Source: Emticicia sp. BO119 (lineage in GTDB: Bacteria > Bacteroidota > Bacteroidia > Cytophagales > Spirosomataceae). Taken from it: DNA of 64,000 nucleotides. The notes under the pieces were generated by a model. The model was not told the origin of the DNA. It searched no databases and saw nothing but the letters and a program-made list of their open reading frames with translations. Position numbers and translations under genes: made by a program. Location: NCBI RefSeq assembly GCF_013912375.1, contig NZ_JACETV010000009.1, positions 186,001-250,000 on the forward strand. Direction: 5' to 3'. Positions 1 to 64,000 of this stretch are shown here, in pieces. The first letter of the stretch is position 1, and every line of letters begins with the position of its first letter.

Positions 1-26
1 ATCAAAATACTTTATACAAAATTCAT

Positions 27-431
27 TTGAACACGAAAACAATTAGTGCAGTGAGAAAGAATCTGGATTTGCTTGAAAAGACAGCAAATGACTATTTTGA
101 AGACTTTGATATAATAAAAATTATTGATTTGGATAAGCTTGCTTATCGGGAATTTCATGACTTTATTGCGGAAAAGAAATCAGGGAGAGGAAGGAAAAGA
201 ACTAAAGAGTGTATGACAACAAATCGATATAAAATTTATCAGAATGGTAAAATCAATCAACAAAGACTTGCAATTAAATATTTGTTAACCCTACACCCTG
301 AAAAATGGCGTTTGCTAAGAAGAGTAACTTTTTTCAATGATATATTAATTGAAAATACAGAGCTTTTTAAGAAAACAAATATTGCTACTGAAAAATCATC
401 CATACTAAAACCGATTAATATAAATTACTGA
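27..431 (+). CDS. Hypothetical protein, probably 5'-truncated by the window edge
   Basis: I do not recognise this protein. The first possible start is a TTG at 27, but the frame stays open to the window edge, so the true start may lie upstream. The product is small, basic and Lys/Arg-rich, with a charged stretch SGRGRKRTK near residues 52-60. There is no signal peptide or membrane segment. The end is tail-to-tail with the next gene, with a few bases of overlap. The frame and codon use look real, but no function can be assigned. Confidence 0.45.
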   Translation: MNTKTISAVRKNLDLLEKTANDYFEDFDIIKIIDLDKLAYREFHDFIAEKKSGRGRKRTKECMTTNRYKIYQNGKINQQRLAIKYLLTLHPEKWRLLRRVTFFNDILIENTELFKKTNIATEKSSILKPININY

Positions 432-2014
432 GTTTTATTTTCGGACAATATTTTAGCAACAGATAAACCTTTTTCCGTAAGATTATAATACCCGTTTTTT
501 AAAGCACCTTTAAATTCAATCAATCTGTTCTCTTTAAGTATTTTTATCTCTCTTGCAATGGTTTCTCTGGAAACCCCCAACTGCTTTATTAATATCTGGG
601 TTGTGCTTGACCGGACCTGATTCAAAAATAAAATTATACTGATTAATCGTTCCTTTTTGGATTCGCTTAAATCTCCAAAAATGTCTAATGGATCATTATC
701 AGGCTTTCCTTTTACTAAATGATTACTTATAAATGGAAATTGCCTGAACTGCTGTATTTGGTTAAGAAAAGTAGGAGGTTCTTCATTAAGATATTTTTCG
801 ATTTTAGACGCTTCATCTTCAATAGCATTTTTCTTGGTGATAGGTGGAATAGAGGTTAAAAAAGTAGGCCCATCATGAAACTGAGGTTTCTCGTCTGAAA
901 ACTGACTTACAAAAGCTGCAATTTTTTTTAATCCAAAACCTAACTCTTCTGCCAACCCTAATTCTCTCAAGAACCTTCCTATAATCGGATTCTTGGGTAT
1001 AGGCTGATAGTTGCTCAGATCTATATTTTTATTCATTGCTGTTCTGTTACTATTAGCTGTAAAAGTGCCATCAAGATGGGTAATAGCAAATTTGGCAGGC
1101 AACCCAGAACTATAATCCTGATGAGTCAGAAAATTAATGAATACTTCTCTGTACATTAAATCCCGAATACCAACCCTTGTTGTATTATTAATAACAAAGA
1201 AATCAGGAAGATGCTTATGCACAAAGTCCATGAGGTGATAGTAAGTATCAATAAGATTCGTAGTAAATGTTTCCCTATCATAATACCCATCAAAGCCTTC
1301 TTTTTCTCTCAAAGCATCAATTCTGAAGCTCGGGAAGATCGCCCTAATTACTTCATTCTTACCAAAGAGTAATATGGCAGCTACAGTATATCCACTTTCC
1401 TTTGTCTCTAAATCAATTCTCCATAAACCCGAACTTTTCATTACTTCTTCAAAATCCATATTCAGCCACGGATGAGACGGGCGAGTCTGTAAAATCAGTT
1501 TCATCGCCTTGTTGTAAACATCCATATTAAAATGTCCTACATCAATATATCTGATTATTTTATTATCAGGATAATAGAATCTTTTTCGTTCTTGTAAACG
1601 AAGTTGGTCAGAAATATTCTCGACTGAAATATTGAGATTATCTCTTCGTTCATAAATATCATTCCCATTATTCGTTGTATGAACCGACTGACTATTAGGA
1701 ATCTTTAAGTATAGAATCTTTTCGTTGTGATAGAAAACATTTTTTATCACAATCCGAGGTTTGGGATGAATTTTATTGGCATTATTAATTCCGGTTATAA
1801 TACTCTTCTCAAGAATATTATATTCATTTTCAGTCAACCCTTTGATACTATTTTCAAATGAATAGGCAAACAGAATTTCACCTCCATTTGTATTCAAGAA
1901 AGCACATAGGGTATCAAAAAAATCAACTGGTAGTTTTCTTACGGTGCTCAATAATTGTGTTTGTTCATCATTACCTCTTTCAATTAAATAGTTAATGTAA
2001 TCGTTTGAAAACAT
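425..2014 (-). CDS. AlbA_2/HATPase_c_4 putative transcriptional regulator (Schlafen/RecG-like)
   Basis: The protein has 529 aa. The N-terminal part (about residues 15-130, with NGGEILFAYS) resembles the AlbA_2 nucleic-acid-binding domain. The middle (about 285-390, YREVFINFLTHQDY and a later GLAEELGFGLKKI) resembles the HATPase_c_4 region of RecG-like regulators. The C-terminus (about 455-525, SSTTQILIKQLGVSRETIAREIKILKENRL) is a winged helix. The family is usually annotated as an ATP-dependent DNA helicase RecG homologue, but no helicase motifs are present, so it is more likely a regulator. It is single and divergent from the ebo cluster; a regulatory link to ebo is only possible by position. 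Confidence 0.7.
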   Translation of the reverse strand: MFSNDYINYLIERGNDEQTQLLSTVRKLPVDFFDTLCAFLNTNGGEILFAYSFENSIKGLTENEYNILEKSIITGINNANKIHPKPRIVIKNVFYHNEKILYLKIPNSQSVHTTNNGNDIYERRDNLNISVENISDQLRLQERKRFYYPDNKIIRYIDVGHFNMDVYNKAMKLILQTRPSHPWLNMDFEEVMKSSGLWRIDLETKESGYTVAAILLFGKNEVIRAIFPSFRIDALREKEGFDGYYDRETFTTNLIDTYYHLMDFVHKHLPDFFVINNTTRVGIRDLMYREVFINFLTHQDYSSGLPAKFAITHLDGTFTANSNRTAMNKNIDLSNYQPIPKNPIIGRFLRELGLAEELGFGLKKIAAFVSQFSDEKPQFHDGPTFLTSIPPITKKNAIEDEASKIEKYLNEEPPTFLNQIQQFRQFPFISNHLVKGKPDNDPLDIFGDLSESKKERLISIILFLNQVRSSTTQILIKQLGVSRETIAREIKILKENRLIEFKGALKNGYYNLTEKGLSVAKILSENKTQ

Positions 2015-2400
2015 GTGAATTCTTTATATTTGTATCGATGTAAGGTCATAAGGGTACGGCACTCTACTTTAAATAGAATAATTTTTTGAGGAAATAATTT
2101 ATAAGACGGTTAGGTGTATTATAGGTATAGTAGCATGACGAGTTGTAGCAAAAGTAATACTTCACTCAGTAAATTAATTATTAAATATATTGTCTTTTTA
2201 TTAAATATTTTAATAAATACTCAGTATTTTTTTTAATAGCTATTTAACTTAGTAATAATAAACTAAAAACTTGCTTTATAATCAATAATACAAAAATGGC
2301 TAATTTGTCGACTTTAAAGTTAATTTTTGTATAATTTCTAACATAACCTCAGAATTCTTCTTTAGATTTGCTTGAAATTAATACTTAAGTACCTAACCAG
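2015..2400. promoter_or_regulatory. Divergent A+T-rich intergenic region upstream of ebo
   Basis: This gap of almost 400 bases separates the AlbA_2 regulator from eboA and must hold both promoters. A TTTG at 2304-2307 followed after 22 bases by TATAATTTC (2330-2338) is a weak match to the Bacteroidota -33/-7 pattern and could drive ebo. I see no RNA gene, strong terminator or repeat here. Confidence 0.3.
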
Positions 2401-3219
2401 ATGAATTATTCTTCTTTGTTGCATGACAAAATTCTGTGTCAGGCTTCATCAAAAGAGATTAGTTGGATTGAAACAAAAGCCAACGAAAATTTATTATCAT
2501 TGCAAACTGCATTTGTAGCTGCCCAAAGATTTATCCGTAAAGACATAGTGCAATCGGTTAGTCCGGTAAATTCTGTTTCATTCAATAACTGGACATTAGA
2601 CAGACTTGTAAGAGTTTATTTTCTGACAAAATTAGATAGCTCAGACAAAGATTCATATATCAACGCTATTGATACCCTATTTGATACTGCTGAAAATAAT
2701 GAGGCAGTGGCTTTAATTTCTGCTTTACCATTTCTGGCCTACCCTGAAAACTGGATGCTGCGCGCAACGAATGCAGTAAGATCAAATGTAGGCCCTGTCT
2801 TTGATGCGATTGCTTTTGAAAATCCATTCCCTAAAAAACATTTTTCTGAACCAGCATGGAATCAGTTAGTTTTAAAATGTATTTTTAATGATAAACCTAT
2901 TAATAAGATAGAAGGCATAAGCGAAAGAGCGAATCAAGAATTAGCTGATTCTATTTCATATCTTGCTCATGAAAGATGGTCAGCAAGACGAAATATCCCA
3001 ACCCAGGCCTGGCGTTTAGTAAGTAGTTTTGTAAATAAGGAAATATTGAAAGACATTCAGTATTTGTTTTCTTCTGAAAGTGAATCAGAAAAAATAGCTG
3101 CTGCTTTGGTTTGCTATGAATCAAACTTTCAGAAGGCCAAAGAAGAACTGAACAGACACGCTGATTTAAAGTTAAAAGCAGAAACCAAAGCGATTAACTG
3201 GGAATTACTTGAAAATTAA
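2401..3219 (+). CDS. eboA: EboA domain protein
   Basis: This is the first gene of a six-gene ebo cluster. The 272-aa protein is soluble and helical. It shows the conserved EboA features WTLDRLVRVYFL (about residues 62-75), YPENWMLRATNAVRSNVGPVFDAIAFENPFP (about 117-150) and AWNQLVLKC (about 157-165). No signal peptide is seen. In cyanobacteria the ebo genes are needed to move the scytonemin monomer to the periplasm; the biochemical role of EboA itself is unknown. It begins with ATG and is followed after 3 bases by the TatD-like gene frame, consistent with one transcript. Confidence 0.9.
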   Translation: MNYSSLLHDKILCQASSKEISWIETKANENLLSLQTAFVAAQRFIRKDIVQSVSPVNSVSFNNWTLDRLVRVYFLTKLDSSDKDSYINAIDTLFDTAENNEAVALISALPFLAYPENWMLRATNAVRSNVGPVFDAIAFENPFPKKHFSEPAWNQLVLKCIFNDKPINKIEGISERANQELADSISYLAHERWSARRNIPTQAWRLVSSFVNKEILKDIQYLFSSESESEKIAAALVCYESNFQKAKEELNRHADLKLKAETKAINWELLEN

Positions 3220-3252
3220 GGGTTGATTATTACTAAAATTATCACAAAAAAG

Positions 3253-4272
3253 ATGTGTCAGAAACATTCAGAAATATCACAGAATCCTTCTCATTTTGAA
3301 GGAAGTGCCGAAGAATTGATTACCGCAACTAATATTCAGGTTAATTACTCGGAATATACTAAGGGAATGAAGTTTTTCGACCCTCATATTCATATGACAT
3401 CACGTACAACTGATGATTATACTGCATTAATTGATGCAGGAGTAGTTGCAATTATTGAGCCTGCTTTTTGGTTAGGCCAACCTCGAACGGGATTATCTTC
3501 ATTTAAAGACTATTTTAGTAGTCTGGTCGGCTGGGAAAGATTCCGTTCTTCGCAATTTGGTATAAAACATTATTGCACGATTGGTTTGAATTCTCGTGAA
3601 GCCAATAATGAATCATTGGCAGATCAAGTAATGGAACTATTACCTATTTTTATTTATAAAGAAGGCGTTGTTGGCGTAGGTGAAATAGGCTTCGATGATC
3701 AGACATCCGCTGAAGAGAAATATTACAGGCTCCAGTTAGAATTGGCTAAAGAGGCAAACTTACCTGTTCAGGTTCATACACCGCATAGGGATAAGAAAAA
3801 AGGCACAGAACTAAGTATGTCTATTGCTTTAGAACACGGACTTGATCCTGGTATGGTAATCATTGATCATAATAATGAAGAAACTGTTGAGAGTGTACTC
3901 GAAAAGGGTTTTTGGGCAGCATTTACAATTTATCCTTTCACAAAGATGGGTAACGAAAGGATGGTGGAAATTGTAAAAAAATATGGTTCAGAAAGAATAA
4001 TGGTCAACTCTGCAGCTGATTGGGGAATAAGTGACCCTTTAGCAGTTCCTAAGACGGCAGCATTAATGAAAATCAAAGGAATTTCAGAGAATGATATTCG
4101 ATTGGTTACTTATCAGAATGCCATTGATGCTTTTGCGCAAAGTGGCCAGATAGACATTACGGATTTTGAAAACCCGATGATAATTGACCAAAGCCTCAAG
4201 TATAATGGTAATACGGTACTCCGTGGAGGGCAGATTCCCAGAATCGAAAAAAACTCAATTATTATCAGTTAA
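3253..4272 (+). CDS. eboB: EboB, TatD-family metal-dependent hydrolase
   Basis: A TIM-barrel amidohydrolase of the TatD type, with metal ligands visible in order: DPHIH (H45, H47 counting from this start), a GEIGFDD segment, VHTPHRD and IDHNNEET. I chose the ATG at 3253. The longer frame from a TTG at 3223 adds ten residues (IITKIITKK) that are not needed. Family members hydrolyse phosphoesters or amides; the substrate in ebo clusters is unknown. It lies between eboA and the UbiA gene, in the canonical ebo order. Confidence 0.88.
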   Translation: MCQKHSEISQNPSHFEGSAEELITATNIQVNYSEYTKGMKFFDPHIHMTSRTTDDYTALIDAGVVAIIEPAFWLGQPRTGLSSFKDYFSSLVGWERFRSSQFGIKHYCTIGLNSREANNESLADQVMELLPIFIYKEGVVGVGEIGFDDQTSAEEKYYRLQLELAKEANLPVQVHTPHRDKKKGTELSMSIALEHGLDPGMVIIDHNNEETVESVLEKGFWAAFTIYPFTKMGNERMVEIVKKYGSERIMVNSAADWGISDPLAVPKTAALMKIKGISENDIRLVTYQNAIDAFAQSGQIDITDFENPMIIDQSLKYNGNTVLRGGQIPRIEKNSIIIS

Positions 4273-4346
4273 AAATATCATTGCCCATGAAAGTACAGAA
4301 CAATTCTATTTATTAGAATTTGCACTTTTGAACAAATATCAAAGCA

Positions 4347-5228
4347 TTGAAAATAAAGCCCTATTTACAACTAACACGACCTGCAAATATTATAACAGCT
4401 ATTTCAGATATTCTGGCTGGAACTGCTATTGCCGGATTTTCATTTTCATTCTATCAAATTGAAATATGGAAAGTTATTTTTTTGTGTTTTGCAACCATTG
4501 GATTATATGGCGGAGGAATAGTTTTCAATGATATTTTTGATTTAGAATTAGATCGTATTGAGCGACCGGAAAGGGCTATTCCAAGTGGTAAAGTAAGTAA
4601 AAGCAATGCAATTTTTTTTGGTATTTTATTGTTATTATCTGGCGTATTATTCGCCTGGTCAAATTCACTAACCAGTGCTGCTATTGCATTTTTAATAGCA
4701 ATTTGCGCATTGGTTTATGATAAGTATGGCAAACATCATACCTTTTTTGGGCCAATAAATATGGGTCTTTGCAGGGGTGGGAATCTGATATTAGGCATGA
4801 GTATAATAGAATCTTCAATCGGCCAATGGGGATTACTTAGTATTTTGCCAGTTTGCTATATTGCAGCAATAACAATGATCAGCCGTGGAGAAGTGCATGG
4901 TGGGAATAAAAATACCCTCTATTTTGCATCAATTTTATACATAGTGGTGAGTTGCGTACAATTATATGTTTCTTTTAAATTAGGGAATGTTCTATTGGCA
5001 GTTCCTTTTATATTTTTACATATTTATCTGATTTTCAAGCCTTTACTTATAGCAATAAACAGCCCAATTGGACCCAATATTGGTAAAGCTGTGAAAGCGG
5101 GAGTTTTGTCATTGATTGTCATGAATGCTGCTTGGGTAAGTGTTTCAGGCAACATAATTTTTGCTTTGCTGGTACTTTGCCTACTCCCTGTTTCAATAAG
5201 TTTAGCAAAGTATTTTGCAGTGACCTAA
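4347..5228 (+). CDS. eboC: EboC, UbiA-family prenyltransferase
   Basis: An integral membrane protein of 293 aa with about eight hydrophobic segments. The first UbiA motif NDxxDxxxD is intact (NDIFDLELD, residues 61-69), followed by RPERAIPSG. The second motif region is YDKYGKHHTFFGP, near residues 128-140. The family transfers an isoprenoid to an aromatic or polar acceptor in the membrane; the ebo substrate is not known. Translation must start at the TTG at 4347, because the frame is closed by TGA at 4329-4331 and contains no ATG before it. This makes a rare start codon likely. Confidence 0.88.
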   Translation: MKIKPYLQLTRPANIITAISDILAGTAIAGFSFSFYQIEIWKVIFLCFATIGLYGGGIVFNDIFDLELDRIERPERAIPSGKVSKSNAIFFGILLLLSGVLFAWSNSLTSAAIAFLIAICALVYDKYGKHHTFFGPINMGLCRGGNLILGMSIIESSIGQWGLLSILPVCYIAAITMISRGEVHGGNKNTLYFASILYIVVSCVQLYVSFKLGNVLLAVPFIFLHIYLIFKPLLIAINSPIGPNIGKAVKAGVLSLIVMNAAWVSVSGNIIFALLVLCLLPVSISLAKYFAVT

Positions 5229-5270
5229 GCACATAAGGTAATTTTTGTTATTTTTATTTTTAATCTTTCA

Positions 5271-6419
5271 ATGAGTGTAATACATCAAGCGTTTCAGGTT
5301 CCTTATTCATTCAATATCATTTTCACAAAAAGTCTATTTTCATCAAATAATAAAGAACTTCTCAATTTCTTATCAAATTTCGGTGAAACAAGTTTTCAGA
5401 AAAAGATTCTGTTTTTGATTGATGAAGGTGTTTACGAAAAGCATTCTTATTTAATTGATTCAATTAAAAACTATTTTCGAAGCCAGAATCAAATTTCGCT
5501 GGCAGAAGAAATTCTTATTTTGCCTGGTGGGGAGCCTGTAAAAAACGATAGTCAGTATTTAGATAAAACTTTGCACGCTATCAATAAATTTGGCATTGAC
5601 CGACACTCATTTGTAGCGGCTATTGGTGGTGGGGCTTTTCTTGATATGGTTGGTTATGCTTCATGTATAGCCCACCGCGGAGTTAAACACATTCGTATTC
5701 CAACCACAGTTCTTTCACAGAATGATTCTGGTGTAGGGGTTAAGAATGGTATTAATTTTTCAGGGAAGAAAAATTTTTTAGGAACATTCTCTCCTCCTGT
5801 TGCTGTTTTCAATGACTCAGACTTTTTAACCACATTATCAGATAGGGATTGGCGATCTGGTATTTCAGAAGCTATTAAAGTTGCGTTAATTAAAGATCTT
5901 GAGTTTTTTGAATGGCTCGAAGAAAACGCTCAGGCTATGGCGAACCGGGAAATAGAGATAATGAGCAAACAGATTTTCCGATCAGCTGCTTTGCATACCA
6001 ATCATATTTCAAGTGGCGACCCTTTTGAAATGGGATCAGCCAGACCACTTGATTTTGGGCATTGGGCTGCGCATAAAATAGAATATTTAAGTAATTTTGA
6101 GATCAGGCATGGCGAGGCTGTTGCTATTGGAATAGCGCTTGATTCTATATATTCGCAATTGCTCGGTTTTATCACAGATCAGGAAACTAATAGAATTATT
6201 CAATTACTTAAAAAAGTAGGTTTTATACTTTATCATGAATCCCTTGAAGAAAATGATAAGATGAATCTATGGGAAGGTTTAAATGAATTCAGAGAGCATT
6301 TAGGCGGGCGCTTAACTATAACAATATTAGAGAAATTAGGAAAAGGCAAAGAGATTCACGAAGTTGATTTTGATTTGATGAAACTCGCTGTTGACCGTTT
6401 GAAATTAACAATTGATTAG
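5271..6419 (+). CDS. eboD: EboD, 3-dehydroquinate synthase-like sugar phosphate cyclase
   Basis: This is a 382-aa member of the DHQS/2-epi-5-epi-valiolone synthase-like superfamily. Visible features are the NAD-binding run AAIGGGAFLDMVGYAS (about 115-130), HIRIPTTVLSQNDSGVGVKNG (about 140-162) and the zinc ligands in SGISEAIK, DFGHWAAH and RHGEAVA. EboD proteins form their own clade next to sugar phosphate cyclases, so the substrate need not be DAHP. It starts at ATG 5271 and ends 3 bases before eboE, suggesting translational coupling. Confidence 0.9.
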   Translation: MSVIHQAFQVPYSFNIIFTKSLFSSNNKELLNFLSNFGETSFQKKILFLIDEGVYEKHSYLIDSIKNYFRSQNQISLAEEILILPGGEPVKNDSQYLDKTLHAINKFGIDRHSFVAAIGGGAFLDMVGYASCIAHRGVKHIRIPTTVLSQNDSGVGVKNGINFSGKKNFLGTFSPPVAVFNDSDFLTTLSDRDWRSGISEAIKVALIKDLEFFEWLEENAQAMANREIEIMSKQIFRSAALHTNHISSGDPFEMGSARPLDFGHWAAHKIEYLSNFEIRHGEAVAIGIALDSIYSQLLGFITDQETNRIIQLLKKVGFILYHESLEENDKMNLWEGLNEFREHLGGRLTITILEKLGKGKEIHEVDFDLMKLAVDRLKLTID

Positions 6420-6422
6420 ACT

Positions 6423-7616
6423 ATGAATACCTTATATGGTCATTTAAGCTATTGTAGTAATATTCACCCGGGAGAAGACTGGAAAGAGCATTTTGAGGTT
6501 CTGAAAAACAGCATTCCCCAGATTAAAGCCGAAGTTTGCCCCGATGCATCAATGGGAATAGGGCTTAGATTGGCAAATCAGGCAAGTATTGATTTATCAG
6601 AAAGTCAAAATTTTGAAACTTTCAAAAAATGGCTTTTAGATAATAAATGCTATGTTTTTACAATGAATGGTTTTCCATACGGTGACTTCCATAATATAGT
6701 TGTAAAAGACAAAGTCCATGCACCTGATTGGACCACACCAGAAAGAACAGATTACACTATAAGGTTATTCAGGTTATTGGCAAAACTTTTGCCTGATAAT
6801 TTATATGAAGGTGGGGTTTCTACTTCACCTCTCTCCTATCGTTATTGGTGGCCAACTGAACCCGCTTTGGAAGAAGCCATCCTAAATGCAACTAAAAATA
6901 TAGTGTCAGTTGTTGAAGCATTAATTGAAATAAAAGAAACTACTGGAAAAACGTTACATCTTGATATAGAGCCTGAACCTGACGGAATTCTTGAAAACTC
7001 CAATGAGTTTATTGATTGGTATAATACATATTTACTTCCTTTAGGAGTAGAATATTTCCAATCAAAGGGTTTTTCATCAGAAAACGCGACAGAGGCAATC
7101 AAAACACATATACAATTATGCTATGATGTTTGTCATTTTGCGGTAGGCTTTGAAGCACCAGAAGAGGTAATTAAGAAATTAGATTTTCAAGGTTTGAAAG
7201 TAGGAAAAATACAGATAAGTTCAGCACTGAAGGTTGATTTTTCGACTCAGGTTCAGGAAAAACTTCAAATGATTGCCAAGTATAATGAACCAACCTATTT
7301 GCATCAGGTTGTAGCAAAAAAGAAGGATGGTTCATTTGTCAAATTTCCTGATTTGAATGAAGCAATTGCAGGATTCAACGATGAAATCATTTCGTGGAGA
7401 GTGCATTTTCATGTTCCGTTGTTCTTAGAACAATATGGATTGTTGGAATCAACCCAGACAGATATAATTAAAACCCTAAATCTTCATAAAGAAAAAAATT
7501 TTACAAAGCATCTTGAAATAGAAACTTACACTTGGGGAGTTTTACCTAAAGAATTCCAACTTCCACTTAATGAGTCAATTGCAAGGGAAATTAATTGGGT
7601 AAAGGAAATACTTTGA
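6423..7616 (+). CDS. eboE: EboE, TIM-barrel metabolite traffic protein
   Basis: A soluble 397-aa protein with a xylose-isomerase/AP-endonuclease-2-like TIM barrel. Typical segments are HLSYCSNIHPGEDW at the N-terminus, LHLDIEPEPDGILENS (about 178-193), CYDVCHFAVGFE (about 236-247) and ETYTWGVLP near the end. The family is annotated as metabolite traffic protein EboE; the catalysed reaction is unknown. It directly follows eboD. Confidence 0.88.
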   Translation: MNTLYGHLSYCSNIHPGEDWKEHFEVLKNSIPQIKAEVCPDASMGIGLRLANQASIDLSESQNFETFKKWLLDNKCYVFTMNGFPYGDFHNIVVKDKVHAPDWTTPERTDYTIRLFRLLAKLLPDNLYEGGVSTSPLSYRYWWPTEPALEEAILNATKNIVSVVEALIEIKETTGKTLHLDIEPEPDGILENSNEFIDWYNTYLLPLGVEYFQSKGFSSENATEAIKTHIQLCYDVCHFAVGFEAPEEVIKKLDFQGLKVGKIQISSALKVDFSTQVQEKLQMIAKYNEPTYLHQVVAKKKDGSFVKFPDLNEAIAGFNDEIISWRVHFHVPLFLEQYGLLESTQTDIIKTLNLHKEKNFTKHLEIETYTWGVLPKEFQLPLNESIAREINWVKEIL

Positions 7617-7703
7617 AGCTTTTTTTTATAATTCAGACGCTCTTGTTATTATAATATAGGTCTTATTTAATTGATCTACCAGAAAATTATTTCTGTATAT
7701 ACA

Positions 7704-9068
7704 ATGCAAAAAACAGTAATTATTAATATTGTTGGTTTAAGTACCAGTATAATTGGTGAATATACACCGTTCCTGAAAAAATATATTGAAAAGAACCAAC
7801 TGACATATATTAGGCCTGCCTTTCCGGCACTTACTACCACTTCACAAAGTTGTTATCTAACAGGAAAAAACCCAGATGAACATGGCATAGTAGGTAACGG
7901 TTGGTATGACCATGAGGCCTGCGAAATGAAATTCTGGAAACAGTCTAATAAACTCGTTCAGTCTGAGAAAATATGGGAAGCTGCCCGTAAAAAAGACCCT
8001 GAGTTTACTGTTTCAAAGATGTTCTGGTGGTATAATATGTATTCAACCGCAGATTTTTCGGCTACTCCTCGCCCACAATATCATTCAGATGGAGTAAAAG
8101 TACCAGATTGTTATACTTATCCCGCAGATTTAAGAGATAAATTACAAACAAAGTTCGGCACTTTTCCTCTGTTTAAATTCTGGGGGCCCAATACAAGTAT
8201 AGACTGCTCAAAATGGATTGCTAATGCTTCTATAGAGGTAGACAAAGAGAATAATCCAACTCTAACATTAATATATCTTCCACATCTGGATTACTGTTTA
8301 CAAAAATTTGGTGTTGATTTTGATAAAATATCTAAAGATCTGCTTGAAATAGACAGTTTGGTAGAGGAATTGGTGAATTATTATGAACAAAATAATGCAC
8401 ATATTATTCTTCTTTCTGAATATGGGATAAACAATGTGAATCGCCCAATTCATATTAACAGGATTCTAAGAGAGAATAATTTACTTTCGGTAAGAGTAGA
8501 AAGCGGACTTGAATTGCTTGATTGCGGAGCTTCCAAAGCTTTTGCTGCTTCAGACCATCAGATTGCGCATATCTATATTAATGATTTAAGCCAGAAAGAA
8601 CAAATTAAAGAGATTTTATCGAAGATTGAAGGAATTGAATTAATAATGGATGAGGAGGAAAAAAGAAAATACAAAATTAATCACTCAAGAGCCGGAGATC
8701 TGGTTTTAATGGCAAAGGCTGATAGCTGGTTTACTTATTATTACTGGTTTGATGACAAAGTAGCACCTGATTTTGCAAGAAGTGTTGATATTCATAACAA
8801 ACCAGGTTATGACCCCGTAGAAATGTTCATGAATCCGGATAACCCATTTATTAAATTAAGAGCCGGCTACAAATTAGCTCGAAAGTTATTAGGTTTCAGA
8901 TATAGAATGGATGTCATTCCACTTAATGCTAATCTTATCAAAGGCTCGCATGGTACATTTAGGATTGGCAAAGAATATTATCCGGTGCTGATAAGTAATC
9001 AAAAAGTTGATAAAGAAATTGCTGCTACCGATGTTTATAACGTTATTTGGAACAGTATTTTTAAATAA
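7704..9068 (+). CDS. eboF: EboF, alkaline phosphatase/nucleotide pyrophosphatase superfamily
   Basis: The protein has about 454 aa from the chosen ATG at 7704; a TTG at 7671 would add eleven residues. It belongs to the type I phosphodiesterase/nucleotide pyrophosphatase fold: FPALTTTSQSCYLTGKNPDEHG near the start carries the nucleophilic threonine loop, with YLPHLDYCLQKFG, ILLSEYGI, SDHQIAHIY and GSHGTF following as metal-site segments. It closes the ebo cluster (A-F all present, same strand). There is no signal peptide, so it is probably cytosolic. Confidence 0.87.
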   Translation: MQKTVIINIVGLSTSIIGEYTPFLKKYIEKNQLTYIRPAFPALTTTSQSCYLTGKNPDEHGIVGNGWYDHEACEMKFWKQSNKLVQSEKIWEAARKKDPEFTVSKMFWWYNMYSTADFSATPRPQYHSDGVKVPDCYTYPADLRDKLQTKFGTFPLFKFWGPNTSIDCSKWIANASIEVDKENNPTLTLIYLPHLDYCLQKFGVDFDKISKDLLEIDSLVEELVNYYEQNNAHIILLSEYGINNVNRPIHINRILRENNLLSVRVESGLELLDCGASKAFAASDHQIAHIYINDLSQKEQIKEILSKIEGIELIMDEEEKRKYKINHSRAGDLVLMAKADSWFTYYYWFDDKVAPDFARSVDIHNKPGYDPVEMFMNPDNPFIKLRAGYKLARKLLGFRYRMDVIPLNANLIKGSHGTFRIGKEYYPVLISNQKVDKEIAATDVYNVIWNSIFK

Positions 9069-9136
9069 TACTTCTGATTTTTTAAAGAATTATCTCAGGA
9101 TTTTGATCTTACTCTTATATTTATAAATGCTTCAGA

Positions 9137-10519
9137 TCACAATAACTGTGCTAATCTACCTGTTGCAAAATCTATTCCTATAATAGATTTCGCAACTTTA
9201 GTTTGAAGCGAGATTAGTTTTTGTTGCGCATCGAAAAGCTTATTTTCACGGCTATTTACCAAAAAAAGAGTGCTTTCACCATTAATAAATTTGGTAAGTT
9301 CTCCCTGATATAGGCGTTGATAATTAGCAACTGTTTGTTGGTAAATTTCAAATTGCCGTTTAAGTTGTACAGCATCGTTAAAATACTTATTTACTTTATT
9401 CTGTAACTCTGTAAACAGGATACGATTCTCCCATGTCTGTTGAGTTATCTTAAGATTAGCTTTGCGATATTCAGCTCGTGCTTCACGTAAAAATAATGGA
9501 ATACCAATAGTAAAACCCCATTTATAATTATTTTGAAAAAGATTCGGCTCATTAAAAAAAGTGTAATCTTTATTCAGCATATTATAGTTAAGATTAAAAG
9601 TTGGCAACAGGCTCTGAAATTTGAGTTGTTTTTCTATTGACAGAACATTACTTTTTATCTGTGCCTGTTCCAGTTTGGGGTGTGTGATAAGTTTATTGAG
9701 ATAATCGCTTAATGGCATTAAGGGTTGATTAGGAGTATTGGCTTCTGGTTGCACCCCAACCGGTAATTGATAGGCCTGCTGGTTTTCAAGCCACAAGTAA
9801 TTACCCAACTCAAAACCGGCGTTGTTAAGAATCTGTATGGATTCTGCTTGAAGAAATTCGAAACTCTGTAATTGAGCTAATGTTTCAACTGTATCGATTG
9901 CCGGACGATCCCCAAGTTTTACACCATTTTTGATAAACTGATACCGCTCCTGGTTAATGCCTAACAGACTATCTGCAAGTTGCTTTTGAAAAAAAGCATT
10001 CTGCCATTCGTAGTATGCACTTGTTGCTTCATAGAGGAGGTCATTCAACATTAGTTGTTGTTCTTCTTCCGAATAAGCTATCATTTCCCGCGCTTGCTTA
10101 ACAACAGCCCTCCTTTTATCTATAAGTAACCCTTTACCTAATGTAACCTGAGCTCCTATAAAGCTACTTCTTCCTTTTGTAAGCTCAGTAGCAGTATATT
10201 GTCCTTGATTATTTTCAGTACCGGCCTTAAAATCTATTCCATACCAGGTAGGTATTTTGAGTTCTGAATTTAAATAACTATAGTACTGTTTCCCCCCAAA
10301 TATTTTTTCATTTTTATTAAAGTAAACTGAGGGGTCAAATGCCCCTTGTGCACTTTGAAGTTCAGCTTTGGCTATATCAGTTTTTAGGTAGGCCTGCTTT
10401 GCGACTGGATGATATTTTTTGACAATACTGATAAATTCTGAGTAAATCAGTTTTTCCTGAGCCAAACAATACGGGCTACAACTTAGAAAAGTGATTATAA
10501 AAAATAATATCTTTTGCAT
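9137..10519 (-). CDS. TolC-family outer membrane efflux protein
   Basis: A 460-aa protein with a signal peptide (ending near CLAQ, residue 21) and the helical coiled pattern of two OEP repeats typical of TolC. It would form the outer membrane channel of a tripartite exporter. It is the last gene of a minus-strand operon that starts with the ABC protein and the HlyD-like adaptor. Length is normal for Bacteroidota TolC proteins. Confidence 0.85.
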   Translation of the reverse strand: MQKILFFIITFLSCSPYCLAQEKLIYSEFISIVKKYHPVAKQAYLKTDIAKAELQSAQGAFDPSVYFNKNEKIFGGKQYYSYLNSELKIPTWYGIDFKAGTENNQGQYTATELTKGRSSFIGAQVTLGKGLLIDKRRAVVKQAREMIAYSEEEQQLMLNDLLYEATSAYYEWQNAFFQKQLADSLLGINQERYQFIKNGVKLGDRPAIDTVETLAQLQSFEFLQAESIQILNNAGFELGNYLWLENQQAYQLPVGVQPEANTPNQPLMPLSDYLNKLITHPKLEQAQIKSNVLSIEKQLKFQSLLPTFNLNYNMLNKDYTFFNEPNLFQNNYKWGFTIGIPLFLREARAEYRKANLKITQQTWENRILFTELQNKVNKYFNDAVQLKRQFEIYQQTVANYQRLYQGELTKFINGESTLFLVNSRENKLFDAQQKLISLQTKVAKSIIGIDFATGRLAQLL

Positions 10520-10613
10520 TTTTCTATTAATATTCTCGATTCAAGCCAAAAGGTAAGAAAACCTCTCTGCTTTTGCTCATTCAAATCATTATTTGACATC
10601 GAAGGAAATTAGT

Positions 10614-11975
10614 TTAATTTATTACCTGTTTTTTACCAGATTTACCTGAATTAGGCTCCTGATAATATTCGGGTGGAAAACCATTAATATTACGCCAGAC
10701 TTCATAGCCCAACGGAACATCTTTTAATAAAATAAAAGTATCGGTAGCTGTGCCGAGTCTCAGAACTTGTGGCCATGGCCGTTCATTAGGATCTGGTTTT
10801 ACCAATACTCTGAAATTACCACTGGCCGCATCTATATTGTTAGAAATAGCGGTAATAACTCCTCTGAAAGTCCCATATGACTGCGTTGGCCAACCACTGA
10901 AAACAATAGCTGGAAAACCATCAAAAATCACATTAACCTTTCTACCAGGTTGTAACAAGGTAATATCAAGTGGTTTTACAAAAATCTCAATAGCCATATC
11001 AGTTTGATCTGGTACAACCTGTACCAACTCCTCCCCCTCTTTTACAATCTCTCCAATACCAGCTTTGTTTGCTCGGGTTATTTGTCCGGTTTGAGGAGCA
11101 ATTACATAATACAACTCATTCCGTAGTTTATAACTACTATATTGATTTTGGAGCTTGGCAATGTCTGCATCACCACTTGCTACCTGAGAAAGTGATTGAT
11201 AGCGCTCTCCTCGACTTTTAGAGATTTTCTCAATATATTCCTGATTAACAGCATTAAGCTCCAATGAAAGATTAATTAAATCTTGTTTTGAGTTCATGAA
11301 TTTGATTTCATTACCCGTACGTTTGGCTAACGCATTCTGGAATGTCTGATTTCGCTGTTCAAATTGTGTGAGTGATACTAAACCTTGTTCATAAAGCTGT
11401 TTCTGTCGTTTCAATTGTTCATTAGCAATTGAGAAATCATTTCTTGCTGCGAGCATATCCATACTATCCGCTTGTATTTTAGCTTTAGTCTGAGATATTT
11501 TATTGTTTATCTGAGCTACTTTCAATCGCTGTGCCTCTTCCATTGCCCTTATTTGTTCATTAGTAGTGTTAGCTTTGCTCAGATAATTTTCGTTAGCAAT
11601 TTCTTTGGCATTAATCTGCTGACGAGTACGGTCAATTAGATTCGGGTCAAGGTATTCAACCTTGACCTCATGAAGATAAGCAATGGTATCTCCTTTTTTT
11701 ATCAAGTCTCCTTCTTTTACATACCATTTCATTACTCGTCCGGTAATTGCGCTGTAAACCCCTTGCTGTCTCTGTTCCTGACGAAGAGTTGTAACTTTCC
11801 CCCTGCTCTTAATATTTTGAGTCCAAGGCAAAAAGGCAGCAAAAACCATTAAACCTAACAATGAATATGCCCAGTACTTTACTTTACTTTGCCGATTAAT
11901 AAAATAAATATCCCTGAACGATTTGGGCTGTTTAGTTAAATCTTCCTGTTCAAAAACTGTATCAATATATTTCAT
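10614..11975 (-). CDS. HlyD-family periplasmic adaptor
   Basis: 453 aa, with one N-terminal membrane anchor (about residues 33-52, YWAYSLLGLMVFAAF), a biotinyl-lipoyl-like half-motif (GRVMKWYVKEGDLIKKGDTIAY), a long coiled coil (about 120-265) and the second lipoyl half and beta-barrel (YYVIAPQTGQITRANKAGIGEIVKEGEEL). It would link the inner-membrane ABC protein to the TolC partner downstream. The order ABC-HlyD-TolC is that of a type I secretion or efflux operon. No substrate gene is recognisable nearby. Confidence 0.87.
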   Translation of the reverse strand: MKYIDTVFEQEDLTKQPKSFRDIYFINRQSKVKYWAYSLLGLMVFAAFLPWTQNIKSRGKVTTLRQEQRQQGVYSAITGRVMKWYVKEGDLIKKGDTIAYLHEVKVEYLDPNLIDRTRQQINAKEIANENYLSKANTTNEQIRAMEEAQRLKVAQINNKISQTKAKIQADSMDMLAARNDFSIANEQLKRQKQLYEQGLVSLTQFEQRNQTFQNALAKRTGNEIKFMNSKQDLINLSLELNAVNQEYIEKISKSRGERYQSLSQVASGDADIAKLQNQYSSYKLRNELYYVIAPQTGQITRANKAGIGEIVKEGEELVQVVPDQTDMAIEIFVKPLDITLLQPGRKVNVIFDGFPAIVFSGWPTQSYGTFRGVITAISNNIDAASGNFRVLVKPDPNERPWPQVLRLGTATDTFILLKDVPLGYEVWRNINGFPPEYYQEPNSGKSGKKQVIN

Positions 11976-12119
11976 AACTGTTTCTTAATTTTGAGAATTC
12001 CACACCTGAAAATTAACTGCAAATTGATTTGCACAAAAAATGAAACCTACAAAGTATGTTTACAATCAGGCTAAATGCATAAGACTTTTAATTTATTTAT
12101 CGAAAAGCCATAGATTCGA

Positions 12120-13763
12120 TTAAGACGATTTTACATCAATAATTTTGCTGAAATATTCCTGGATTCCTTCTTGCTCTGATGCAACTATTACAGTTATTGG
12201 TAAGCCGATGATATATTCAGCAACTTTCTTGCGTTTGGCTTTATTAAGATTTTTAAATGGTTCGTCGAGTATCATTAGCTGACAAGGCTGAACAAAAGTG
12301 CGAAGTAATAAAATTTCCTGGACAAGATGTGAAGGCAATTTAGCACCTTTAGTAAACAGGAGTGTGGAAAAGCCCTTTTCAAATTCTTCAATAAATCCTG
12401 TAAAACCTAACTCTTTTATTAGATGATTTGTAGTTTCGGGCTTCACATCAGGATTTCCAATCGTAATGTTTTCCCAAAGCGTCCCGTTAAAGATTTCATT
12501 CTGTCCGCTCAGGTAGTTAACATTTTTACGAAAACTCTGCATTTCATAATTATCAACAGGAATATCATTAATCAAAATACTTCCGGTATGTTCTGATAAA
12601 TTATTACTAATAAGTTTCAGAATCGTACTTGTTCCTATGCCTGAAACTGTTTTATTTAAGAGTATTTTTTCTCTTGGCTCTACTCTAAAAGATATTCCAT
12701 TGAGTAACTGATTATTAACCGTATAGGAGAAATTAACTTTCTTGAATTCTACACTTAACGGAATTTTTGCATTTAAAATAAGACTGCCGTTAGACTCAGT
12801 AGGCGTTTGTAATACTTTATTCAGTTTCTCAACTGCGGTTAATACATCATATACAATATCAATGCTTGTGATAAGTTTTTCTACCGACGCCATGATGGCT
12901 ATTATCACGATTTCAGCAGCAATAAACTGCCCTATATTAATTAAATTATTAAGCAGGAGCAAACAACCAATAATCAGCATTGCGGCTGTAAGAACTACCT
13001 TAAATACCACAAGACTCCAGTATTGTGTGGTCAGGATACCGAAGTGGTGTGTCCTGTTTTGCAAGTATCCTTGCGTATATTCATCTGTCTTCTGGATATT
13101 GAGTTTTGTGTATTCAAAGTTTTTAAACGTATTCTGGGTCCGGCTTATTTCCTGAAGCCATGCAGCCACTTTGTATTTGAAATCACTCTCTTTTAAGCTG
13201 GTTTCGAGCCCCCTTTCAGAACTTAATCTAAATATCAGATAAACAATTAAAAGAAGTAAAGCGCCAAAGGCAATAAAAATAGAATGATAAAATGACAATA
13301 GCAAAATACCAAAAAGTATCTGTATAAAAGCCGTTGGAACATCAAGCAATAATTTAGATAAACCTTTTTGCAAGTTTATTGTATCGAAAAAACGATTCGT
13401 TAATTCTGGCAAATAATATCCCTCAGTGGCTTCAGGACGAATTTTAGGCAGAGTATCTGAATAGGCAAAAGCATAGCGCACAAATATTTTTTGCTGAATC
13501 TTTTCGCTGAGCTTCATTTGATTAATCTGCAAAAAACCAACGAAGAAAACACTGATAATGACCAAGCAGATTAGCACCACCAAAGATGTGGAAGCAGTAT
13601 TATACATTACAAAATTTATGATTGACTGGATACCCAAAGGCAATACTAATTGGATTATACCAGAAAGAATGGCATAGAAATAAAGAGAGCTAATATCTTG
13701 TTTATCAAGTTTTAGCAGGTTAATAATTCTTATAAAAGGGTGGATAGGATTAGTATCAGCCAT
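12120..13763 (-). CDS. ABC transporter transmembrane/ATP-binding protein with degenerate ATPase site
   Basis: 547 aa: an ABC exporter transmembrane domain (about 1-310) followed by a nucleotide-binding domain (about 325-545). The NBD is unusual. The P-loop reads SGIGTSTIL, so the catalytic Walker A lysine is Thr (codon ACA). The LSGGQ signature is replaced by LPSHLVQ. The switch histidine is Ser in VIVASEQEG. Walker B (LMILDEP) is kept. The start ATG is at 13763. It heads the operon with HlyD and TolC and is divergent from a TetR gene. It may bind but not efficiently hydrolyse ATP. Confidence 0.85.
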   Translation of the reverse strand: MADTNPIHPFIRIINLLKLDKQDISSLYFYAILSGIIQLVLPLGIQSIINFVMYNTASTSLVVLICLVIISVFFVGFLQINQMKLSEKIQQKIFVRYAFAYSDTLPKIRPEATEGYYLPELTNRFFDTINLQKGLSKLLLDVPTAFIQILFGILLLSFYHSIFIAFGALLLLIVYLIFRLSSERGLETSLKESDFKYKVAAWLQEISRTQNTFKNFEYTKLNIQKTDEYTQGYLQNRTHHFGILTTQYWSLVVFKVVLTAAMLIIGCLLLLNNLINIGQFIAAEIVIIAIMASVEKLITSIDIVYDVLTAVEKLNKVLQTPTESNGSLILNAKIPLSVEFKKVNFSYTVNNQLLNGISFRVEPREKILLNKTVSGIGTSTILKLISNNLSEHTGSILINDIPVDNYEMQSFRKNVNYLSGQNEIFNGTLWENITIGNPDVKPETTNHLIKELGFTGFIEEFEKGFSTLLFTKGAKLPSHLVQEILLLRTFVQPCQLMILDEPFKNLNKAKRKKVAEYIIGLPITVIVASEQEGIQEYFSKIIDVKSS

Positions 13764-13815
13764 ATGATTTCAATAATTTTCACAAAGGTAAGAAAAATTC
13801 TTAAATGATAGTAAC

Positions 13816-13877
13816 ACTATTATAGTAAAGTTTAATACTATTAATTATTGTATAATCACTATTAATTATTAATTTTG
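13816..13877. promoter_or_regulatory. Three 21-bp-phased repeats plus TetR-gene -7 element
   Basis: ACTATTA occurs at 13816, 13837 and 13858, exactly 21 bases apart. The last two copies extend to the 13-mer ACTATTAATTATT. The first copy is a small palindrome, ACTATTATAGT (13816-13826). A -7-like TAATTTTG lies at 13870-13877, just after the third repeat, reading toward the TetR gene. Phasing by two helical turns suggests an operator for the adjacent regulator controlling both directions. Confidence 0.55.
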
Positions 13878-13893
13878 TTTAAAATTTTTCAAT

Positions 13894-14568
13894 ATGGAAT
13901 ATCAGTTAAATTTTAGAGTAAATAACAATATATATATTCGGGATCCAGAAAGTAGTGAATTAGGAAAAGAAATTGTAAGGAAGGCGATTGAATTAATTTA
14001 TGAAATTGGTTACGAACATTTTACTTTTAAAAAACTTGCCACAGAGGTTGGTACAACCGAAGCAAGCATTTACAGATATTTTAAAAATAAGCACTTTCTA
14101 TTAGTTTATATTTTGAATTGGTACTGGAGTTATCTGGAATTTCTGGTAATGTTCCAATTAAAAAATATAAATGACCCTCAACTTAAAATAAGGAAGGTAA
14201 TAGAACTACTTACCCGAGAGCTACCAACAGATTCTGGTCGAATAAAATATAATATTTCTTTTCTGAATCAGATTGTAATTACTGAAAGTAGTAAAGTGTA
14301 TCTTGTAAAAGAAATCAAGGAGATTAATCAGGCTGAAGTTTTTAAACAATTTAAAGACCTATGCAATACTATTTCAACTATTGTGTTGGAGCTAAACCCT
14401 CAATATCCATATCCACATTCCTTGAGCAGCACGCTCATAGAAACTTCTCATAATCAACAGTTTTTTAGCTCAAATTTAAAAAGACTCACAGATGTAAAAA
14501 CTAATGAAGACGTTTCAGGATATGTTGCTGCATATCTTGAAGATCTGGTTTTTCGAGTGTTGAAATAA
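13894..14568 (+). CDS. TetR/AcrR-family transcriptional regulator
   Basis: 224 aa with an N-terminal helix-turn-helix: GKEIVRKAIELIYEIGYEHFTFKKLA followed by TTEASIYRYFKNKHFLL (about residues 25-68). The C-terminal ligand domain is not assignable. It is divergently oriented to the ABC/HlyD/TolC operon, with a 130-base spacer carrying a phased repeat array. It is therefore most likely the local repressor and probably autoregulated. Confidence 0.88.
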   Translation: MEYQLNFRVNNNIYIRDPESSELGKEIVRKAIELIYEIGYEHFTFKKLATEVGTTEASIYRYFKNKHFLLVYILNWYWSYLEFLVMFQLKNINDPQLKIRKVIELLTRELPTDSGRIKYNISFLNQIVITESSKVYLVKEIKEINQAEVFKQFKDLCNTISTIVLELNPQYPYPHSLSSTLIETSHNQQFFSSNLKRLTDVKTNEDVSGYVAAYLEDLVFRVLK

Positions 14569-14628
14569 ATATTGTGAGAATTAAATTTGAAAGTAAATTT
14601 AGAATTATTATTTCTGAATGAATAGATT

Positions 14629-15528
14629 TTAGAAATTCATAGTAAAGCTCACACCATATTGAGGCAATGATTTAAGCTCTCCCTCACCCAGATTCTGATA
14701 AACAGGGAGTTTATAGGAAACACCTACATTAAATCTGAGGTAATATAATTCAAGTCCGGAATTGGCCATTGCCGCAATACCTCCCGTCTGTGAATTTCGT
14801 TTTCCTTCTTTTAAATCCCGAAAACCATAATCCACTATAGCTCCAACATTCGGCATAACAGAAAAAGCTCCCCAGGCTTTGGAGTAAAAGGCAGTCATTG
14901 AACCATTCATTCGATTTCCAAAACGGTATTTATCATTGCTTCTGGTTGAGATTCTCCCGCCAATTTCTGTGTTTAAACCCCAGTTATGAAATTTAATCGT
15001 ATGAATGGCACTTAACAGGAAATCGGTACTACCTGTACCTAACTGAAAATTCGGGTTGATTTCATTTTCATACCCATACTCAAATTTTCCTGTAGCCAGT
15101 TTCACGCCGCCACCGATCATCAGACTTTGATAAAAATGGCTGGTATTGGTTGTATCCTGAAAAGTATTGAACACATTTATATGTGCAAGCACAATTGCAT
15201 CTCCAATCCCATTTTTCAAAGTCTCGGTCTTACTGTTTAACAATAGCTGATAATTGGAATTGTACGGAAGAAATGCCATTATTTGAAGATTTTTGACCGG
15301 GTAAAATCTCGCCCATAATTCGGCTGTTTGAAAAGTCTCACGGGTCTTTAGCAATATACTGTTAAGATGCGAATCATAACTACGATATCGATACCTTAGC
15401 CCAATAAATTGTGTACCTGCCCGAGGTGTAAGCCCAACGAAGGCACTCCCATTGGCGCAGCCACAAATATCACAGGCAAGGGTATCAAACTGGCTGATTA
15501 TCAACAATACAATGAATATTTTTTTCAT
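14629..15528 (-). CDS. Outer membrane beta-barrel protein with N-terminal CxxCxC motif
   Basis: 299 aa. The signal peptide is followed at once by ACDICGCANGS, a Cys cluster well suited to metal binding. The rest is a run of amphipathic strands ending in VSFTMNF, with a terminal aromatic typical of outer-membrane barrels. It is the last gene of the minus-strand MauG/MbnP cluster. No enzyme motif is seen. I infer a copper-related outer-membrane protein from the motif and the neighbours; the family name is unknown to me. Confidence 0.6.
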   Translation of the reverse strand: MKKIFIVLLIISQFDTLACDICGCANGSAFVGLTPRAGTQFIGLRYRYRSYDSHLNSILLKTRETFQTAELWARFYPVKNLQIMAFLPYNSNYQLLLNSKTETLKNGIGDAIVLAHINVFNTFQDTTNTSHFYQSLMIGGGVKLATGKFEYGYENEINPNFQLGTGSTDFLLSAIHTIKFHNWGLNTEIGGRISTRSNDKYRFGNRMNGSMTAFYSKAWGAFSVMPNVGAIVDYGFRDLKEGKRNSQTGGIAAMANSGLELYYLRFNVGVSYKLPVYQNLGEGELKSLPQYGVSFTMNF

Positions 15529-15643
15529 ATCTTTTATCTACAAATTCACTAATTTTAATCGCGTAATTGCTTGTTTTTCTATTTCCCAACACTGGAAGAC
15601 ATGACAATGAAAAAGTCATGATTAATATGAGCTTTTTTGCTGT

Positions 15644-15898
15644 TCATTTTTTTATATACTTTTCAGGTTCTTTATCAAATCTCTCTTTACAGGCTTTTCC
15701 GCAAAAACCATGTTGCTTTTCTTTATACAACCTTACAAAAGTTGTTCCTTTTTTTACTTTCATGCCACAAACAGGGTCTTTGCCGTCTTTCTCTAATGTT
15801 TTATTTTCTTTCTGCCCATTGCTTTTTGCAACAGGTTCCTGCGCATAAGTCAGATAGTAGAAAAAGTTAAAAGCGAACAAAACAAGGTAATTTTTCAT
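15644..15898 (-). CDS. Secreted YHS-domain protein
   Basis: 84 aa with a signal peptide (to TYAQ, about residue 20) and a YHS domain: KDPVCGMKVKKGTTFV and HGFCGKACKERFDKEPEKY (about 42-83). The Cys residues of YHS domains bind metals, often copper, silver or lead. It follows the diheme peroxidase gene directly and overlaps its stop, so the two are probably translated together. Confidence 0.85.
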   Translation of the reverse strand: MKNYLVLFAFNFFYYLTYAQEPVAKSNGQKENKTLEKDGKDPVCGMKVKKGTTFVRLYKEKQHGFCGKACKERFDKEPEKYIKK

Positions 15899-17397
15899 TA
15901 TTTTAAAGTTTTAGTTTGTATATCATTACAATTTGCACTGATTGAAGCATCATTGGGCGAATCACTCAGCCATTTGGTATCTGATTTTAAACATTCATTG
16001 AAATAAAGCACTTTATCATTGACTTTAAATGAAGCAATCAGAATATAGAAATGCGCTGAAAGTTCATCAAAATAATCTAATTGGTGTGCAAAAAAATTCT
16101 CTCCTTCAATAATGCGCCTGGCATCAATAAAGAGCTTCTGCTGATAATTCTCAAAGAATCCATTTGGTTCCGTATCTGTGATACGAATCCTGTTGAGCGT
16201 TTTAATAAAGGTTCTTGCCAAGTCTGCCACCTGCAAACTGTTTTTTATCTCAATTGCCGATTTAATAGCCAGATACAAATCAATGCTCTTATTGAATAAT
16301 GCTCTTGTTGCTACATCCGTTATCCTGAAATTCCTCAGTTCCGCGTCAATATTTTTCCTCGGAATTTCATTGACAAGGGTACTTTCTGAAAATGATAAAT
16401 TTTGTATAAAATTTTCATCATCAAGTGTTTTCAGAAAAGCAATAATCTTTTGTTGTTCATCGGTATTAAGGAAAATCCCAGCTTTGCCGTTGTTCTCAAG
16501 TTTAGCATCTAACGAAGGTGATTTTACAACTTTAGAGGAATAATGTTCCAGTACTTCCTCTAAGGTCGTAAATCTGCCATCGTGCATATACGGTGCCGAA
16601 TAGGTCAGATTCCGAAGTGTTGGCACTTTAAATTTATATTTATCAGTTTCACGCTTTGTTATCTCAAAGCGACCTTTGTCATCATCACTCATGATTAATC
16701 CATTATTTCTGAATGAGAAATCAGTAAATAGCTCTCCCGAGTGACATGATGCACATTTTTGCTTAAATAAATTCAGCCCCTCTGATTCAGCCTCTGAAAA
16801 CTTAACTCCTTCATTCCTGCTATAGTGGTCATACTTACTGTTAGCTGAAACCATTGTTATCATAAATTGCGAAAGAGCTTTTAACAGTCTTTCCGAATTG
16901 ATTTCACCACTACCAAATGCTTTCTCAAACATGTCGGGGTAGAGTGTGGAGGTGCGAAGCTTTTCGAGTATGTTTTCAAAAGATTCATCCATTTCTGCCG
17001 GATTGGTAATTGGTGATACCGCAAAAGAATCCAGTTGAGTTACACTCCCATCCCAACCAAAACTACTCGACCACGCAAGATTGAACAATGGCATAGCATT
17101 TCGTTTGCTTAGCCTGTCATTAACACCATGGCTCAACATGTGGCCATGTTGTGTAAATCCGGCTGATTGCTGATGACAGCTACCACAACTGATGGTATTA
17201 TAAGACGAAAGAAGCGCATCATAAAATAAGGTTTTACCCAAATCTACTCCTGCTTTAGTAATTGGATTACCTTCAAAATGATAACCGGGTCCAGGGAAAT
17301 TGGAAGGCACGGAAAAAAGTGCAGGCTCCTGAATGCTCTTGATTGATAAAAAAGCAATTCCCATTGACACAACTCCTATTTTAATCCTAACTTTCAT
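15898..17397 (-). CDS. MauG/cytochrome-c peroxidase-type diheme protein with DUF3347-like tail
   Basis: 499 aa. The first 335 residues are a diheme MauG/MbnH-type enzyme. Heme 1 is SCGSCHQQSAGF and heme 2 is CASCHSGELFTDFSFRNNG, followed by KVPTLRNLTYSAPYMHDGRF. The family is usually 330-380 aa. Here about 150 helical residues follow, with the pattern YLAIKSA...FIDARRI...LSAHFYILIASFK...LYFNECLKS..KWLS. This resembles DUF3347, as also found in the 44.5 kb gene. It has an N-terminal signal or anchor. It is a close paralogue of the next upstream gene, 16 bases away. Confidence 0.8.
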   Translation of the reverse strand: MKVRIKIGVVSMGIAFLSIKSIQEPALFSVPSNFPGPGYHFEGNPITKAGVDLGKTLFYDALLSSYNTISCGSCHQQSAGFTQHGHMLSHGVNDRLSKRNAMPLFNLAWSSSFGWDGSVTQLDSFAVSPITNPAEMDESFENILEKLRTSTLYPDMFEKAFGSGEINSERLLKALSQFMITMVSANSKYDHYSRNEGVKFSEAESEGLNLFKQKCASCHSGELFTDFSFRNNGLIMSDDDKGRFEITKRETDKYKFKVPTLRNLTYSAPYMHDGRFTTLEEVLEHYSSKVVKSPSLDAKLENNGKAGIFLNTDEQQKIIAFLKTLDDENFIQNLSFSESTLVNEIPRKNIDAELRNFRITDVATRALFNKSIDLYLAIKSAIEIKNSLQVADLARTFIKTLNRIRITDTEPNGFFENYQQKLFIDARRIIEGENFFAHQLDYFDELSAHFYILIASFKVNDKVLYFNECLKSDTKWLSDSPNDASISANCNDIQTKTLK

Positions 17398-17413
17398 TTA
17401 GGTAAATTAACTA

Positions 17414-18919
17414 TTACTTGGTTAAGATTTTTGTTTGTATTTCTTTACAATTTTTTACAACAAACAGATCCGTCGGAATATCACTTAGCCAATCCATTGC
17501 TGATTCCTGACATTGATTGAAATATAAAGTCTGCTCATAAGCTTTGAATGAGGCAATGAGAATATATAAATGATCTGACAAGTCCTTAAAATGATCCAGT
17601 TGATGGTCCGTAGATTGCTCACCTTCAAAAATATGTTCAGCATCAAAAAATAATTTGTCCTGATATTTTCTAAAAAACTCTTTCTGTGATACTTCTTGAA
17701 TATTCATTTTAGCTAATACCTTCATCAGTTTTTTAGCTTCATTGCCGGCAACTTTGCTTTTGTTAGCCTGAATGGCAGATTTGATTTTCAGATATGACTC
17801 CACACATTGGTTCAACAATTCTCTTTGGGTTTTATCTGTAATTTTAAAATTCATCAAATCATCGTTAATATTCTTAGCAAGAATGGGATTAAGAAGAGAG
17901 CCTTCAGAAAAAATTGGATTTTTCACAAAATCCTCATCATCCAATGTTTTCAGAAATACCATGATTTTTTGTTTTTCATCTGGTGTCAACGCTATACCCA
18001 ATCTGCCATCCTTATTCAACGCCTTATCAAGAAAATCTGTCTTTTCAACTTTTGAATCATAGTGTTCCAACACTTCTTCTAAGGTTGTAAATCTGCCATC
18101 GTGCATGTAAGGAGCGGTATAAGACAGATTCCTGAGACTGGGCACCTTGAATTTAAACTTGTCGTTTTCATTCTGATTAACCTCAAACTGTCCAAAGTCA
18201 TTTTCAGTCAAATGTGTCAAACCATTATTCCGGAATGAAAAATCAGTAAATAGCTCGCCTGAGTGGCAGGAGGCGCACTTCTTTTTGAAAAGTTCCATGC
18301 CCTCCAGTTCTGTTTTGGTAAATTCTATACCTTCGTAGCGCATATAATGGTCATATCTGGAGTTGGCAGAGACCATTGTCAGCATAAATTGAGAAAGTGC
18401 CTTCAGAAACCTTTCTGTGTTGATTTCTTCCGTACCAAAGGCACTTTTAAATAAAGCAGGATATTGTGGCGAACTACGGAGTTTTTCAAGAACATTGGCC
18501 AAAGACTCATTCATTTCAACCGGATTGGTAATGGGCGAAACGGCAAAGAAATCCAGATCATGGACACCCCCATCCCAACCAAAACTGCCAGACCATGCAA
18601 GATTAAACAAAGGCATTGAATTGCGCTTTGTAAGCTGGTCATTTACTCCATGGCTCAAAACGTGCCCATGCTGTGTAAACCCGGCAGATTGTTGGTGACA
18701 GCTACCACAACTGACTGTATTATCTGATGAAATGATGGAATCATAAAACAAAGTCTTGCCCAATTCTACTCCTGCCCTGCTTAGTGGATTACTGTCGAAA
18801 TGATAAGTTGGTCTGGGAAAATTAGTTGGAACAGAAAAGAGCTCAGGCCCGGTGATGCTTTTAAATGATAGAAAAGCAACTCCTGATAATAATAAAAATA
18901 TTTTAGTCTCTTTTCTCAT
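17414..18919 (-). CDS. MauG/cytochrome-c peroxidase-type diheme protein with DUF3347-like tail (paralogue)
   Basis: 501 aa, nearly collinear with its downstream neighbour, so a tandem duplication is likely. CxxCH motifs are SCGSCHQQSAGF and CASCHSGELF, and the KVPSLRNLSYTAPYMHDGRF segment is conserved. The C-terminal extension (about 345-500) again shows YLKIKSA, FFDAEHI, FKDLSDHLYILIASFK, LYFNQCQE and WLS, a DUF3347-like pattern. It should be periplasmic. It sits immediately downstream of an MbnP gene, so it is the probable partner that oxidises or matures MbnP. Confidence 0.8.
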   Translation of the reverse strand: MRKETKIFLLLSGVAFLSFKSITGPELFSVPTNFPRPTYHFDSNPLSRAGVELGKTLFYDSIISSDNTVSCGSCHQQSAGFTQHGHVLSHGVNDQLTKRNSMPLFNLAWSGSFGWDGGVHDLDFFAVSPITNPVEMNESLANVLEKLRSSPQYPALFKSAFGTEEINTERFLKALSQFMLTMVSANSRYDHYMRYEGIEFTKTELEGMELFKKKCASCHSGELFTDFSFRNNGLTHLTENDFGQFEVNQNENDKFKFKVPSLRNLSYTAPYMHDGRFTTLEEVLEHYDSKVEKTDFLDKALNKDGRLGIALTPDEKQKIMVFLKTLDDEDFVKNPIFSEGSLLNPILAKNINDDLMNFKITDKTQRELLNQCVESYLKIKSAIQANKSKVAGNEAKKLMKVLAKMNIQEVSQKEFFRKYQDKLFFDAEHIFEGEQSTDHQLDHFKDLSDHLYILIASFKAYEQTLYFNQCQESAMDWLSDIPTDLFVVKNCKEIQTKILTK

Positions 18920-18926
18920 GCCTGTT

Positions 18927-19739
18927 TTAGTTCATTCCCAAAGCCTTTCTGTTTTTATCAATGTCGGTTGTTAGTTTATCTAAACCTGCAAACGAAAACA
19001 TGGTTTTATAATTTTCTGCTATTTTAGCTGAAAAAGGTCCACCCATTACAGTTGGATTTTTTGCTATTTCAACATTGGTGTCGCCATTCAGCAACCTACT
19101 TGCATCGGTTTTAATGGTAATCACCGGAACAAACTTATTGTCTTTCACTCTTAAGGTTTCTCCGCCAAAATCAATTGTAGCATAGCGGATATTGTTGAGA
19201 GTCTTTTTATTTCCAATACCTCCGAACAAGCCAATATGGTACATAAAGATGTTATTTTTTGCAGTTGATTGAATACTTGTACCCTCCATTTTCACGAAGA
19301 TATAGCCTGAATTCCAGGCCCAGTACATATCTTTTGCTTCACCTGCCACATCGAGGCACCCCTTACGTTGTCCTATTTCTGAGGCATTTCTGGCACTATC
19401 TATTCCAATCAAAAAACTGATAGCGGTAAATTTCCCTTTTGGTATATTGGCAAGCGTAATAGTTTTGCTACCTTTATTGCTTTCTCGAATCAGGAAATAG
19501 GATTGATCCTGTGGCATAACATAAGTTGACCCATCTTTTCTGATAAGTCTGATATTACTTATAAAATACTGAAACAGAGAAACCTTAAATTCGTCTCCAT
19601 CTGCATTTTTGTATTTTTTATCGTTTAGTACCAAAGGCTCATTACCTATAACATGATCAAAATGAATGCTTATGGAGCCGGTCTTTTGCGCGTTTGCTAA
19701 TGAAACGGCACATAGAAGGATAAAGATTATTTTCTTCAT
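18927..19739 (-). CDS. MbnP-family copper-associated protein
   Basis: 270 aa with a signal peptide (SLANAQ). Family hallmarks are ISIHFDHVIGNEPLVLN, FKVSLFQYFISNIRL (about 53-67), DMYWAWNSGYIFVKMEG (about 143-159) and YHIGLFGG. MbnP proteins bind copper after tryptophan oxidation by their MbnH partner; the conserved WxWNSGY segment supplies candidate tryptophans. It is flanked by MauG-type genes on both sides, so two different diheme enzymes could act on it. Confidence 0.85.
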   Translation of the reverse strand: MKKIIFILLCAVSLANAQKTGSISIHFDHVIGNEPLVLNDKKYKNADGDEFKVSLFQYFISNIRLIRKDGSTYVMPQDQSYFLIRESNKGSKTITLANIPKGKFTAISFLIGIDSARNASEIGQRKGCLDVAGEAKDMYWAWNSGYIFVKMEGTSIQSTAKNNIFMYHIGLFGGIGNKKTLNNIRYATIDFGGETLRVKDNKFVPVITIKTDASRLLNGDTNVEIAKNPTVMGGPFSAKIAENYKTMFSFAGLDKLTTDIDKNRKALGMN

Positions 19740-19741
19740 TG

Positions 19742-20782
19742 TTAAATGCCAAATTTTTTATTTTTCAAAAATTCTTCGTCAGTTAATGTTTTCAAAAAGG
19801 CAATCAATTTTGTTTTTTCGTCTTTATTAAGAGCAATCCCTAATCTCTGATTTGTCCTCAAAAGGCTGTCCAGCGTCTTCGACTCAACTATTCCATCTGA
19901 ATAATGATTTAATACGGCATCAAGGCTGTAAAAACGGCCATCATGCATATAGGGAGCAGTCACCGCAATGTTTCTCAGGCTTGGTACTTTAAACTTGTAG
20001 CTATCATCTCCCGCTGCGGTAATGCGCTGTCTGCCTGTATCATTTTTGTTATAAACGGGCAGTCCGTTGTTCCGATAAGAGTGGTCAGTAAAAAGTTCGC
20101 CTGCATGACAGGAAGCACATTTCTGTTTAAAGATTTCCAGTCCTGCGAATTCATCAGTTGTCAATGTTCCTCCAGCTTCTTTTCTCACATACTTATCATA
20201 CCGTGAATTAGCAGAAACCAGTGCGAGCATAAATTGCGAAAGCGCTTTCAGAAATCTTTCAGTCGTAACTTCCTTACTTCCATAAGCCTTTTGAAAAAGC
20301 GTGGTATATTTTTCCTGTTTCCGTAATTTTTCTAATACATTTCCCAATTTTTCATCCATTTCCACCGGATTTTCAATGGGAGCAATAGAAAACAAATCCA
20401 GATCAAATACCCCACCATCCCAGAAGAACTCTTTCTGAAAAGCCATGTTCTGAATCGGTGGAGCATTTCTGATACCTACCTTATTATCAATGCCATGACT
20501 TAAATCGTGTCCATGATGAGTGAATGCATACGCCTGATTGTGGCATTCAGCACAGGAAATTGTTCCATCCCTTGAAAGGTTCCCATCGAAAAAAAGTGCT
20601 TTCCCTAACTCAAAACCATTATTTGTAACTGGGTTTTTAGAGAAATCATACAAAGGTTTCGGAAAGTTAGCAGGAACAGTAAACAGTTCTTCTGGTTTAA
20701 CTACCTGGGAATCGTCTTTCGAACAGGCGACTCCCAGATACATTAAGCTACTAACCACCAGAATAATAAATTTCGATTTCAT
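19742..20782 (-). CDS. MbnH-like diheme cytochrome c peroxidase, lipoprotein
   Basis: 346 aa, the normal family length without the extra tail of its two paralogues. The signal ends in LGVACSKDD, a lipobox. Heme motifs are SCAECHNQAYAF and CASCHAGELF, with KVPSLRNIAVTAPYMHDGRF after the second. Its start ATG shares a base with the TGA of the upstream MbnP gene, so the two are translationally coupled and form an MbnP/MbnH pair. Predicted to be membrane-anchored in the periplasm. Confidence 0.87.
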   Translation of the reverse strand: MKSKFIILVVSSLMYLGVACSKDDSQVVKPEELFTVPANFPKPLYDFSKNPVTNNGFELGKALFFDGNLSRDGTISCAECHNQAYAFTHHGHDLSHGIDNKVGIRNAPPIQNMAFQKEFFWDGGVFDLDLFSIAPIENPVEMDEKLGNVLEKLRKQEKYTTLFQKAYGSKEVTTERFLKALSQFMLALVSANSRYDKYVRKEAGGTLTTDEFAGLEIFKQKCASCHAGELFTDHSYRNNGLPVYNKNDTGRQRITAAGDDSYKFKVPSLRNIAVTAPYMHDGRFYSLDAVLNHYSDGIVESKTLDSLLRTNQRLGIALNKDEKTKLIAFLKTLTDEEFLKNKKFGI

Positions 20783-21588
20783 CAGTCTTTTTCGTTGTGC
20801 ACATGGTCTACAATGAAACTCTTGGCGTAATTCTGACCAATAAATATACCTGCATCAGGTGTATGAGTCATATAAGATTTAGCAATACTTATCTGATTTA
20901 CTCCACTAAAAACCTTCTGGACATCATTAATAATATGAATCTGTGGAGATACATCTCCTCTTACCTGTGCTGAGATTGCCATAGGTAAAGTAATATTTTT
21001 CAGATTATTCGGAGTTTTTCCTGTCATACCACCAAAACCCCCAATGTGAAACTGGTACTCTGTCATATTCATCATATTCATTGGAATAGCACTCGATTTC
21101 CCTTCCATCTTAAAGAAAATATAGCCCGAATTCCAAGACCAGTACATATTATCATCTCCATAAGATGCCGGGTCTAAAACCCCAGTTCTTTGACTTACAT
21201 CAGATATTGATTTCAAACTATCTACTCCAATCATGTATGAAACTTCATTATAATTGCCAGCCGGAACATTTTCCAGTTTAATCAACCATGAAGTAGGGTC
21301 TGAATGTTTTACCAGGAAATATTTATCATTAAACTTTACTACATCTCCATTCTCATTTTTTAAAGAAACATTAGAAACAAAATAATTCAGACGTGTAACG
21401 GTAAAATCTTCGTTGAGAGAGTTTTTTGCCGTAGTTGTCCCTAAAACAAGTTTCTGGTCGCCTATACGATTATCAAATTCAAGAATAACAGTGTTTTTAT
21501 CATTCGGATTAATTTCATCATCTTTCTGACACGATACAGTAATTATAGAAATAAGAATTGCAATAAATAAATATGAGAAGTTTTTCAT
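20782..21588 (-). CDS. MbnP-family lipoprotein
   Basis: 268 aa from the ATG at 21588, chosen because it yields a clean lipoprotein signal (MKNFSYLFIAILISIITVSC). The longer frame to 21693 adds 35 unlikely residues. MbnP signatures are ILEFDNRIGDQKLVL, FTVTRLNYFVSNVSL, NMYWSWNSGYIFFKMEG and YQFHIGGFGG. Unlike the other copy it is lipid-anchored. It is coupled to the MbnH-like gene by a TGATG overlap. There is no methanobactin precursor or MbnB/MbnC gene nearby, so the role is copper handling without methanobactin. Confidence 0.86.
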   Translation of the reverse strand: MKNFSYLFIAILISIITVSCQKDDEINPNDKNTVILEFDNRIGDQKLVLGTTTAKNSLNEDFTVTRLNYFVSNVSLKNENGDVVKFNDKYFLVKHSDPTSWLIKLENVPAGNYNEVSYMIGVDSLKSISDVSQRTGVLDPASYGDDNMYWSWNSGYIFFKMEGKSSAIPMNMMNMTEYQFHIGGFGGMTGKTPNNLKNITLPMAISAQVRGDVSPQIHIINDVQKVFSGVNQISIAKSYMTHTPDAGIFIGQNYAKSFIVDHVHNEKD

Positions 21589-21727
21589 TATCTTAAATAT
21601 ATACGTAAGTATCTGAGGATATGAATGTACAGATCCCGGCAAATACATGTGTTTTGTTTGAAAAATTATAAAAATAGAAATTGGAAACCACAAAGAGTTT
21701 TGTGGCTAAAATAGCTAATTGCGTGTT

Positions 21728-22120
21728 CTAAGCGCAAGCTGGTGGGTGAAAAACAGAAGATGAAAAATCAATTGTATTGTTTTCGGTAAATGCGTAATTT
21801 CTTACAGAAGAATCCCTGATATCAACCATATTTGTAAAATCAAAATCATTCTGAATTTCAAATGTGTTGATTTCTAAAAGTCTATAAATAAAGTTCTGAA
21901 GTGCACTTTGTTCTTCTTTTTCGGTCTGTGCCTGAATTTTTTTTGCTAAAAAACATTTACCATCGCAATGCAATTCAGGCTTATTTTTATTAACGCAGTA
22001 ATTCTTGATGATAAAATCTTTGCGAAGCTCATAATCCAGGCAAATAAAAGGCACAATGAAAGACTTCACTACTAATGCCAGTGAAAGAAAAACAAGTGCT
22101 ATTTGCTTGAAGCGAAACAT
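21728..22120 (-). CDS. Small Cys-containing membrane-anchored or secreted protein
   Basis: 130 aa with one N-terminal hydrophobic segment (about 8-28) followed by a Cys cluster: ICLDYELRKDFIIKNYCVNKN and LHCDGKCFLAKK (four Cys between residues about 27 and 57), and a final ACA. I recognise the pattern as recurrent near copper genes in Bacteroidota but cannot give it a family name. It lies upstream of the MbnP/MbnH pair on the same strand and likely joins the operon. Metal binding is an inference from the cysteines. Confidence 0.6.
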   Translation of the reverse strand: MFRFKQIALVFLSLALVVKSFIVPFICLDYELRKDFIIKNYCVNKNKPELHCDGKCFLAKKIQAQTEKEEQSALQNFIYRLLEINTFEIQNDFDFTNMVDIRDSSVRNYAFTENNTIDFSSSVFHPPACA

Positions 22121-22243
22121 GGCTACAAATATAATAGATAAAGCATGATAAAAGTATATTTTAAAAAAACATGACTAATATCATCATTTCTAAAATCTTC
22201 TTATAAAACGAAAATCAATCGATTAATTGTAAGAGTGAACCGC

Positions 22244-23035
22244 TTATTTAAAACCGAAAGTATAACTTCCCCAATAGCTTTGCCAATCGGCTTCATCAGT
22301 TTTTCCATAAGGAATCATATGTACTGTGCTGACCATATATACTCCTTGAGGTTCAAAATTAAAGGATACTTTACCAGATTTATCAGTCCTCAGTTTTCTT
22401 ACTACGTTTTTTTCTATTCCTTTTTGCCATACCAACACAAGAGCCTTATTTATTGGCTTATTATCAAACAGTACCTGAAATGTTAGTGATTGCTTTGCAG
22501 TATAAGGGTTTTGCTGAGGAATAAGTTCCAATCGCATCCTTGTATTTTGGCTATATACTTCATTATACTTTTTCCCAACCTGTATGAGAGTTTTGACGCA
22601 ACGCTGGTACATTTCCCGGCCTTTTTTATTCAGGGCATTATGCGATTTCCTCCATGCCAATATGCCTTCCAGTCCTTCTTCTTTCAGATAATCATTAAAT
22701 TTATCGGCTTCCAATTCTATGTGCTTATTAGTATTATTCAAGGCAATTAAAAGATTCCCTTCTTTTTCAAATCTCAGAAAATCGTTCAGTTGCTGCTCAT
22801 TTAAGCTACCACTGGTATTTCGTTCTCCATCAGGTGTGTAATGTGTATATTTAGCTACTTTAAATTTTGTAAAGTCAATCTCTTCACCTGCAAACCCTTC
22901 CCCTACAAATATTTTCAACTGTAATTTTTCCCCGGCTTCCAAAATAAACCTACATGGTTCGAGCCAGAATTCATGCGCCATCATCAGCAGCGATGAAATA
23001 AAAACAATACTTAATGTACCAGTAATTTTCTTTAT
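22244..23035 (-). CDS. DUF4198 (NikM-like) periplasmic protein, probable non-ATG start
   Basis: DUF4198 proteins begin mature as AHEFWLEP, exactly as seen here, and are usually preceded by a signal peptide. The first ATG (22984) leaves no signal. Upstream the open frame reads KKITGTLSIVFISSLLMM, a good signal sequence, after an ATA codon at 23035-23033. I extend the gene to that ATA; the alternative is the short form starting at 22984. The C-terminal part (about 170-263) is an immunoglobulin-like domain (LTFQVLFDNKPINKALVLVW). The family accompanies nickel, cobalt or copper uptake systems. Confidence 0.7.
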   Translation of the reverse strand: MKKITGTLSIVFISSLLMMAHEFWLEPCRFILEAGEKLQLKIFVGEGFAGEEIDFTKFKVAKYTHYTPDGERNTSGSLNEQQLNDFLRFEKEGNLLIALNNTNKHIELEADKFNDYLKEEGLEGILAWRKSHNALNKKGREMYQRCVKTLIQVGKKYNEVYSQNTRMRLELIPQQNPYTAKQSLTFQVLFDNKPINKALVLVWQKGIEKNVVRKLRTDKSGKVSFNFEPQGVYMVSTVHMIPYGKTDEADWQSYWGSYTFGFK

Positions 23036-23253
23036 CCTAAGCGTAAAAGAATTAAAAAAGGATAGAATCAGGTAGTTTTATTCCTTTCAGACAAAATTAC
23101 TCCATTTTATTAACATAGAAGTAAAATATTCGTTGCTTATTTGAGTTTTCATGATAGTCAAATGTTGTTTAAGAATTTATTCTGTCATTAATTGGCTTTA
23201 AGAATTCCAGGTTTTAAAAATTGACAGCTGAAAAACTACAATAATTCTTTGAG

Positions 23254-24282
23254 ATGAGACTAACTTGCTACTTTTGTTTATTTTTAATCCTAATATCATG
23301 TGAAAAAAAATTTATACATATCAAACGAAGAAATAAATTTCCGGTTGCCTATGTAGTAAATGGAGGCAACAATAGTATTTCGGTAATTGACCTTAGAGCC
23401 TTGAATGTAAAAAAAACTTTCCAATTACCTGTAAAAGGACGTTTCCCCCATCATATTGCCTTATCGCCGGATAGAAAAAAATTAATAGTCGCTGTTCCTG
23501 AATTTGATTTTGTTCAGAGTCATGATTTATTACATCAATCTATGGGCAAAAAGGGAGGTGTTATTTCGCTGGATTCGGAAAATGGTAAAATTTTATTAAA
23601 TTTATCTTTGCCCAAGCCGAATTTTAATGCGGTCTTTTCAAATGATAATGCTGAGATATGGTCCGCAGCAACGACGCACTCCGGACAAATGTATGTTTTC
23701 GATGCCAAAACAGGTACACAAAAAGCTGTTTTTTCTTTAGGAGCAGACCCAACCGAAATTATATTTTCTAAAAATGGATACCATGCATTTGTAGCGTTAG
23801 AAGAAAGTAGTTTCATTTTAGCAATAGATACTCAATTAAAACAAATAAAGAAGTATATTAAAGTTGACCCATTTCCTACGAATGTATGGACAGGAAATGA
23901 CGGAAATATTTACGTAGAAAATAAAAACCTTAAGACAATAAGTATTGTCAACGAAACAACGCTTGAGACTTACGAGTTTTTAGACCTTAGTTTTAAACCA
24001 GGACAAATAGCTTTTAATAGATCGCTGAACGAGCTCTGGATATGTCAGGCAGGAGAGAATAAAGTTGCCTGTTTTGAACGAAAGAATAATACCTGGGTTT
24101 TAAAAACTGCTATAACTACTGGAAAAGAAACATGTGCCATAAAGTTTTCCAAAGATGGTAAAACCGCTTATATAGTCAATCAAGGAGAAAACACAATATC
24201 TGTTATAAATGTAACTAAGCATCAAAAAATAGCTGATATTCAAGTTGGTAAATCACCAAATGGAATTGTATTGAGCGAATAA
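23254..24282 (+). CDS. YncE-like beta-propeller lipoprotein
   Basis: 342 aa with a lipobox (LILISCEKK). Repeats of the YncE/40-residue YVTN propeller type are visible, e.g. VAYVVNGGNNSISVIDL and TAYIVNQGENTISVINV. It is homologous to the propeller at 43.0 kb, which sits inside the copper island; both share the N-terminal YVVNG and the terminal VGK.PNGIV. It is divergent from the DUF4198 gene and ends about 290 bases before the tRNA attachment site. Likely a periplasmic binding or scaffold protein; the ligand is unknown. Confidence 0.8.
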   Translation: MRLTCYFCLFLILISCEKKFIHIKRRNKFPVAYVVNGGNNSISVIDLRALNVKKTFQLPVKGRFPHHIALSPDRKKLIVAVPEFDFVQSHDLLHQSMGKKGGVISLDSENGKILLNLSLPKPNFNAVFSNDNAEIWSAATTHSGQMYVFDAKTGTQKAVFSLGADPTEIIFSKNGYHAFVALEESSFILAIDTQLKQIKKYIKVDPFPTNVWTGNDGNIYVENKNLKTISIVNETTLETYEFLDLSFKPGQIAFNRSLNELWICQAGENKVACFERKNNTWVLKTAITTGKETCAIKFSKDGKTAYIVNQGENTISVINVTKHQKIADIQVGKSPNGIVLSE

Positions 24283-24538
24283 AACAGTTTAATTTTTACT
24301 TTGGTTAAAACTAAACAATATTAAGCTTCAAATACGAATGTCATTTGCTGCGTAAAAAAAGTACTGAATGATGTTTAAAATTTCTTAATAAAAGCATTTA
24401 GAAGACTATTTAGAAGTGTTCAGCAATATTACTTCATTTTTATTTATGAACTAATAAAACCCTATGCGTCACTTCTTAAGTTTTTTAAATTTCTGGGGTG
24501 CATTAAAGTTTGTGTCAAGAGTAGTGTATTAAAATGCT

Positions 24539-24563
24539 AAAAGCCTTGATAATCAAGGCTTTT
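24539..24563 (-). terminator. Palindromic terminator downstream of the tRNA remnant
   Basis: AAAAGCCTTGAT and ATCAAGGCTTTT form perfect 12-base arms around a single central base. On the minus strand the hairpin follows the tRNA 3' end by about ten bases and ends in TTTT, as expected for the tRNA transcript terminator. It could also serve the plus-strand propeller gene. Confidence 0.65.
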
Positions 24564-24572
24564 CGAACTCAG

Positions 24573-24612
24573 TAGCGGGGAGCAGGATCGAACTGCCGAC
24601 CTTAGGGTTATG
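24573..24612 (-). mobile_element. tRNA-Met(CAT) 3' half, candidate att site of the 24.8 kb integrase
   Basis: On the minus strand the sequence runs from the anticodon loop TTCATAA through CCCTA, the variable loop, a T-arm (GGCAG TTCGATC CTGCT) and the acceptor 3' strand CCCCGCT plus discriminator A. There is no encoded CCA. The 5' half is absent: the bases before the loop do not form the anticodon stem, D-arm or acceptor strand. Such half-tRNAs remain at one end of elements that integrate at the anticodon loop. A tyrosine integrase gene begins 180 bases away. Confidence 0.75.
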
Positions 24613-24719
24613 AATCCTACCCGATTTGGATTGATATGGTGTTTAATGGTTTTGATTACCCTTACTATCAGTTACTTACAAAAAAATAAAACCAAGAAAC
24701 ATCATAAAAAACTTTGATT

Positions 24720-24756
24720 TGTTGTACCTATGTTGTACCCGTTTTTATTATCTTTG
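24720..24756 (+). promoter_or_regulatory. Integrase promoter and arm-type repeat candidates
   Basis: The 9-mer TGTTGTACC occurs at 24720-24728 and 24731-24739, 11 bases apart, and may be an integrase arm-binding pair. A good Bacteroidota -7 element TATCTTTG lies at 24749-24756, about 33 bases before the integrase ATG. Confidence 0.5.
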
Positions 24757-24788
24757 CTGTGAAGCATCCAATAAGATAATAATTCCCT

Positions 24789-26006
24789 ATGGCATCATCC
24801 GTAAAAATTGTTCTCCGTAAGAAGAAAATCAGCGATGGCACTTACCCCCTAGCAATTCGCATTACAGTAGATCGAAAAACTACTTTCTTTCATTTGGGCT
24901 ATAACTTAAAAGAAGTAGATTGGGATGTTGCCAATCAAAAAGTAAGAAAATCTCATCCTAATTCTGTTCGTCTAAATAATTTGATTCTTCAAAAGAAAGC
25001 TGAAGCAAGTGATAGTTTAATCTCCTTACAAGGAAATAAGGAAAGAGTAACCTTAGGGGCTGTGCGGAAAGAGGTTTCGCCATCCAAACAGGAAACCTCT
25101 TTCTTTGCCCAAGCGGCTATTTTTATCGATAACATGCAAAAGGCTGGGAAGTACAATCGTATCAAAACTGACCAGACACGAATTAATCATTTTAAAGAGT
25201 TTCTAGGTAACCAAGATATTGCTTTTGCCGACATAAACGTCTTGCTTTTAAAACGCTTCCAGGCCTACCTGAAATCCACAAGAAATATATCCGAAAGGAC
25301 AATTGTCAATCACCTCCTGATTATTCGTACTATTTATAACCAGGCCATCAAAAGCGGCCTGATTGATAGCAAGAACTATCCATTCGGGAAAGGCAAGGTC
25401 GCTATTAAATTCCCAGACTCTGTAAAGATGGGTCTTGTACCAGAGGAAGTTAAAACTATTGAGACATTGGAACTGCCAACCAATAGTTATCTTAACCATG
25501 CTCGGAATATTTGGCTTTTTTCATTCTACTTCGCAGGGGTTCGTATTTCAGATGTTCTGAGGATGAAATGGTCTGACCTTCAAAATGACCGATTATTTTA
25601 TGCGATGGGTAAAAACCTCAAAGCAGGGTCTCTCAAAGTACCTGACAAGGCTTTGAAGATTATTGACCAGTATCGCCAAGAAGAACGAAAAAATGACCTG
25701 ATATTCCCTGAACTGAAAGTCTTAGACAGTTTAGATGATACTTATAATGTCCAACGTAAAATATCTTATGCCGTTAAAAGGCTAAATAAGGCTCTTACCG
25801 AAATTGCGAAACTGGCAGAACTTTCTAAACCTCTAACTCTCCATATCTCACGTCATACTTTTGGCAATATATCAGGAGAAAAAATACCTATCCAAATGCT
25901 CCAAAAGCTTTACCGTCATTCCAATATTACAACAACTATCGGATATCAGGCGAATTTTATAAATAAGACTGCTGACGATGCATTGGATGCAGTGATTGGA
26001 GACTAG
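24789..26006 (+). CDS. Tyrosine recombinase/integrase (Bacteroidota phage-ICE type)
   Basis: 405 aa: an N-terminal ARM-DNA-bind_5-like region (VKIVLRKKKISDGTYPLAIRI), a SAM-like core-binding domain (about 105-200) and a catalytic domain with all key residues: Arg in AGVRISDVLRMKW, HISRHTFGN, the later His in LYRHSNITTT, and Tyr in IGYQ. It should integrate and excise the element beginning at the tRNA-Met half-site just upstream. The far end of that element is not identifiable in the window. Confidence 0.92.
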   Translation: MASSVKIVLRKKKISDGTYPLAIRITVDRKTTFFHLGYNLKEVDWDVANQKVRKSHPNSVRLNNLILQKKAEASDSLISLQGNKERVTLGAVRKEVSPSKQETSFFAQAAIFIDNMQKAGKYNRIKTDQTRINHFKEFLGNQDIAFADINVLLLKRFQAYLKSTRNISERTIVNHLLIIRTIYNQAIKSGLIDSKNYPFGKGKVAIKFPDSVKMGLVPEEVKTIETLELPTNSYLNHARNIWLFSFYFAGVRISDVLRMKWSDLQNDRLFYAMGKNLKAGSLKVPDKALKIIDQYRQEERKNDLIFPELKVLDSLDDTYNVQRKISYAVKRLNKALTEIAKLAELSKPLTLHISRHTFGNISGEKIPIQMLQKLYRHSNITTTIGYQANFINKTADDALDAVIGD

Positions 26007-26017
26007 ATAGAATATCA

Positions 26018-26443
26018 TTAATTGTCTGATACTATTTTCTCACGGTAGAATTTTAATTCTAATTCGACTTTTTCTTTTTCTATAGTTATTTTTTCAATTT
26101 CTAATTTAAGTTTCTCAATCTGCAATTGTAGTTTTTCATTTTCATGTTGCAGTTCGCGCGCATCATTGTTATTAGTATTTTGTACATTTTCTGAATTAAC
26201 CCCAAATATTGGTCCAGAACACTGGTCGAAAATGTATTGTATTCTTTCACCAAAACTTCTAATAAAGTCAACTGTTACATTGAGTATTTCAGCAATTCTC
26301 ACGAGCCTTTCCTTTGAAACATTTGATGTTCCACGTTCTAAATTACCATAAGCTAAAATGCTCATATTTAACATCTCTGCCATATTTTCTTGTGATAGGC
26401 CTTTTAAAACTCTAATACTCCTAATTTTCTCTCCTGTGTGCAT
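26018..26443 (-). CDS. XRE-family HTH regulator with C-terminal coiled coil
   Basis: 141 aa. Residues about 5-62 are an HTH_3 domain (IRSIRVLKGLSQENMAEMLNMSILAYGNLERG, then LVRIAEILNVTVDFI). The last 45 residues are a Glu/Lys coiled coil (ENEKLQLQIEKLKLEIEK), probably for oligomerisation. It is convergent with the integrase gene and could act as the element's repressor. Confidence 0.85.
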   Translation of the reverse strand: MHTGEKIRSIRVLKGLSQENMAEMLNMSILAYGNLERGTSNVSKERLVRIAEILNVTVDFIRSFGERIQYIFDQCSGPIFGVNSENVQNTNNNDARELQHENEKLQLQIEKLKLEIEKITIEKEKVELELKFYREKIVSDN

Positions 26444-26559
26444 GACATTTATAAAATATATAGTGATACTATACTAAATCTATATTGACAAACAAATGTA
26501 ATAAAATAAAACCTTTTATCTTGGTGCTAAATCAAAACTTTCGGATCCAATCTTTTACC

Positions 26560-26952
26560 CTACGGTATCCCCAATTCATGGAAATTCGGATAAACCTTGA
26601 TTATATCCTGTTCGGTAATTTCTAAGAGAGCAAGATATCTAAAGAATACTTCCTGAATGCTCTGATCTGTCCATTTGTCCAGTTTATCATCATTCGTTGT
26701 AGGTATTTGCCATTGATTAAACAAAGTCGCCAGTTCTTTGTAACCAATAGGCTTTTCACAAAAATATCTGGTTCGGGCAATCCTATCACCAATCATAATA
26801 ACGTAATGATTAGCCATCCACTGTTTCATATACAAAGGAGTTGGATAGCACCCGGAATTATAGAGCGTATTCTGTATGTTCATATAGCCCCCCTCGATGG
26901 TGTCAGGGAGTTGGAAAGCCATAAGTGGATGGCTGCCCAAATCTTTGCCCAT
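26560..26952 (-). CDS. Hypothetical protein of the foreign segment
   Basis: 130 aa, not recognised. No signal peptide or clear motif; the sequence is rich in aromatic residues (NSGCYPTPLYMKQWMANHYVIMI). An internal ATG at 26883 could be the true start, giving 107 aa. From here to 31.4 kb the base composition is richer in G+C than the surrounding chromosome. It may be truncated. Confidence 0.4.
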   Translation of the reverse strand: MGKDLGSHPLMAFQLPDTIEGGYMNIQNTLYNSGCYPTPLYMKQWMANHYVIMIGDRIARTRYFCEKPIGYKELATLFNQWQIPTTNDDKLDKWTDQSIQEVFFRYLALLEITEQDIIKVYPNFHELGIP

Positions 26953-27169
26953 CCGGGCTGAACATACATTTGGGCCTCCCCGACAAATCGAGGAGTGAGT
27001 TGACGATCACAAACCGCCACTTAAAAGGTTTCCACACCCTAAAGCCCTGAAAGGCTTCTCAGGTATCTTACAATTCTGTATATAAAAGGCAAGTTGCCTG
27101 CCACATTTAACAAATTGATAGCTTTTTATTGTATCCTTATGATTGACCCCTGATCCTAAGGCCATTTTC

Positions 27170-29467
27170 ATGCTTTTGCGAAAAATCCACTTCCTGTTAT
27201 CCGTTGCCCTATTAAGTGGCTGTCTCCCGGATGAGGGCGATGTTTCCGCCCGGTACAATGCTATTAATCAACGGGCGCATATTGAAAATATGGCCGGAAG
27301 TCTGGCAACCTCTGCTCAAAATCTGTCCGGCTATCTGGTCGCTTCCCAAATGAAACGCAAAACCCCTTTGCAGGATGATGGTAAAATCCTCTCTGATAAG
27401 CCCACAGATTTTACTGTTCAGAACAATCCTAAACCTGTTCCACCCACGGGCATTCATGTCAGTTCCTGTGGGAAATATGGAGCAATTGCCTACTTCACGC
27501 AAACACCTGCCGGAGTTGCCAGCCTGAAACAACAGGGAAATACAATGGCGGCTTCTTTAGCTCTTAAATTTGGAAATGATGCTGTCGGCATGAAAAACGC
27601 TAATAATGTTCAATTACCTAAAAAGGGAATAGAATTGGGTTGTGCTGCTGGAGATGATATTGTGGAGGGTTCACCCATCTTTGTAGCAGGTTTTCTCGCA
27701 CCTGACGGCTTGGGTGGCTTGCCTGATCCAAAGAAAACTACCCAGCCGACTTTCAAAAGGGATATAACGCTACCTTGTCCCACCGGAACTGATGGAGTAA
27801 TCAAACGTGAACAAATCTGCCAACTCAAATTTGCTGATAATGAAACCACCAAAGAAACAGGCACTATCAAGATTGGCAATGTAACCAATGAAATTCAACG
27901 ACTGAATAAATCCTGGGAATGTACGCCTAATTTGGCAACGACATTGCCCCCTGCTACTTCACAGGAAATCAACACGTATTGTCGTGATCCCAGCCAGGAC
28001 ATCGCCAAACCCGCCGATGATGTAATCGAACTGCAAGTTTCCAGTTTAAAGCAGGAACTGGAAAACAATGGGCCGGGGTATTATACTTTCTTCTGCCGAA
28101 AAAATAAGGATGGCTCCAATACCTGTGATGCTGAACCCTATAATCCTGAACCCAAAACTTATCTCAAGTGTGATCAGGATACGCCACCCCCACGATTTAC
28201 CATTAATCCTTATTCACCCATGCAGTTAAACGCTAATGGTGATCTAATCGGCAACGCCACAGAAAACAGAGATTGCGGGAAGGGCTGGTATGGAAAACTG
28301 ACAGCCCGGTATCTGACCAGACGTTGCCAGTTGATAAAAGTCGTTGATGGAGTCAGTCAGGTAGTGTCCACCCCTCAAACCATCTACCGGGTGGGTTATG
28401 CCGCCGCTCAATGCGAACGGGATCTGAATACAACTGTCGTTTGTCCGGCCATTGCCGGGTCTAACCCTAATAATCGACTTCCCATTGTCCGCCATGTCAC
28501 TATGAACATTCCAGTCGCTCTGGAATGGAGCATGAGCAAGCCTTCACCTAATGCCTGGGACACGAGCAGAATGTCAACCAATGACAGTCGCCTGGAAATC
28601 TGGCAGACGGCCGATGAGAGAGGCTATGTTGTACCTGATATTTCAGCAGCGACTCTGGATGCCGCACCCAATGACCTGATTTGGTCAGAGCTTCTGGTAG
28701 ATGCCATGCGCAAACGCAATCCTGCTTCTGTTTCTGATCCGATTATCTCCTGTAATAACGCTGGTGATCCTTGTGGGACTGGTGGAAACAGTAATGGTAT
28801 TGAGATTTGGGTGGATACAGGTGCGCTACAAAATGGTAATTATGGTGGAGCTATTCAAAGCCTTCCCAGATTATATTGTTCAACAGTGCCGGATAATGAA
28901 GAAGACGCAAATCCTGTTTGTAATCCGATAATGGGTCGTAATCAGCCTATGTGCGCAGGGGAATGTACACGGAAGTTGGGTGCTTCTGACATAGATGTCA
29001 GAGGACAATATTTTGAAGAATTACTTACAGATTATTTAAGTAAAGTCGATCATCCTCTGCCACCGGATAACTCCATCACAAGGTTGAATCCTTCAACTTC
29101 ATTACCTTTATTCAATGACCCTACCGTATTATGTGAGTTGGCTTCATCACAGGCAAAGCGCCTGATCATCTTTGGCATTTTTGATGAGACACAGGATTTT
29201 GACAAGCCTGCTGGATGCCCGGCATTAGGTGGTGAAGCCTATAATTCTGTTAGAGACATGATGGATGCCGCGGTCGATAAATACAGATCAGGCGGAGGCG
29301 ATTTACTGATTTTCGCCAACCATATTACTTTAGGTAATGAGGGCAAGCCAGTATATCATCTTTTAAATCCAAACGATCTGACAGACGGAGGATTGGTCAG
29401 TACAACCTTAGCAAACTGGCTGATAAGCCCAATCCCAAAACCAAATCCATGTGCCAATGTTAATTAA
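27170..29467 (+). CDS. Large Cys-rich lipoprotein of unknown function
   Basis: About 765 aa from the ATG at 27170, chosen because it gives a short lipoprotein signal with lipobox LLSGC (Cys about residue 18). A TAAGG lies at 27156-27160 as a possible ribosome site. About two dozen cysteines are spread over the mature protein, suggesting many disulfides. Features include GIHVSSCGKYGAIAYF, several CDxD/CGKGW-like loops and a C-terminal segment with AKRLIIFGIFDETQDF and GGGDLLIFANHI. I recognise no family. Higher G+C and Shine-Dalgarno use suggest a non-Bacteroidota origin. A cell-surface or conjugation-tip role is conceivable but unproven. Confidence 0.75.
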   Translation: MLLRKIHFLLSVALLSGCLPDEGDVSARYNAINQRAHIENMAGSLATSAQNLSGYLVASQMKRKTPLQDDGKILSDKPTDFTVQNNPKPVPPTGIHVSSCGKYGAIAYFTQTPAGVASLKQQGNTMAASLALKFGNDAVGMKNANNVQLPKKGIELGCAAGDDIVEGSPIFVAGFLAPDGLGGLPDPKKTTQPTFKRDITLPCPTGTDGVIKREQICQLKFADNETTKETGTIKIGNVTNEIQRLNKSWECTPNLATTLPPATSQEINTYCRDPSQDIAKPADDVIELQVSSLKQELENNGPGYYTFFCRKNKDGSNTCDAEPYNPEPKTYLKCDQDTPPPRFTINPYSPMQLNANGDLIGNATENRDCGKGWYGKLTARYLTRRCQLIKVVDGVSQVVSTPQTIYRVGYAAAQCERDLNTTVVCPAIAGSNPNNRLPIVRHVTMNIPVALEWSMSKPSPNAWDTSRMSTNDSRLEIWQTADERGYVVPDISAATLDAAPNDLIWSELLVDAMRKRNPASVSDPIISCNNAGDPCGTGGNSNGIEIWVDTGALQNGNYGGAIQSLPRLYCSTVPDNEEDANPVCNPIMGRNQPMCAGECTRKLGASDIDVRGQYFEELLTDYLSKVDHPLPPDNSITRLNPSTSLPLFNDPTVLCELASSQAKRLIIFGIFDETQDFDKPAGCPALGGEAYNSVRDMMDAAVDKYRSGGGDLLIFANHITLGNEGKPVYHLLNPNDLTDGGLVSTTLANWLISPIPKPNPCANVN

Positions 29468-29473
29468 TGCACT

Positions 29474-30148
29474 TTACAAAGGCGATACAGACTGCGAGGT
29501 TGCATTTACATCCAGGCGGTTCATGCTTGAATAGATGGCTGTACTCTTTGTGCTGGCACAGTTGTCAAGATATTTTTTATAAACTTCATCATTGGCAAAT
29601 CGGGAACCCATAATACGAATGCCAGAGGCTTCTTTCACAAAGACGTTGATTTGCTTGATAACCTTGACTACTTTTCTCTTATTTTCTTCGTCTGTTTCTG
29701 TGATAGTTTTGAAGTAGCCGCCTTTATCAGCAGGCTCATAAGAGAGAATGGGTTCATCGATTTTTTGTGAACGGACGTAATATTCGCCATTTTTAACAGA
29801 GTTAGTGCCTACGCCCATATTCTCTCTGTTATATTTTACATTAAACTTGATGTTATCATAACCTGACACACCTGTAGAAACCTTGTCGCTATTCTTGCTG
29901 TTTACACGTGAACCAAGTCCATAATACACATTACCGGCATCGTCTGAGATACCGTTGTCTGTGAAGGCAGAATTTCCTATATCTGCGATAATGTCTAATT
30001 TAGAGGCAACGCTGTCAATTTTATATTCGGCTGGCTTCGTTCCGCCACCGGAGGGATTAATCGGGTCACCTTTATCACATGAGGCAAGACCGAATGTCAT
30101 TGCACCGAATAATGTAACTAAGCCCTGACGAAAACTAAACTGTGCCAT
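29474..30148 (-). CDS. Small lipoprotein of unknown function
   Basis: 224 aa from ATG 30148. This start is supported by a strong GGGAGG ribosome site just upstream (minus strand, about 30151-30156) and a lipobox signal (MAQFSFRQG...FGLASC). The mature part is polar and charged, with SVASKLDIIADIGNSAF and many Asn/Asp. It is convergent with the large Cys-rich lipoprotein, with 6 bases between the stops. No family is recognised. The two lipoproteins may form a functional pair of the mobile segment. Confidence 0.7.
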   Translation of the reverse strand: MAQFSFRQGLVTLFGAMTFGLASCDKGDPINPSGGGTKPAEYKIDSVASKLDIIADIGNSAFTDNGISDDAGNVYYGLGSRVNSKNSDKVSTGVSGYDNIKFNVKYNRENMGVGTNSVKNGEYYVRSQKIDEPILSYEPADKGGYFKTITETDEENKRKVVKVIKQINVFVKEASGIRIMGSRFANDEVYKKYLDNCASTKSTAIYSSMNRLDVNATSQSVSPL

Positions 30149-30568
30149 CACGTTCCTCCCTGTGTTGACCCGTAGAGTATAGCAGAAAATATCCTCCTTC
30201 TCAAAAGATTTTGAAATTAGTTGCACAAGGTATATCATGACGGTATTAAGTGTTTGTTTTGAAACAAATTAATATTCATTAAATTAAACCACTGATTTAC
30301 AGCTATTTCTCCTTTGACCTTCTGAGCATGGATTCCGGCCTGTGGAGTGATTCGCTTTACCCTGCAATTTAGGAACTTATACCTTTGCTGCTTTTCGGAG
30401 CCGATATAGAAAATGTATAGTCAGCACTATATATTTTGTATAGTGATCACGCCGATACAGATCATCCTGGCTTGTTCATGTTTGACCGTACTTAATCAAC
30501 ACACTTTTTGAAATCTATGCGCATTGATTGAACTATCATTTCTCCTGTCAATTATTACAGGAGAGAAT
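30149..30568. promoter_or_regulatory. Divergent regulatory gap with two hairpins
   Basis: This gap separates the small lipoprotein from the DUF2958 gene. It holds a hairpin with arms CACTATA (30425-30431) and TATAGTG (30439-30445), and a second one over the DUF2958 ribosome site, listed separately. No additional ORF or tRNA is apparent. Confidence 0.45.
30541..30564 (+). promoter_or_regulatory. Hairpin sequestering the DUF2958 ribosome binding site
   Basis: TCTCCTGT (30541-30548) and ACAGGAGA (30557-30564) are perfect 8-base arms around an 8-base loop. The 3' arm is the Shine-Dalgarno sequence (AGGAGA) placed four bases before the ATG at 30569. In mRNA the hairpin would mask it. Confidence 0.6.
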
Positions 30569-30970
30569 ATGCACCTTTTGACTGAAAAACAGCTTCAAGA
30601 ACTAACGAAAAACGGCTTGCCTAAAAACCGGAGCAAAGACCATTTTCCAGTCGCTAAACTATTTACTCCTGATGCGGGGGCAACGTGGCTCTTAACAGAG
30701 CTGGACAATGAAGACCCGACTATTGCATTTGGTCTTTATGATTTAGGCCTTGGTTTCCCTGAACTCGGATATGTCTCTCTGGAAGAATTAAAAGAGGCTC
30801 GCGGCCCATTAGGATTACCTATTGAGCAAGATAAGTATTTTGAAGCGGAGTTCCCATTAAGCGTTTATGCCGAAGCAGCACGAAAGATGCGGCAATTTAC
30901 AGAGAATACTAGTCTATTGGAACAATTAGCCCATTCACTGAAAATTAAAAGGAAGCCAAAGCCTTTATAG
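30569..30970 (+). CDS. DUF2958 domain protein
   Basis: 133 aa from ATG 30569. The DUF2958 core is clear: MHLLTEKQLQELTKNGLP, PVAKLFTPDAGATWLLTELD, AFGLYDLGLGFPELGYVSL (about residues 1-75). The family is carried by conjugative elements and plasmids, often with anti-restriction genes; its function is unknown. The start is fixed by a Shine-Dalgarno AGGAGA inside a hairpin. A methylase fragment follows on the same strand. Confidence 0.82.
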   Translation: MHLLTEKQLQELTKNGLPKNRSKDHFPVAKLFTPDAGATWLLTELDNEDPTIAFGLYDLGLGFPELGYVSLEELKEARGPLGLPIEQDKYFEAEFPLSVYAEAARKMRQFTENTSLLEQLAHSLKIKRKPKPL

Positions 30971-31026
30971 AATGAGGGTTCTTATTATTCCCAAGTCTTC
31001 TCAAATTATTCTACAGGAGTTAACCC

Positions 31027-31411
31027 ATTCTCAAAACATATTTTATTTCTAAAGACAAGCGTTTTTCTCTCTTGTATGGAGATTCAATGGCTGTTTTGCC
31101 ACTAATAAATACTGAATTTGACATGGTGTTTGCTGATCCGCCTTATTTTCTTTCAAATGATGGTCATTCCATCCACAATGGGCAAATTGTATCCGTCAAC
31201 AAAGGTAAATGGGATAAGCTGACTGACTTTGATTCTGTCTATGCGTTTAATAAACAATGGATTGCTCTTGTCCGTAAGAAGATCAAAGTCAATGCCGCCC
31301 TTTGGATAAGCGGAACCATTCACAATATCTTTTCCATTGGTCAGGCATTAACTGAATTGGATTTCAGGATTTTGAACATCATCTTCTGGAAGAAAAGCAA
31401 TCCACCGCCTA
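31027..31411 (+). pseudogene. DNA adenine/cytosine methylase, 3'-truncated
   Basis: The frame encodes RFSLLYGDSMAVL and the methylase catalytic motif VFADPPYFLSNDG, then KWDKLTDFDSVYAFNKQW and ILNIIFWKKSNPPPK. The homology stops there. The following bases, read on the other strand, belong to a sterol desaturase, so the 3' half with the cofactor motif is missing. No ATG is available: a ribosome site CAGGAG (31014-31019) is followed by an ATT at 31027 as the best start, otherwise TTG 31072. It is related in type to the orphan methylases of conjugative elements. Confidence 0.75.
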
Positions 31412-31915
31412 AAGTTCAAAACCAAGATGTCCGTAAACATTATATAGAAGGCTGGCTATAAAGAAAACCACCAGATGATAATCATGCAGGGGAATGACAA
31501 ATAATAATAAAACAAAAATACCTAATTCAACAATTGCCTCCAACGGATGAAAAGCATACGCAGCCAAAGGACTTGGGTTAGTAGATTTATGATGCATCAA
31601 TCGGTGCATCCAATAAAAATAAGTATCATGAATTATCATCATTAAAATGAAAGCGAAATAAAAATAAGATTTACTATACTGGTTAATTTCAGAATAATAA
31701 TAGGTATGAGGTCTTATAGCGTCATTCAGCAACATAATCACAGGTGGAAGTGTAAATATCATAATCGATAGAATAGAAAACCTCTCTCTGGTAGTCTTTT
31801 AATGCCGGAAATCTGAGTTGTATTTTCCTAAACGAAATACGTTTTTTAAGCAAAATATAGAAAACAAGAAATGCAATACCGGCAATGATACTATAATTTC
31901 GGACATTTTCAATTA
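31411..31915 (-). pseudogene. Sterol desaturase/fatty acid hydroxylase family, decayed
   Basis: Minus-strand translation gives ENVRNYSIIAGIAFLVFYILLKK near 31890, LRFPALKDYQREVFYS, then after a one-base frame shift near 31768 SIMIFTLPPVIM and HDTYFYWMHRLMHHKSTNPSPLAAYAFHPLEAIVE. The second His box (LFKYFHLVHH-like) is missing, as if deleted in frame between two HH repeats. The C-terminus ends at YNVYGHLGFEL, where the methylase fragment begins. Frame shift, internal deletion and truncation together make it nonfunctional. Confidence 0.75.
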
Positions 31916-32163
31916 ATATATAGATAAATAAAATGTAGTGGGCTTGCGATTAAACAATATAAAGAAGATGCGTTAGTAACTGAATTGGATAATGGTTTTA
32001 ATAAAGTTCGTTGTATCAGGGAAGATCATATAACACCCTTCAAGACAATACAGAATTTTCTTTTTTGTAGTTTTAAAAGTCAAAATAGTTAAACACAATG
32101 AAAAAACTTTTACTACCGCTAAGCATTTCATACTTATCTCATTTACAATTGCAGATTAAAAGT

Positions 32164-34557
32164 CTAAAACTTATAACTATATCCGACTCTAATGACCTGT
32201 GTTTCGTAGTAGTCCTTACTTACATATCTGAATCCATCACCGAAAATCTCTTTCTTCACAACCATCATGTTCAGCAAATCAGTGGCATTCAAAAATATTT
32301 CCCCTCTGGCAATAGTCTTTTTTATACCTGCGTCTATAGAAAAACGTGCGCCAATTTTACCCTGGGGAATTATATCTGGTGCCAGATATATGGCTACAAA
32401 CTGAGCATCTATCTTTTTAGGTAAGTGTATCGAGCCGCTTAATTTTACATTACCTGATACTACTTCTTGCTTCTCTGCCGAAAACGTATGCGGCGTAGGA
32501 TATTTGTTTTGAACTGAGAAAGCATCAATAATATTCTTATAAATATTAGTATTTAGATTAAAGGTGACGAAATGACCTACTTCTTGCGAAAGCAATAATT
32601 CAATTCCTGTATTATAACTACGTTTGGCATTCTGGAAGATAGCGTAAATCAGATTACTACCAGATACAGTACTGGAAATACGAGTAATAGTGCCATCAGC
32701 AATACGATGATAAAACGCCGAATATAAGTAGCCTTTTGACCAACCTGTTTTGTAACCCAATTCTAACGAATTGGTAAATTGTGGACCAAGGGCAGGATTC
32801 CCGATTTTAATAATTTCTGCATCATCATATTTCGGGAAAATACGGATATCTACCTCATTCGGTCGGTCAACCCGACGGTTGTAGAAAAAGGATAGCTTAT
32901 TCTTGTCATTGATTTTATAAGCCAGACGCACATTCGGGAAAGGTTGCGTATAATTGTAACCATCACTTTTGTAGGTGTTATGATTGGGATTTACTTCATA
33001 ACGGACGCCTACATACTCAAGACGTAGCCCGGCTTCTACTTCATATTTCAGATTTTCAAATACATAAGTTCCATAAAGTGCAGGAATGATTTCTTTGTAA
33101 GTAGCAGCTCCTCCGGCGTTGACATCCAATGGTGAATTAAGACCAGGAATAAACAGCATATTGGTTGGAATTACTCTGTGTCTGAACTTTAATCCGGTTT
33201 CAAAACGTCCATATTTTAATGGACGAATATAATCAACATTCAAATCACCTACGTGTTCGTCTGAAATCAGTTTGAAGGCATCCAGACCTGCATAGGTAAG
33301 CATGATATTCGTAAAGAAATATTTCTCATCTTCGCGATGGAATGTATAATTAAAGCCGATATTTAGTAGGTGACCTGCTTCCTTGAATTTGTGCTGATAA
33401 GCTGTCGATGCCATTACCGTTGTTTTCAACTCATCTTCCAGAAACTGCCATAGGCGGCGTCTTTCGGTCAAATCGGCATTGAAAAAGGGTTCATCACCAT
33501 TATCCAGTATCTTTTCACTACTGAAGAAACCTGAAACCGTTAAGAGGTTGCTATTATTAATGTTCCAGTCGATACCTGCTTTCGCTGTTGGCAGGCTCGT
33601 GCGACGGTTACGTTTGGTTTGTTGCCTTACTATGTCCCCATCGTTATAGAATCGGTCAACGAACTCATTTTTATTCAAGGTTTTAGTATATAGATAATCT
33701 CCCTGAAAAAAAGCATTGATTTTATTCCGGCGATAATTGAGCGAGAGAGAAGGGTTGATTTTAGGTGTTGCCTGATAATGGGAACGAATAGAAGGCAGAT
33801 TCTCCTGTTTTACCCATAAAGCACCCAATCCTCCAGCTAATCCTGCTTTGCCGTTAAAACCTTCCTGCTTATTGGCTTTATAAATAATATTGATGATTCC
33901 GGCATTTCCGTTAGCATCGTAACGGGCAGAAGGATTATTGATAATTTCGATTTTCTCAATGGCAGAAGCAGGAATATTATCTAAGCTTGTCTGACTGCCA
34001 AAGCCTGTCAGTGCAGTTTGCTTGCCATCCATTAGTACAGTTATCTTATCACTGCCCCGTAATTGTACCTTGCCATCCTGAATAGTTACACCGAGCAGGT
34101 TCTGCATGGCTTGTAGCACTGAACCGCCGCTCTGACTGATATTATCAGCTAAAGTAAAGGTCTTTTTATCCATTTTATTGCTGACTTCATCTTGCCTGGC
34201 AGTTACGGTTACTTCGCTTAGGAGTTCTATTTTTTCGACCAGGTCAATTGTGGCGACATCCAAAAAAGTGCTCAAATTGCCTACAAACAGCGGTTGCTTT
34301 TTGGTAGAATAACCTGTAAAGGAAAATTCCAGCAAATAATTCCCCGGTTTGATATTGCTTAGGGTAAATCGGCCCTCCTCATTTGTAATAGTTCCACTGA
34401 TAAAACTACTGTCCTTTTCATTTTTCAGTACCACATTTACATAGGGCAACGCCTCTTTTTTGCTTTGATCTTTTACATTACCTGAAATACTTACACCTGA
34501 AATTTGCGCAAGACTACTCAATGGAATCAGGAAAAGTAATAAAAATAGATTCTTCAT
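32164..34557 (-). CDS. TonB-dependent receptor-like outer membrane protein (OMP_b-brl_3)
   Basis: 797 aa: a signal peptide (LSSLAQ), a carboxypeptidase-regulatory-like domain (ISGNVKDQSKKEALPYVNVVLKN, about 22-110), a plug (GGSVLQAMQNLLGVTIQDGKVQLRGSDKITVLMDGKQT) and a C-terminal barrel ending in VGYSYKF. It would import or export a bulky ligand, perhaps a metal chelate, using TonB. It is followed upstream on the same strand by a sensor kinase and response regulator, so it may be a target of that system. Confidence 0.85.
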   Translation of the reverse strand: MKNLFLLLFLIPLSSLAQISGVSISGNVKDQSKKEALPYVNVVLKNEKDSSFISGTITNEEGRFTLSNIKPGNYLLEFSFTGYSTKKQPLFVGNLSTFLDVATIDLVEKIELLSEVTVTARQDEVSNKMDKKTFTLADNISQSGGSVLQAMQNLLGVTIQDGKVQLRGSDKITVLMDGKQTALTGFGSQTSLDNIPASAIEKIEIINNPSARYDANGNAGIINIIYKANKQEGFNGKAGLAGGLGALWVKQENLPSIRSHYQATPKINPSLSLNYRRNKINAFFQGDYLYTKTLNKNEFVDRFYNDGDIVRQQTKRNRRTSLPTAKAGIDWNINNSNLLTVSGFFSSEKILDNGDEPFFNADLTERRRLWQFLEDELKTTVMASTAYQHKFKEAGHLLNIGFNYTFHREDEKYFFTNIMLTYAGLDAFKLISDEHVGDLNVDYIRPLKYGRFETGLKFRHRVIPTNMLFIPGLNSPLDVNAGGAATYKEIIPALYGTYVFENLKYEVEAGLRLEYVGVRYEVNPNHNTYKSDGYNYTQPFPNVRLAYKINDKNKLSFFYNRRVDRPNEVDIRIFPKYDDAEIIKIGNPALGPQFTNSLELGYKTGWSKGYLYSAFYHRIADGTITRISSTVSGSNLIYAIFQNAKRSYNTGIELLLSQEVGHFVTFNLNTNIYKNIIDAFSVQNKYPTPHTFSAEKQEVVSGNVKLSGSIHLPKKIDAQFVAIYLAPDIIPQGKIGARFSIDAGIKKTIARGEIFLNATDLLNMMVVKKEIFGDGFRYVSKDYYETQVIRVGYSYKF

Positions 34558-34646
34558 TATATGTGTTGTAATTTTTGAATAATGCTCTTAATTGTGCACG
34601 ATAATAACACACAAATTAGCAACTCCATTTTGTAGAAATTTTGAAT

Positions 34647-35933
34647 TTATTGGAAAGTGATAGAAAAATGATGTTGATTATTGGTGAAAGTATAATTGAT
34701 TGTCCAGTTATACCGATTACAGATTTCTTTAACAATTGACAGGCCCAAACCGTTATTAGGTGACTGGGATGAGGCTGATATAAAGCGTTTAAATAATGTA
34801 TCTTTATTCAATGAGTTTGTGGCTGAATTATAGATGCTGAACACAGGCGCCTGATAGTTAATGCCAATCATCCCATTCTCAATGTTATGTTTGATCGCAT
34901 TGACCAGCAAATTGGTAAGCATAATTTCCAAAAGGTGTTTGTTCCCATTAATCATAATGGTTTCTTTGATGAGATTTTCAATGCTGACTTGCTTATTAGC
35001 TGCATAATCTGAAAGAATCTCTATATTTTCATTTAGTACCTTATTCAGATGAATAATTTGCTCGTCTGAATATTGATGGTTTTCAATTTTAGCCAGTAAT
35101 AAAAGGTTTTTATTGATACGTGATACTCTTGCCAGTGGAGTATTCAAAGTTGTAATTAACTCCAACTGCTTTTTATTTAGATTTTTGTCTTGTAGCAATA
35201 AATCTATCTTTGATTTTAATAGAGCTAATGGTGTTTGCAGCTCGTGTGAGGCGTTTTCAGTAAATTGCTTTTGCTGATTATAGACTGCAATGTTATTGTC
35301 TATCAGTTTTGTAAGCACCTGGTTTAGCTCTTCAAATTCTTCAATATCTGAAACAGCTAATTTTATGGGCTTCTGGCTATTCAAGTCAAAACTCTTAAGC
35401 TGATTCAATGTATTTTTAAAGGGCCGCCATATCTGCGTGGAAATTTTTCTATTGAGTAGAATAAATCCGATTACCAGTAAACTAAAAAACAAAATTGTGA
35501 CGACTGCTATGGCAATCACAGTTTCGTGGGTTTCTTCTACATTCGTTTCAACCAATAAATGGTAGGGTTTGCCCTGAATGTAAAAATAGGTAGAACGCCC
35601 TCTGAAACGTTCTCCAACCTCATTCGCATATTTATTCGGCCTAATGACTTCATAAACACTATCTTTCTTTACTTCAAATGGTTGAACCTGCCTGATTTTT
35701 ACCCCCGGCTGAATCTGACTCCAGACATTGATGGCCTCGGTTATTTGGTTACTACTAAGATTATTTTTTTTAAACCCATCTTTTATATGCCCTTCAACCG
35801 TTTTATTGTGAACATCAAGTTCATTTAACCATATCGTATCGACTACCCAATAGTAAGCCGGAATGCTCAGAATCAGTATTATCAGGGCATAAAGTGTAAA
35901 AGCGCGTAAGGGCTTGTTTAATAACTTACTCAT
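34647..35933 (-). CDS. Sensor histidine kinase
   Basis: 428 aa from ATG 35933, which overlaps the TGA of the response regulator gene as ATGA; the longer frame to 35984 lies inside the regulator gene and is unlikely. Two membrane helices (about 9-29 and 138-162) frame a periplasmic sensor domain of about 105 residues. The H-box is NASHELQTPLALLKSK; N-box LLVNAIKHN and G-box GLGLSIVKEI are present. The position in a copper island suggests it senses copper or envelope stress. Confidence 0.88.
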   Translation of the reverse strand: MSKLLNKPLRAFTLYALIILILSIPAYYWVVDTIWLNELDVHNKTVEGHIKDGFKKNNLSSNQITEAINVWSQIQPGVKIRQVQPFEVKKDSVYEVIRPNKYANEVGERFRGRSTYFYIQGKPYHLLVETNVEETHETVIAIAVVTILFFSLLVIGFILLNRKISTQIWRPFKNTLNQLKSFDLNSQKPIKLAVSDIEEFEELNQVLTKLIDNNIAVYNQQKQFTENASHELQTPLALLKSKIDLLLQDKNLNKKQLELITTLNTPLARVSRINKNLLLLAKIENHQYSDEQIIHLNKVLNENIEILSDYAANKQVSIENLIKETIMINGNKHLLEIMLTNLLVNAIKHNIENGMIGINYQAPVFSIYNSATNSLNKDTLFKRFISASSQSPNNGLGLSIVKEICNRYNWTINYTFTNNQHHFSITFQ

Positions 35934-36604
35934 AATTCCCATTTGTAACCAGAGCCGTATATGGTTTTCAAATAATTTCCACATCCCGCATCTGCAAGTT
36001 TTTTCTTTAGATTTTTAATATGTGCATAAATAAAATCATGGTTATCAAGCATATCAGCTATATCACCAGAAAGGTATTCTGCCAATGCACTTTTGGATAC
36101 CACCCGATTTTTGTTGCCAATAAAAAACAGTAAAAGGTCAAATTCTTTACGTGTTAGCGTTACAACCTCGTCATTGACTTTTACTGTCTTTGCTAATACG
36201 TCAATCTGCAATTCCTTCTGTTCAATAATGTTAGTATTATTGAATTGCTTGCGACGTATCAATGAATAGATACGGGCAGATAATTCAGGTAAATGAAAAG
36301 GTTTTGCAAGGTAATCATCCGCCCCTAATTTTAAGCCACTTACTTTATCTTCAATGGCATTTTTAGCCGAAATAATAATGATACCATCTTGTCTATTTTG
36401 TTCCTTAATTGCTTGAAGGAGTTGTAATCCATTGCCACCCGGTAGCATAAGGTCGAGTAATATGCAGTCATAGTGGTACAGATTTATTTTTTCGAGGGCT
36501 TGGGTATAAGTTGCCGCAAATTCGCAAAGATAGTTTTCTGTCTCCAGGTAATCGGCAATGTTTTGTGCCAGTTCTTTTTCGTCTTCTATAACCAGTATCT
36601 TCAT
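35930..36604 (-). CDS. OmpR-family response regulator
   Basis: 224 aa: receiver domain with DE near the start, phosphoacceptor Asp in CILLDLMLPGGNG (about residue 51) and Lys in DDYLAKPF; winged helix (about 125-222) with EVVTLTRKEFDLLLFFIGN and IKNLKKKLADAG...YGSGYKW. It forms a coupled pair with the kinase gene downstream. It is comparable to CusR/RprY-type regulators of Bacteroidota and is a candidate binder of the 16-bp motif found near the island's copper genes. Confidence 0.9.
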   Translation of the reverse strand: MKILVIEDEKELAQNIADYLETENYLCEFAATYTQALEKINLYHYDCILLDLMLPGGNGLQLLQAIKEQNRQDGIIIISAKNAIEDKVSGLKLGADDYLAKPFHLPELSARIYSLIRRKQFNNTNIIEQKELQIDVLAKTVKVNDEVVTLTRKEFDLLLFFIGNKNRVVSKSALAEYLSGDIADMLDNHDFIYAHIKNLKKKLADAGCGNYLKTIYGSGYKWEL

Positions 36605-37088
36605 ACTGACAAAAGTATTAATTCAATTCTGAATTAATTTGGAATAGAGAAAATATCAAGTAGATAAACATTTTATTAGTACCCAAATTAAATAATGAAA
36701 AACGACCAGAATGTGATTAACTTTGGTTAGAAAGGTCTGTACTCCTACTTACTATTGTAGACAAATATTTCTTTCAAGTCCCAGAAAATAAATAAATTTA
36801 AAAGAAGATTCAGAGCCTGTTTGTATTCTTTTTTCCAATACTTGATTCTGCATGAAGGGCTTCATTCTACACTATTTTAGTGTTGTTTAGTGTCTACAAT
36901 ATGCTGTTAACAAATAGATAAACCCTTATATAATTTTCCAAACAATTTATATAATTATCAGCCCCGTTCATTTGAAAATAGTGTTCTAACGTAATCTTGG
37001 CCGTTTTTTGCCAAAACCACCTTACATCCTATTATAACAGTCTGGTTTCTGGAATACTTTTTTCGTGATTTTGAAAAAAAAGATTGCC
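36605..37088. promoter_or_regulatory. Divergent regulatory gap of the copper island
   Basis: For the minus strand, TACTTTTG (36617-36610) is a fitting -7 element next to an inverted repeat ATTAATTCA/TGAATTAAT (36617-36638) that may be an autoregulatory site. Two tandem copies of the island's motif lie at 36926-36938 and 36946-36961 in the reverse orientation, 20 bases apart. An 11-base inverted pair TATTGTAGACA (36753) / TGTCTACAATA (36891) is also present. No ORF of interest. Confidence 0.5.
36926..36961 (-). promoter_or_regulatory. Tandem copies of the 16-bp copper-island motif
   Basis: TTATATAATTTTC (36926-36938) and TTTATATAATTATCAG (36946-36961) are reverse complements of the motif CTGAAAATTATATAAA seen at 39638 and 45975, matching 13 of 13 and 15 of 16 bases. 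The two copies are 20 bases apart, about two helical turns. They lie about 130 bases before the plus-strand outer-membrane gene. Confidence 0.5.
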
Positions 37089-38453
37089 ATGAAAATACAT
37101 TCTATTATCGTCACGTCATTACTTACAATGAATGCCCTGACAGGCTTTGCTCAACACCATCAACACGAGCACCAAAAAACTGATACAATTAATACAGGAC
37201 ATCATGAGATGATTAAACATGATTCCTCTATGAGACACATGCCTCCTATGAGTCATGCCTTTTCTCTCAATCTTCCCATGAACCGTAATGGTTCAGGCAC
37301 GGCGTGGCTACCAGATGCAGTCCCTATATATGGTGCTATGATACATAGCCGGAAATGGATGTATATGTTGCATTGGAATATAGCACCCAGATATACCATA
37401 CAAAATATTGGCAAGGAAAACGTGAGAAGAGGAAAAGCATTTAGCGCACCTAACTGGTTGATGTTTATGGGACAAAGGAAATTAGGAGAAAAAGGCTTAT
37501 TACGATTTAATACCATGTTATCTGCCGACCGTATAACTGAAAGTGGAGCTGGCTATCCACTTTTATTTCAAACGGGTGAAAGCTGGCAAGGACGGCCTTT
37601 AGTAGATTCGCAACATCCACACGACCTTTTTTCAGAGCTTTCTATCGGATACACATATGCTTTCTCAAAGAAATCAGATTTATCATTTTATTTAGCCTAT
37701 CCTGGAGAACCCGCTTTAGGTTCAGTAGCATTTATGCATCGTCCGTCTGCTTTAGCTAATCCTGATGCACCCCTTAGCCACCATTGGAATGATGGAACAC
37801 ATATTACATTTGGTGTAGCAACCATCGGCTATCGGTTCAATAATCTAAAATTTGAAGCATCCTCTTTTACGGGTAGAGAACCTGATGAAAATCGCTATAA
37901 TTTTGATAAGCCCCGTTTTGATTCTTATAGTGGACGTATATCTTATAATCCAACCAGTAACTGGTCATTTCAGGTTTCTCAGGGATGGATAAAAAGTCCG
38001 GAACTATTGCATGCTGACGAAGATGTAACTCGCACAACTGCTTCTGCTATCTACGCCAAAAATTTTGGTAAAGAGAAGTTCTTGACAATCACTACACTTT
38101 GGGGAATCAATCAACAAAAAGAAAGCAAGAGTGAAAATGCAGTATTAATTGAGGCGAGTCTGAGACACCAGAAATTAGCCCTTTATACACGCTATGAATG
38201 GACTCAGAAATCGGTCAAGGAATTGGATTTAAATGAAATAGATTTTAGCACGAATACTTTATTTCCTATCAATGCTTTTACGCTTGGTTTTAACTATGAC
38301 CTGTTTTCATTTAAAAAAATTCGCTTTGCCTCAGGAAGCCAATTTACTCTATATTATGCTGATAAGCGACTAAATGAATTATACGGCAAAAACCCTGTTT
38401 CTGGACAAGTCTTTCTAAGAATATATCCATCCCTTATGAAAATGAACATTTAA
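37089..38453 (+). CDS. His/Met-rich outer membrane barrel protein of the copper island
   Basis: 454 aa from ATG 37089, with signal peptide to GFAQ. The mature N-terminus is a likely copper-binding tail (QHHQHEHQKTD, HHEMIKHD, MRHMPPMSH). The rest is barrel-like with repeated amphipathic strands and conserved SWQGRPLVDSQHPHDLFSELS and MHRPSALANPDAPLSHHW. I know this family only as an unnamed outer-membrane protein near copper genes. It starts a plus-strand series that continues with DUF305 and the copper storage protein. Confidence 0.75.
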   Translation: MKIHSIIVTSLLTMNALTGFAQHHQHEHQKTDTINTGHHEMIKHDSSMRHMPPMSHAFSLNLPMNRNGSGTAWLPDAVPIYGAMIHSRKWMYMLHWNIAPRYTIQNIGKENVRRGKAFSAPNWLMFMGQRKLGEKGLLRFNTMLSADRITESGAGYPLLFQTGESWQGRPLVDSQHPHDLFSELSIGYTYAFSKKSDLSFYLAYPGEPALGSVAFMHRPSALANPDAPLSHHWNDGTHITFGVATIGYRFNNLKFEASSFTGREPDENRYNFDKPRFDSYSGRISYNPTSNWSFQVSQGWIKSPELLHADEDVTRTTASAIYAKNFGKEKFLTITTLWGINQQKESKSENAVLIEASLRHQKLALYTRYEWTQKSVKELDLNEIDFSTNTLFPINAFTLGFNYDLFSFKKIRFASGSQFTLYYADKRLNELYGKNPVSGQVFLRIYPSLMKMNI

Positions 38454-38476
38454 TTTTAATCAAAACAATTTTAACT

Positions 38477-39091
38477 ATGAAAATTTTATTCAAAATCCTG
38501 ACAGTGTGTATTGTCTTAATTGCAAGTAGTTCTTGCAAAAAAGATAATGATTTGATTGAAGTACAACAACATGATGATAACCAGATGATGGGGATAATGC
38601 ATGAAATGATGAACAAAATGGATCAAATGATGATGACGAAAGATCCAGATGTTGATTTTGCTATGATGATGAAAGTGCATCACCAAGGTGCAATTGAAAT
38701 GGCTAAGTTTGAGCTTCAAGATGGGAGTGATAATCAGATAAAAGACTTGGCACAAAATTTAATTGCCGAACAAGAAAATGAGATTAAGGAATTAGAAAAC
38801 TTCTTATCTAAAAATAACCCGAAAGCCAATAACCCTGAATTTACCAGTAAAATGATGGAAATAATGGATAAGATGGATAGGAATGCAGACTTGCAGATTA
38901 TAAATGGGAAAGTTGATGAAGATTTTTCTACATTAATGATTGGACATCACCAAAGTGCCATAGAAATGGCAAATCTTGAAGTACTGAATGGAACAGATGG
39001 TCAGTTGAAAATACTGGCTGCAAGTATTGTTAAAGCTCAGCAAAAGGAAATCAAAGACTTTCAAGTATGGCTTTTAAACAATCGCAATTAA
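38477..39091 (+). CDS. DUF305 lipoprotein, Met-rich
   Basis: 204 aa with lipobox (IASSSC). Two DUF305 repeats carry the hallmark HHQGAIEMAKFEL (about 78-90) and HHQSAIEMANLEV (about 158-170). A Met-rich run near residues 37-60 (NQMMGIMHEMMNKMDQMMM) is suited to Cu(I). The family is linked to copper tolerance but has no defined reaction. It lies 23 bases after the outer-membrane gene. Confidence 0.88.
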   Translation: MKILFKILTVCIVLIASSSCKKDNDLIEVQQHDDNQMMGIMHEMMNKMDQMMMTKDPDVDFAMMMKVHHQGAIEMAKFELQDGSDNQIKDLAQNLIAEQENEIKELENFLSKNNPKANNPEFTSKMMEIMDKMDRNADLQIINGKVDEDFSTLMIGHHQSAIEMANLEVLNGTDGQLKILAASIVKAQQKEIKDFQVWLLNNRN

Positions 39092-39141
39092 TTCAGATAA
39101 CTAATCTTATTATAATAAAAAGACATCAAACAGAAATTATT

Positions 39142-39486
39142 ATGGCACATCAAAAATTTCAAGACTGCATTCAGGCCTGTAACGCCTGTGCAACTATTTG
39201 TAGCCACTGTGCTACAGAATGTTTAAAGGAAGAACATCTGCATCACTTGACAAAATGCATTCAACTCGATTTGGAATGTGCAGCAATATGCCGCTCAGCA
39301 GTAGAACTAATGAGTTTGGAGAGCGAATTTTCTGCTGATCTTTGTAAAATTTGCTCTAAGATATGCAAAGCCTGCGCTGAAGAATGTGAGAAACATGCAA
39401 AAATGGGTATGGAACATTGCCGTGAATGTGCAGAAGCATGTTATAAATGTGCAACTATTTGTGAAGAAATGGCGTTAGCTGTGTAA
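39142..39486 (+). CDS. Four-helix-bundle copper storage protein (Csp/DUF326-like)
   Basis: 114 aa from ATG 39142; the longer frame from 39067 overlaps the DUF305 gene. The protein has 19 cysteines spaced along predicted helices: DCIQACNACATICSHCATEC, then ICRSAVELM, CKICSKICKACAEEC and HCRECAEACYKCATICEEM. This is the pattern of Csp copper storage proteins, which line a helical bundle with thiolates for Cu(I). No signal peptide is seen, so it is probably the cytosolic Csp3 type. A terminator-like hairpin follows. Confidence 0.9.
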   Translation: MAHQKFQDCIQACNACATICSHCATECLKEEHLHHLTKCIQLDLECAAICRSAVELMSLESEFSADLCKICSKICKACAEECEKHAKMGMEHCRECAEACYKCATICEEMALAV

Positions 39487-39516
39487 CCTCTGATTTGCAA
39501 AAATCTATAATATTGG

Positions 39517-39547
39517 AATAGAGTGCCTTGCTAAAAGGTACTCTATT
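39517..39547 (+). terminator. Hairpin after the copper storage gene
   Basis: AATAGAGTGCCTT and AAGGTACTCTATT form arms with one mismatch pair around a short loop, followed by GTCCTTCTT. It lies 30 bases after the stop codon and probably ends the 37.1-39.5 kb unit. Confidence 0.6.
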
Positions 39548-39637
39548 GTCCTTCTTAATAGTTATTCTTATAGCTTTAATTCAAGTAGAGAAAATTTACA
39601 CATATAAGGTATTAGGGGTATATAGGAATAGACGTAT

Positions 39638-39653
39638 CTGAAAATTATATAAA
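39638..39653 (+). promoter_or_regulatory. Copper-island motif copy upstream of the HYC_CC_PP gene
   Basis: CTGAAAATTATATAAA here is identical over 16 bases to the copy at 45975. A -7-like GACATTTG (39695-39702) begins about 42 bases downstream and the gene starts at 39720. The same spacing is found before the P-ATPase gene. Confidence 0.55.
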
Positions 39654-39719
39654 AGATAAAGAACAAAGTATAACCTTATTTTTAGGAAATGTTTGACATT
39701 TGTACTTTATTTCAACGAA

Positions 39720-40151
39720 GTGAAAAAAAGACTTACACAAATATTTTGTTTACTGATGGCATTCCAGGTGCTTTTTGCCAGCATGGGGTTTACCGTGATA
39801 GAACATTTGTGTAAGGTTAAAGGAAAAAAAACTTTTATAGTTTCTACACCGAAAAAATGTTGTTCTGATAAAAAAAGAGCAACAAGTTCTTTAAAGCTTC
39901 AGCATTTCAAGAAAACAAAATGCTGCGAAGAGCATACGACTGTTCACAAAGTCATTACGGATTCTTCGAATGGATACAATCCGGAGTTACAAACTCCTGC
40001 TTTTTTCTGGTTAGATAAACCAGTTTCAAATTTTACATTAAGTTCATGGGAAAATGAATCTGTTTCGTTTAGGATTCCTCATTTCTATGATGCTGCACCA
40101 CCCCTATCAGGGAAAAATCTGCTTATACGTATCCGGACTTTTTTGATTTGA
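39720..40151 (+). CDS. HYC_CC_PP family protein
   Basis: 143 aa from GTG 39720, chosen because KKRLTQIFCLLMAFQVLFASMG makes a clean signal; a TTG at 39693 would add nine residues. The mature part has GFTVIEHLCKVKGKK, paired cysteines KKCCSDKK and KCCEEH, and PPLSGKNLLIRIRTFLI at the end, the layout of the HYC_CC_PP family. In Bacteroidota it regularly precedes a copper-related TonB receptor, as here. Metal binding by the CC pairs is inferred. Confidence 0.78.
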   Translation: MKKRLTQIFCLLMAFQVLFASMGFTVIEHLCKVKGKKTFIVSTPKKCCSDKKRATSSLKLQHFKKTKCCEEHTTVHKVITDSSNGYNPELQTPAFFWLDKPVSNFTLSSWENESVSFRIPHFYDAAPPLSGKNLLIRIRTFLI

Positions 40152-40223
40152 TATAGAAAATTCATTTTCAACCATGCTCGTATCACGGTTGGCAATATAG
40201 TTTTTAATCAAAATCAAAATATC

Positions 40224-42449
40224 ATGTCGGCTAATTTTAAAAACATCTTTATAGGGTTTTTTATCCTTATATCCTATAGTTCATTTTCACAAACCTTGAA
40301 GGGTATTGTTTTAGAGAAAAAAGCGGATGGCAAAGTTGAACCAGTTATTGGTGCAGTCGTTCGTTGGAAGAACTCCAAACTTGGTACATCTGCTGATATT
40401 GAGGGCAAATTTAATCTGTCTAAGACTGTCGATAATCGTCACCTTATTATTAGTTCAGTAGGATTTAAAACTGATACTTTAATAGTCCAATCGGAAGAAT
40501 TTCTTACTATTCATCTGCAACCTGAATCATCAACGCTTCAAGAAGTCACAGTTAAAAGTGAGGCTACTGTTATTGATCGGTTAAATCCGATTCAAACAGA
40601 AATCATAACCACAAAAGCTCTTGCCAAAGCAGCCTGCTGCAACTTGTCTGAAAGTTTTGAAACAAATGCAAGCGTTTCCGTTAGTTATTCCGATGCAGTC
40701 ACAGGATCCAAACAAATTCAACTATTAGGTTTAAGCGGAAATTACGTGCAGACCAATTCTGAGAATATACCCAATATTCGTGGTCTAAACACTACTTTCG
40801 GACTTAATTATATTCCAGGCACCTGGATAAGTTCAATTGATGTAGGCAAAGGCGCGGGGTCAGTGGTAAGTGGCTATGAGTCTATGACAGGACAAATTAA
40901 TATTGAACTGCAAAAACCTGAACTTGCCGATAAACTCTATCTCAATACTTATCTAAATTCTTTTGGACGAGGAGAAGTTAATCTCAATCTGGCAAAAAAA
41001 ATCAATAAAAAACTTTCTGTCGGCTTACTAAGTCATGTCTCTACGCTTCAAAACAGAATTGATAGAAACGGTGATAATTTTTTAGATATACCGCTTTACA
41101 ATCAGTATAATGTTATTAATCGCTGGAAGTATCAAACTGACAATTATATGGTGCAATTTGGTATTAAAGGATTATATGAAGACCGCTTGGGTGGGCAAAA
41201 TAATTTTCAGCCTGAACAGAGAGGTTCATCATTAGTCTATGGTTTTGGAAGCCAAACCAAGCGAATTGAGTTTTTTAGTAAAACAGCCCGTTTTTATCAG
41301 AGTAAGCCTTACAAAGGATTAGGCTTGATTTTAAATGGAGCAGTTCACGATAACCAATCATTCTTCGGGCTTCGTAATTATACTGGTGTTCAGAAAACTC
41401 TGTATGCGAACCTGATATATCAGAATATCTTTGGTAATACAAACCATCAATACAAAGCTGGCCTGAGTTATTTATTAGATGATTACAATGAAACTCTTTC
41501 AGGTATTAACCCCCGTAACCGCCAAGAGTCTGTACCGGGTGCTTTCTTTGAATATACTTATACTTTACCGGAAAAATTGACAATTGTTGCAGGCGGTAGA
41601 GTAGATATACACAATCTCTATGGCACAAGATTTACCCCAAGACTTCACGCAAAGTATGACATTAGTAAAGATATTCATTTAAGGGTAAGTGCTGGCAAAG
41701 GGTGGCGAGTGGCAAACCCATTAGCAGAAAATTATGGTCTTTTGGTAAGCAGTCGTTTTGTTGAATTTGAAAATACGCTTAGACCTGAAGAATCCTGGAA
41801 CTATGGTATAAGTCTAAGTAACGAGTTTCACGTATTTGGTAATAAAACGTCTCTTATTATAGATGCGTATCGTACTGACTTTCAAAATCAGGTTATTGTA
41901 GATATGGAATCGGCTGGTTTACTTCGGTTCTATAATTTACAAGGACGTTCTTATTCCAATAGTTTTCAAGCCGAACTTAACTATGTTCCTGCAAAGCGAT
42001 TCGATTTAAAAATAGCCTATCGCTTGTTTGATGTAAAAAATGATTTCCTTCAAACAGATCGAAGCCTGTTATTAAAGTCCAAACAATTCTTAAACCGGGA
42101 TAGGGTTTTATTTAATATAGGTTATGCCTTACCCTACGATAAATGGAAATTTGATTTGACATGGCAATGGAATGGAGCAAGAAGAATCCCCGCAATGCCA
42201 CAGCATATAGAAAGCTATTTCAAAGCATCTGCTACTGCACCGGGATATTCAAATATCAATGCACAAATTACCCGGACTTTCTTAAAATGGGATGTCTACT
42301 TAGGGGGCGAGAACCTGAACAATTTTACACAAGCCAATCCGATCATAGCTTCTGATGATCCTTTCGGAAGACATTTTGATGCAGGTATGACATGGGGGCC
42401 AGTCATTGGCAGAATGGTCTATATTGGTATGCGTTACAAAATCAAGTAA
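40224..42449 (+). CDS. Copper-associated TonB-dependent receptor
   Basis: 741 aa: signal peptide (SYSSFSQ), carboxypeptidase-regulatory-like domain (about 25-110), and a plug with the characteristic TTKALAKAACCNLSESFETNASV and VSYSDAVTGSKQIQLLGLSG, then a 22-strand-type barrel. The adjacent CC in the plug is typical of receptors found with HYC_CC_PP and HMA proteins. It probably handles copper at the outer membrane with TonB energy. It is followed after 12 bases by the HMA-AraC regulator. Confidence 0.87.
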   Translation: MSANFKNIFIGFFILISYSSFSQTLKGIVLEKKADGKVEPVIGAVVRWKNSKLGTSADIEGKFNLSKTVDNRHLIISSVGFKTDTLIVQSEEFLTIHLQPESSTLQEVTVKSEATVIDRLNPIQTEIITTKALAKAACCNLSESFETNASVSVSYSDAVTGSKQIQLLGLSGNYVQTNSENIPNIRGLNTTFGLNYIPGTWISSIDVGKGAGSVVSGYESMTGQINIELQKPELADKLYLNTYLNSFGRGEVNLNLAKKINKKLSVGLLSHVSTLQNRIDRNGDNFLDIPLYNQYNVINRWKYQTDNYMVQFGIKGLYEDRLGGQNNFQPEQRGSSLVYGFGSQTKRIEFFSKTARFYQSKPYKGLGLILNGAVHDNQSFFGLRNYTGVQKTLYANLIYQNIFGNTNHQYKAGLSYLLDDYNETLSGINPRNRQESVPGAFFEYTYTLPEKLTIVAGGRVDIHNLYGTRFTPRLHAKYDISKDIHLRVSAGKGWRVANPLAENYGLLVSSRFVEFENTLRPEESWNYGISLSNEFHVFGNKTSLIIDAYRTDFQNQVIVDMESAGLLRFYNLQGRSYSNSFQAELNYVPAKRFDLKIAYRLFDVKNDFLQTDRSLLLKSKQFLNRDRVLFNIGYALPYDKWKFDLTWQWNGARRIPAMPQHIESYFKASATAPGYSNINAQITRTFLKWDVYLGGENLNNFTQANPIIASDDPFGRHFDAGMTWGPVIGRMVYIGMRYKIK

Positions 42450-42461
42450 AAATCGAAAAAC

Positions 42462-43025
42462 ATGACTTTATATATTAAAAACATGGTTTGCGACAGATGC
42501 AAGATGGTAACGGCAGACCTCTTTAAAAAAAATAACATTAAAACGATAAAGGTTGATTTAGGCTTAGTGGAAACAGACTCTGAGTTAGATGAGAAACAAA
42601 TTGAGGTTATTTCGAAAGGTCTGAAATCATACGGCTTTGAATTGTTAGATGACAAACGTAAACAGATTGTCCATATCATTAAAACTACGATTATCGAACT
42701 GGTACAAACTCAACCCGAGCAATTGAAGAAAATCAATCCTTCTGCATATATCGCTGAAAAACTAGGCAGAGATTATAAATATCTGACGACACTTTTTTCA
42801 GAAGTTGAGGGTACAACCATTGAACAATTTTTAATCAATCAGAAAATTGAAAAAGTTAAAGAACTCTTGGTTTACGATGAATATTCTTTGAGCCAAATCG
42901 CTGATTTGCTGTATTATAGCAGTGTTCAGCACCTTTCAATGCAATTTAAGAAGGTGACGGGTTTAACGCCAAGTCATTTTAAGCTATTAAAGGAAAACAA
43001 GCGCATCTCCATTAATCAGATTTAG
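42462..43025 (+). CDS. HMA-AraC fusion transcriptional regulator
   Basis: 187 aa. The N-terminal 65 residues look like a small heavy-metal-associated domain: LYIKNMVCDRCKMVTADLFKKNNI (CxxC at about 9-12), VDLGLVETD and LKSYGFELLDD. The C-terminal 95 residues are an AraC helix-turn-helix pair: SAYIAEKLGRDYKYLTTLFSEVEGTTIEQFLINQKIEKVKELL and SLSQIADLLYYSSVQHLSMQFKKVTGLTPSHFK. It should bind Cu(I) or another soft metal directly and control the island. There is no signal peptide. Confidence 0.87.
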   Translation: MTLYIKNMVCDRCKMVTADLFKKNNIKTIKVDLGLVETDSELDEKQIEVISKGLKSYGFELLDDKRKQIVHIIKTTIIELVQTQPEQLKKINPSAYIAEKLGRDYKYLTTLFSEVEGTTIEQFLINQKIEKVKELLVYDEYSLSQIADLLYYSSVQHLSMQFKKVTGLTPSHFKLLKENKRISINQI

Positions 43026-43027
43026 AT

Positions 43028-44089
43028 ATGAAAAATATACTTATTATAGTTTCTGCCCTGTTGTTTTCCTCATGTATGGACATGAGTACTAAGCAACCTC
43101 AGCCCTATATCAACTACCCGGCGGCTTATGTAGTCAATGGTGAAAGTAGTACACTTTCAGTAATCAATTTAACCACCGATGAAATTTCTGCCACCATTCC
43201 CTTAACGGATGGAACAGTCACACACATGGAGGGCATGAATATGGGTAAGGCTTTATCTTACCCGCATCACATTTATCTGAACCCAAGTAAAACACAGATT
43301 TCAATTGCTGCCCCGGGAATGGATTTAAGTGAAGGGCATTCGGGTGGTATGGCCGGAATGAGTGGAAAAGTCGCGATTCTGGATGCAACAACAGGATTGA
43401 ACATTAGAATTTTTAATTCTATTGGCATGACTCATAATGCTATCTATTCACCTGACGGTAAAGAAATCTGGACTTCACAAATGGATGAGGATGGAAAAGT
43501 CTTAATATATGATGCGAATACGTTTGCGCTAAAAAATACTGTCTCTGTTGGAATGGAGCCTGCCGAAATCACATTTTCTTCCGATGGCACAGTAGCTTTT
43601 GTTGCCAATGGAGCAAGTAATACTGTTAGTGCGATTAATCCAGATACTAAAACTCTTTTGCAAACAATCAATGTTGGCAAAAATCCTGTAGGTGCATGGG
43701 TTGGAACTGACGGACGCATGTATGTTGATAATGAAGACGGCCAAAGCGTTTCAATTATTGATGTAGAAACACTCAAAGTGGTCGAAACTGTACCTTTGGG
43801 ATTTATGCCGGGTTTTGTGGCTTATCATACTGCTACGAAAGAAATGTGGGTTACTGACCCTAACGCAGGTAAGGTGCATTGGTGGGTAAAGGATAATTCT
43901 GGCAAAATGATGTATGCGGGGGCATTTACAACCGCTGCTGGCGCCCATGCAATTGCCTTTAAGGACATGACTGCCTACGTAACCAATCAGGAAACTGCCA
44001 GTGTTTCAGTCATTAATGTTATGCAACACAAGGTAGTTAAAACCATTTCTGTTGGTAAAAAGCCTAATGGTATCGTCATTAAGCTCTGA
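43028..44089 (+). CDS. YncE-like beta-propeller lipoprotein
   Basis: 353 aa with lipobox (LLFSSC). YVTN/YncE propeller repeats are clear: AAYVVNGESSTLSVINLTTD, VAFVANGASNTVSAINPDTK, MYVDNEDGQSVSIIDVETL and TAYVTNQETASVSVINV. A Met/His-rich loop (THMEGMNMGKALSYPHH and GHSGGMAGMSGK, about 58-110) may bind copper. Start is 2 bases after the regulator's stop. It is the paralogue of the 23.3 kb gene, which lacks the Met-rich loop. Confidence 0.83.
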   Translation: MKNILIIVSALLFSSCMDMSTKQPQPYINYPAAYVVNGESSTLSVINLTTDEISATIPLTDGTVTHMEGMNMGKALSYPHHIYLNPSKTQISIAAPGMDLSEGHSGGMAGMSGKVAILDATTGLNIRIFNSIGMTHNAIYSPDGKEIWTSQMDEDGKVLIYDANTFALKNTVSVGMEPAEITFSSDGTVAFVANGASNTVSAINPDTKTLLQTINVGKNPVGAWVGTDGRMYVDNEDGQSVSIIDVETLKVVETVPLGFMPGFVAYHTATKEMWVTDPNAGKVHWWVKDNSGKMMYAGAFTTAAGAHAIAFKDMTAYVTNQETASVSVINVMQHKVVKTISVGKKPNGIVIKL

Positions 44090-44137
44090 CGATAACCTTA
44101 AAATAAAATACTATTAAATCATAAAATAATTCAAACA

Positions 44138-44491
44138 ATGAAACCGACCATTTTTTCAGTTTTAGCAATCTCATTTTTTTCAATTTTCAGCCTGGCATTT
44201 AAAGCAGACCCACCTTCACAGGTAAAAATCAAAACATCTGCTATTTGCGAAATGTGTAAAGAGCGCATAGAAAAGCAGTTAGCTTTTACCAAAGGAGTTT
44301 CTGAGTCTAATCTTGATTTAATGGATAAAGTGGTAACCATTACTTTTAATCCGAAAAAAACAGATATTTCAAAATTAAAAAAAGCGGTAAATGATGCTGG
44401 CTATGATGCAGATGAAACAATAGCTAACGAAAAAAGCTACAACAAGCTTCCGTCTTGTTGTAAAAAAGACGGAGAACCTATGCATAATTAA
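44138..44491 (+). CDS. Secreted HMA-domain protein
   Basis: 117 aa. A signal peptide (SIFSLAFKA) precedes a heavy-metal-associated domain with the CxxC in AICEMCKERIEKQLAF (about 38-53) and ends in VNDAGYDAD. The tail carries PSCCKKDGEPMHN, another Cys pair. It would act as a periplasmic copper chaperone between the receptor and the other island proteins. It is in the operon between the propeller and the DUF2911-DUF3347 gene. Confidence 0.85.
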   Translation: MKPTIFSVLAISFFSIFSLAFKADPPSQVKIKTSAICEMCKERIEKQLAFTKGVSESNLDLMDKVVTITFNPKKTDISKLKKAVNDAGYDADETIANEKSYNKLPSCCKKDGEPMHN

Positions 44492-44523
44492 AATTAATCA
44501 GTCAATCTTTAAATAGTAGAGTC

Positions 44524-45906
44524 ATGAAGAAGATAGCAATAATTATTTTGTTTCTTGGAATCTGTATTATCTCTAATGCACAAATTGAATTAAAAACACC
44601 TCCACCAAGCCCAGAGGCTGAATGGAAACAAAAATTAGGTTTTACTGACATTAGTCTTAAATACGAAAAACCTCTGATGCGAGGTCGCAAAATTTTTGGT
44701 GAATTAGTTCCTTTTAATCAAATCTGGCGCACAGGTGCCGGAGAAAGCACAAGGATTCGTTTCAGTGAAGATATTTTTTTTGGCGGGCAGCCTGTTAAAA
44801 AAGGCAGCTATTCGCTGTTTACCATTCCTAATTCGAATGAATGGACAGTCATTTTAAACACAGATACAACAGGACATGGGGCATTTAGTTATGACGACAA
44901 AAAAGATTTATTCCGTATCAGGATAAAGCCAGAAACTACCGCCAGAACATATGAATCTTTTTCAATAAGCATAGAAGATATTTTACCGGATTACTCCGCT
45001 AAAATTTATTTAAATTGGGAAAATACCCAAATCAAAGTTCCGGTGAAAAGTAATGCAGATGCAGTCGTAATGAATGATATTAACCAAAAAATCAATGTTG
45101 AAAAAGTTGAGGATGCAAAATTCTTCAATAATGCCGCTCAGTATTATTTTGCTAATAAAAAAGACTTGAAGCAGGCTTTGATCTGGTCAAAAAGGTCAGA
45201 AGAAATGGCTAGTGACAATTTTAATTACGCCAACCTGACAATAAAAATACTGGAAGAACAAAAGGATTATATCGCGGCTACGAAGTCAGCTCAGAAAGCG
45301 ATTGAATTAGGCAATAAAAAGAACCTAAAAGGGGCAGTTGCCAATTTACAGAAAAAAGTAGAGGAGTGGCAGAAAATTACAGGTATTACCGCCCCGGCTT
45401 CAAATACGATGCTTGCTGATAATAGCGAAAATCATAATAACCATTCTCATGGTGGTCATGAGATGTCTTCTATGAAAGAAAACCAATCTATTTTTAAACC
45501 TGTTTTGGATGCTTACTACACTATAAAAAATGCCTTGGTCGCATCTGATGCAGATGCGTCTGCCAAAGCAGCAGGAGTGTTGGTTTCTGCTATGAAGGCT
45601 ATTGTTATGAATAAAATGGAAATGAAACAACACACTGAGTTTATGAAGGTGAACTCAAAAATCATTTCAGATGCACAGAAAATCGCAGATGCAAAAGATT
45701 TGAAGAAGCAAAGAGAAATATTCCAAAGTCTATCAGAAAACTTTTATACTTTAGCCAAAGGTGCAAAAATTTCTTCAGAGCCTATATATCAACAATATTG
45801 CCCGATGAAAAAGGCAGGTTGGTTAAGTAGCGAAAGCGATATAAAAAATCCCTATTACGGAAGCTCTATGCTGACTTGTGGCAGTGTAAAAGAGACTATT
45901 AAATAA
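44524..45906 (+). CDS. DUF2911-DUF3347 fusion protein
   Basis: 460 aa with a signal peptide (ISNAQ). Residues about 20-175 are DUF2911 (WKQKLGFTDISLKYEKPLMRGRKIFGELVPFNQIWRTGAGESTRI). A TPR-like helical segment follows (about 190-285, ALIWSKRSEEMA and AATKSAQKAIELG). A His-rich linker (NHNNHSHGGHEM-type, about 300-316) leads to DUF3347 (about 323-455) with YYTIKNALVASDA, LSENFYTLAKG, QQYCPMKKAGWLSSES and NPYYGSSMLTCG. DUF3347 accompanies CusB-type copper efflux; here it is joined to DUF2911. Confidence 0.83.
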   Translation: MKKIAIIILFLGICIISNAQIELKTPPPSPEAEWKQKLGFTDISLKYEKPLMRGRKIFGELVPFNQIWRTGAGESTRIRFSEDIFFGGQPVKKGSYSLFTIPNSNEWTVILNTDTTGHGAFSYDDKKDLFRIRIKPETTARTYESFSISIEDILPDYSAKIYLNWENTQIKVPVKSNADAVVMNDINQKINVEKVEDAKFFNNAAQYYFANKKDLKQALIWSKRSEEMASDNFNYANLTIKILEEQKDYIAATKSAQKAIELGNKKNLKGAVANLQKKVEEWQKITGITAPASNTMLADNSENHNNHSHGGHEMSSMKENQSIFKPVLDAYYTIKNALVASDADASAKAAGVLVSAMKAIVMNKMEMKQHTEFMKVNSKIISDAQKIADAKDLKKQREIFQSLSENFYTLAKGAKISSEPIYQQYCPMKKAGWLSSESDIKNPYYGSSMLTCGSVKETIK

Positions 45907-45916
45907 CTTTTCGAAG

Positions 45917-45955
45917 CCAAAGGAATTCTGTTTTCATTCTTAAGGATTCCTTTGG
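45917..45955 (+). terminator. Hairpin after the DUF2911-DUF3347 gene
   Basis: CCAAAGGAAT (45917-45926) and ATTCCTTTGG (45946-45955) are perfect 10-base arms with a 19-base loop. It lies just after the stop codon and before the separate P-ATPase promoter, so it likely ends the upstream operon, though no long T-run follows. Confidence 0.5.
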
Positions 45956-45974
45956 TTCTCCTAAAAAACTCTAC

Positions 45975-45990
45975 CTGAAAATTATATAAA
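45975..45990 (+). promoter_or_regulatory. Copper-island motif copy upstream of copA
   Basis: CTGAAAATTATATAAA, identical to the copy at 39638. A -7 element TACCTTTG (46033-46040) begins about 42 bases downstream and the P-ATPase ATG is at 46062. Confidence 0.55.
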
Positions 45991-46061
45991 TCAATGCAAA
46001 CAGGCTATAAGCAGGTTTGTTCTCTTTCTCTATACCTTTGTTCTATCAAAATATTTAGACA

Positions 46062-48485
46062 ATGGATAAAAATAAAAATATTACTTTAGAGATACCTCTT
46101 GAAGGGGTGGAAAGTGAACATTGCGCCTTGATTGTAGATAAGGGTTTGAGCAAAGTTCAAGGTGTATTAAGCCATAAAGTTGAATTAAATAATAACAAGG
46201 CTGTCATTACTTCATCTCCTGATAACAGCATCCTTACAAATGCAGTCAAAGAAATAAGGGATTTAGGCTATGATGTAACCACCGTAAAAAAGAATCTCGC
46301 AGTTTCAAATATGACTTGCGCCAGTTGCGCCAGTAGTGTTCAGAGTATTCTTGAAAATCAGGAAGGAGTTATTAGTGCAAACGTCAATTATGCCAATGCA
46401 ACTGCACACATAGAGTATATCCCGACACTTGTAGATGCAAATCAGTTAAAAGCAGCATTGCAGTCTATAGGATATGACCTTTTAGTGGACGAAAGCGAGG
46501 AGGCGAAAGATGAATTGGAAAAAGCCAGAGAAAAAAACTTTGACTTATTAAAGAAAAAAACGCTTTGGTCGATTATTCTTTCAATCCCTGTTGTTGCTAT
46601 CGGCATGTTTTTTATGAGCATCCCATATAGCAATTATATTATGTGGGCATTATCTACCCCCGTTCTTTTTGTTTTTGGCAAGCAGTTTTTTGTAAATGCC
46701 TGGAAACAGGCTAAGCATCGTTCAGCTAATATGGACACGCTGGTTGCTTTAAGCACGGGTGTTGCTTATTTATTCAGTATATTCAATACCGTTAATCCTG
46801 AATACTGGCATGAAAAAGGATTACATGCCCACGTATATTTTGAAGCAGCAGCAGTAGTCATTTCTTTTATTCTATTAGGTAAATGGCTCGAAGAAAAGGC
46901 TAAAGGGAATACTTCATCCGCCCTGAAAAAATTGATGGGGCTACAACCCAAAACAGTTACTATTGTGCATGAAGGTGGGCATCAATTGCAGGTTCCTATT
47001 CATAGTATTAAAATTGGTGACATCATTCTCGTGAAGCCCGGTGAAAAAATAGCAGTAGATGGTGAAATCGTAAGCGGTGTTTCTTTTATAGACGAAAGTA
47101 TGTTAAGCGGAGAACCAATTCCCGTAGAAAAAGCAACAAAAGACAAGGTTTATGCGGGTACAATCAATCAGAAAGGGAGTTTTCAGTTTAAAGCCATCAA
47201 AGTTGGAAGTGATACTATTCTGGCGCAGATTATTAAGATGGTTCAAGAGGCACAAGGTAGTAAAGCTCCTGTACAAAAATTAGTTGATAAGATTGCAGGG
47301 ATATTCGTCCCAATTGTTATTCTTATTGCCATTATCACCTTTTTTACCTGGCTCATATTTGGTGGTGAAAATGGTCTGACACAAGGCTTATTAACAATGG
47401 TAACAGTTCTGGTAATTGCCTGTCCATGTGCTTTAGGTTTGGCTACTCCCACTGCGATCATGGCAGGAGTTGGAAAAGGCGCAGAAAATGGGATACTTAT
47501 TAAAGACGCTGAAAGCCTCGAATTAGCAACTAAAATAAAAGCGGTGGTCTTGGACAAAACAGGAACTATAACTGAAGGCAAGCCTGCTGTAACCAATATA
47601 TATTGGAAAAACGAAAATCAAACAAACAGTGTTGCGTTAGTTTCAATAGAAAAGCAGTCTGAGCATCCGTTAGCGGAAGCGGTGGTGAAATACTTTAAAG
47701 ACACTTTTCCTGCACCAGTACATCATTTTGAAAGCATTACTGGATTCGGTGCAAAAGCGATGGTAGCAGATGAGTTATATTTTGTAGGAAATGAGAACTT
47801 ACTTATCAACAAAAAGATAAAGATTGATGCTCAATTAAAAGCAAAGGCTGATCAATGGCTCGGGGAGGCAAAGACAGTTATTTGGTTTGCCAAGTCAGAT
47901 GAAGCGTTAGCAGTAATCGCTATTGAAGACCAAATAAAGAAAACGTCTATAGAAGCTATTAAGAACTTACAATCTCAGGGGATAAAAGTCTATATGCTTA
48001 CAGGGGATAATCCTAAAACTGCTGCATCCGTGGCTAAAATGGCCGGAATAACAGATTTCAAGGCAGAAGTATTGCCTTCTCAGAAGTCTGACTTCATTAA
48101 AGAGATACAGAAACAGGGAAATGTGGTCGCAATGGTAGGAGATGGCATCAATGACAGCAATGCGCTGGCTCAGGCAGATGTCAGCATTGCAATGGGAAAA
48201 GGGAGTGACATAGCAATGGATGTAGCGAAAATGACTATTATTTCATCTGACTTAACGAAAATTCCACAAGCTATTAAATTGTCGAAAATTACGACTTTGG
48301 CTATAAAGCAAAATCTGTTTTGGGCATTCATTTATAACCTTATTGGCATTCCCATCGCCGCTGGTGTTCTCTATCCCTTTAATGGTTATTTGCTCAATCC
48401 CATGATTGCGGGGGCAGCAATGGCCTTGAGTTCTATCTCTGTAGTAAGTAACAGTCTTAGACTCAGAAGTAAAAGTTTACAATGA
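46062..48485 (+). CDS. copA: Copper-translocating P-type ATPase
   Basis: 807 aa. An N-terminal HMA-like fold (about 8-75) has lost the CxxC and keeps only one Cys (SEHCALIV). The second HMA has MTCASC (C86, C89). P1B-ATPase motifs are present: SGEPIPVEK (TGES-type actuator), [14 protein letters not shown] (the CPC of Cu(I) pumps), [18 protein letters not shown] (HP motif), TGDNPKTA and [20 protein letters not shown]. It exports Cu(I) from the cytoplasm. Its own promoter carries the 16-bp motif, and a small chaperone gene follows. Confidence 0.93.
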
Positions 48486-48521
48486 ATATCAAATAACACA
48501 ATATAAATTAAATTTAGAAAA

Positions 48522-48734
48522 ATGGAAAATCAAGCATTCAAAACAAATATTAATTGTAGTGGCTGTGTTGCAAGGGTAACAAATAAACTGAATGAAACTG
48601 TAGGGAAAGATAATTGGCAGGTAAACACTGAAAATCCGGATAAGATACTGACCATTACTCATTCAGATGTTCCAACTGAAAACGTAATCGAGGCGGTAAA
48701 AAGCGCAGGTTTTAAAATTGAAGCGATAAATTAA
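48522..48734 (+). CDS. HMA-domain copper chaperone
   Basis: 70 aa, a stand-alone heavy-metal-associated domain with NCSGCVARV (CxxC at about residues 11-14) and the C-terminal AGFKIEAI beta strand. No signal peptide, so it is cytosolic. It should deliver Cu(I) to the P-ATPase encoded 36 bases upstream, as CopZ/Atx1 proteins do. Confidence 0.88.
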   Translation: MENQAFKTNINCSGCVARVTNKLNETVGKDNWQVNTENPDKILTITHSDVPTENVIEAVKSAGFKIEAIN

Positions 48735-48788
48735 ATCTTCAAATAAGATTTACCAAGCAAATAATCAAACATTATAACTAATTAAACA

Positions 48789-49255
48789 ATGAAAAATGTA
48801 ATCTTAACACTCTCCCTCATTTTGATTTCAATGATGAGCGTATTGGGCCAGAAATCAACTAATTTAATCCCTAAAGTTGATTCAAAAGGTCATATTTATT
48901 ATGAAAGAAAACATATTGGTACTTTAACTTCAGACGGAAGCTTAGACCATACCGGAAAGGCCATTACCAAAGTAGATGCTAACGGCAATATTAAGGATAA
49001 TACTGGTAAAGTAGTTGGTAAAGCTCCGAAAAATGGCACGTTCGTTTATTATATTAATGGAACTGAGGAAAATTATACCGTTGGTAAAGAGTTGGTAAAG
49101 CATCTCACACAGGAATGTGCGAAGTAAAAAATGCAAAAGGAGAAATAGTGATGTTGCTACACGATAATTACAAACAGCAGGCAGCCTGTGCTGTACATTG
49201 CTTGTATGAAAATCACTGTATGCCTGCTGATAGAATGGCAGGGCATAAACATTAA
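48789..49255 (+). pseudogene. Secreted repeat protein, frame-shifted by an 11-bp tandem duplication
   Basis: The first frame (48789-49127, 112 aa) has a signal peptide (SVLGQ) and repeats of the kind GHIYYERKHIGTLTSDGSLDHTGKAITKVDANGNIKD. It ends abnormally as ELVKHLTQECAK. GTTGGTAAAG occurs twice, at 49080-49089 and 49091-49100, an 11-base tandem duplication. Removing one unit restores a longer reading frame TVGKASHTGMCEVKNAKGEI..., which continues with QQAACAVHCLYENHCMP to a stop at 49253-49255. The lost tail has the Cys/His residues. The function of the family is unknown to me. Confidence 0.7.
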
Positions 49256-49306
49256 ATATGAATCATTATTAAACAGAGGTAATATAAGGTTATCTCTGTT
49301 GTGCTT

Positions 49307-49957
49307 ATGAAGAAGAAAGAATTTATCCCTGCATTAGGCTACGATTTTCTGACAGCTTATTATGATTTAGTTGTCAAGCTGACTATGCCTGAAAAAAAGT
49401 TCAGGTCAATTTTGGTAAAAGAAATAAACCCCATGCCAAATGAAAAAATCCTGGAGTTTGGTTTTGGAACAGGTCAGAATTTACTGCTCGTAAAAAAACT
49501 TTGCAAAAATGTAGATTTGAAAGGCGTTGATATTGATTCTAAAGTAAAACAAATCGCTCAATTTAAGTTAGAAAAAAATGCAGTAGAAGCACAATTAGAC
49601 TTATACGATGGAGAAGCATTACCTTATAAGGATGCGTGTTTTGACAAAGTTTATAGTTGTCTTGTCTTTCATCAATTAACTCAGGAAAACAAATTAAAAT
49701 GTTTAAATGAGATTTTTAGAGTCCTAAAGCCAAACGGTACGTTAATTATTACTGACTGGGGAAAAGCTGCCAATTCTATTATGCGAATAACCTTTGCCTT
49801 GGTACAAATATTGGATGGATTTAAAACGACCAATGATAATGTTAAAGGAAACATGCCTTTATTTATAAAAGAAGCAGGGTTCGATAATTTAGCAATTCCA
49901 ATATCTCTAAATACTCTCATTGGTACGCTGTCTTATTTTATCTTTCACAAAAAGTGA
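49307..49957 (+). CDS. Class I SAM-dependent methyltransferase
   Basis: 216 aa from ATG 49307; a GTG at 49301 is the alternative. The SAM-binding motif is ILEFGFGTGQNLLLVK (about residues 47-62), with VDIDSK as motif II and FDKVYSCLVFHQL as the post-motif. UbiE/Methyltransf_11-like. The substrate is unknown. It is located inside the copper island, where similar methyltransferases are sometimes found; the link to copper is not clear. Confidence 0.85.
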   Translation: MKKKEFIPALGYDFLTAYYDLVVKLTMPEKKFRSILVKEINPMPNEKILEFGFGTGQNLLLVKKLCKNVDLKGVDIDSKVKQIAQFKLEKNAVEAQLDLYDGEALPYKDACFDKVYSCLVFHQLTQENKLKCLNEIFRVLKPNGTLIITDWGKAANSIMRITFALVQILDGFKTTNDNVKGNMPLFIKEAGFDNLAIPISLNTLIGTLSYFIFHKK

Positions 49958-50051
49958 AAAGGTATTTTTATTCTCAAAACATGGATTACTAATATCTATA
50001 TTTTTGGCACTATGCAGGGGTATTTCTTTTAATCTGAAAAATTTGGAATAA

Positions 50052-50795
50052 ATGGCAAAAAGCAAACATTATTATATCCGAAAATCTCATAGATATTTAG
50101 GCATTATCCTAGGTATCCAATTCCTTTTTTGGACATTAGGTGGATTATATTTTAGTTGGTCTGATATGGATGAAATTCATGGGGATCATCATAAAACCAG
50201 TATTCACCCTATTAGTGGCGACATTCCATTGGCAAACCTTTCTGATATTCTGCAAAAAGTTAAAATAAATGATACTGTTAGCTATATTCTGGATATTCGT
50301 TTGATTCAGATTTTAGGTGAGCCGTTCTATCAAATCTCATATTCAAAAGAGCATGACAGCCCGAAGAGGATAAAATTAGCTCATGCTATTTCTGGAAAAC
50401 TACGTGCCGAGCTTTCTGAGAAAGAAGCATCCAAGGTTGCTCAATTGAGTTTCGCGGATAAAGCCAAAATAAAATCAACTCAATACTTAACGACTGTTGA
50501 CAATCATCACGAATATCGGGGCCAACCTCTCCCAGCCTATGCCATCACATTTGAGCATCCTTCAAATACCACTGTTTATGTGAGTACCGAATTAGGCACA
50601 GTCCAGAAATTCAGAAATCATAAATGGCGTATTTTCGATTTTTTATGGATGTTACATACAATGGATTATCAGGGTCGTGATAATATTTCTAACTGGCTGT
50701 TAAAAGCTTTTTCAATTTTTGGATTATTCACTATCCTTTCAGGATTTATATTGTTTTTTATAAGTACCAAGAGAACAAAAAAGCTATTGGGCTAG
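50052..50795 (+). CDS. PepSY-domain membrane protein
   Basis: 247 aa with two membrane helices: about 14-33 (YLGIILGIQFLFWTLGGLYF) and about 216-240 (FSIFGLFTILSGFILFFIS), framing a periplasmic PepSY region (about 35-200). This is the short PepSY_TM type, annotated as iron-regulated or PiuB-like. It precedes the multicopper oxidase and may assist metal reduction or transfer at the inner membrane; the exact activity is unknown. Confidence 0.82.
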   Translation: MAKSKHYYIRKSHRYLGIILGIQFLFWTLGGLYFSWSDMDEIHGDHHKTSIHPISGDIPLANLSDILQKVKINDTVSYILDIRLIQILGEPFYQISYSKEHDSPKRIKLAHAISGKLRAELSEKEASKVAQLSFADKAKIKSTQYLTTVDNHHEYRGQPLPAYAITFEHPSNTTVYVSTELGTVQKFRNHKWRIFDFLWMLHTMDYQGRDNISNWLLKAFSIFGLFTILSGFILFFISTKRTKKLLG

Positions 50796-50934
50796 TAATC
50801 TGTTTTCGTTTCTTTTTTTGATTATATATATTCTAAAAATTAGTATGATAGAAACATTAAAAAATATTACAATAGAGTATTACATTTCTGGAAAGGTAAG
50901 TGTTGAGATTCATTTCTCACATTACTCAGGTAAA

Positions 50935-53235
50935 ATGAAATACTTTTTAATATGTGCTTTTCTATTTATCTCAGGTTCACTTTTTGCACAGCACGAAAAT
51001 CATAACATCTCTATACCTAATAAGGTTATTACTGTACCTAAGGCAAGAGAAGACAAAAACATTCAAAAGGCAAACAATACAGCCCAAACAGTAAGGTATG
51101 ACCTGTACATCCGTGATTCCCTTGTAAATTATTCGGGTAAACAGAAAAGGGCTATAGCTGTAAATGGGCAAATCCCAATGCCTACATTGACTTTTACCGA
51201 AGGTGATACAGCCGAAATATATGTACATAATGAACTTAATGAAATGACCTCTTTACACTGGCACGGGGTATTCCTGCCAAATAAAGAAGATGGTGTCCCT
51301 TATCTTACTCAAATGCCCATAAAGCCTAAAACAACTTATCTATACAAGTTTCCTATAATTCAAAATGGTACACATTGGTACCATAGTCATTCAGGCTTAC
51401 AAGAGCAAATAGGTATGTATGGCAGTTTTGTTATGAACAAACGTCCTGATGACCCAACATTTAGAAAAGGAATAGACGACTTACCCACAGTCCCAATTAT
51501 TTTGAGCGAATGGACAGATTATAAGCCAGAAAATGTTCATAGAATGCTGCATAATGCGACCGATTGGTTTGCTATCAAGAAGGGGACTACTCAAAGTTAT
51601 GGCGAGGCAATCAATCAAGGATACTTTGGAGTAAAACTTAAAAATGAGTGGAAACGCATGAATGCGATGGATGTAAGCGATGTTTATTACGATAAGTTCC
51701 TAATAAATGGCAAGAATGAAAATACTCTTTCACAGTTTAAAGGAGGAGATAAAGTCCGTTTAAGAGTATCTAATGGCGGAGCCTCTACCTATTTCTGGCT
51801 TAAATATGCAGGTGGGAGAATTACAGTTGTTGCCAGTGATGGTAATGATGTTGAGCCTGTTGAGGTCGACAGATTGATTATCGCTGTTTCTGAAACGTAT
51901 GATATTATTGTTACCATTCCCGAGAATGGCATGAGCTATGAGTTTTTAGCAACTGCTGAAGATCGGACTAAATCCACATCACTGTGGATAGGTGAAGGTA
52001 TGAAGATGAAAACGCAGCCCATGCCTAAACTGAAATATTTTGAAGGTATGAAAATGATGAATGATATGATGAATATGGACGGAAGTATGGATGATATGGG
52101 CATGAGTATGAGCTTGAACCAGATGGATATGAATGCTGTCATGTATCCGGAAATAACAGGTAGCAATACGAAAGAAATGAATATGGCTGATATGAGTCAT
52201 CAATCACATCAACAGCCAGGCAATATAGTTACACTTAATTACGCCATGCTCAAATCACCTGTAAAAACTTCATTACCTGTCGGAAATTCTAGAATATTAA
52301 AATTTGAATTAAGCGGAAATATGAATCGTTACGTTTGGAGTCTGGATAACAAAGTCGTTTCTGAAGCAGACAAAATATTGATAAAGAAAGGTGAAAACGT
52401 AAAACTGATTCTTTCTAACGGCTCTATGATGCGTCACCCTATGCACTTACATGGGCATGACTTCAGAGTTATCAATGGGCAGGGAAAATATGCTCCTCTT
52501 AAAAATATTATTGATATTATGCCGATGGAAACCGATACACTAGAGTTTAATGCGAATGTCGAGGGAGATTGGTTTTTTCACTGCCATATTCTCTATCACA
52601 TGATGAGTGGCATGGGGCGCGTTTTTACCTATGAAAACCAAGCGCCAAATCCACTCATAGAAAATCCTAAACTGGCACGCAGAAAGTTAAACTCTGACGA
52701 TCGACGATTTCATTTTATGGCCGAAAATGATTTTGCCACTAATGGAAACGATGGGATGATAATGCTCCAGAACACCCGCTGGAGCATTGGTACAGAATGG
52801 AGATTAGGTTACAACAATATGCATGGCTACGAAACCGAAACACATATTGGTCGTTATATAGGCAAAATGCAATGGTTTATGCCTTTTATAGGTTTTGATT
52901 GGAGATATAGGAAATTTGGAATCAATGAAGTTGAGCGGAATATTTTTAAACAATCTAATACAAAGGATAACCGTAGTCTTTTGAGCCTTGGCTTTAACTA
53001 TACATTACCCATGCTGATACACTTTCAATCCGAAGTATTTACTGATGGGAATGTACGCTTGCAATTATCGAGAGAAGATATTGCATTAGGGAAAAGATTA
53101 AGAGGCATGTTTATGATAAACACCGATAAGGAGTTTATGGGAGGCTTTGATTATATTGCAACAAGAAATATTAGAGCCAGAATTCACTATGATAGTGATA
53201 TGGGTCTCGGTTTGGGTGTAGTTTTTAATTATTAA
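50935..53235 (+). CDS. Multicopper oxidase with Met-rich insert and CopB-like C-terminus
   Basis: 766 aa from ATG 50935, chosen for its signal peptide (SGSLFAQ). Copper ligand motifs are all present: HWHGVFLPN, HWYHSHSG, HPMHLHGHDF and HCHILYHMMSGM. A Met-rich segment (about 350-415, GMKMMNDMMNMDGSMDDMGMSM) suits Cu(I) binding as in CopA/CueO. The last 130 residues (TRWSIGTEWRLGYNN to GLGLGVVFNY) form barrel-like strands reminiscent of the outer-membrane protein CopB, so the protein looks like a CopA-CopB type fusion. It would oxidise Cu(I) in the periplasm. Confidence 0.88.
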   Translation: MKYFLICAFLFISGSLFAQHENHNISIPNKVITVPKAREDKNIQKANNTAQTVRYDLYIRDSLVNYSGKQKRAIAVNGQIPMPTLTFTEGDTAEIYVHNELNEMTSLHWHGVFLPNKEDGVPYLTQMPIKPKTTYLYKFPIIQNGTHWYHSHSGLQEQIGMYGSFVMNKRPDDPTFRKGIDDLPTVPIILSEWTDYKPENVHRMLHNATDWFAIKKGTTQSYGEAINQGYFGVKLKNEWKRMNAMDVSDVYYDKFLINGKNENTLSQFKGGDKVRLRVSNGGASTYFWLKYAGGRITVVASDGNDVEPVEVDRLIIAVSETYDIIVTIPENGMSYEFLATAEDRTKSTSLWIGEGMKMKTQPMPKLKYFEGMKMMNDMMNMDGSMDDMGMSMSLNQMDMNAVMYPEITGSNTKEMNMADMSHQSHQQPGNIVTLNYAMLKSPVKTSLPVGNSRILKFELSGNMNRYVWSLDNKVVSEADKILIKKGENVKLILSNGSMMRHPMHLHGHDFRVINGQGKYAPLKNIIDIMPMETDTLEFNANVEGDWFFHCHILYHMMSGMGRVFTYENQAPNPLIENPKLARRKLNSDDRRFHFMAENDFATNGNDGMIMLQNTRWSIGTEWRLGYNNMHGYETETHIGRYIGKMQWFMPFIGFDWRYRKFGINEVERNIFKQSNTKDNRSLLSLGFNYTLPMLIHFQSEVFTDGNVRLQLSREDIALGKRLRGMFMINTDKEFMGGFDYIATRNIRARIHYDSDMGLGLGVVFNY

Positions 53236-53410
53236 TCATTAGTCCCTTTTATCTGTATAGAAACTAATAATCTCTTTATGAGACTATAAATAAGCCAATA
53301 TATCATCACAATATTGCCAATAACTAATGAGATATTCGTTATTCCTAAAAAAACTATTAATTAAATCTTTAGAATTGGGTAATTATCCGACATCTTAATA
53401 AACCTGATAA

Positions 53411-53438
53411 TTTATTGGTACACGGGTTGGTACACTGC
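53411..53438 (+). repeat. 28-bp direct repeat, copy 1 (arm-type site candidate)
   Basis: It begins TTTATTGGTACACGG and ends GGTACACTGC. It is identical to the copy at 53654-53681. Within it GGTACAC occurs twice, 12 bases apart, as for paired integrase arm-binding sites. This copy lies on the copper-island side of the tRNA core. Confidence 0.7.
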
Positions 53439-53493
53439 AAAGGGCTATCTTTAATATGGTAAAACTTCATATTATATAAGCTATTGAAAATAA

Positions 53494-53537
53494 TGGTGGG
53501 CGTAACAAGGATTGAACTTGTGACCTCTTCCATGTCA
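53494..53537 (-). mobile_element. tRNA-Val(GAC) 3' half, candidate att core
   Basis: On the minus strand: anticodon loop TTGACAT, then GGAAG, a T-arm (ACAAG TTCAATC CTTGT), acceptor 3' strand TACGCCC, discriminator A and an encoded CCA. The 5' half is missing; bases before the loop do not form the matching stem. A CCA tail encoded in the gene is unusual next to the tRNA-Met remnant, which lacks one. Confidence 0.7.
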
Positions 53538-53653
53538 AAAATGAAGTCTGTTGAGTAGTATGGTAAAATAGTGTTTGTCTGGTATTTAAAAATACTTGGT
53601 TTTACTGCATTTCCTCTCTAATATGGTTTAGTAAAATTTAACCCAATCAGCGT

Positions 53654-53681
53654 TTTATTGGTACACGGGTTGGTACACTGC
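53654..53681 (+). repeat. 28-bp direct repeat, copy 2 (arm-type site candidate)
   Basis: Identical to the repeat at 53411-53438. Its end runs into CGAGGAGACATA, where GAGGAG is the ribosome site of the integrase starting at 53693. Confidence 0.7.
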
Positions 53682-53692
53682 GAGGAGACATA

Positions 53693-54967
53693 ATGCCCAA
53701 AAACACATTGCACCTTTTATCTGCTTTGCAAATTGAGCGTTTATCTCATTCAGACAATGATAAGATGTTTAATGATGGCGGAGGGCTTTATCTCTTTGTC
53801 CGTCACTATGGAGAGAAAGAATGGATTTTTCGGTACACCTCTCCGATTACCAAACAACGCCGTAAACAGTCTTTGGGGTCTTTTAGAGACACTAATTTAA
53901 AGCAAGCAAGAGTTTTAGCTTCTCAAAAACGTACCTTGCTTGAATCTGGCCTTGATCCTTTAATTGAAGCAGATAAACAACTCCAAAAGGAAACAAAAGA
54001 ATTAGCTAAAAGAAAAAGGCTGCAAGGAAATACCGTCAGAAATGTATTTCAAGCATGGAAACAAAATGAATTGCAGAACAGGAAAGACAATGGCAAAGAA
54101 ATCAAACGGGCCTTTGAGAAAGATGTCTTTGCCGTTATTGGTGATTTACCTATCAATGAAGTAACCAGACAAGAGATAAGAAGTATTTTAGAACGTCTGA
54201 CTAAACGAAAATCCAAAAGCATGGCGAACCGACTGCTTGCTAATCTCAAACAGTTTTTTGGTTATGCTGAGGATGAAGAATTAATCAATCTTGATCCAAC
54301 CAGACGTTTGACCAAAGAACGAGTCGGAGGCAAGGAAAAATCACGCAAAAGGTATTTAGAGGAACAAGAACTGACTCTATTAAAAGAGTTATTGCCTCAA
54401 TCAGGTTTAAGAACAGAGTATGAAGCCTTAATTTGGTTTCTACTATCTACAGGATGCCGGGTCAATGAAGCCTTACGTGCTAAATGGGAACATTTTGATA
54501 TATCCAGAAGAATGTTTGTCATTCCTGCTGAACATGCCAAGAATACCTTGAAACATAATATCTATCTGTCAAGGTTTGCTTTGAAACAGTTAATTATTCT
54601 GAAAAAAACAAGAACAACCCAATACCTTGTTCCTAATCGCAAATCAGATGGGCCGATTACCCGTCAGGTATTGACCAAACAGGTTACGGATAGGCAACAA
54701 GAACCCTCTGAAAAAAACAGGGTACATAACCCACAGGCATTGGTACTACCGAAAGGTCGTTGGGTCATTCATGATCTCAGACGTACTGCCGGAACTATTA
54801 TGCAGGAATTGGGGATTATGCCGCATATTATCAAGAAATGTCTCAACCAAAAAATTGAAGATAAAATCATTGAAACCTATCAACGTGCCTCCCTCATTTA
54901 TGAACAGAAAGAAGCCTTTGAAAAATTAGGGCAATATTTATTGGCTATTGGGCAAAAGAAAAAGTAG
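53693..54967 (+). CDS. Tyrosine integrase with DUF4102 arm domain (P4-type)
   Basis: 424 aa. The N-terminal DUF4102 domain is seen in DNDKMFNDGGGLYLFVRHYGEKEWIFRYTSPITKQRRKQSLG (about 19-60). A core-binding domain follows, then the catalytic domain with Arg in STGCRVNEALRAKW and HDLRRTAGTIMQELG, and Tyr in IETYQRAS. The position that is usually the second His appears as Gln in CLNQK. The start has a GAGGAG site. It would act on the tRNA-Val site immediately upstream. Confidence 0.92.
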   Translation: MPKNTLHLLSALQIERLSHSDNDKMFNDGGGLYLFVRHYGEKEWIFRYTSPITKQRRKQSLGSFRDTNLKQARVLASQKRTLLESGLDPLIEADKQLQKETKELAKRKRLQGNTVRNVFQAWKQNELQNRKDNGKEIKRAFEKDVFAVIGDLPINEVTRQEIRSILERLTKRKSKSMANRLLANLKQFFGYAEDEELINLDPTRRLTKERVGGKEKSRKRYLEEQELTLLKELLPQSGLRTEYEALIWFLLSTGCRVNEALRAKWEHFDISRRMFVIPAEHAKNTLKHNIYLSRFALKQLIILKKTRTTQYLVPNRKSDGPITRQVLTKQVTDRQQEPSEKNRVHNPQALVLPKGRWVIHDLRRTAGTIMQELGIMPHIIKKCLNQKIEDKIIETYQRASLIYEQKEAFEKLGQYLLAIGQKKK

Positions 54968-54978
54968 TAAGCGGCGAG

Positions 54979-55299
54979 TCACCCGAATTTATTTTCACGA
55001 GAAAGTTGAAATTGTTGAAGACAATGGTAAATATCGCTCGTTTTCCAGGCCGTGATGCGTGGCCCTAATTTATAGGGTCTAGGGAATTGTCCTGTTTTGC
55101 AACCATTCCACCAGGTGGCTTTACTGACTGGTATTAATTTCAGAACCTGACTTAAACGCATATACCCAAAAGATTCCTGACTAAAATGTTTGGTATCTGT
55201 CAACTCAATCCTCCCCGTTATCAATAGTGGTCTGCGATGTAGTGCAGTATGAATACTTTTTTCAAAAAGAAATAAAAAATCAAAATCATTAAGTTCCAT
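54979..55299 (-). CDS. AlpA-like excisionase/regulator
   Basis: 106 aa. The C-terminal 55 residues are the AlpA fold: YMRLSQVLKLIPVSKATWWNGCKTGQFPRPYKLGPRITAWKTSDI. AlpA proteins act as activators of integrase genes or as excisionases in P4-type elements. It is convergent with the integrase gene, with 11 bases between stops. The first 45 residues are not typical and the start could be internal (Met at 55161). Confidence 0.85.
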   Translation of the reverse strand: MELNDFDFLFLFEKSIHTALHRRPLLITGRIELTDTKHFSQESFGYMRLSQVLKLIPVSKATWWNGCKTGQFPRPYKLGPRITAWKTSDIYHCLQQFQLSRENKFG

Positions 55300-55519
55300 A
55301 GCAACAAAAGAAATTCAGCATAAATAGTTTAGTCAACCATGCTATTGTATGTGTTCTTTTCAATTCAAGAAATTGAAAGATAACATGCCCCTTTTCAAAA
55401 GCATTATTGGTTTGTGTTTAATGAACTGATGAGTCGTTTGACAGCAAGTACACGAATCCTTTACCCAGATGTCCAAAGTTTTTGCTTCACGAATTTGTTC
55501 CGGGATAAAAGGAAAAGAA

Positions 55520-56008
55520 ATGTCGAAAAATCCTACTGCCAATACAAAGCCCCTCCTTTTAAATCCTGACTTAGCTGATTCATCCCTCGAATACGAACTG
55601 GCAAAAGCAACAGAAAAATATCCCCTTTCCCGGATTCTTTTAAATACCGAATTGACCGCTCAGTATCTTTGCTTTTCAGCCTGCACTTTAGCAGCCTGGC
55701 GTTCCGGCAAACGTCACCGTTTGCCCTATCAAAAAAAGGGTAAAATCATTTATTACCGTCTCTCAGATTTAAATGCTTTTATTGCAGCACATGCTTCTCA
55801 ACCTTTAGAAAATAAGCATTTCTGCCAACCACTGATTAACCGCAAAAGAGCAGCTCATGAGGTCAATTCTACCTTAGGCACCTTAGAGGTCTGGAATAGT
55901 ACCGGAACAAAGGAATTGGTTTACATCAAAATCGGCAGGGCTGTCCGTTATCGCCCTTACGACCTGTTGGCCTTCAATTTGGCAAGACTTCGGGTTCGTA
56001 AGTCCTGA
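55520..56008 (+). CDS. Helix-turn-helix protein with two MerR/HTH_17-like units
   Basis: 162 aa from ATG 55520, supported by an AAAGGAAAAG ribosome site; a longer frame begins at 55469. Two excisionase-like units are visible: LLNTELTAQYLCFSACTLAAWRSGK...KKGKIIYYRLSDLNAFI and AHEVNSTLGTLEVWNSTGTK...YIKIGRAVRYRPYDLLAF. This tandem arrangement suggests DNA binding with a role in element regulation or excision. Confidence 0.7.
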   Translation: MSKNPTANTKPLLLNPDLADSSLEYELAKATEKYPLSRILLNTELTAQYLCFSACTLAAWRSGKRHRLPYQKKGKIIYYRLSDLNAFIAAHASQPLENKHFCQPLINRKRAAHEVNSTLGTLEVWNSTGTKELVYIKIGRAVRYRPYDLLAFNLARLRVRKS

Positions 56009-56064
56009 ATAGTCACTTATTAATTTTTCATTCAATCCCCATCCTTACTCAACAGGAGAACGCA

Positions 56065-56787
56065 ATGGTTAAACCAAAGGCGGAACTTACCGCTATGACT
56101 GATATTGAAAGAATTTTCCAATCATCTTCACAGGAAACCAAACATTTACCCCAAAACTTTGTCAATCCAGTTTTAGACTTCCCGGCTGTGAAGCATTACC
56201 CATGCTCAGCATTAGTCATGAAAAGTAAGCGGAAAAGCATTCAAAGCAAAGGGCTGTTTGACTTCCTGAAAACGTTGGGCATCTCCACCGAAATAGCACA
56301 ATACTACTTTCATGAAGTCTGTGTGTACAATAAACAAACACAGGAGAAACTCAAAACGCTTGGCTTTCGAAATGAAGATGAGGGCTTTGAACTAATCAAT
56401 CCCTTTTTCAGAGGAACCATTGGCTCGCAAGCCATTTCCTTTATTCGTGGGACAATGCCTAAACCCGAAAGTATCCATCTCTTTAAAGACAGTCTGGATT
56501 TTCTGTCTTTCTTGAGCAAACTAGGCGGGAAGAAACTGCTGGCTGATACCATCATTTTACATGCCACTACCTGTCTGGAGCAAATCAATCCATATATCTG
56601 CAACTATGGTTATAAGCACGTTTATTCCTGGATGAGCAATGATCAAACCGGACAACAAGCCAAAGCATATATCCAGAATCTTGTCAGTACTGAAGAGGAA
56701 TCAAAGCACAAGCCGATGAATATGCTTTATGCTCCCTGTAAAGACCTTAGTAAATGGTACCAACAACAATTGCAGAATAAATCATAG
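56065..56787 (+). CDS. Toprim-like protein of the conjugative element
   Basis: 240 aa with an AGGAG ribosome site. The sequence FRGTIGSQAISFIRG, SIHLFKDSLDFLSFL, TIILHATTCLEQ and YKHVYSWMSNDQTGQQAKAYI follows the order of a Toprim_2 domain of plasmid primases (glycine-rich strand, then a DxD-like end seen here as NDQTG). It lacks the N-terminal zinc finger and DNA primase core, so it may be a reduced primase. The assignment is tentative. Confidence 0.5.
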   Translation: MVKPKAELTAMTDIERIFQSSSQETKHLPQNFVNPVLDFPAVKHYPCSALVMKSKRKSIQSKGLFDFLKTLGISTEIAQYYFHEVCVYNKQTQEKLKTLGFRNEDEGFELINPFFRGTIGSQAISFIRGTMPKPESIHLFKDSLDFLSFLSKLGGKKLLADTIILHATTCLEQINPYICNYGYKHVYSWMSNDQTGQQAKAYIQNLVSTEEESKHKPMNMLYAPCKDLSKWYQQQLQNKS

Positions 56788-56796
56788 GAAAGTACC

Positions 56797-57270
56797 ATGA
56801 ATTACGCACAACTCAAATCCTTATACCGGGTTTCAGAAATCGGGATTCATTATAAATACAAAGTTCCTTATAAAGACAGAGTCCATATAAATTCGCCCTC
56901 CGTTGCCTATGATGTGCTCAGATTGGCATGGGATCAGAATAAGATTGAACTCCTGGAACAGTTCAAAATCCTGCTGCTCGACAACAGAAGTAATTGTCTG
57001 GGATTGGTCGATATAGCTTCCGGCAGCATCAATAGTTGTATTGTCGATACAAGACTCCTGTTTTCTGCGGCATTAAAAGCAAAAGCCAGCGGAATTATTC
57101 TCGCTCATAACCACCCGTCAGGAAGCCTGACTCCCAGTGAAAATGACAAAAAACTGACTGAAAAAATCTGTGAGGGAGGTAAGATTTTAGATATTGCCAT
57201 CTTCGACCACCTCATTGTTTCTCCGCAAAGTTATTATTCCTTCGCTGACAACGGTCTGATGCCCAAATAG
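56797..57270 (+). CDS. radC: RadC/JAB-domain protein, copy 1
   Basis: 157 aa. The JAMM motif is complete: LAHNHPSGSLTPSENDKKLT with the upstream Glu in IELLEQFKILLL, and FDHLIVSPQSYYSFADNGLM at the end. RadC-like JAB proteins are frequent in conjugative elements; their role is uncertain and the old DNA repair link is disputed. Start with a GGAAA site 10 bases after the Toprim-like gene. It is about half identical by eye to copy 2 at 58.6 kb. Confidence 0.9.
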   Translation: MNYAQLKSLYRVSEIGIHYKYKVPYKDRVHINSPSVAYDVLRLAWDQNKIELLEQFKILLLDNRSNCLGLVDIASGSINSCIVDTRLLFSAALKAKASGIILAHNHPSGSLTPSENDKKLTEKICEGGKILDIAIFDHLIVSPQSYYSFADNGLMPK

Positions 57271-57324
57271 CAATCAATCATTTGCACTTTTTTATTGAGT
57301 CTTTCCCACCAAAGGACAGATGCC

Positions 57325-58206
57325 TTGCAGACTTTTCACAGAATTATTCAGGGTGATTGCAGACAGATGAGTGAGGTAGCTGATAGTTCTGTTCATCTAA
57401 TCGTAACATCTCCCCCTTACTGGAACATCAAAGACTATGGGACTATAGAGCAGATTGGCTTCTATCAGAGTTTTGAAGATTATATCAATCATCTCAACCT
57501 GGTCTGGAAAGAATGCCACCGTACCCTGATGGATGGTTGCAGGCTGTGTATCAATATTGCTGATACTTTATCCAGCAAAGCTATTTATGGGCGTAATAAG
57601 GTAGTGGCAATCCACACAGAAATTATCAAGTTCTGTGAGATTATCGGCTTTGACTATATGGGATCCATTATCTGGCAGAAAATCGGCAATGACAAAGGTG
57701 TCTTTTTAGGGTCTTATCCCTTTCCCAGAAACGGGGTCATACAGATAGACTACGAGTACATTCTTGTATTCAGAAAATCAGGGAAAAGCCCTCAACCCAC
57801 CCTATCACAAAAAGAGTTTTCAAAAATGACTTTGAAGGAATGGCAGAAATACTTTGCAGGACATTGGAATTTTCCGGGAACGCTCCAGAATAAGGGACAC
57901 ATAGCTATGTTCCCTCAGGAACTCCCCAAAAGATTAATCCGCATGTTCAGTTTTATAGGGGAAACGGTGCTTGATCCTTTTGGCGGCAGCGGCACAACCG
58001 CCTTGGCGGCCAAAAATAACGGCAGAAATTCTATCTCCTATGAAATCAGTCCTGATTACACAGAAATTATTAAAGACAAACTGCAAACGTATCAGGGTGA
58101 TTTATTCGGGACAAGTTTTGAGTTTATTCAGCAACAAGCAGATGCAATAGATTTTGCTGATATGATTTCAAAACTGCCTTATCTTTTCAAAGACCCACAC
58201 GCATGA
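57325..58206 (+). CDS. Orphan DNA methyltransferase (N4/N6 type)
   Basis: 293 aa from TTG 57325, chosen because AAAGGA at 57311-57316 stands 8 bases before it; the frame opens at TTG 57295. The catalytic motif is TSPPYWNIKDYG (SPPY suggests N4-cytosine or the beta class). The SAM motif DPFGGSGTTALAAKNNGRNSISYEI lies at the C-terminus, so it is of the beta architecture. No restriction gene is adjacent. In the leading part of a conjugative element it likely protects incoming DNA from host restriction. Confidence 0.85.
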   Translation: MQTFHRIIQGDCRQMSEVADSSVHLIVTSPPYWNIKDYGTIEQIGFYQSFEDYINHLNLVWKECHRTLMDGCRLCINIADTLSSKAIYGRNKVVAIHTEIIKFCEIIGFDYMGSIIWQKIGNDKGVFLGSYPFPRNGVIQIDYEYILVFRKSGKSPQPTLSQKEFSKMTLKEWQKYFAGHWNFPGTLQNKGHIAMFPQELPKRLIRMFSFIGETVLDPFGGSGTTALAAKNNGRNSISYEISPDYTEIIKDKLQTYQGDLFGTSFEFIQQQADAIDFADMISKLPYLFKDPHA

Positions 58207-58583
58207 CAGGCCACCTGATTATGCTTCTTTAAAAACTTACTCCCGTAAAAAGGCAAAGGGGACAAATGTGCCCCCGATGAACCCAAAACAACTTTTGCTG
58301 TGACTAAAAAAGGTTACAAATTTCACTACTTCTGTACGCAGATGCAAGTAAAAAATTACTATTTTCTTCATCAAATTCCTGTTCCGGCTGTTCTTATGTT
58401 CCTTAGTTGGTGGTGGTTTGATGCTGTCAGCCTGGCTCAAAGAGTGGAGATGACGCTTATCCCTCTTTTTTTACTAATAAAAAAAGCTCGTCCCTGCGAC
58501 TCACTCCTTCGGAGTTCGGGGAGCTATCTCCATTCTTTGAGCCTTTTTTGCTGCCATCATCCACCACCCACAAAGGAGACCTA
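58207..58583 (+). ncRNA. Structured noncoding repeat, copy A, upstream of radC-2
   Basis: This intergenic stretch contains a large foldable block (58409-58568). The outer stem is GGTGGTG/CACCACC (58409-58415 with 58562-58568). The main stem is GGCTCAAAGAGTGGAGAT (58434-58451) with ATCTCCATTCTTTGAGCC (58526-58543), 18 pairs with one wobble. Inside are two hairpins, an A/T-rich one (CTTTTTTT/AAAAAAAG) and ACTCC-TTC-GGAGT. TATCCC and GGGGAGC may pair as a further stem. A run of six T follows the main stem. The AAAGGAG site of radC-2 comes 3 bases after the outer stem. A related copy is at 60.07 kb. Whether it acts as RNA or single-stranded DNA is open. Confidence 0.55.
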
Positions 58584-59063
58584 ATGATGAACGGCCAGCT
58601 TTTCCCTGAAATATTTCAGGTGGCAGAAATCGAAATCAGTTACCGCAATACTACCCCTTTCAACGAACGAATTTTGGTCAATAAATCTCAAAGTGCTTAT
58701 GAAATTCTGAATGCTTCATGGGATAAAGATAAAATAGAATTGGTTGAGCAATTCAAAATCCTTTTACTCAATCGGCAAAATCATTGTCTGGGAATTGTCA
58801 ACCTCTCTACAGGTAGCTCCTTTGGTACGCCAGTTGACCCACGATTGGTTTTTGCCGCTGCCTTGAAAGCCAATGCTACCGCTCTTGTTCTTGCTCACAA
58901 CCATCCTACAGGCAACGTATCACCAACCAATGATGATATTGTTACTACAAAAAGCCTTGCCAAGGCAGCAGAATTATTCGGCATAGCCATATTTGACCAT
59001 CTTATTCTCTCCAAAGACGGGTTCTTTTCTTTTGGAGCCAATGGGCTTTTGCCTAAAAAATAA
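58584..59063 (+). CDS. radC: RadC/JAB-domain protein, copy 2
   Basis: 159 aa from ATG 58584, with AAAGGAG at 58572-58578 (a second ATG follows at once). JAMM motif: LAHNHPTGNVSPTNDDIVTT, with Glu in IELVEQFKILLL and FDHLILSKDGFFSFGANGLL at the end. It is a paralogue of the 56.8 kb copy, and a structured repeat lies directly before it. The duplicate probably serves a distinct step or timing in transfer. Confidence 0.9.
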   Translation: MMNGQLFPEIFQVAEIEISYRNTTPFNERILVNKSQSAYEILNASWDKDKIELVEQFKILLLNRQNHCLGIVNLSTGSSFGTPVDPRLVFAAALKANATALVLAHNHPTGNVSPTNDDIVTTKSLAKAAELFGIAIFDHLILSKDGFFSFGANGLLPKK

Positions 59064-59101
59064 ATTCAAACAACCAATTTACCCTTAACCGGAGGTCAGG
59101 A

Positions 59102-59992
59102 ATGAACCAAACCAATGACATTTATACCCGTATCACCAATAAAATTCTGGCCGACCTTGAAAAAGGCGAACTGACATGGCGAAAGCCCTGGAATAGTGCA
59201 CATTTATCTGAAAACATCCAGCGTCCTTTGCGCTGGAATAATATCCCTTATACAGGCATTAATACCGTTGTTTTATGGGCAACGGCAGCAGAAAAAAGTT
59301 ATGACTTGCCGCATTGGATGACCTTCAATCAGGCAGTGGATTTGAAAGCATCAGTCCGCAAAGGAGAAAAAGGTACACAAATCATTTATGCAGACCAGCT
59401 ATTGAAAGAAGAAGAAGACAAGCATGGTGAAAAACAAATCATTCAGATTCCTTTCCTGAAATCCTACACCGTCTTTAATGCCCATCAGATTGAAGGGTTG
59501 CCGGAACATTTTTATACAACTGCTGAACCTGTCCCGATTAATATACCCCAACGAATGGAGGCTATAGAAACTTTTTTTACACAAACAAAGGCTGATATTC
59601 GTAAAGGCTATAAGGCAGCTTATTATATTGGTGAGGACTATGTAGATATGCCGCCCATTGAAAGTTTTGAAACAGCCAAAGATTATTATGCGGTGTTGGC
59701 CCATGAGGTAACTCATTGGACACGACACCCGAAACGCCTCAACCGGGATTTTGGTCGTAAACAATGGGGTGATGAAGGCTATAGTAAAGAAGAACTCGTG
59801 GCCGAATTAGGTGCCTGTTTTCTGGCTGCTGATTTAGGTTTTGAACCCATGCCGGAGGAGAAGCATGCCGCTTACATCCAATCCTGGTTACAGGCATTGC
59901 AGGATGATAAAAAACTCATTGTCTTTGCTGCTTCCTATGCTCAGAAAGCCACCGAATATCTGCATAGTCTGCAAAGTCCGGTACTGTTCTAA
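59102..59992 (+). CDS. ardC: ArdC-like antirestriction protein with zincin metallopeptidase domain
   Basis: 296 aa with an excellent GGAGG site. The N-terminal half is the ArdC ssDNA-binding domain: NDIYTRITNKILADLEKGELTWRKPWNS, YTGINTVVLW, DLPHWMTFNQA, VRKGEKGTQIIY. The C-terminal half is a zincin-like peptidase with HEVTHW (HExxH) and later KEELVAELGACFLAADLG. ArdC proteins counter host type I restriction during conjugation and coat incoming ssDNA. It stands among methyltransferase and RadC genes. Confidence 0.9.
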   Translation: MNQTNDIYTRITNKILADLEKGELTWRKPWNSAHLSENIQRPLRWNNIPYTGINTVVLWATAAEKSYDLPHWMTFNQAVDLKASVRKGEKGTQIIYADQLLKEEEDKHGEKQIIQIPFLKSYTVFNAHQIEGLPEHFYTTAEPVPINIPQRMEAIETFFTQTKADIRKGYKAAYYIGEDYVDMPPIESFETAKDYYAVLAHEVTHWTRHPKRLNRDFGRKQWGDEGYSKEELVAELGACFLAADLGFEPMPEEKHAAYIQSWLQALQDDKKLIVFAASYAQKATEYLHSLQSPVLF

Positions 59993-60268
59993 ACAAACAG
60001 AAGAGTGGCTATTTCAGGTTTTGTTGCTTTGGGTAAGTACACAAATTATCTTTTGTTTATGGGTGATTGAATGCTGTCAGCCTGGCTCAAACGCTGTGCC
60101 TGCGCTTATCCCTTATTTTACTTTGTAAAATAATCCCGGAGTGAACACTCTGCGACTCCTGACAAAAAATAGACGGCAAGCATCGATTTTTTGTCATTCG
60201 GGGAGCTACCACTGCTTTTCGAGCCTTTTTCGCTGCCATCATCAACCACAAACAAAGGAGATTTGCTG
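59993..60268 (+). ncRNA. Structured noncoding repeat, copy B, after ardC
   Basis: The block 60071-60257 repeats boxes of copy A in the same order: ATGCTGTCAGCCTGGCTCAA, GCTTATCCCT, TGCGACTC, TTCGGGGAGCTA, GAGCCTTTTT, GCTGCCATCATC and ACAAAGGAGA. Sequence between boxes differs but stems are kept: main stem GGCTC/GAGCC continued by CGCTGTG/CACTGC, inner hairpin TTATTTTAC/GTAAAATAA, and a second hairpin GACAAAAAA/TTTTTTGTC. It ends just before the AAAGGAG site of the next small gene. Confidence 0.55.
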
Positions 60269-60481
60269 ATGACAAACCCAACCGAAACCAATAAAAAATA
60301 TCCCACACACCAGATTTTTCTGGTTACGCCCATTCCGGGTAGTGAAAAGTCCAATTGGCTAAAAGTTGCGGCCGTTTGGGCAAACAAAGACGGTAAAGGG
60401 TTTAATATTGTCCCTGAACATCCTATTACCTCCGGTGGAAAATATGTTATGAGACCGTATAGCCCCAAAACCGATAAGTAA
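60269..60481 (+). CDS. Small element protein, DUF736-like
   Basis: 70 aa from ATG 60269 with AAAGGAG at 60254-60260. The core HQIFLVTPIPGSEKSNWLKVAAVWANKDGKGFNIVPEHPI resembles the short proteins of conjugative elements related to DUF736 (W..IGAAW.NKDGKG..I). No catalytic motif. It is preceded by the copy B repeat, so it likely belongs to the early-expressed leading genes. Confidence 0.55.
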   Translation: MTNPTETNKKYPTHQIFLVTPIPGSEKSNWLKVAAVWANKDGKGFNIVPEHPITSGGKYVMRPYSPKTDK

Positions 60482-60488
60482 TAAAATC

Positions 60489-60526
60489 AGGCTAGGCAGA
60501 TTGATTCTGCCTAGCCTCAACTTTTT
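60489..60526. terminator. Bidirectional intrinsic terminator
   Basis: AGGCTAGGCAGA (60489-60500) and TCTGCCTAGCCT (60506-60517) are perfect 12-base arms with a 5-base loop, followed on the plus strand by CAACTTTTTT. It separates two convergent genes and ends both leading-region and relaxase-operon transcripts. Confidence 0.9.
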
Positions 60527-60900
60527 TCTTCTATCTGTATCTCCGTTACCACCGTTTCTGCCTCTTCCGCATATCTTTCATCTACCTGATAAATAAACTG
60601 TGGCAACTGCTTTTTAAAGGCTAAAAATAAGGAGGTTAAACCATAGCCGAAAAGTGTGATCAGTTTGGAGGGTAATTCAATGATCATAGTATTCTTTTCT
60701 TGGCCTATCCTGAATTGGGTATGCACCACATACGAATAAGGGAAATCATCCATATTCCCGTCTTTCCACACCAGACAGAAATTACGGATCGAGCCTTCAC
60801 TCGCATAAAAGGCAGAAGTATCATCTTGTGAAGTTGACCCCGATTGACCCGGATTATTTTCCTTCATCTGGTCAAAACGCAGTTTATAATTTTGGCTCAT
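60517..60900 (-). CDS. Hypothetical protein downstream of the relaxase
   Basis: 127 aa, not recognised. One hydrophobic stretch (about 77-96, IIELPSKLITLFGYGLTSLFLA) could be membrane-associated. The C-terminus is acidic (EEAETVVTEIQIEEK). Its start overlaps the relaxase stop by 17 bases, so it is translated with it. A role in transfer is inferred only from the operon position. Confidence 0.65.
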   Translation of the reverse strand: MSQNYKLRFDQMKENNPGQSGSTSQDDTSAFYASEGSIRNFCLVWKDGNMDDFPYSYVVHTQFRIGQEKNTMIIELPSKLITLFGYGLTSLFLAFKKQLPQFIYQVDERYAEEAETVVTEIQIEEKS

Positions 60901-63634
60901 AAGGCTTATCTTTATTCGGTGCTGGTTTCCTGTCTCCTTTCTGTGGGTTCTTTGGAGTTGTCTTAGGCATCTCCCTGTTGATTTTGTCCCGGATTTGCTG
61001 ATGAATTAAATCGGTATTCGATTTGCCACTCACTAGTTCTATGGCTGACTGGCGATTTCCCAGCTTTGAAGCATGTTCCATTAATTCCTGTTTCTTGTCT
61101 GTATAAATCTTCACGCCTTCCTTGCCCCTTGAAACCGACACATAAAACTGTTTGGAACTGGTGGCCGGAAAGGTAGCGGCAGGTTGAGCAATCAGCACCT
61201 GATCTACACTCTTTCCCTGTGAAGCATGGGAGGTAATACAATACGCATGGGATAAATGTCCGAAGTCCTGATTGATTTCATACTCGGTTTTGCTTATGAC
61301 ATTTCGTAGTTGAATTTTGCCTGAATTACTGACCTTCAATACTTCAAACATTTGTCCGTTGAGCAGGTCTTTCTTTTGCAGATCGAAGCCATTCCGGGTA
61401 ACACGAACAATATCTTTCCGGGCTATCGGAATGAAACTTTTTTCATAGACTTCGTAATCCTTGCTTTTTTCTGTAGGCAATATACGTGTTTCTTTGGCCT
61501 CATTCTGAATATGAACCCCCTTCTCTGTACATTCACTAATCGTCCACTGACTACCTCTTTTGATATGGGGCAGGTTCTGGTTAAACTGGATGACCTGACC
61601 TTCCTGCAAATTTCGCCAGTCGGCTTTTTGTGCTTCAGTCAAGTACAGGTTTCGCAGACGGGAAACATTCAGTTCTTTTTTGCCCAGCATGCCCGATGAT
61701 TTCATCTTTTGCCTCAGTGCTTCTGTTACTTCATCACTCTGTTGACGGGTCGGAGAAATCACTAAAGCTGTCTTTTTATTTTTTAGGGTGTCCAGATAAT
61801 CATTCACCAGCATTTCATAGGGCTTTTTCGGGTCTATTTCTTTGATAGCTCCCATGTCTTCCAGTTTTTCAAAAGCACTGGCCACATCTCCCACCGATAA
61901 ATCTTCTACGGCCTGTTTATAGACTTCATTCTTTTGCCGATAAATTTTACTGATTTCTGCGGTCTTGATTCCTGCCACTGTGTTCAAAATCCGTAAGGCA
62001 TCCCCTCTGTCAACGCTGGCATGCTGACGGGTATCTCCTACCAGAATCAACCGGGCATTCTGTTGGTCTGCTATCTCAAGCAGGTGGGTCATGTCTCTGG
62101 TTCCTAACATCCCTGCCTCATCGACAATCAATACCTGTCCTTTCAATTTATCCTGCATGTCCCTGTCTAGTTTCAAACGGCTGACAGTATCAGCCTGCTT
62201 AAATCCTGACTCCCTGAGTGTCCCTCTGGAAGCCTCACTTGAAGGCGCAATGATGGTGATGGTCTTACCTGTCTTTTCAAGCAAAGGGACCAGTTCCTGA
62301 AGGGTGGAGGTTTTTCCTGTTCCGGCTTTTCCGGTAACAATCGAAACCCGGTTGGTTGTGCTTAACACATGTTCAATGGCAGCTTTTTGTTCCCCTTGTA
62401 ATTTTGTTTCCGGTATTTTAGCATACAAGGGGCGTAATTTGCCAAAGCCCTGACGGGCCAGCCTGACCATTCTTTGTTCTTCTGCAAGCACGGCTTTCGT
62501 GGTGGTCATGAGTTTGCCTTTTTCTTCCACATGGATCAGCCGGGAATCCTGGGCAAAGTTTTCAGTAATTCCTTCTAATGAAACTTTTGCATGGCCTATG
62601 CTGTAGCGATAGGCAGAGGCCAACAGCCGTCTGTCTTGTAAGACGGATGCTCTTTCAAAACCATGCTGAACCGCAAAACCTATACAATGTTCCGGGGTCA
62701 GGAGGCGTTCTTCTTTCCGTTGGGCATAACGAATAACCGGATTTTCCTGCTTGCCTTCTTTTTCCGTATGCGCATGAATTTGTCTTCGCCATTCGATTGT
62801 CAGGTCTTCCATCGAATGGCCTTTCTGTTTTTTACTCCGGGTTCTGGCGCCTAATTCATCCAGTTCTTTTGCATCGGTAATGCCTTTTTCTTTCGCCACC
62901 CGACCGATTTCATCGGTACGTTTGGAGAACAGACCAATGACTGGTTTGGGTACTCCTTTGACTTCAAAAGAGGTTCGGGTGGCCTCAATCCCATATCCCA
63001 GATTATTCAGGTCATCGGACAGGTATTTCTGGAAACGTGCCTGATAATAAGGCATATCCCTTTTAATGTCCCGGAACTGGCAAGCCTTGATCCTTTGCTC
63101 TTGTTCATCCCAGGTCGCATTGAAGACAAAGCAATGGGCATGCAGGTGAGGGTCCGGCATCGACCCGTCAACAGGTCTTGCCGTCTGATGGGTGAAATCG
63201 ACCCACAGAAGCTCGCCAGTGGGTCTTTCTTCATCCCGGCCTCTGGTGCGTACCCTGGTCTTACTGTCCTGCTCCATGTCCTGCATGGTCGCTCTGACGC
63301 TTCTTTCAAAGGCTTGCAGGATATGGTCGTCTTTGGAGAGGACATGCAGGATAGAGACGGATTTCGGACAGTGGAAATTGATGTCATAGCCCACTGTCCG
63401 GTCGTCTTTCGTCCGGGGAGTCAAAGCCTTTCCGGTCGCCGGATTGATATTATCGCACAGGTCATTGAACAGGTCTTTATTGACCTGTCCTTTGATGCCT
63501 AAACGTTCAGCTAAAAGACCCTGTACTTTCCCCTGTAATTCCTGATCAGTGACATAGTAATCAGACCGGGAAAGTTCATCTTTGAAATAGGCTTTGGCAT
63601 GGGCGGCAGAACTGCTTTGTATCATCCGTATCAT
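60884..63634 (-). CDS. MobF-family conjugative relaxase-helicase (TrwC/TraI-like)
   Basis: 916 aa (or 913 from the second Met). The relaxase domain (about 1-290) has a Tyr pair (SDYYVTDQE, about 25-26) and the three-His motif PDPHLHAHCF (about 160-168). The C-terminal half is a RecD-type helicase: VTGKAGTGKTSTLQEL, VLIVDEAGMLGTRDM, LVGDTRQHASVDRGDA and ASQGKSVDQVL. It nicks oriT and unwinds the transferred strand. MobF relaxases are most common in Proteobacteria. It is on the strand opposite to the anti-defence genes, as expected if those lie in the leading region. Confidence 0.93.
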   Translation of the reverse strand: MIRMIQSSSAAHAKAYFKDELSRSDYYVTDQELQGKVQGLLAERLGIKGQVNKDLFNDLCDNINPATGKALTPRTKDDRTVGYDINFHCPKSVSILHVLSKDDHILQAFERSVRATMQDMEQDSKTRVRTRGRDEERPTGELLWVDFTHQTARPVDGSMPDPHLHAHCFVFNATWDEQEQRIKACQFRDIKRDMPYYQARFQKYLSDDLNNLGYGIEATRTSFEVKGVPKPVIGLFSKRTDEIGRVAKEKGITDAKELDELGARTRSKKQKGHSMEDLTIEWRRQIHAHTEKEGKQENPVIRYAQRKEERLLTPEHCIGFAVQHGFERASVLQDRRLLASAYRYSIGHAKVSLEGITENFAQDSRLIHVEEKGKLMTTTKAVLAEEQRMVRLARQGFGKLRPLYAKIPETKLQGEQKAAIEHVLSTTNRVSIVTGKAGTGKTSTLQELVPLLEKTGKTITIIAPSSEASRGTLRESGFKQADTVSRLKLDRDMQDKLKGQVLIVDEAGMLGTRDMTHLLEIADQQNARLILVGDTRQHASVDRGDALRILNTVAGIKTAEISKIYRQKNEVYKQAVEDLSVGDVASAFEKLEDMGAIKEIDPKKPYEMLVNDYLDTLKNKKTALVISPTRQQSDEVTEALRQKMKSSGMLGKKELNVSRLRNLYLTEAQKADWRNLQEGQVIQFNQNLPHIKRGSQWTISECTEKGVHIQNEAKETRILPTEKSKDYEVYEKSFIPIARKDIVRVTRNGFDLQKKDLLNGQMFEVLKVSNSGKIQLRNVISKTEYEINQDFGHLSHAYCITSHASQGKSVDQVLIAQPAATFPATSSKQFYVSVSRGKEGVKIYTDKKQELMEHASKLGNRQSAIELVSGKSNTDLIHQQIRDKINREMPKTTPKNPQKGDRKPAPNKDKPYEPKL

Positions 63635-63803
63635 ATACCATCGGATTTATACTCCACTACATGAACTATTTTGATAATTCGTTTGCTGATTAAACATGAG
63701 CTAACAAATGAGCGAGTGATTAACACTTGGGGCTGTCTTGTAAAACTGGCCGTCAATGGAATGCAGAAAGTATCAGACATCTTCCCTAAGGACAGCTTAG
63801 GTC

Positions 63804-64000
63804 TTATCTGACCTCTACAATTTCCTCATCATCAAACTCATCTGATAGTTTCTTTCTGTCTTCAGGGTTGGTCGGTCTTCTACCATAATACCTTACCCCC
63901 CGTTCATTATTAATCTCGTTTCCTTTCACAAAGGCGTCGTCTTTTTCCTGATTGAAAAGCTGATTATCGATTATATCCATGATAAAATGATCGCCCTGAA
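63804..64000 (-). CDS. C-terminal end of a probable type IV coupling protein (partial)
   Basis: The open frame runs from the window edge to a TAA at 63806-63804 and encodes about 65 residues: QGDHFIMDIIDNQLFNQEKDD...RRPTNPEDRKKLSDEFDDEEIVEVR. The acidic tail and the location just upstream of the MobF gene suggest a TrwB/TraD-type coupling protein, but no diagnostic motif is in the window. A small hairpin CTAAG/CTTAG lies at 63786-63800. Confidence 0.35.
   Translation of the reverse strand, partial: QGDHFIMDIIDNQLFNQEKDDAFVKGNEINNERGVRYYGRRPTNPEDRKKLSDEFDDEEIVEVR

Follow-up and report, generated by a model that had tools for sequence, protein, structure and literature searches.

Covarying palindromes in front of predicted leading-region genes in mobile elements of Spirosomataceae: candidate single-stranded-DNA promoters

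What is the role of two long, imperfectly palindromic noncoding sequences that lie directly in front of genes in an integrative mobile element of Emticicia sp. BO119 (Bacteroidota, Spirosomataceae)? The question is raised by a 64,000-nucleotide stretch of contig NZ_JACETV010000009.1 (the window, to which all coordinates refer). The plus strand of this part of the window carries genes for the tyrosine integrase of the element (53693..54967, detected by a domain scan), a RadC-domain protein (56797..57270, domain scan), a DNA methylase (57295..58206, PF01555), another RadC-domain protein (58584..59063, with the start at 58584 or 58587; PF04002, E = 1.5e-33), an ArdC-like anti-restriction protein (59102..59992, PF08401, E = 1.9e-36) and a protein of 70 amino acids (60269..60481). 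On the minus strand, convergent with the 70-aa gene, are a 127-aa open reading frame (p127, 60517..60900) and the gene for a MobF (TrwC-type) relaxase-helicase (60884..63634, PF08751, E = 4.9e-63). The first palindrome, element A, lies between the methylase gene and the downstream RadC-domain gene, and the second, element B, between the ArdC-like gene and the 70-aa gene. An earlier note, made from the sequence alone, described them as structured repeats with compensatory changes, each preceding an early conjugation gene, and proposed that they could be either single-stranded promoters or structured RNA leaders.

The stems listed in that note are present in the sequence, and folding, a covariance model and covariation all confirm a structured repeat. 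The spans it gave for A (58409-58568) and B (60071-60257) belong to real elements but are too short: because the outer stem continues to the AAAGG of the ribosome site, the CAAAG part included, the elements extend over approximately 58400-58576 and 60049-60257. Element A (58400..58576, given on the plus or gene strand) is an imperfect palindrome of about 177 nt with a three-way junction, the 3' end of which is the AAAGG of the AAAGGAGA ribosome site of the RadC-domain gene (58572..58579, plus strand). Element B (60049..60257, plus strand) is a copy of about 209 nt with a longer apical hairpin (AAAAAATAGAC...GCATCGATTTTTT) that ends in the AAAGGAGA ribosome site of the 70-aa gene (60254..60261, plus strand); both ribosome sites were assigned from the sequence and the distance from the GGGGAGC box. 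The gene context requires a correction, namely, A precedes the RadC-domain gene, and what follows B is a 70-aa open reading frame of unknown function. Folded as RNA, A reaches -75.7 kcal/mol (z = -7.9, with 0 of 200 shuffles equally good) and B -57.1 kcal/mol (z = -2.5, 1 of 200 shuffles). The extension of the outer stem is supported across the family introduced below: in 46 of the 54 copies, the arms of this stem pair better with each other than the mean of arms taken from other clusters (p = 9e-7), and in 14 of the 54, the own-arm pairing is below the 5th percentile of such arms.

In order to delineate the family, we built a covariance model (R1) from 10 sequences that included A, with B held out; the model recovered B with 87 bits and an E-value of 4e-20. 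Among 222 genomes of the host family, R1 matched 54 copies (its own 10 training sequences included) in 35 genomes from 10 of the 36 genera; besides Emticicia, the named carriers are Dyadobacter, Runella, Spirosoma and a Cytophagaceae MAG. In samples of the order and the phylum, 15 of 390 genomes, every one from the host family, and 3 of 395 genomes had matches, and these figures are lower bounds given that searches over more than 40 genomes ran with stricter filters. The third match in the phylum sample, from another family, is weak and partial (23.7 bits, E = 0.006) and was not counted. Neither the element nor the 70-aa gene was found in a related MobF locus from another family (L138). The motif, which the earlier note did not recognize from any described family, is absent from Rfam: searches with the whole window and locally returned nothing credible, with no gathering score reached. 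Element A has no blastn match at E = 1e-5 among 72,556 plasmid records, the sole match of the 3.2-kb region to the collections is a 52-base stretch of the methylase gene in two phage records, and the viral contigs contained neither a match to the element pattern nor a relative of the 70-aa protein.

The compensatory changes reported for the two copies proved to be strong covariation in the family. In the 10 sequences aligned with MAFFT, before any fitting to the structure, 13 of 43 pairs are changed on both sides, compared to 1-7 in slid controls and 9.1 on average in shuffles (5 of 500 shuffles reach 13). In the 54 sequences, where the alignment had been adjusted to the structure and is biased in its favor, changes on both sides affect 28 of 42 pairs and 265 cells, against 10-14 pairs and 35-52 cells in slid controls and 19.3 pairs and 83.8 cells in shuffles. 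Nearly all of the sequences belong to a single bacterial family and share ancestry, and the counts are accordingly non-independent even after clustering.

The consensus begins with the outer stem, which is followed by a helix AGC/GCT, a long stem that varies between copies, and a conserved core in which CGCTTATCCC is paired with GGGGAGCT; beyond the core is a junction that bears two hairpins, one rich in A/T and the other highly variable in length (the long version of the latter is aligned only roughly). The distance from the GGGGAGC part of the core to the ribosome site is 45-50 nt (standard deviation 1.1, n = 51), in contrast to the apical part, which spans 39-149 nt as parsed. Two of the 54 elements could not be parsed, 51 yielded a ribosome-site distance, and the parse includes a few slips (3'-arm values of 6 and 7 and one of -95). 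A possible promoter box within this apical hairpin, CTATTTTTG on the minus strand, was considered and rejected because the hairpin is missing from many copies and the length of the A-tract varies.

The great majority of the copies, 45 of 54 with the copy in the window counted, are located directly before the ribosome site of the same small gene, that for the 70-aa protein (44 intact and one truncated). Eight copies precede other genes, namely, RadC once, the N6-methylase p265 twice and five genes without a clear family, and at the one remaining locus (L118) no gene follows the element. The recurring gene order is Int - AlpA - p240 - RadC - ArdC - element - small gene - p127 - MobF, and it is incomplete in many loci; the 240-aa protein (p240) has a weak match to Toprim_2 (E = 0.16). 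Two or three copies are present in 8 of the 45 loci, and copies in front of unrelated genes inside one locus are what would be expected of a regulatory sequence. Further copies exist in front of predicted leading-region genes, and a MITE-type repeat unrelated to gene starts is not what we observed because the copies keep a fixed distance to the ribosome sites. More generally, the palindromes might be attC- or MITE-like repeats that spread by single-strand recombination or transposition. The attC sites fold on one strand, as the elements appear to (see below), and element A precedes RadC in the window, with A-type copies preceding a methylase gene on contig C3 of the same genome and in E. agri, as a mobile repeat could. 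Apart from the fixed spacing, this possibility is confronted with the facts that no integron-type integrase was noted among the 20 proteins scanned and that all four copies in the Emticicia sp. BO119 genome sit within two such mobile elements, the second of which (contig C3) has two copies; we find it highly improbable.

The fixed position at ribosome sites is also compatible with a riboswitch- or attenuator-like RNA leader that would fold on the sense mRNA and control translation through the ribosome site at its base, part of which (CAAAG) is taken into the outer stem. Such a leader and a single-stranded promoter make different predictions on which strand folds. We compared A.C and G.T cells, read on the gene strand, in the pairs that are at least 70% Watson-Crick (35 of 42). 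An A.C combination on the gene strand is G.T on the other strand, and hence an excess of A.C means that the minus strand keeps wobble pairs in the drifting stems. The 35 well-paired columns contain 65 A.C cells versus 21 G.T; collapsed to 24 clusters, the counts are 47 and 18 (p = 4e-4 against 1:1), and where both neighboring pairs are Watson-Crick, 33 and 5 (22 and 5 by cluster). The A.C share, 0.756, was reached in none of 2000 column-preserving shuffles (mean 0.611, largest 0.665). The alignment was derived with a gene-strand model and its bias, if any, should be towards G.U on the gene strand. Selection for a sense-strand structure, in which G.U is tolerated over A.C, was not detected in these 35 columns, and it is the opposite, minus strand that seems to be the folding one, presumably for element A as well.

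Over all 42 pairs, there is no strand difference (90 G.T versus 82 A.C), that is, G.T is no rarer than A.C, as could be the case for an RNA leader. Of these 90 G.T cells, 45 come from one invariant T.G pair in the core, without which the counts are 45 and 82 (observed to expected ratios of 0.43 for G.T and 0.57 for A.C). This pair (columns 48/190) is among the 7 pairs left out by the 70% threshold and was also excluded by name from the flanked-neighbor count; in our judgement, it is part of a sequence-conserved internal loop of the core (TAT/G) rather than a drifting pair.

As a control, we took cobalamin riboswitches, of which 43 were detected in 38 related genomes (same family and order); the 30 that came with loci were used. 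In a strand-neutral fold count, the A.C:G.T ratio is 37:9 in the elements and 1:9 in the riboswitches with RNA energies (Fisher p = 5e-5), and 21:7 and 0:0, respectively, with DNA energies. Against their own shuffles, the count of the elements gives p = 0.015 (RNA), and the 1x1 count with DNA energies gives p = 0.35 in one run and 0.02 in a run with more shuffles. This comparison of G.T and A.C in well-paired columns is a simple test for the folding strand of a conserved palindrome, and it set the element apart from the riboswitches of related genomes.

Folding energies are a weak line of evidence, and the strand argument rests on the pair-by-pair counts. With composition-corrected folding of full-length elements, the minus strand is favored in 40 (DNA) and 42 (RNA) of the 54, and with the shorter R1 boundaries, in 38 (DNA, p = 1e-4) and 29 (RNA, p = 0.31). 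Riboswitches favor the sense strand in 23 of 30 cases with RNA energies (p = 0.07) and lean antisense in 18 of 30 with DNA energies (p = 0.07); because of this antisense lean, the DNA-energy comparison does not discriminate. The copy A of the window, taken alone, folds almost equally well on both strands (-43.4 plus, -43.9 minus), and the sense strand of the elements, too, folds better than its own shuffles (mean z about -3.5), as an RNA leader would. We also considered mutational bias as a source of the excess of A.C: if the minus strand were subject to deamination, the whole region should be skewed equally, whereas the skews at fourfold sites, read on the element strand, are opposite (GC -0.17 and AT -0.20 for ArdC, RadC and p240; GC +0.06 and AT +0.08 for MobF). 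These sites, short of a full model, argue against a simple deamination bias, which is not supported.

The analysis of the region upstream of the relaxase gene provides evidence from different sequences. At 63772..63801 on the minus strand, there is a predicted oriT core, an inverted repeat CCTAAG/CTTAGG followed by GAAGATGTCT/GAT, with the predicted nic between 63775 and 63774, from where the transferred (minus) strand would run leftwards; no such site is expected from shuffles of the window. Of 43 regions upstream of MobF, 33 contain such a site (at most 4 mismatches in 18 positions), at a distance of 117-290 nt from the gene, and 37 of 45 loci contain one anywhere (at most 3 mismatches in 18 positions), compared to approximately 0.01 sites of this quality expected by chance per 20-kb locus, by our arithmetic. 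An inverted repeat and a nic motif near the relaxase gene, conserved in relatives, are the features of a TrwC-type oriT, and we consider the site a probable oriT on these sequence grounds. In 36 of the 37 loci, the strand that departs from the nick leads towards the element, and the element is on the opposite strand. The exception is L114, where a second MobF has the site with at most 3 mismatches and the own MobF a 4-mismatch site; in another locus (L098), there is an additional oriT-like site (3 mismatches), the position of which is inconsistent with this geometry. In two loci (L089 and L092), MobF is on the other side of the element, yet the position and direction of the oriT-like site (2 mismatches) relative to the element are unchanged. 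The predicted site resembles the IR2 and nic region of R388 in that an inverted repeat lies 5' of a TGTCT/ nic-like site with a TrwC-type relaxase gene nearby, and differs in the repeat sequence and in the spacing between the proximal arm and TGTCT/ (about 10 nt here versus 8). According to PMC4814116, the R388 nic is GCGCACCGAAAGGTGCGTATTGTCT/ATAG (the repeat plus TATTGTCT/ATAG), and the relaxase remains on the piece downstream of the cut. Likeness to a known oriT is neither needed nor proof because TrwC has been described to act on an oriT that does not visibly resemble its cognate one (PMC4853378).

The strand predicted to be transferred is the same strand that folds according to the pair counts, and these two lines of evidence come from different sequences; by prediction, the transferred strand, the template of the downstream genes and the folded strand are one. 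An RNA leader leaves the constant oriT geometry unexplained and is further at odds with the strand counts, which in the strand-neutral comparison (RNA energies) are opposite to those of the riboswitches, and with the lack of enrichment of TAnnTTTG upstream of the elements (1 match versus about 2.2 expected, positions -200 to -30 of the 54 loci). A sense RNA leader is disfavored, and we deem it quite unlikely. Any folded minus strand would suit the strand preference, including an antisense RNA with the structure of the element, and a scan limited to TAnnTTTG yielded 11 minus-strand matches in the stretches around the 54 elements; under this explanation, the oriT geometry would be a coincidence, and we hold it to be very unlikely.

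The explanation that we favor, with modest confidence, for the conserved structure, the minus-strand preference, the fixed place before ribosome sites and the oriT geometry is that A and B act as promoters on single-stranded DNA in an integrative mobile element and represent a Bacteroidota counterpart of the Frpo promoters unrelated to them by sequence. The MobF relaxase would nick oriT at about 63775 and send the minus strand, with the 5' end leading, into the recipient; this strand would be the template for the 70-aa, ArdC, RadC and methylase genes. On it, A and B would fold into long hairpins, the stems of which extend to the ribosome site of the following gene, and RNA polymerase could take the folded duplex, with its constant-length stem below the conserved GGGGAGC/GCTTATCCC core, as a promoter, so that the entering strand would be transcribed ahead of second-strand synthesis. 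Between the core and the T-rich loop lies a covarying stem of constant length, which might be the spacer of an unusual promoter. Polymerase would then start at the elements, expression would be early and transient, and the downstream proteins may help the establishment of the incoming element.

The same strand and geometry are predicted if the palindromes are single-strand initiation sites (ssi- or sso-like) that provide primer RNA for second-strand synthesis, with gene expression incidental, and the weak Toprim_2 match of the nearby 240-aa protein would fit such a function. Given that 53 of the 54 copies have a gene and sit directly before its start, at a distance from the ribosome site that is fixed in the 51 measured cases, and that extra copies precede different genes, we regard this alternative as unlikely. 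Returning to single-stranded promoters, a more specific proposal, for which we see a roughly even chance, is that they are an independently evolved Bacteroidota family, sharing neither sequence nor architecture with Frpo, that the host polymerase, perhaps with an element-encoded factor, reads through the core and a constant-length, sequence-free stem in place of canonical -35/-10 boxes, and that multiple copies form an "entry regulon".

Typical Bacteroidota promoters consist of the pair TTTG/TAnnTTTG, which shows no enrichment in the elements. A canonical -35/-10 pair was not found in the elements either: the conserved CTGACA gives a sigma-70 pair score of 7.80 compared to 7.49 in shuffles (z = 2.8), but no -10 accompanies it consistently. 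Of the two possibilities raised in the earlier note, the strand test and the oriT position favor promoters over an RNA leader; this interpretation is only partly supported, with promoter activity putative and the canonical boxes reported for Frpo not found. The Frpo-like reading is weakened by the failure of DNA energies to separate the riboswitch control and by the lack of a strand difference in the count over all 42 pairs.

In F, early and transient expression is driven by Frpo1 and Frpo2, which adopt their fold on the entering strand, and the way in which single-stranded DNA is expressed has been elucidated for F and, judging from the titles cited there, for ColIb-P9 (PMC9849209). Like Frpo1, Frpo2 and the ssi sequences of ColIb-P9, the elements described here are noncoding sequences of the (predicted) leading region with a stable hairpin in the single-stranded form, which is long, is located, by prediction, on the transferred strand and lies directly before putative early genes; in some cases there is more than one copy per element (here in 8 of 45 loci), and methylase and anti-restriction genes are found in the leading region in both cases (for the known systems, PMC9849209 and the F record). 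The differences from Frpo and ssi are the three-way junction and the Bacteroidota host; in addition, the canonical -35/-10 boxes reported for F are not found in the elements, and the relaxase gene, unlike that of F, is convergent with the leading genes. Model R2 finds nothing in the 45-68 kb region of F at E up to 10, that is, there is no detectable sequence homology to Frpo/ssi. By aligning the stretches before ssb and the two genes nearest to oriT, we located two Frpo-like blocks in F that are 88.8% identical. These two genes, the names of which are absent from the record, we take to be ygeA and ygeB. The blocks end 20-21 nt before their genes, and with raw DNA energies their transferred strand folds better (-118.2 versus -110.0 and -124.2 versus -112.8). 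Samuel et al. 2024 identified Frpo-like candidates through BLAST searches with known Frpo/ssi and through -35/-10 boxes of the E. coli type (PMC11541004); as presented in that article, these candidates, like the elements, lie upstream of leading-region anti-defence genes oriented for transcription of the transferred strand, whereas the present family was found with a structure model and lacks those boxes. The string "Bacteroid" is absent from the main text of that article, and we found no title on single-stranded promoters in Bacteroidota in the open-access literature searched, where the combined terms occur in PMC3969726 and PMC9024699. It appears most likely that the elements work like Frpo, without any claim that they are Frpo.

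If this is the case, a second, unrelated design exists in a phylum with a different promoter language, so that early expression from single-stranded DNA would be recurrent, and the 54 natural variants would allow one to learn what polymerase requires on a hairpin. The elements would also point to unstudied establishment genes, chiefly those of the 70-aa family. The 70-aa protein has no sequence match in PDB and no Foldseek match at E = 0.001 or better (the best is 0.22). A weak likeness to DUF736 was detected in 6 of the 33 members scanned out of the 45 in this family (best E = 0.016) and also in one of the five downstream genes without a clear family.

The 70-aa gene (60269-60481, plus strand), which follows element B, is accompanied by 43 further intact relatives located downstream of the family's 54 elements. 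These proteins share the motif PTHxVYxxK...W.K.GAAWEH.D..GLNLSL, show a weak likeness to DUF736 and had no confident match in Pfam or NCBIfam; for the 70-aa protein, one helix and a four-strand meander are predicted (pLDDT 78). The gene product may act in establishment or in anti-defence. Many copies of the element carry a longer apical hairpin (for example, at 60161-60195 in the window), in which the internal loop AAATAGAC...GCATCGATTT is conserved and the flanks are variable yet paired.

A short way 5' of element A, the imperfect palindrome preceding the RadC-domain gene, lies a noncoding stretch some 66 nt long (58243-58312, plus strand) that contains a hairpin, GGGGACA..TGTCCCC, followed by GATGAACCCAAAACAACTTTTGCTGTGACTAAAAAAG. 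Rfam and tRNA searches gave no match for this stretch, which is perhaps a small RNA or a terminator. Similar copies were found in all 11 searched genomes of the genus (11/11), and the host copy in the same genome (locus L146, 1448-1515, minus strand) lies just 3' of a 2-oxo-acid-dehydrogenase-like gene.

The same genome contains a second mobile element related to that of the window (locus L006; G000:C3 160000-179000), which adjoins an Era-like GTPase gene and encodes the N6-methylase p265 at the place held in the window by RadC, behind element A. Left of the integrase, the window carries cargo (40224-53235) that, judging from ORF sequences only, looks like metal handling, with a putative heavy-metal ATPase, multicopper oxidase and HMA-domain proteins.
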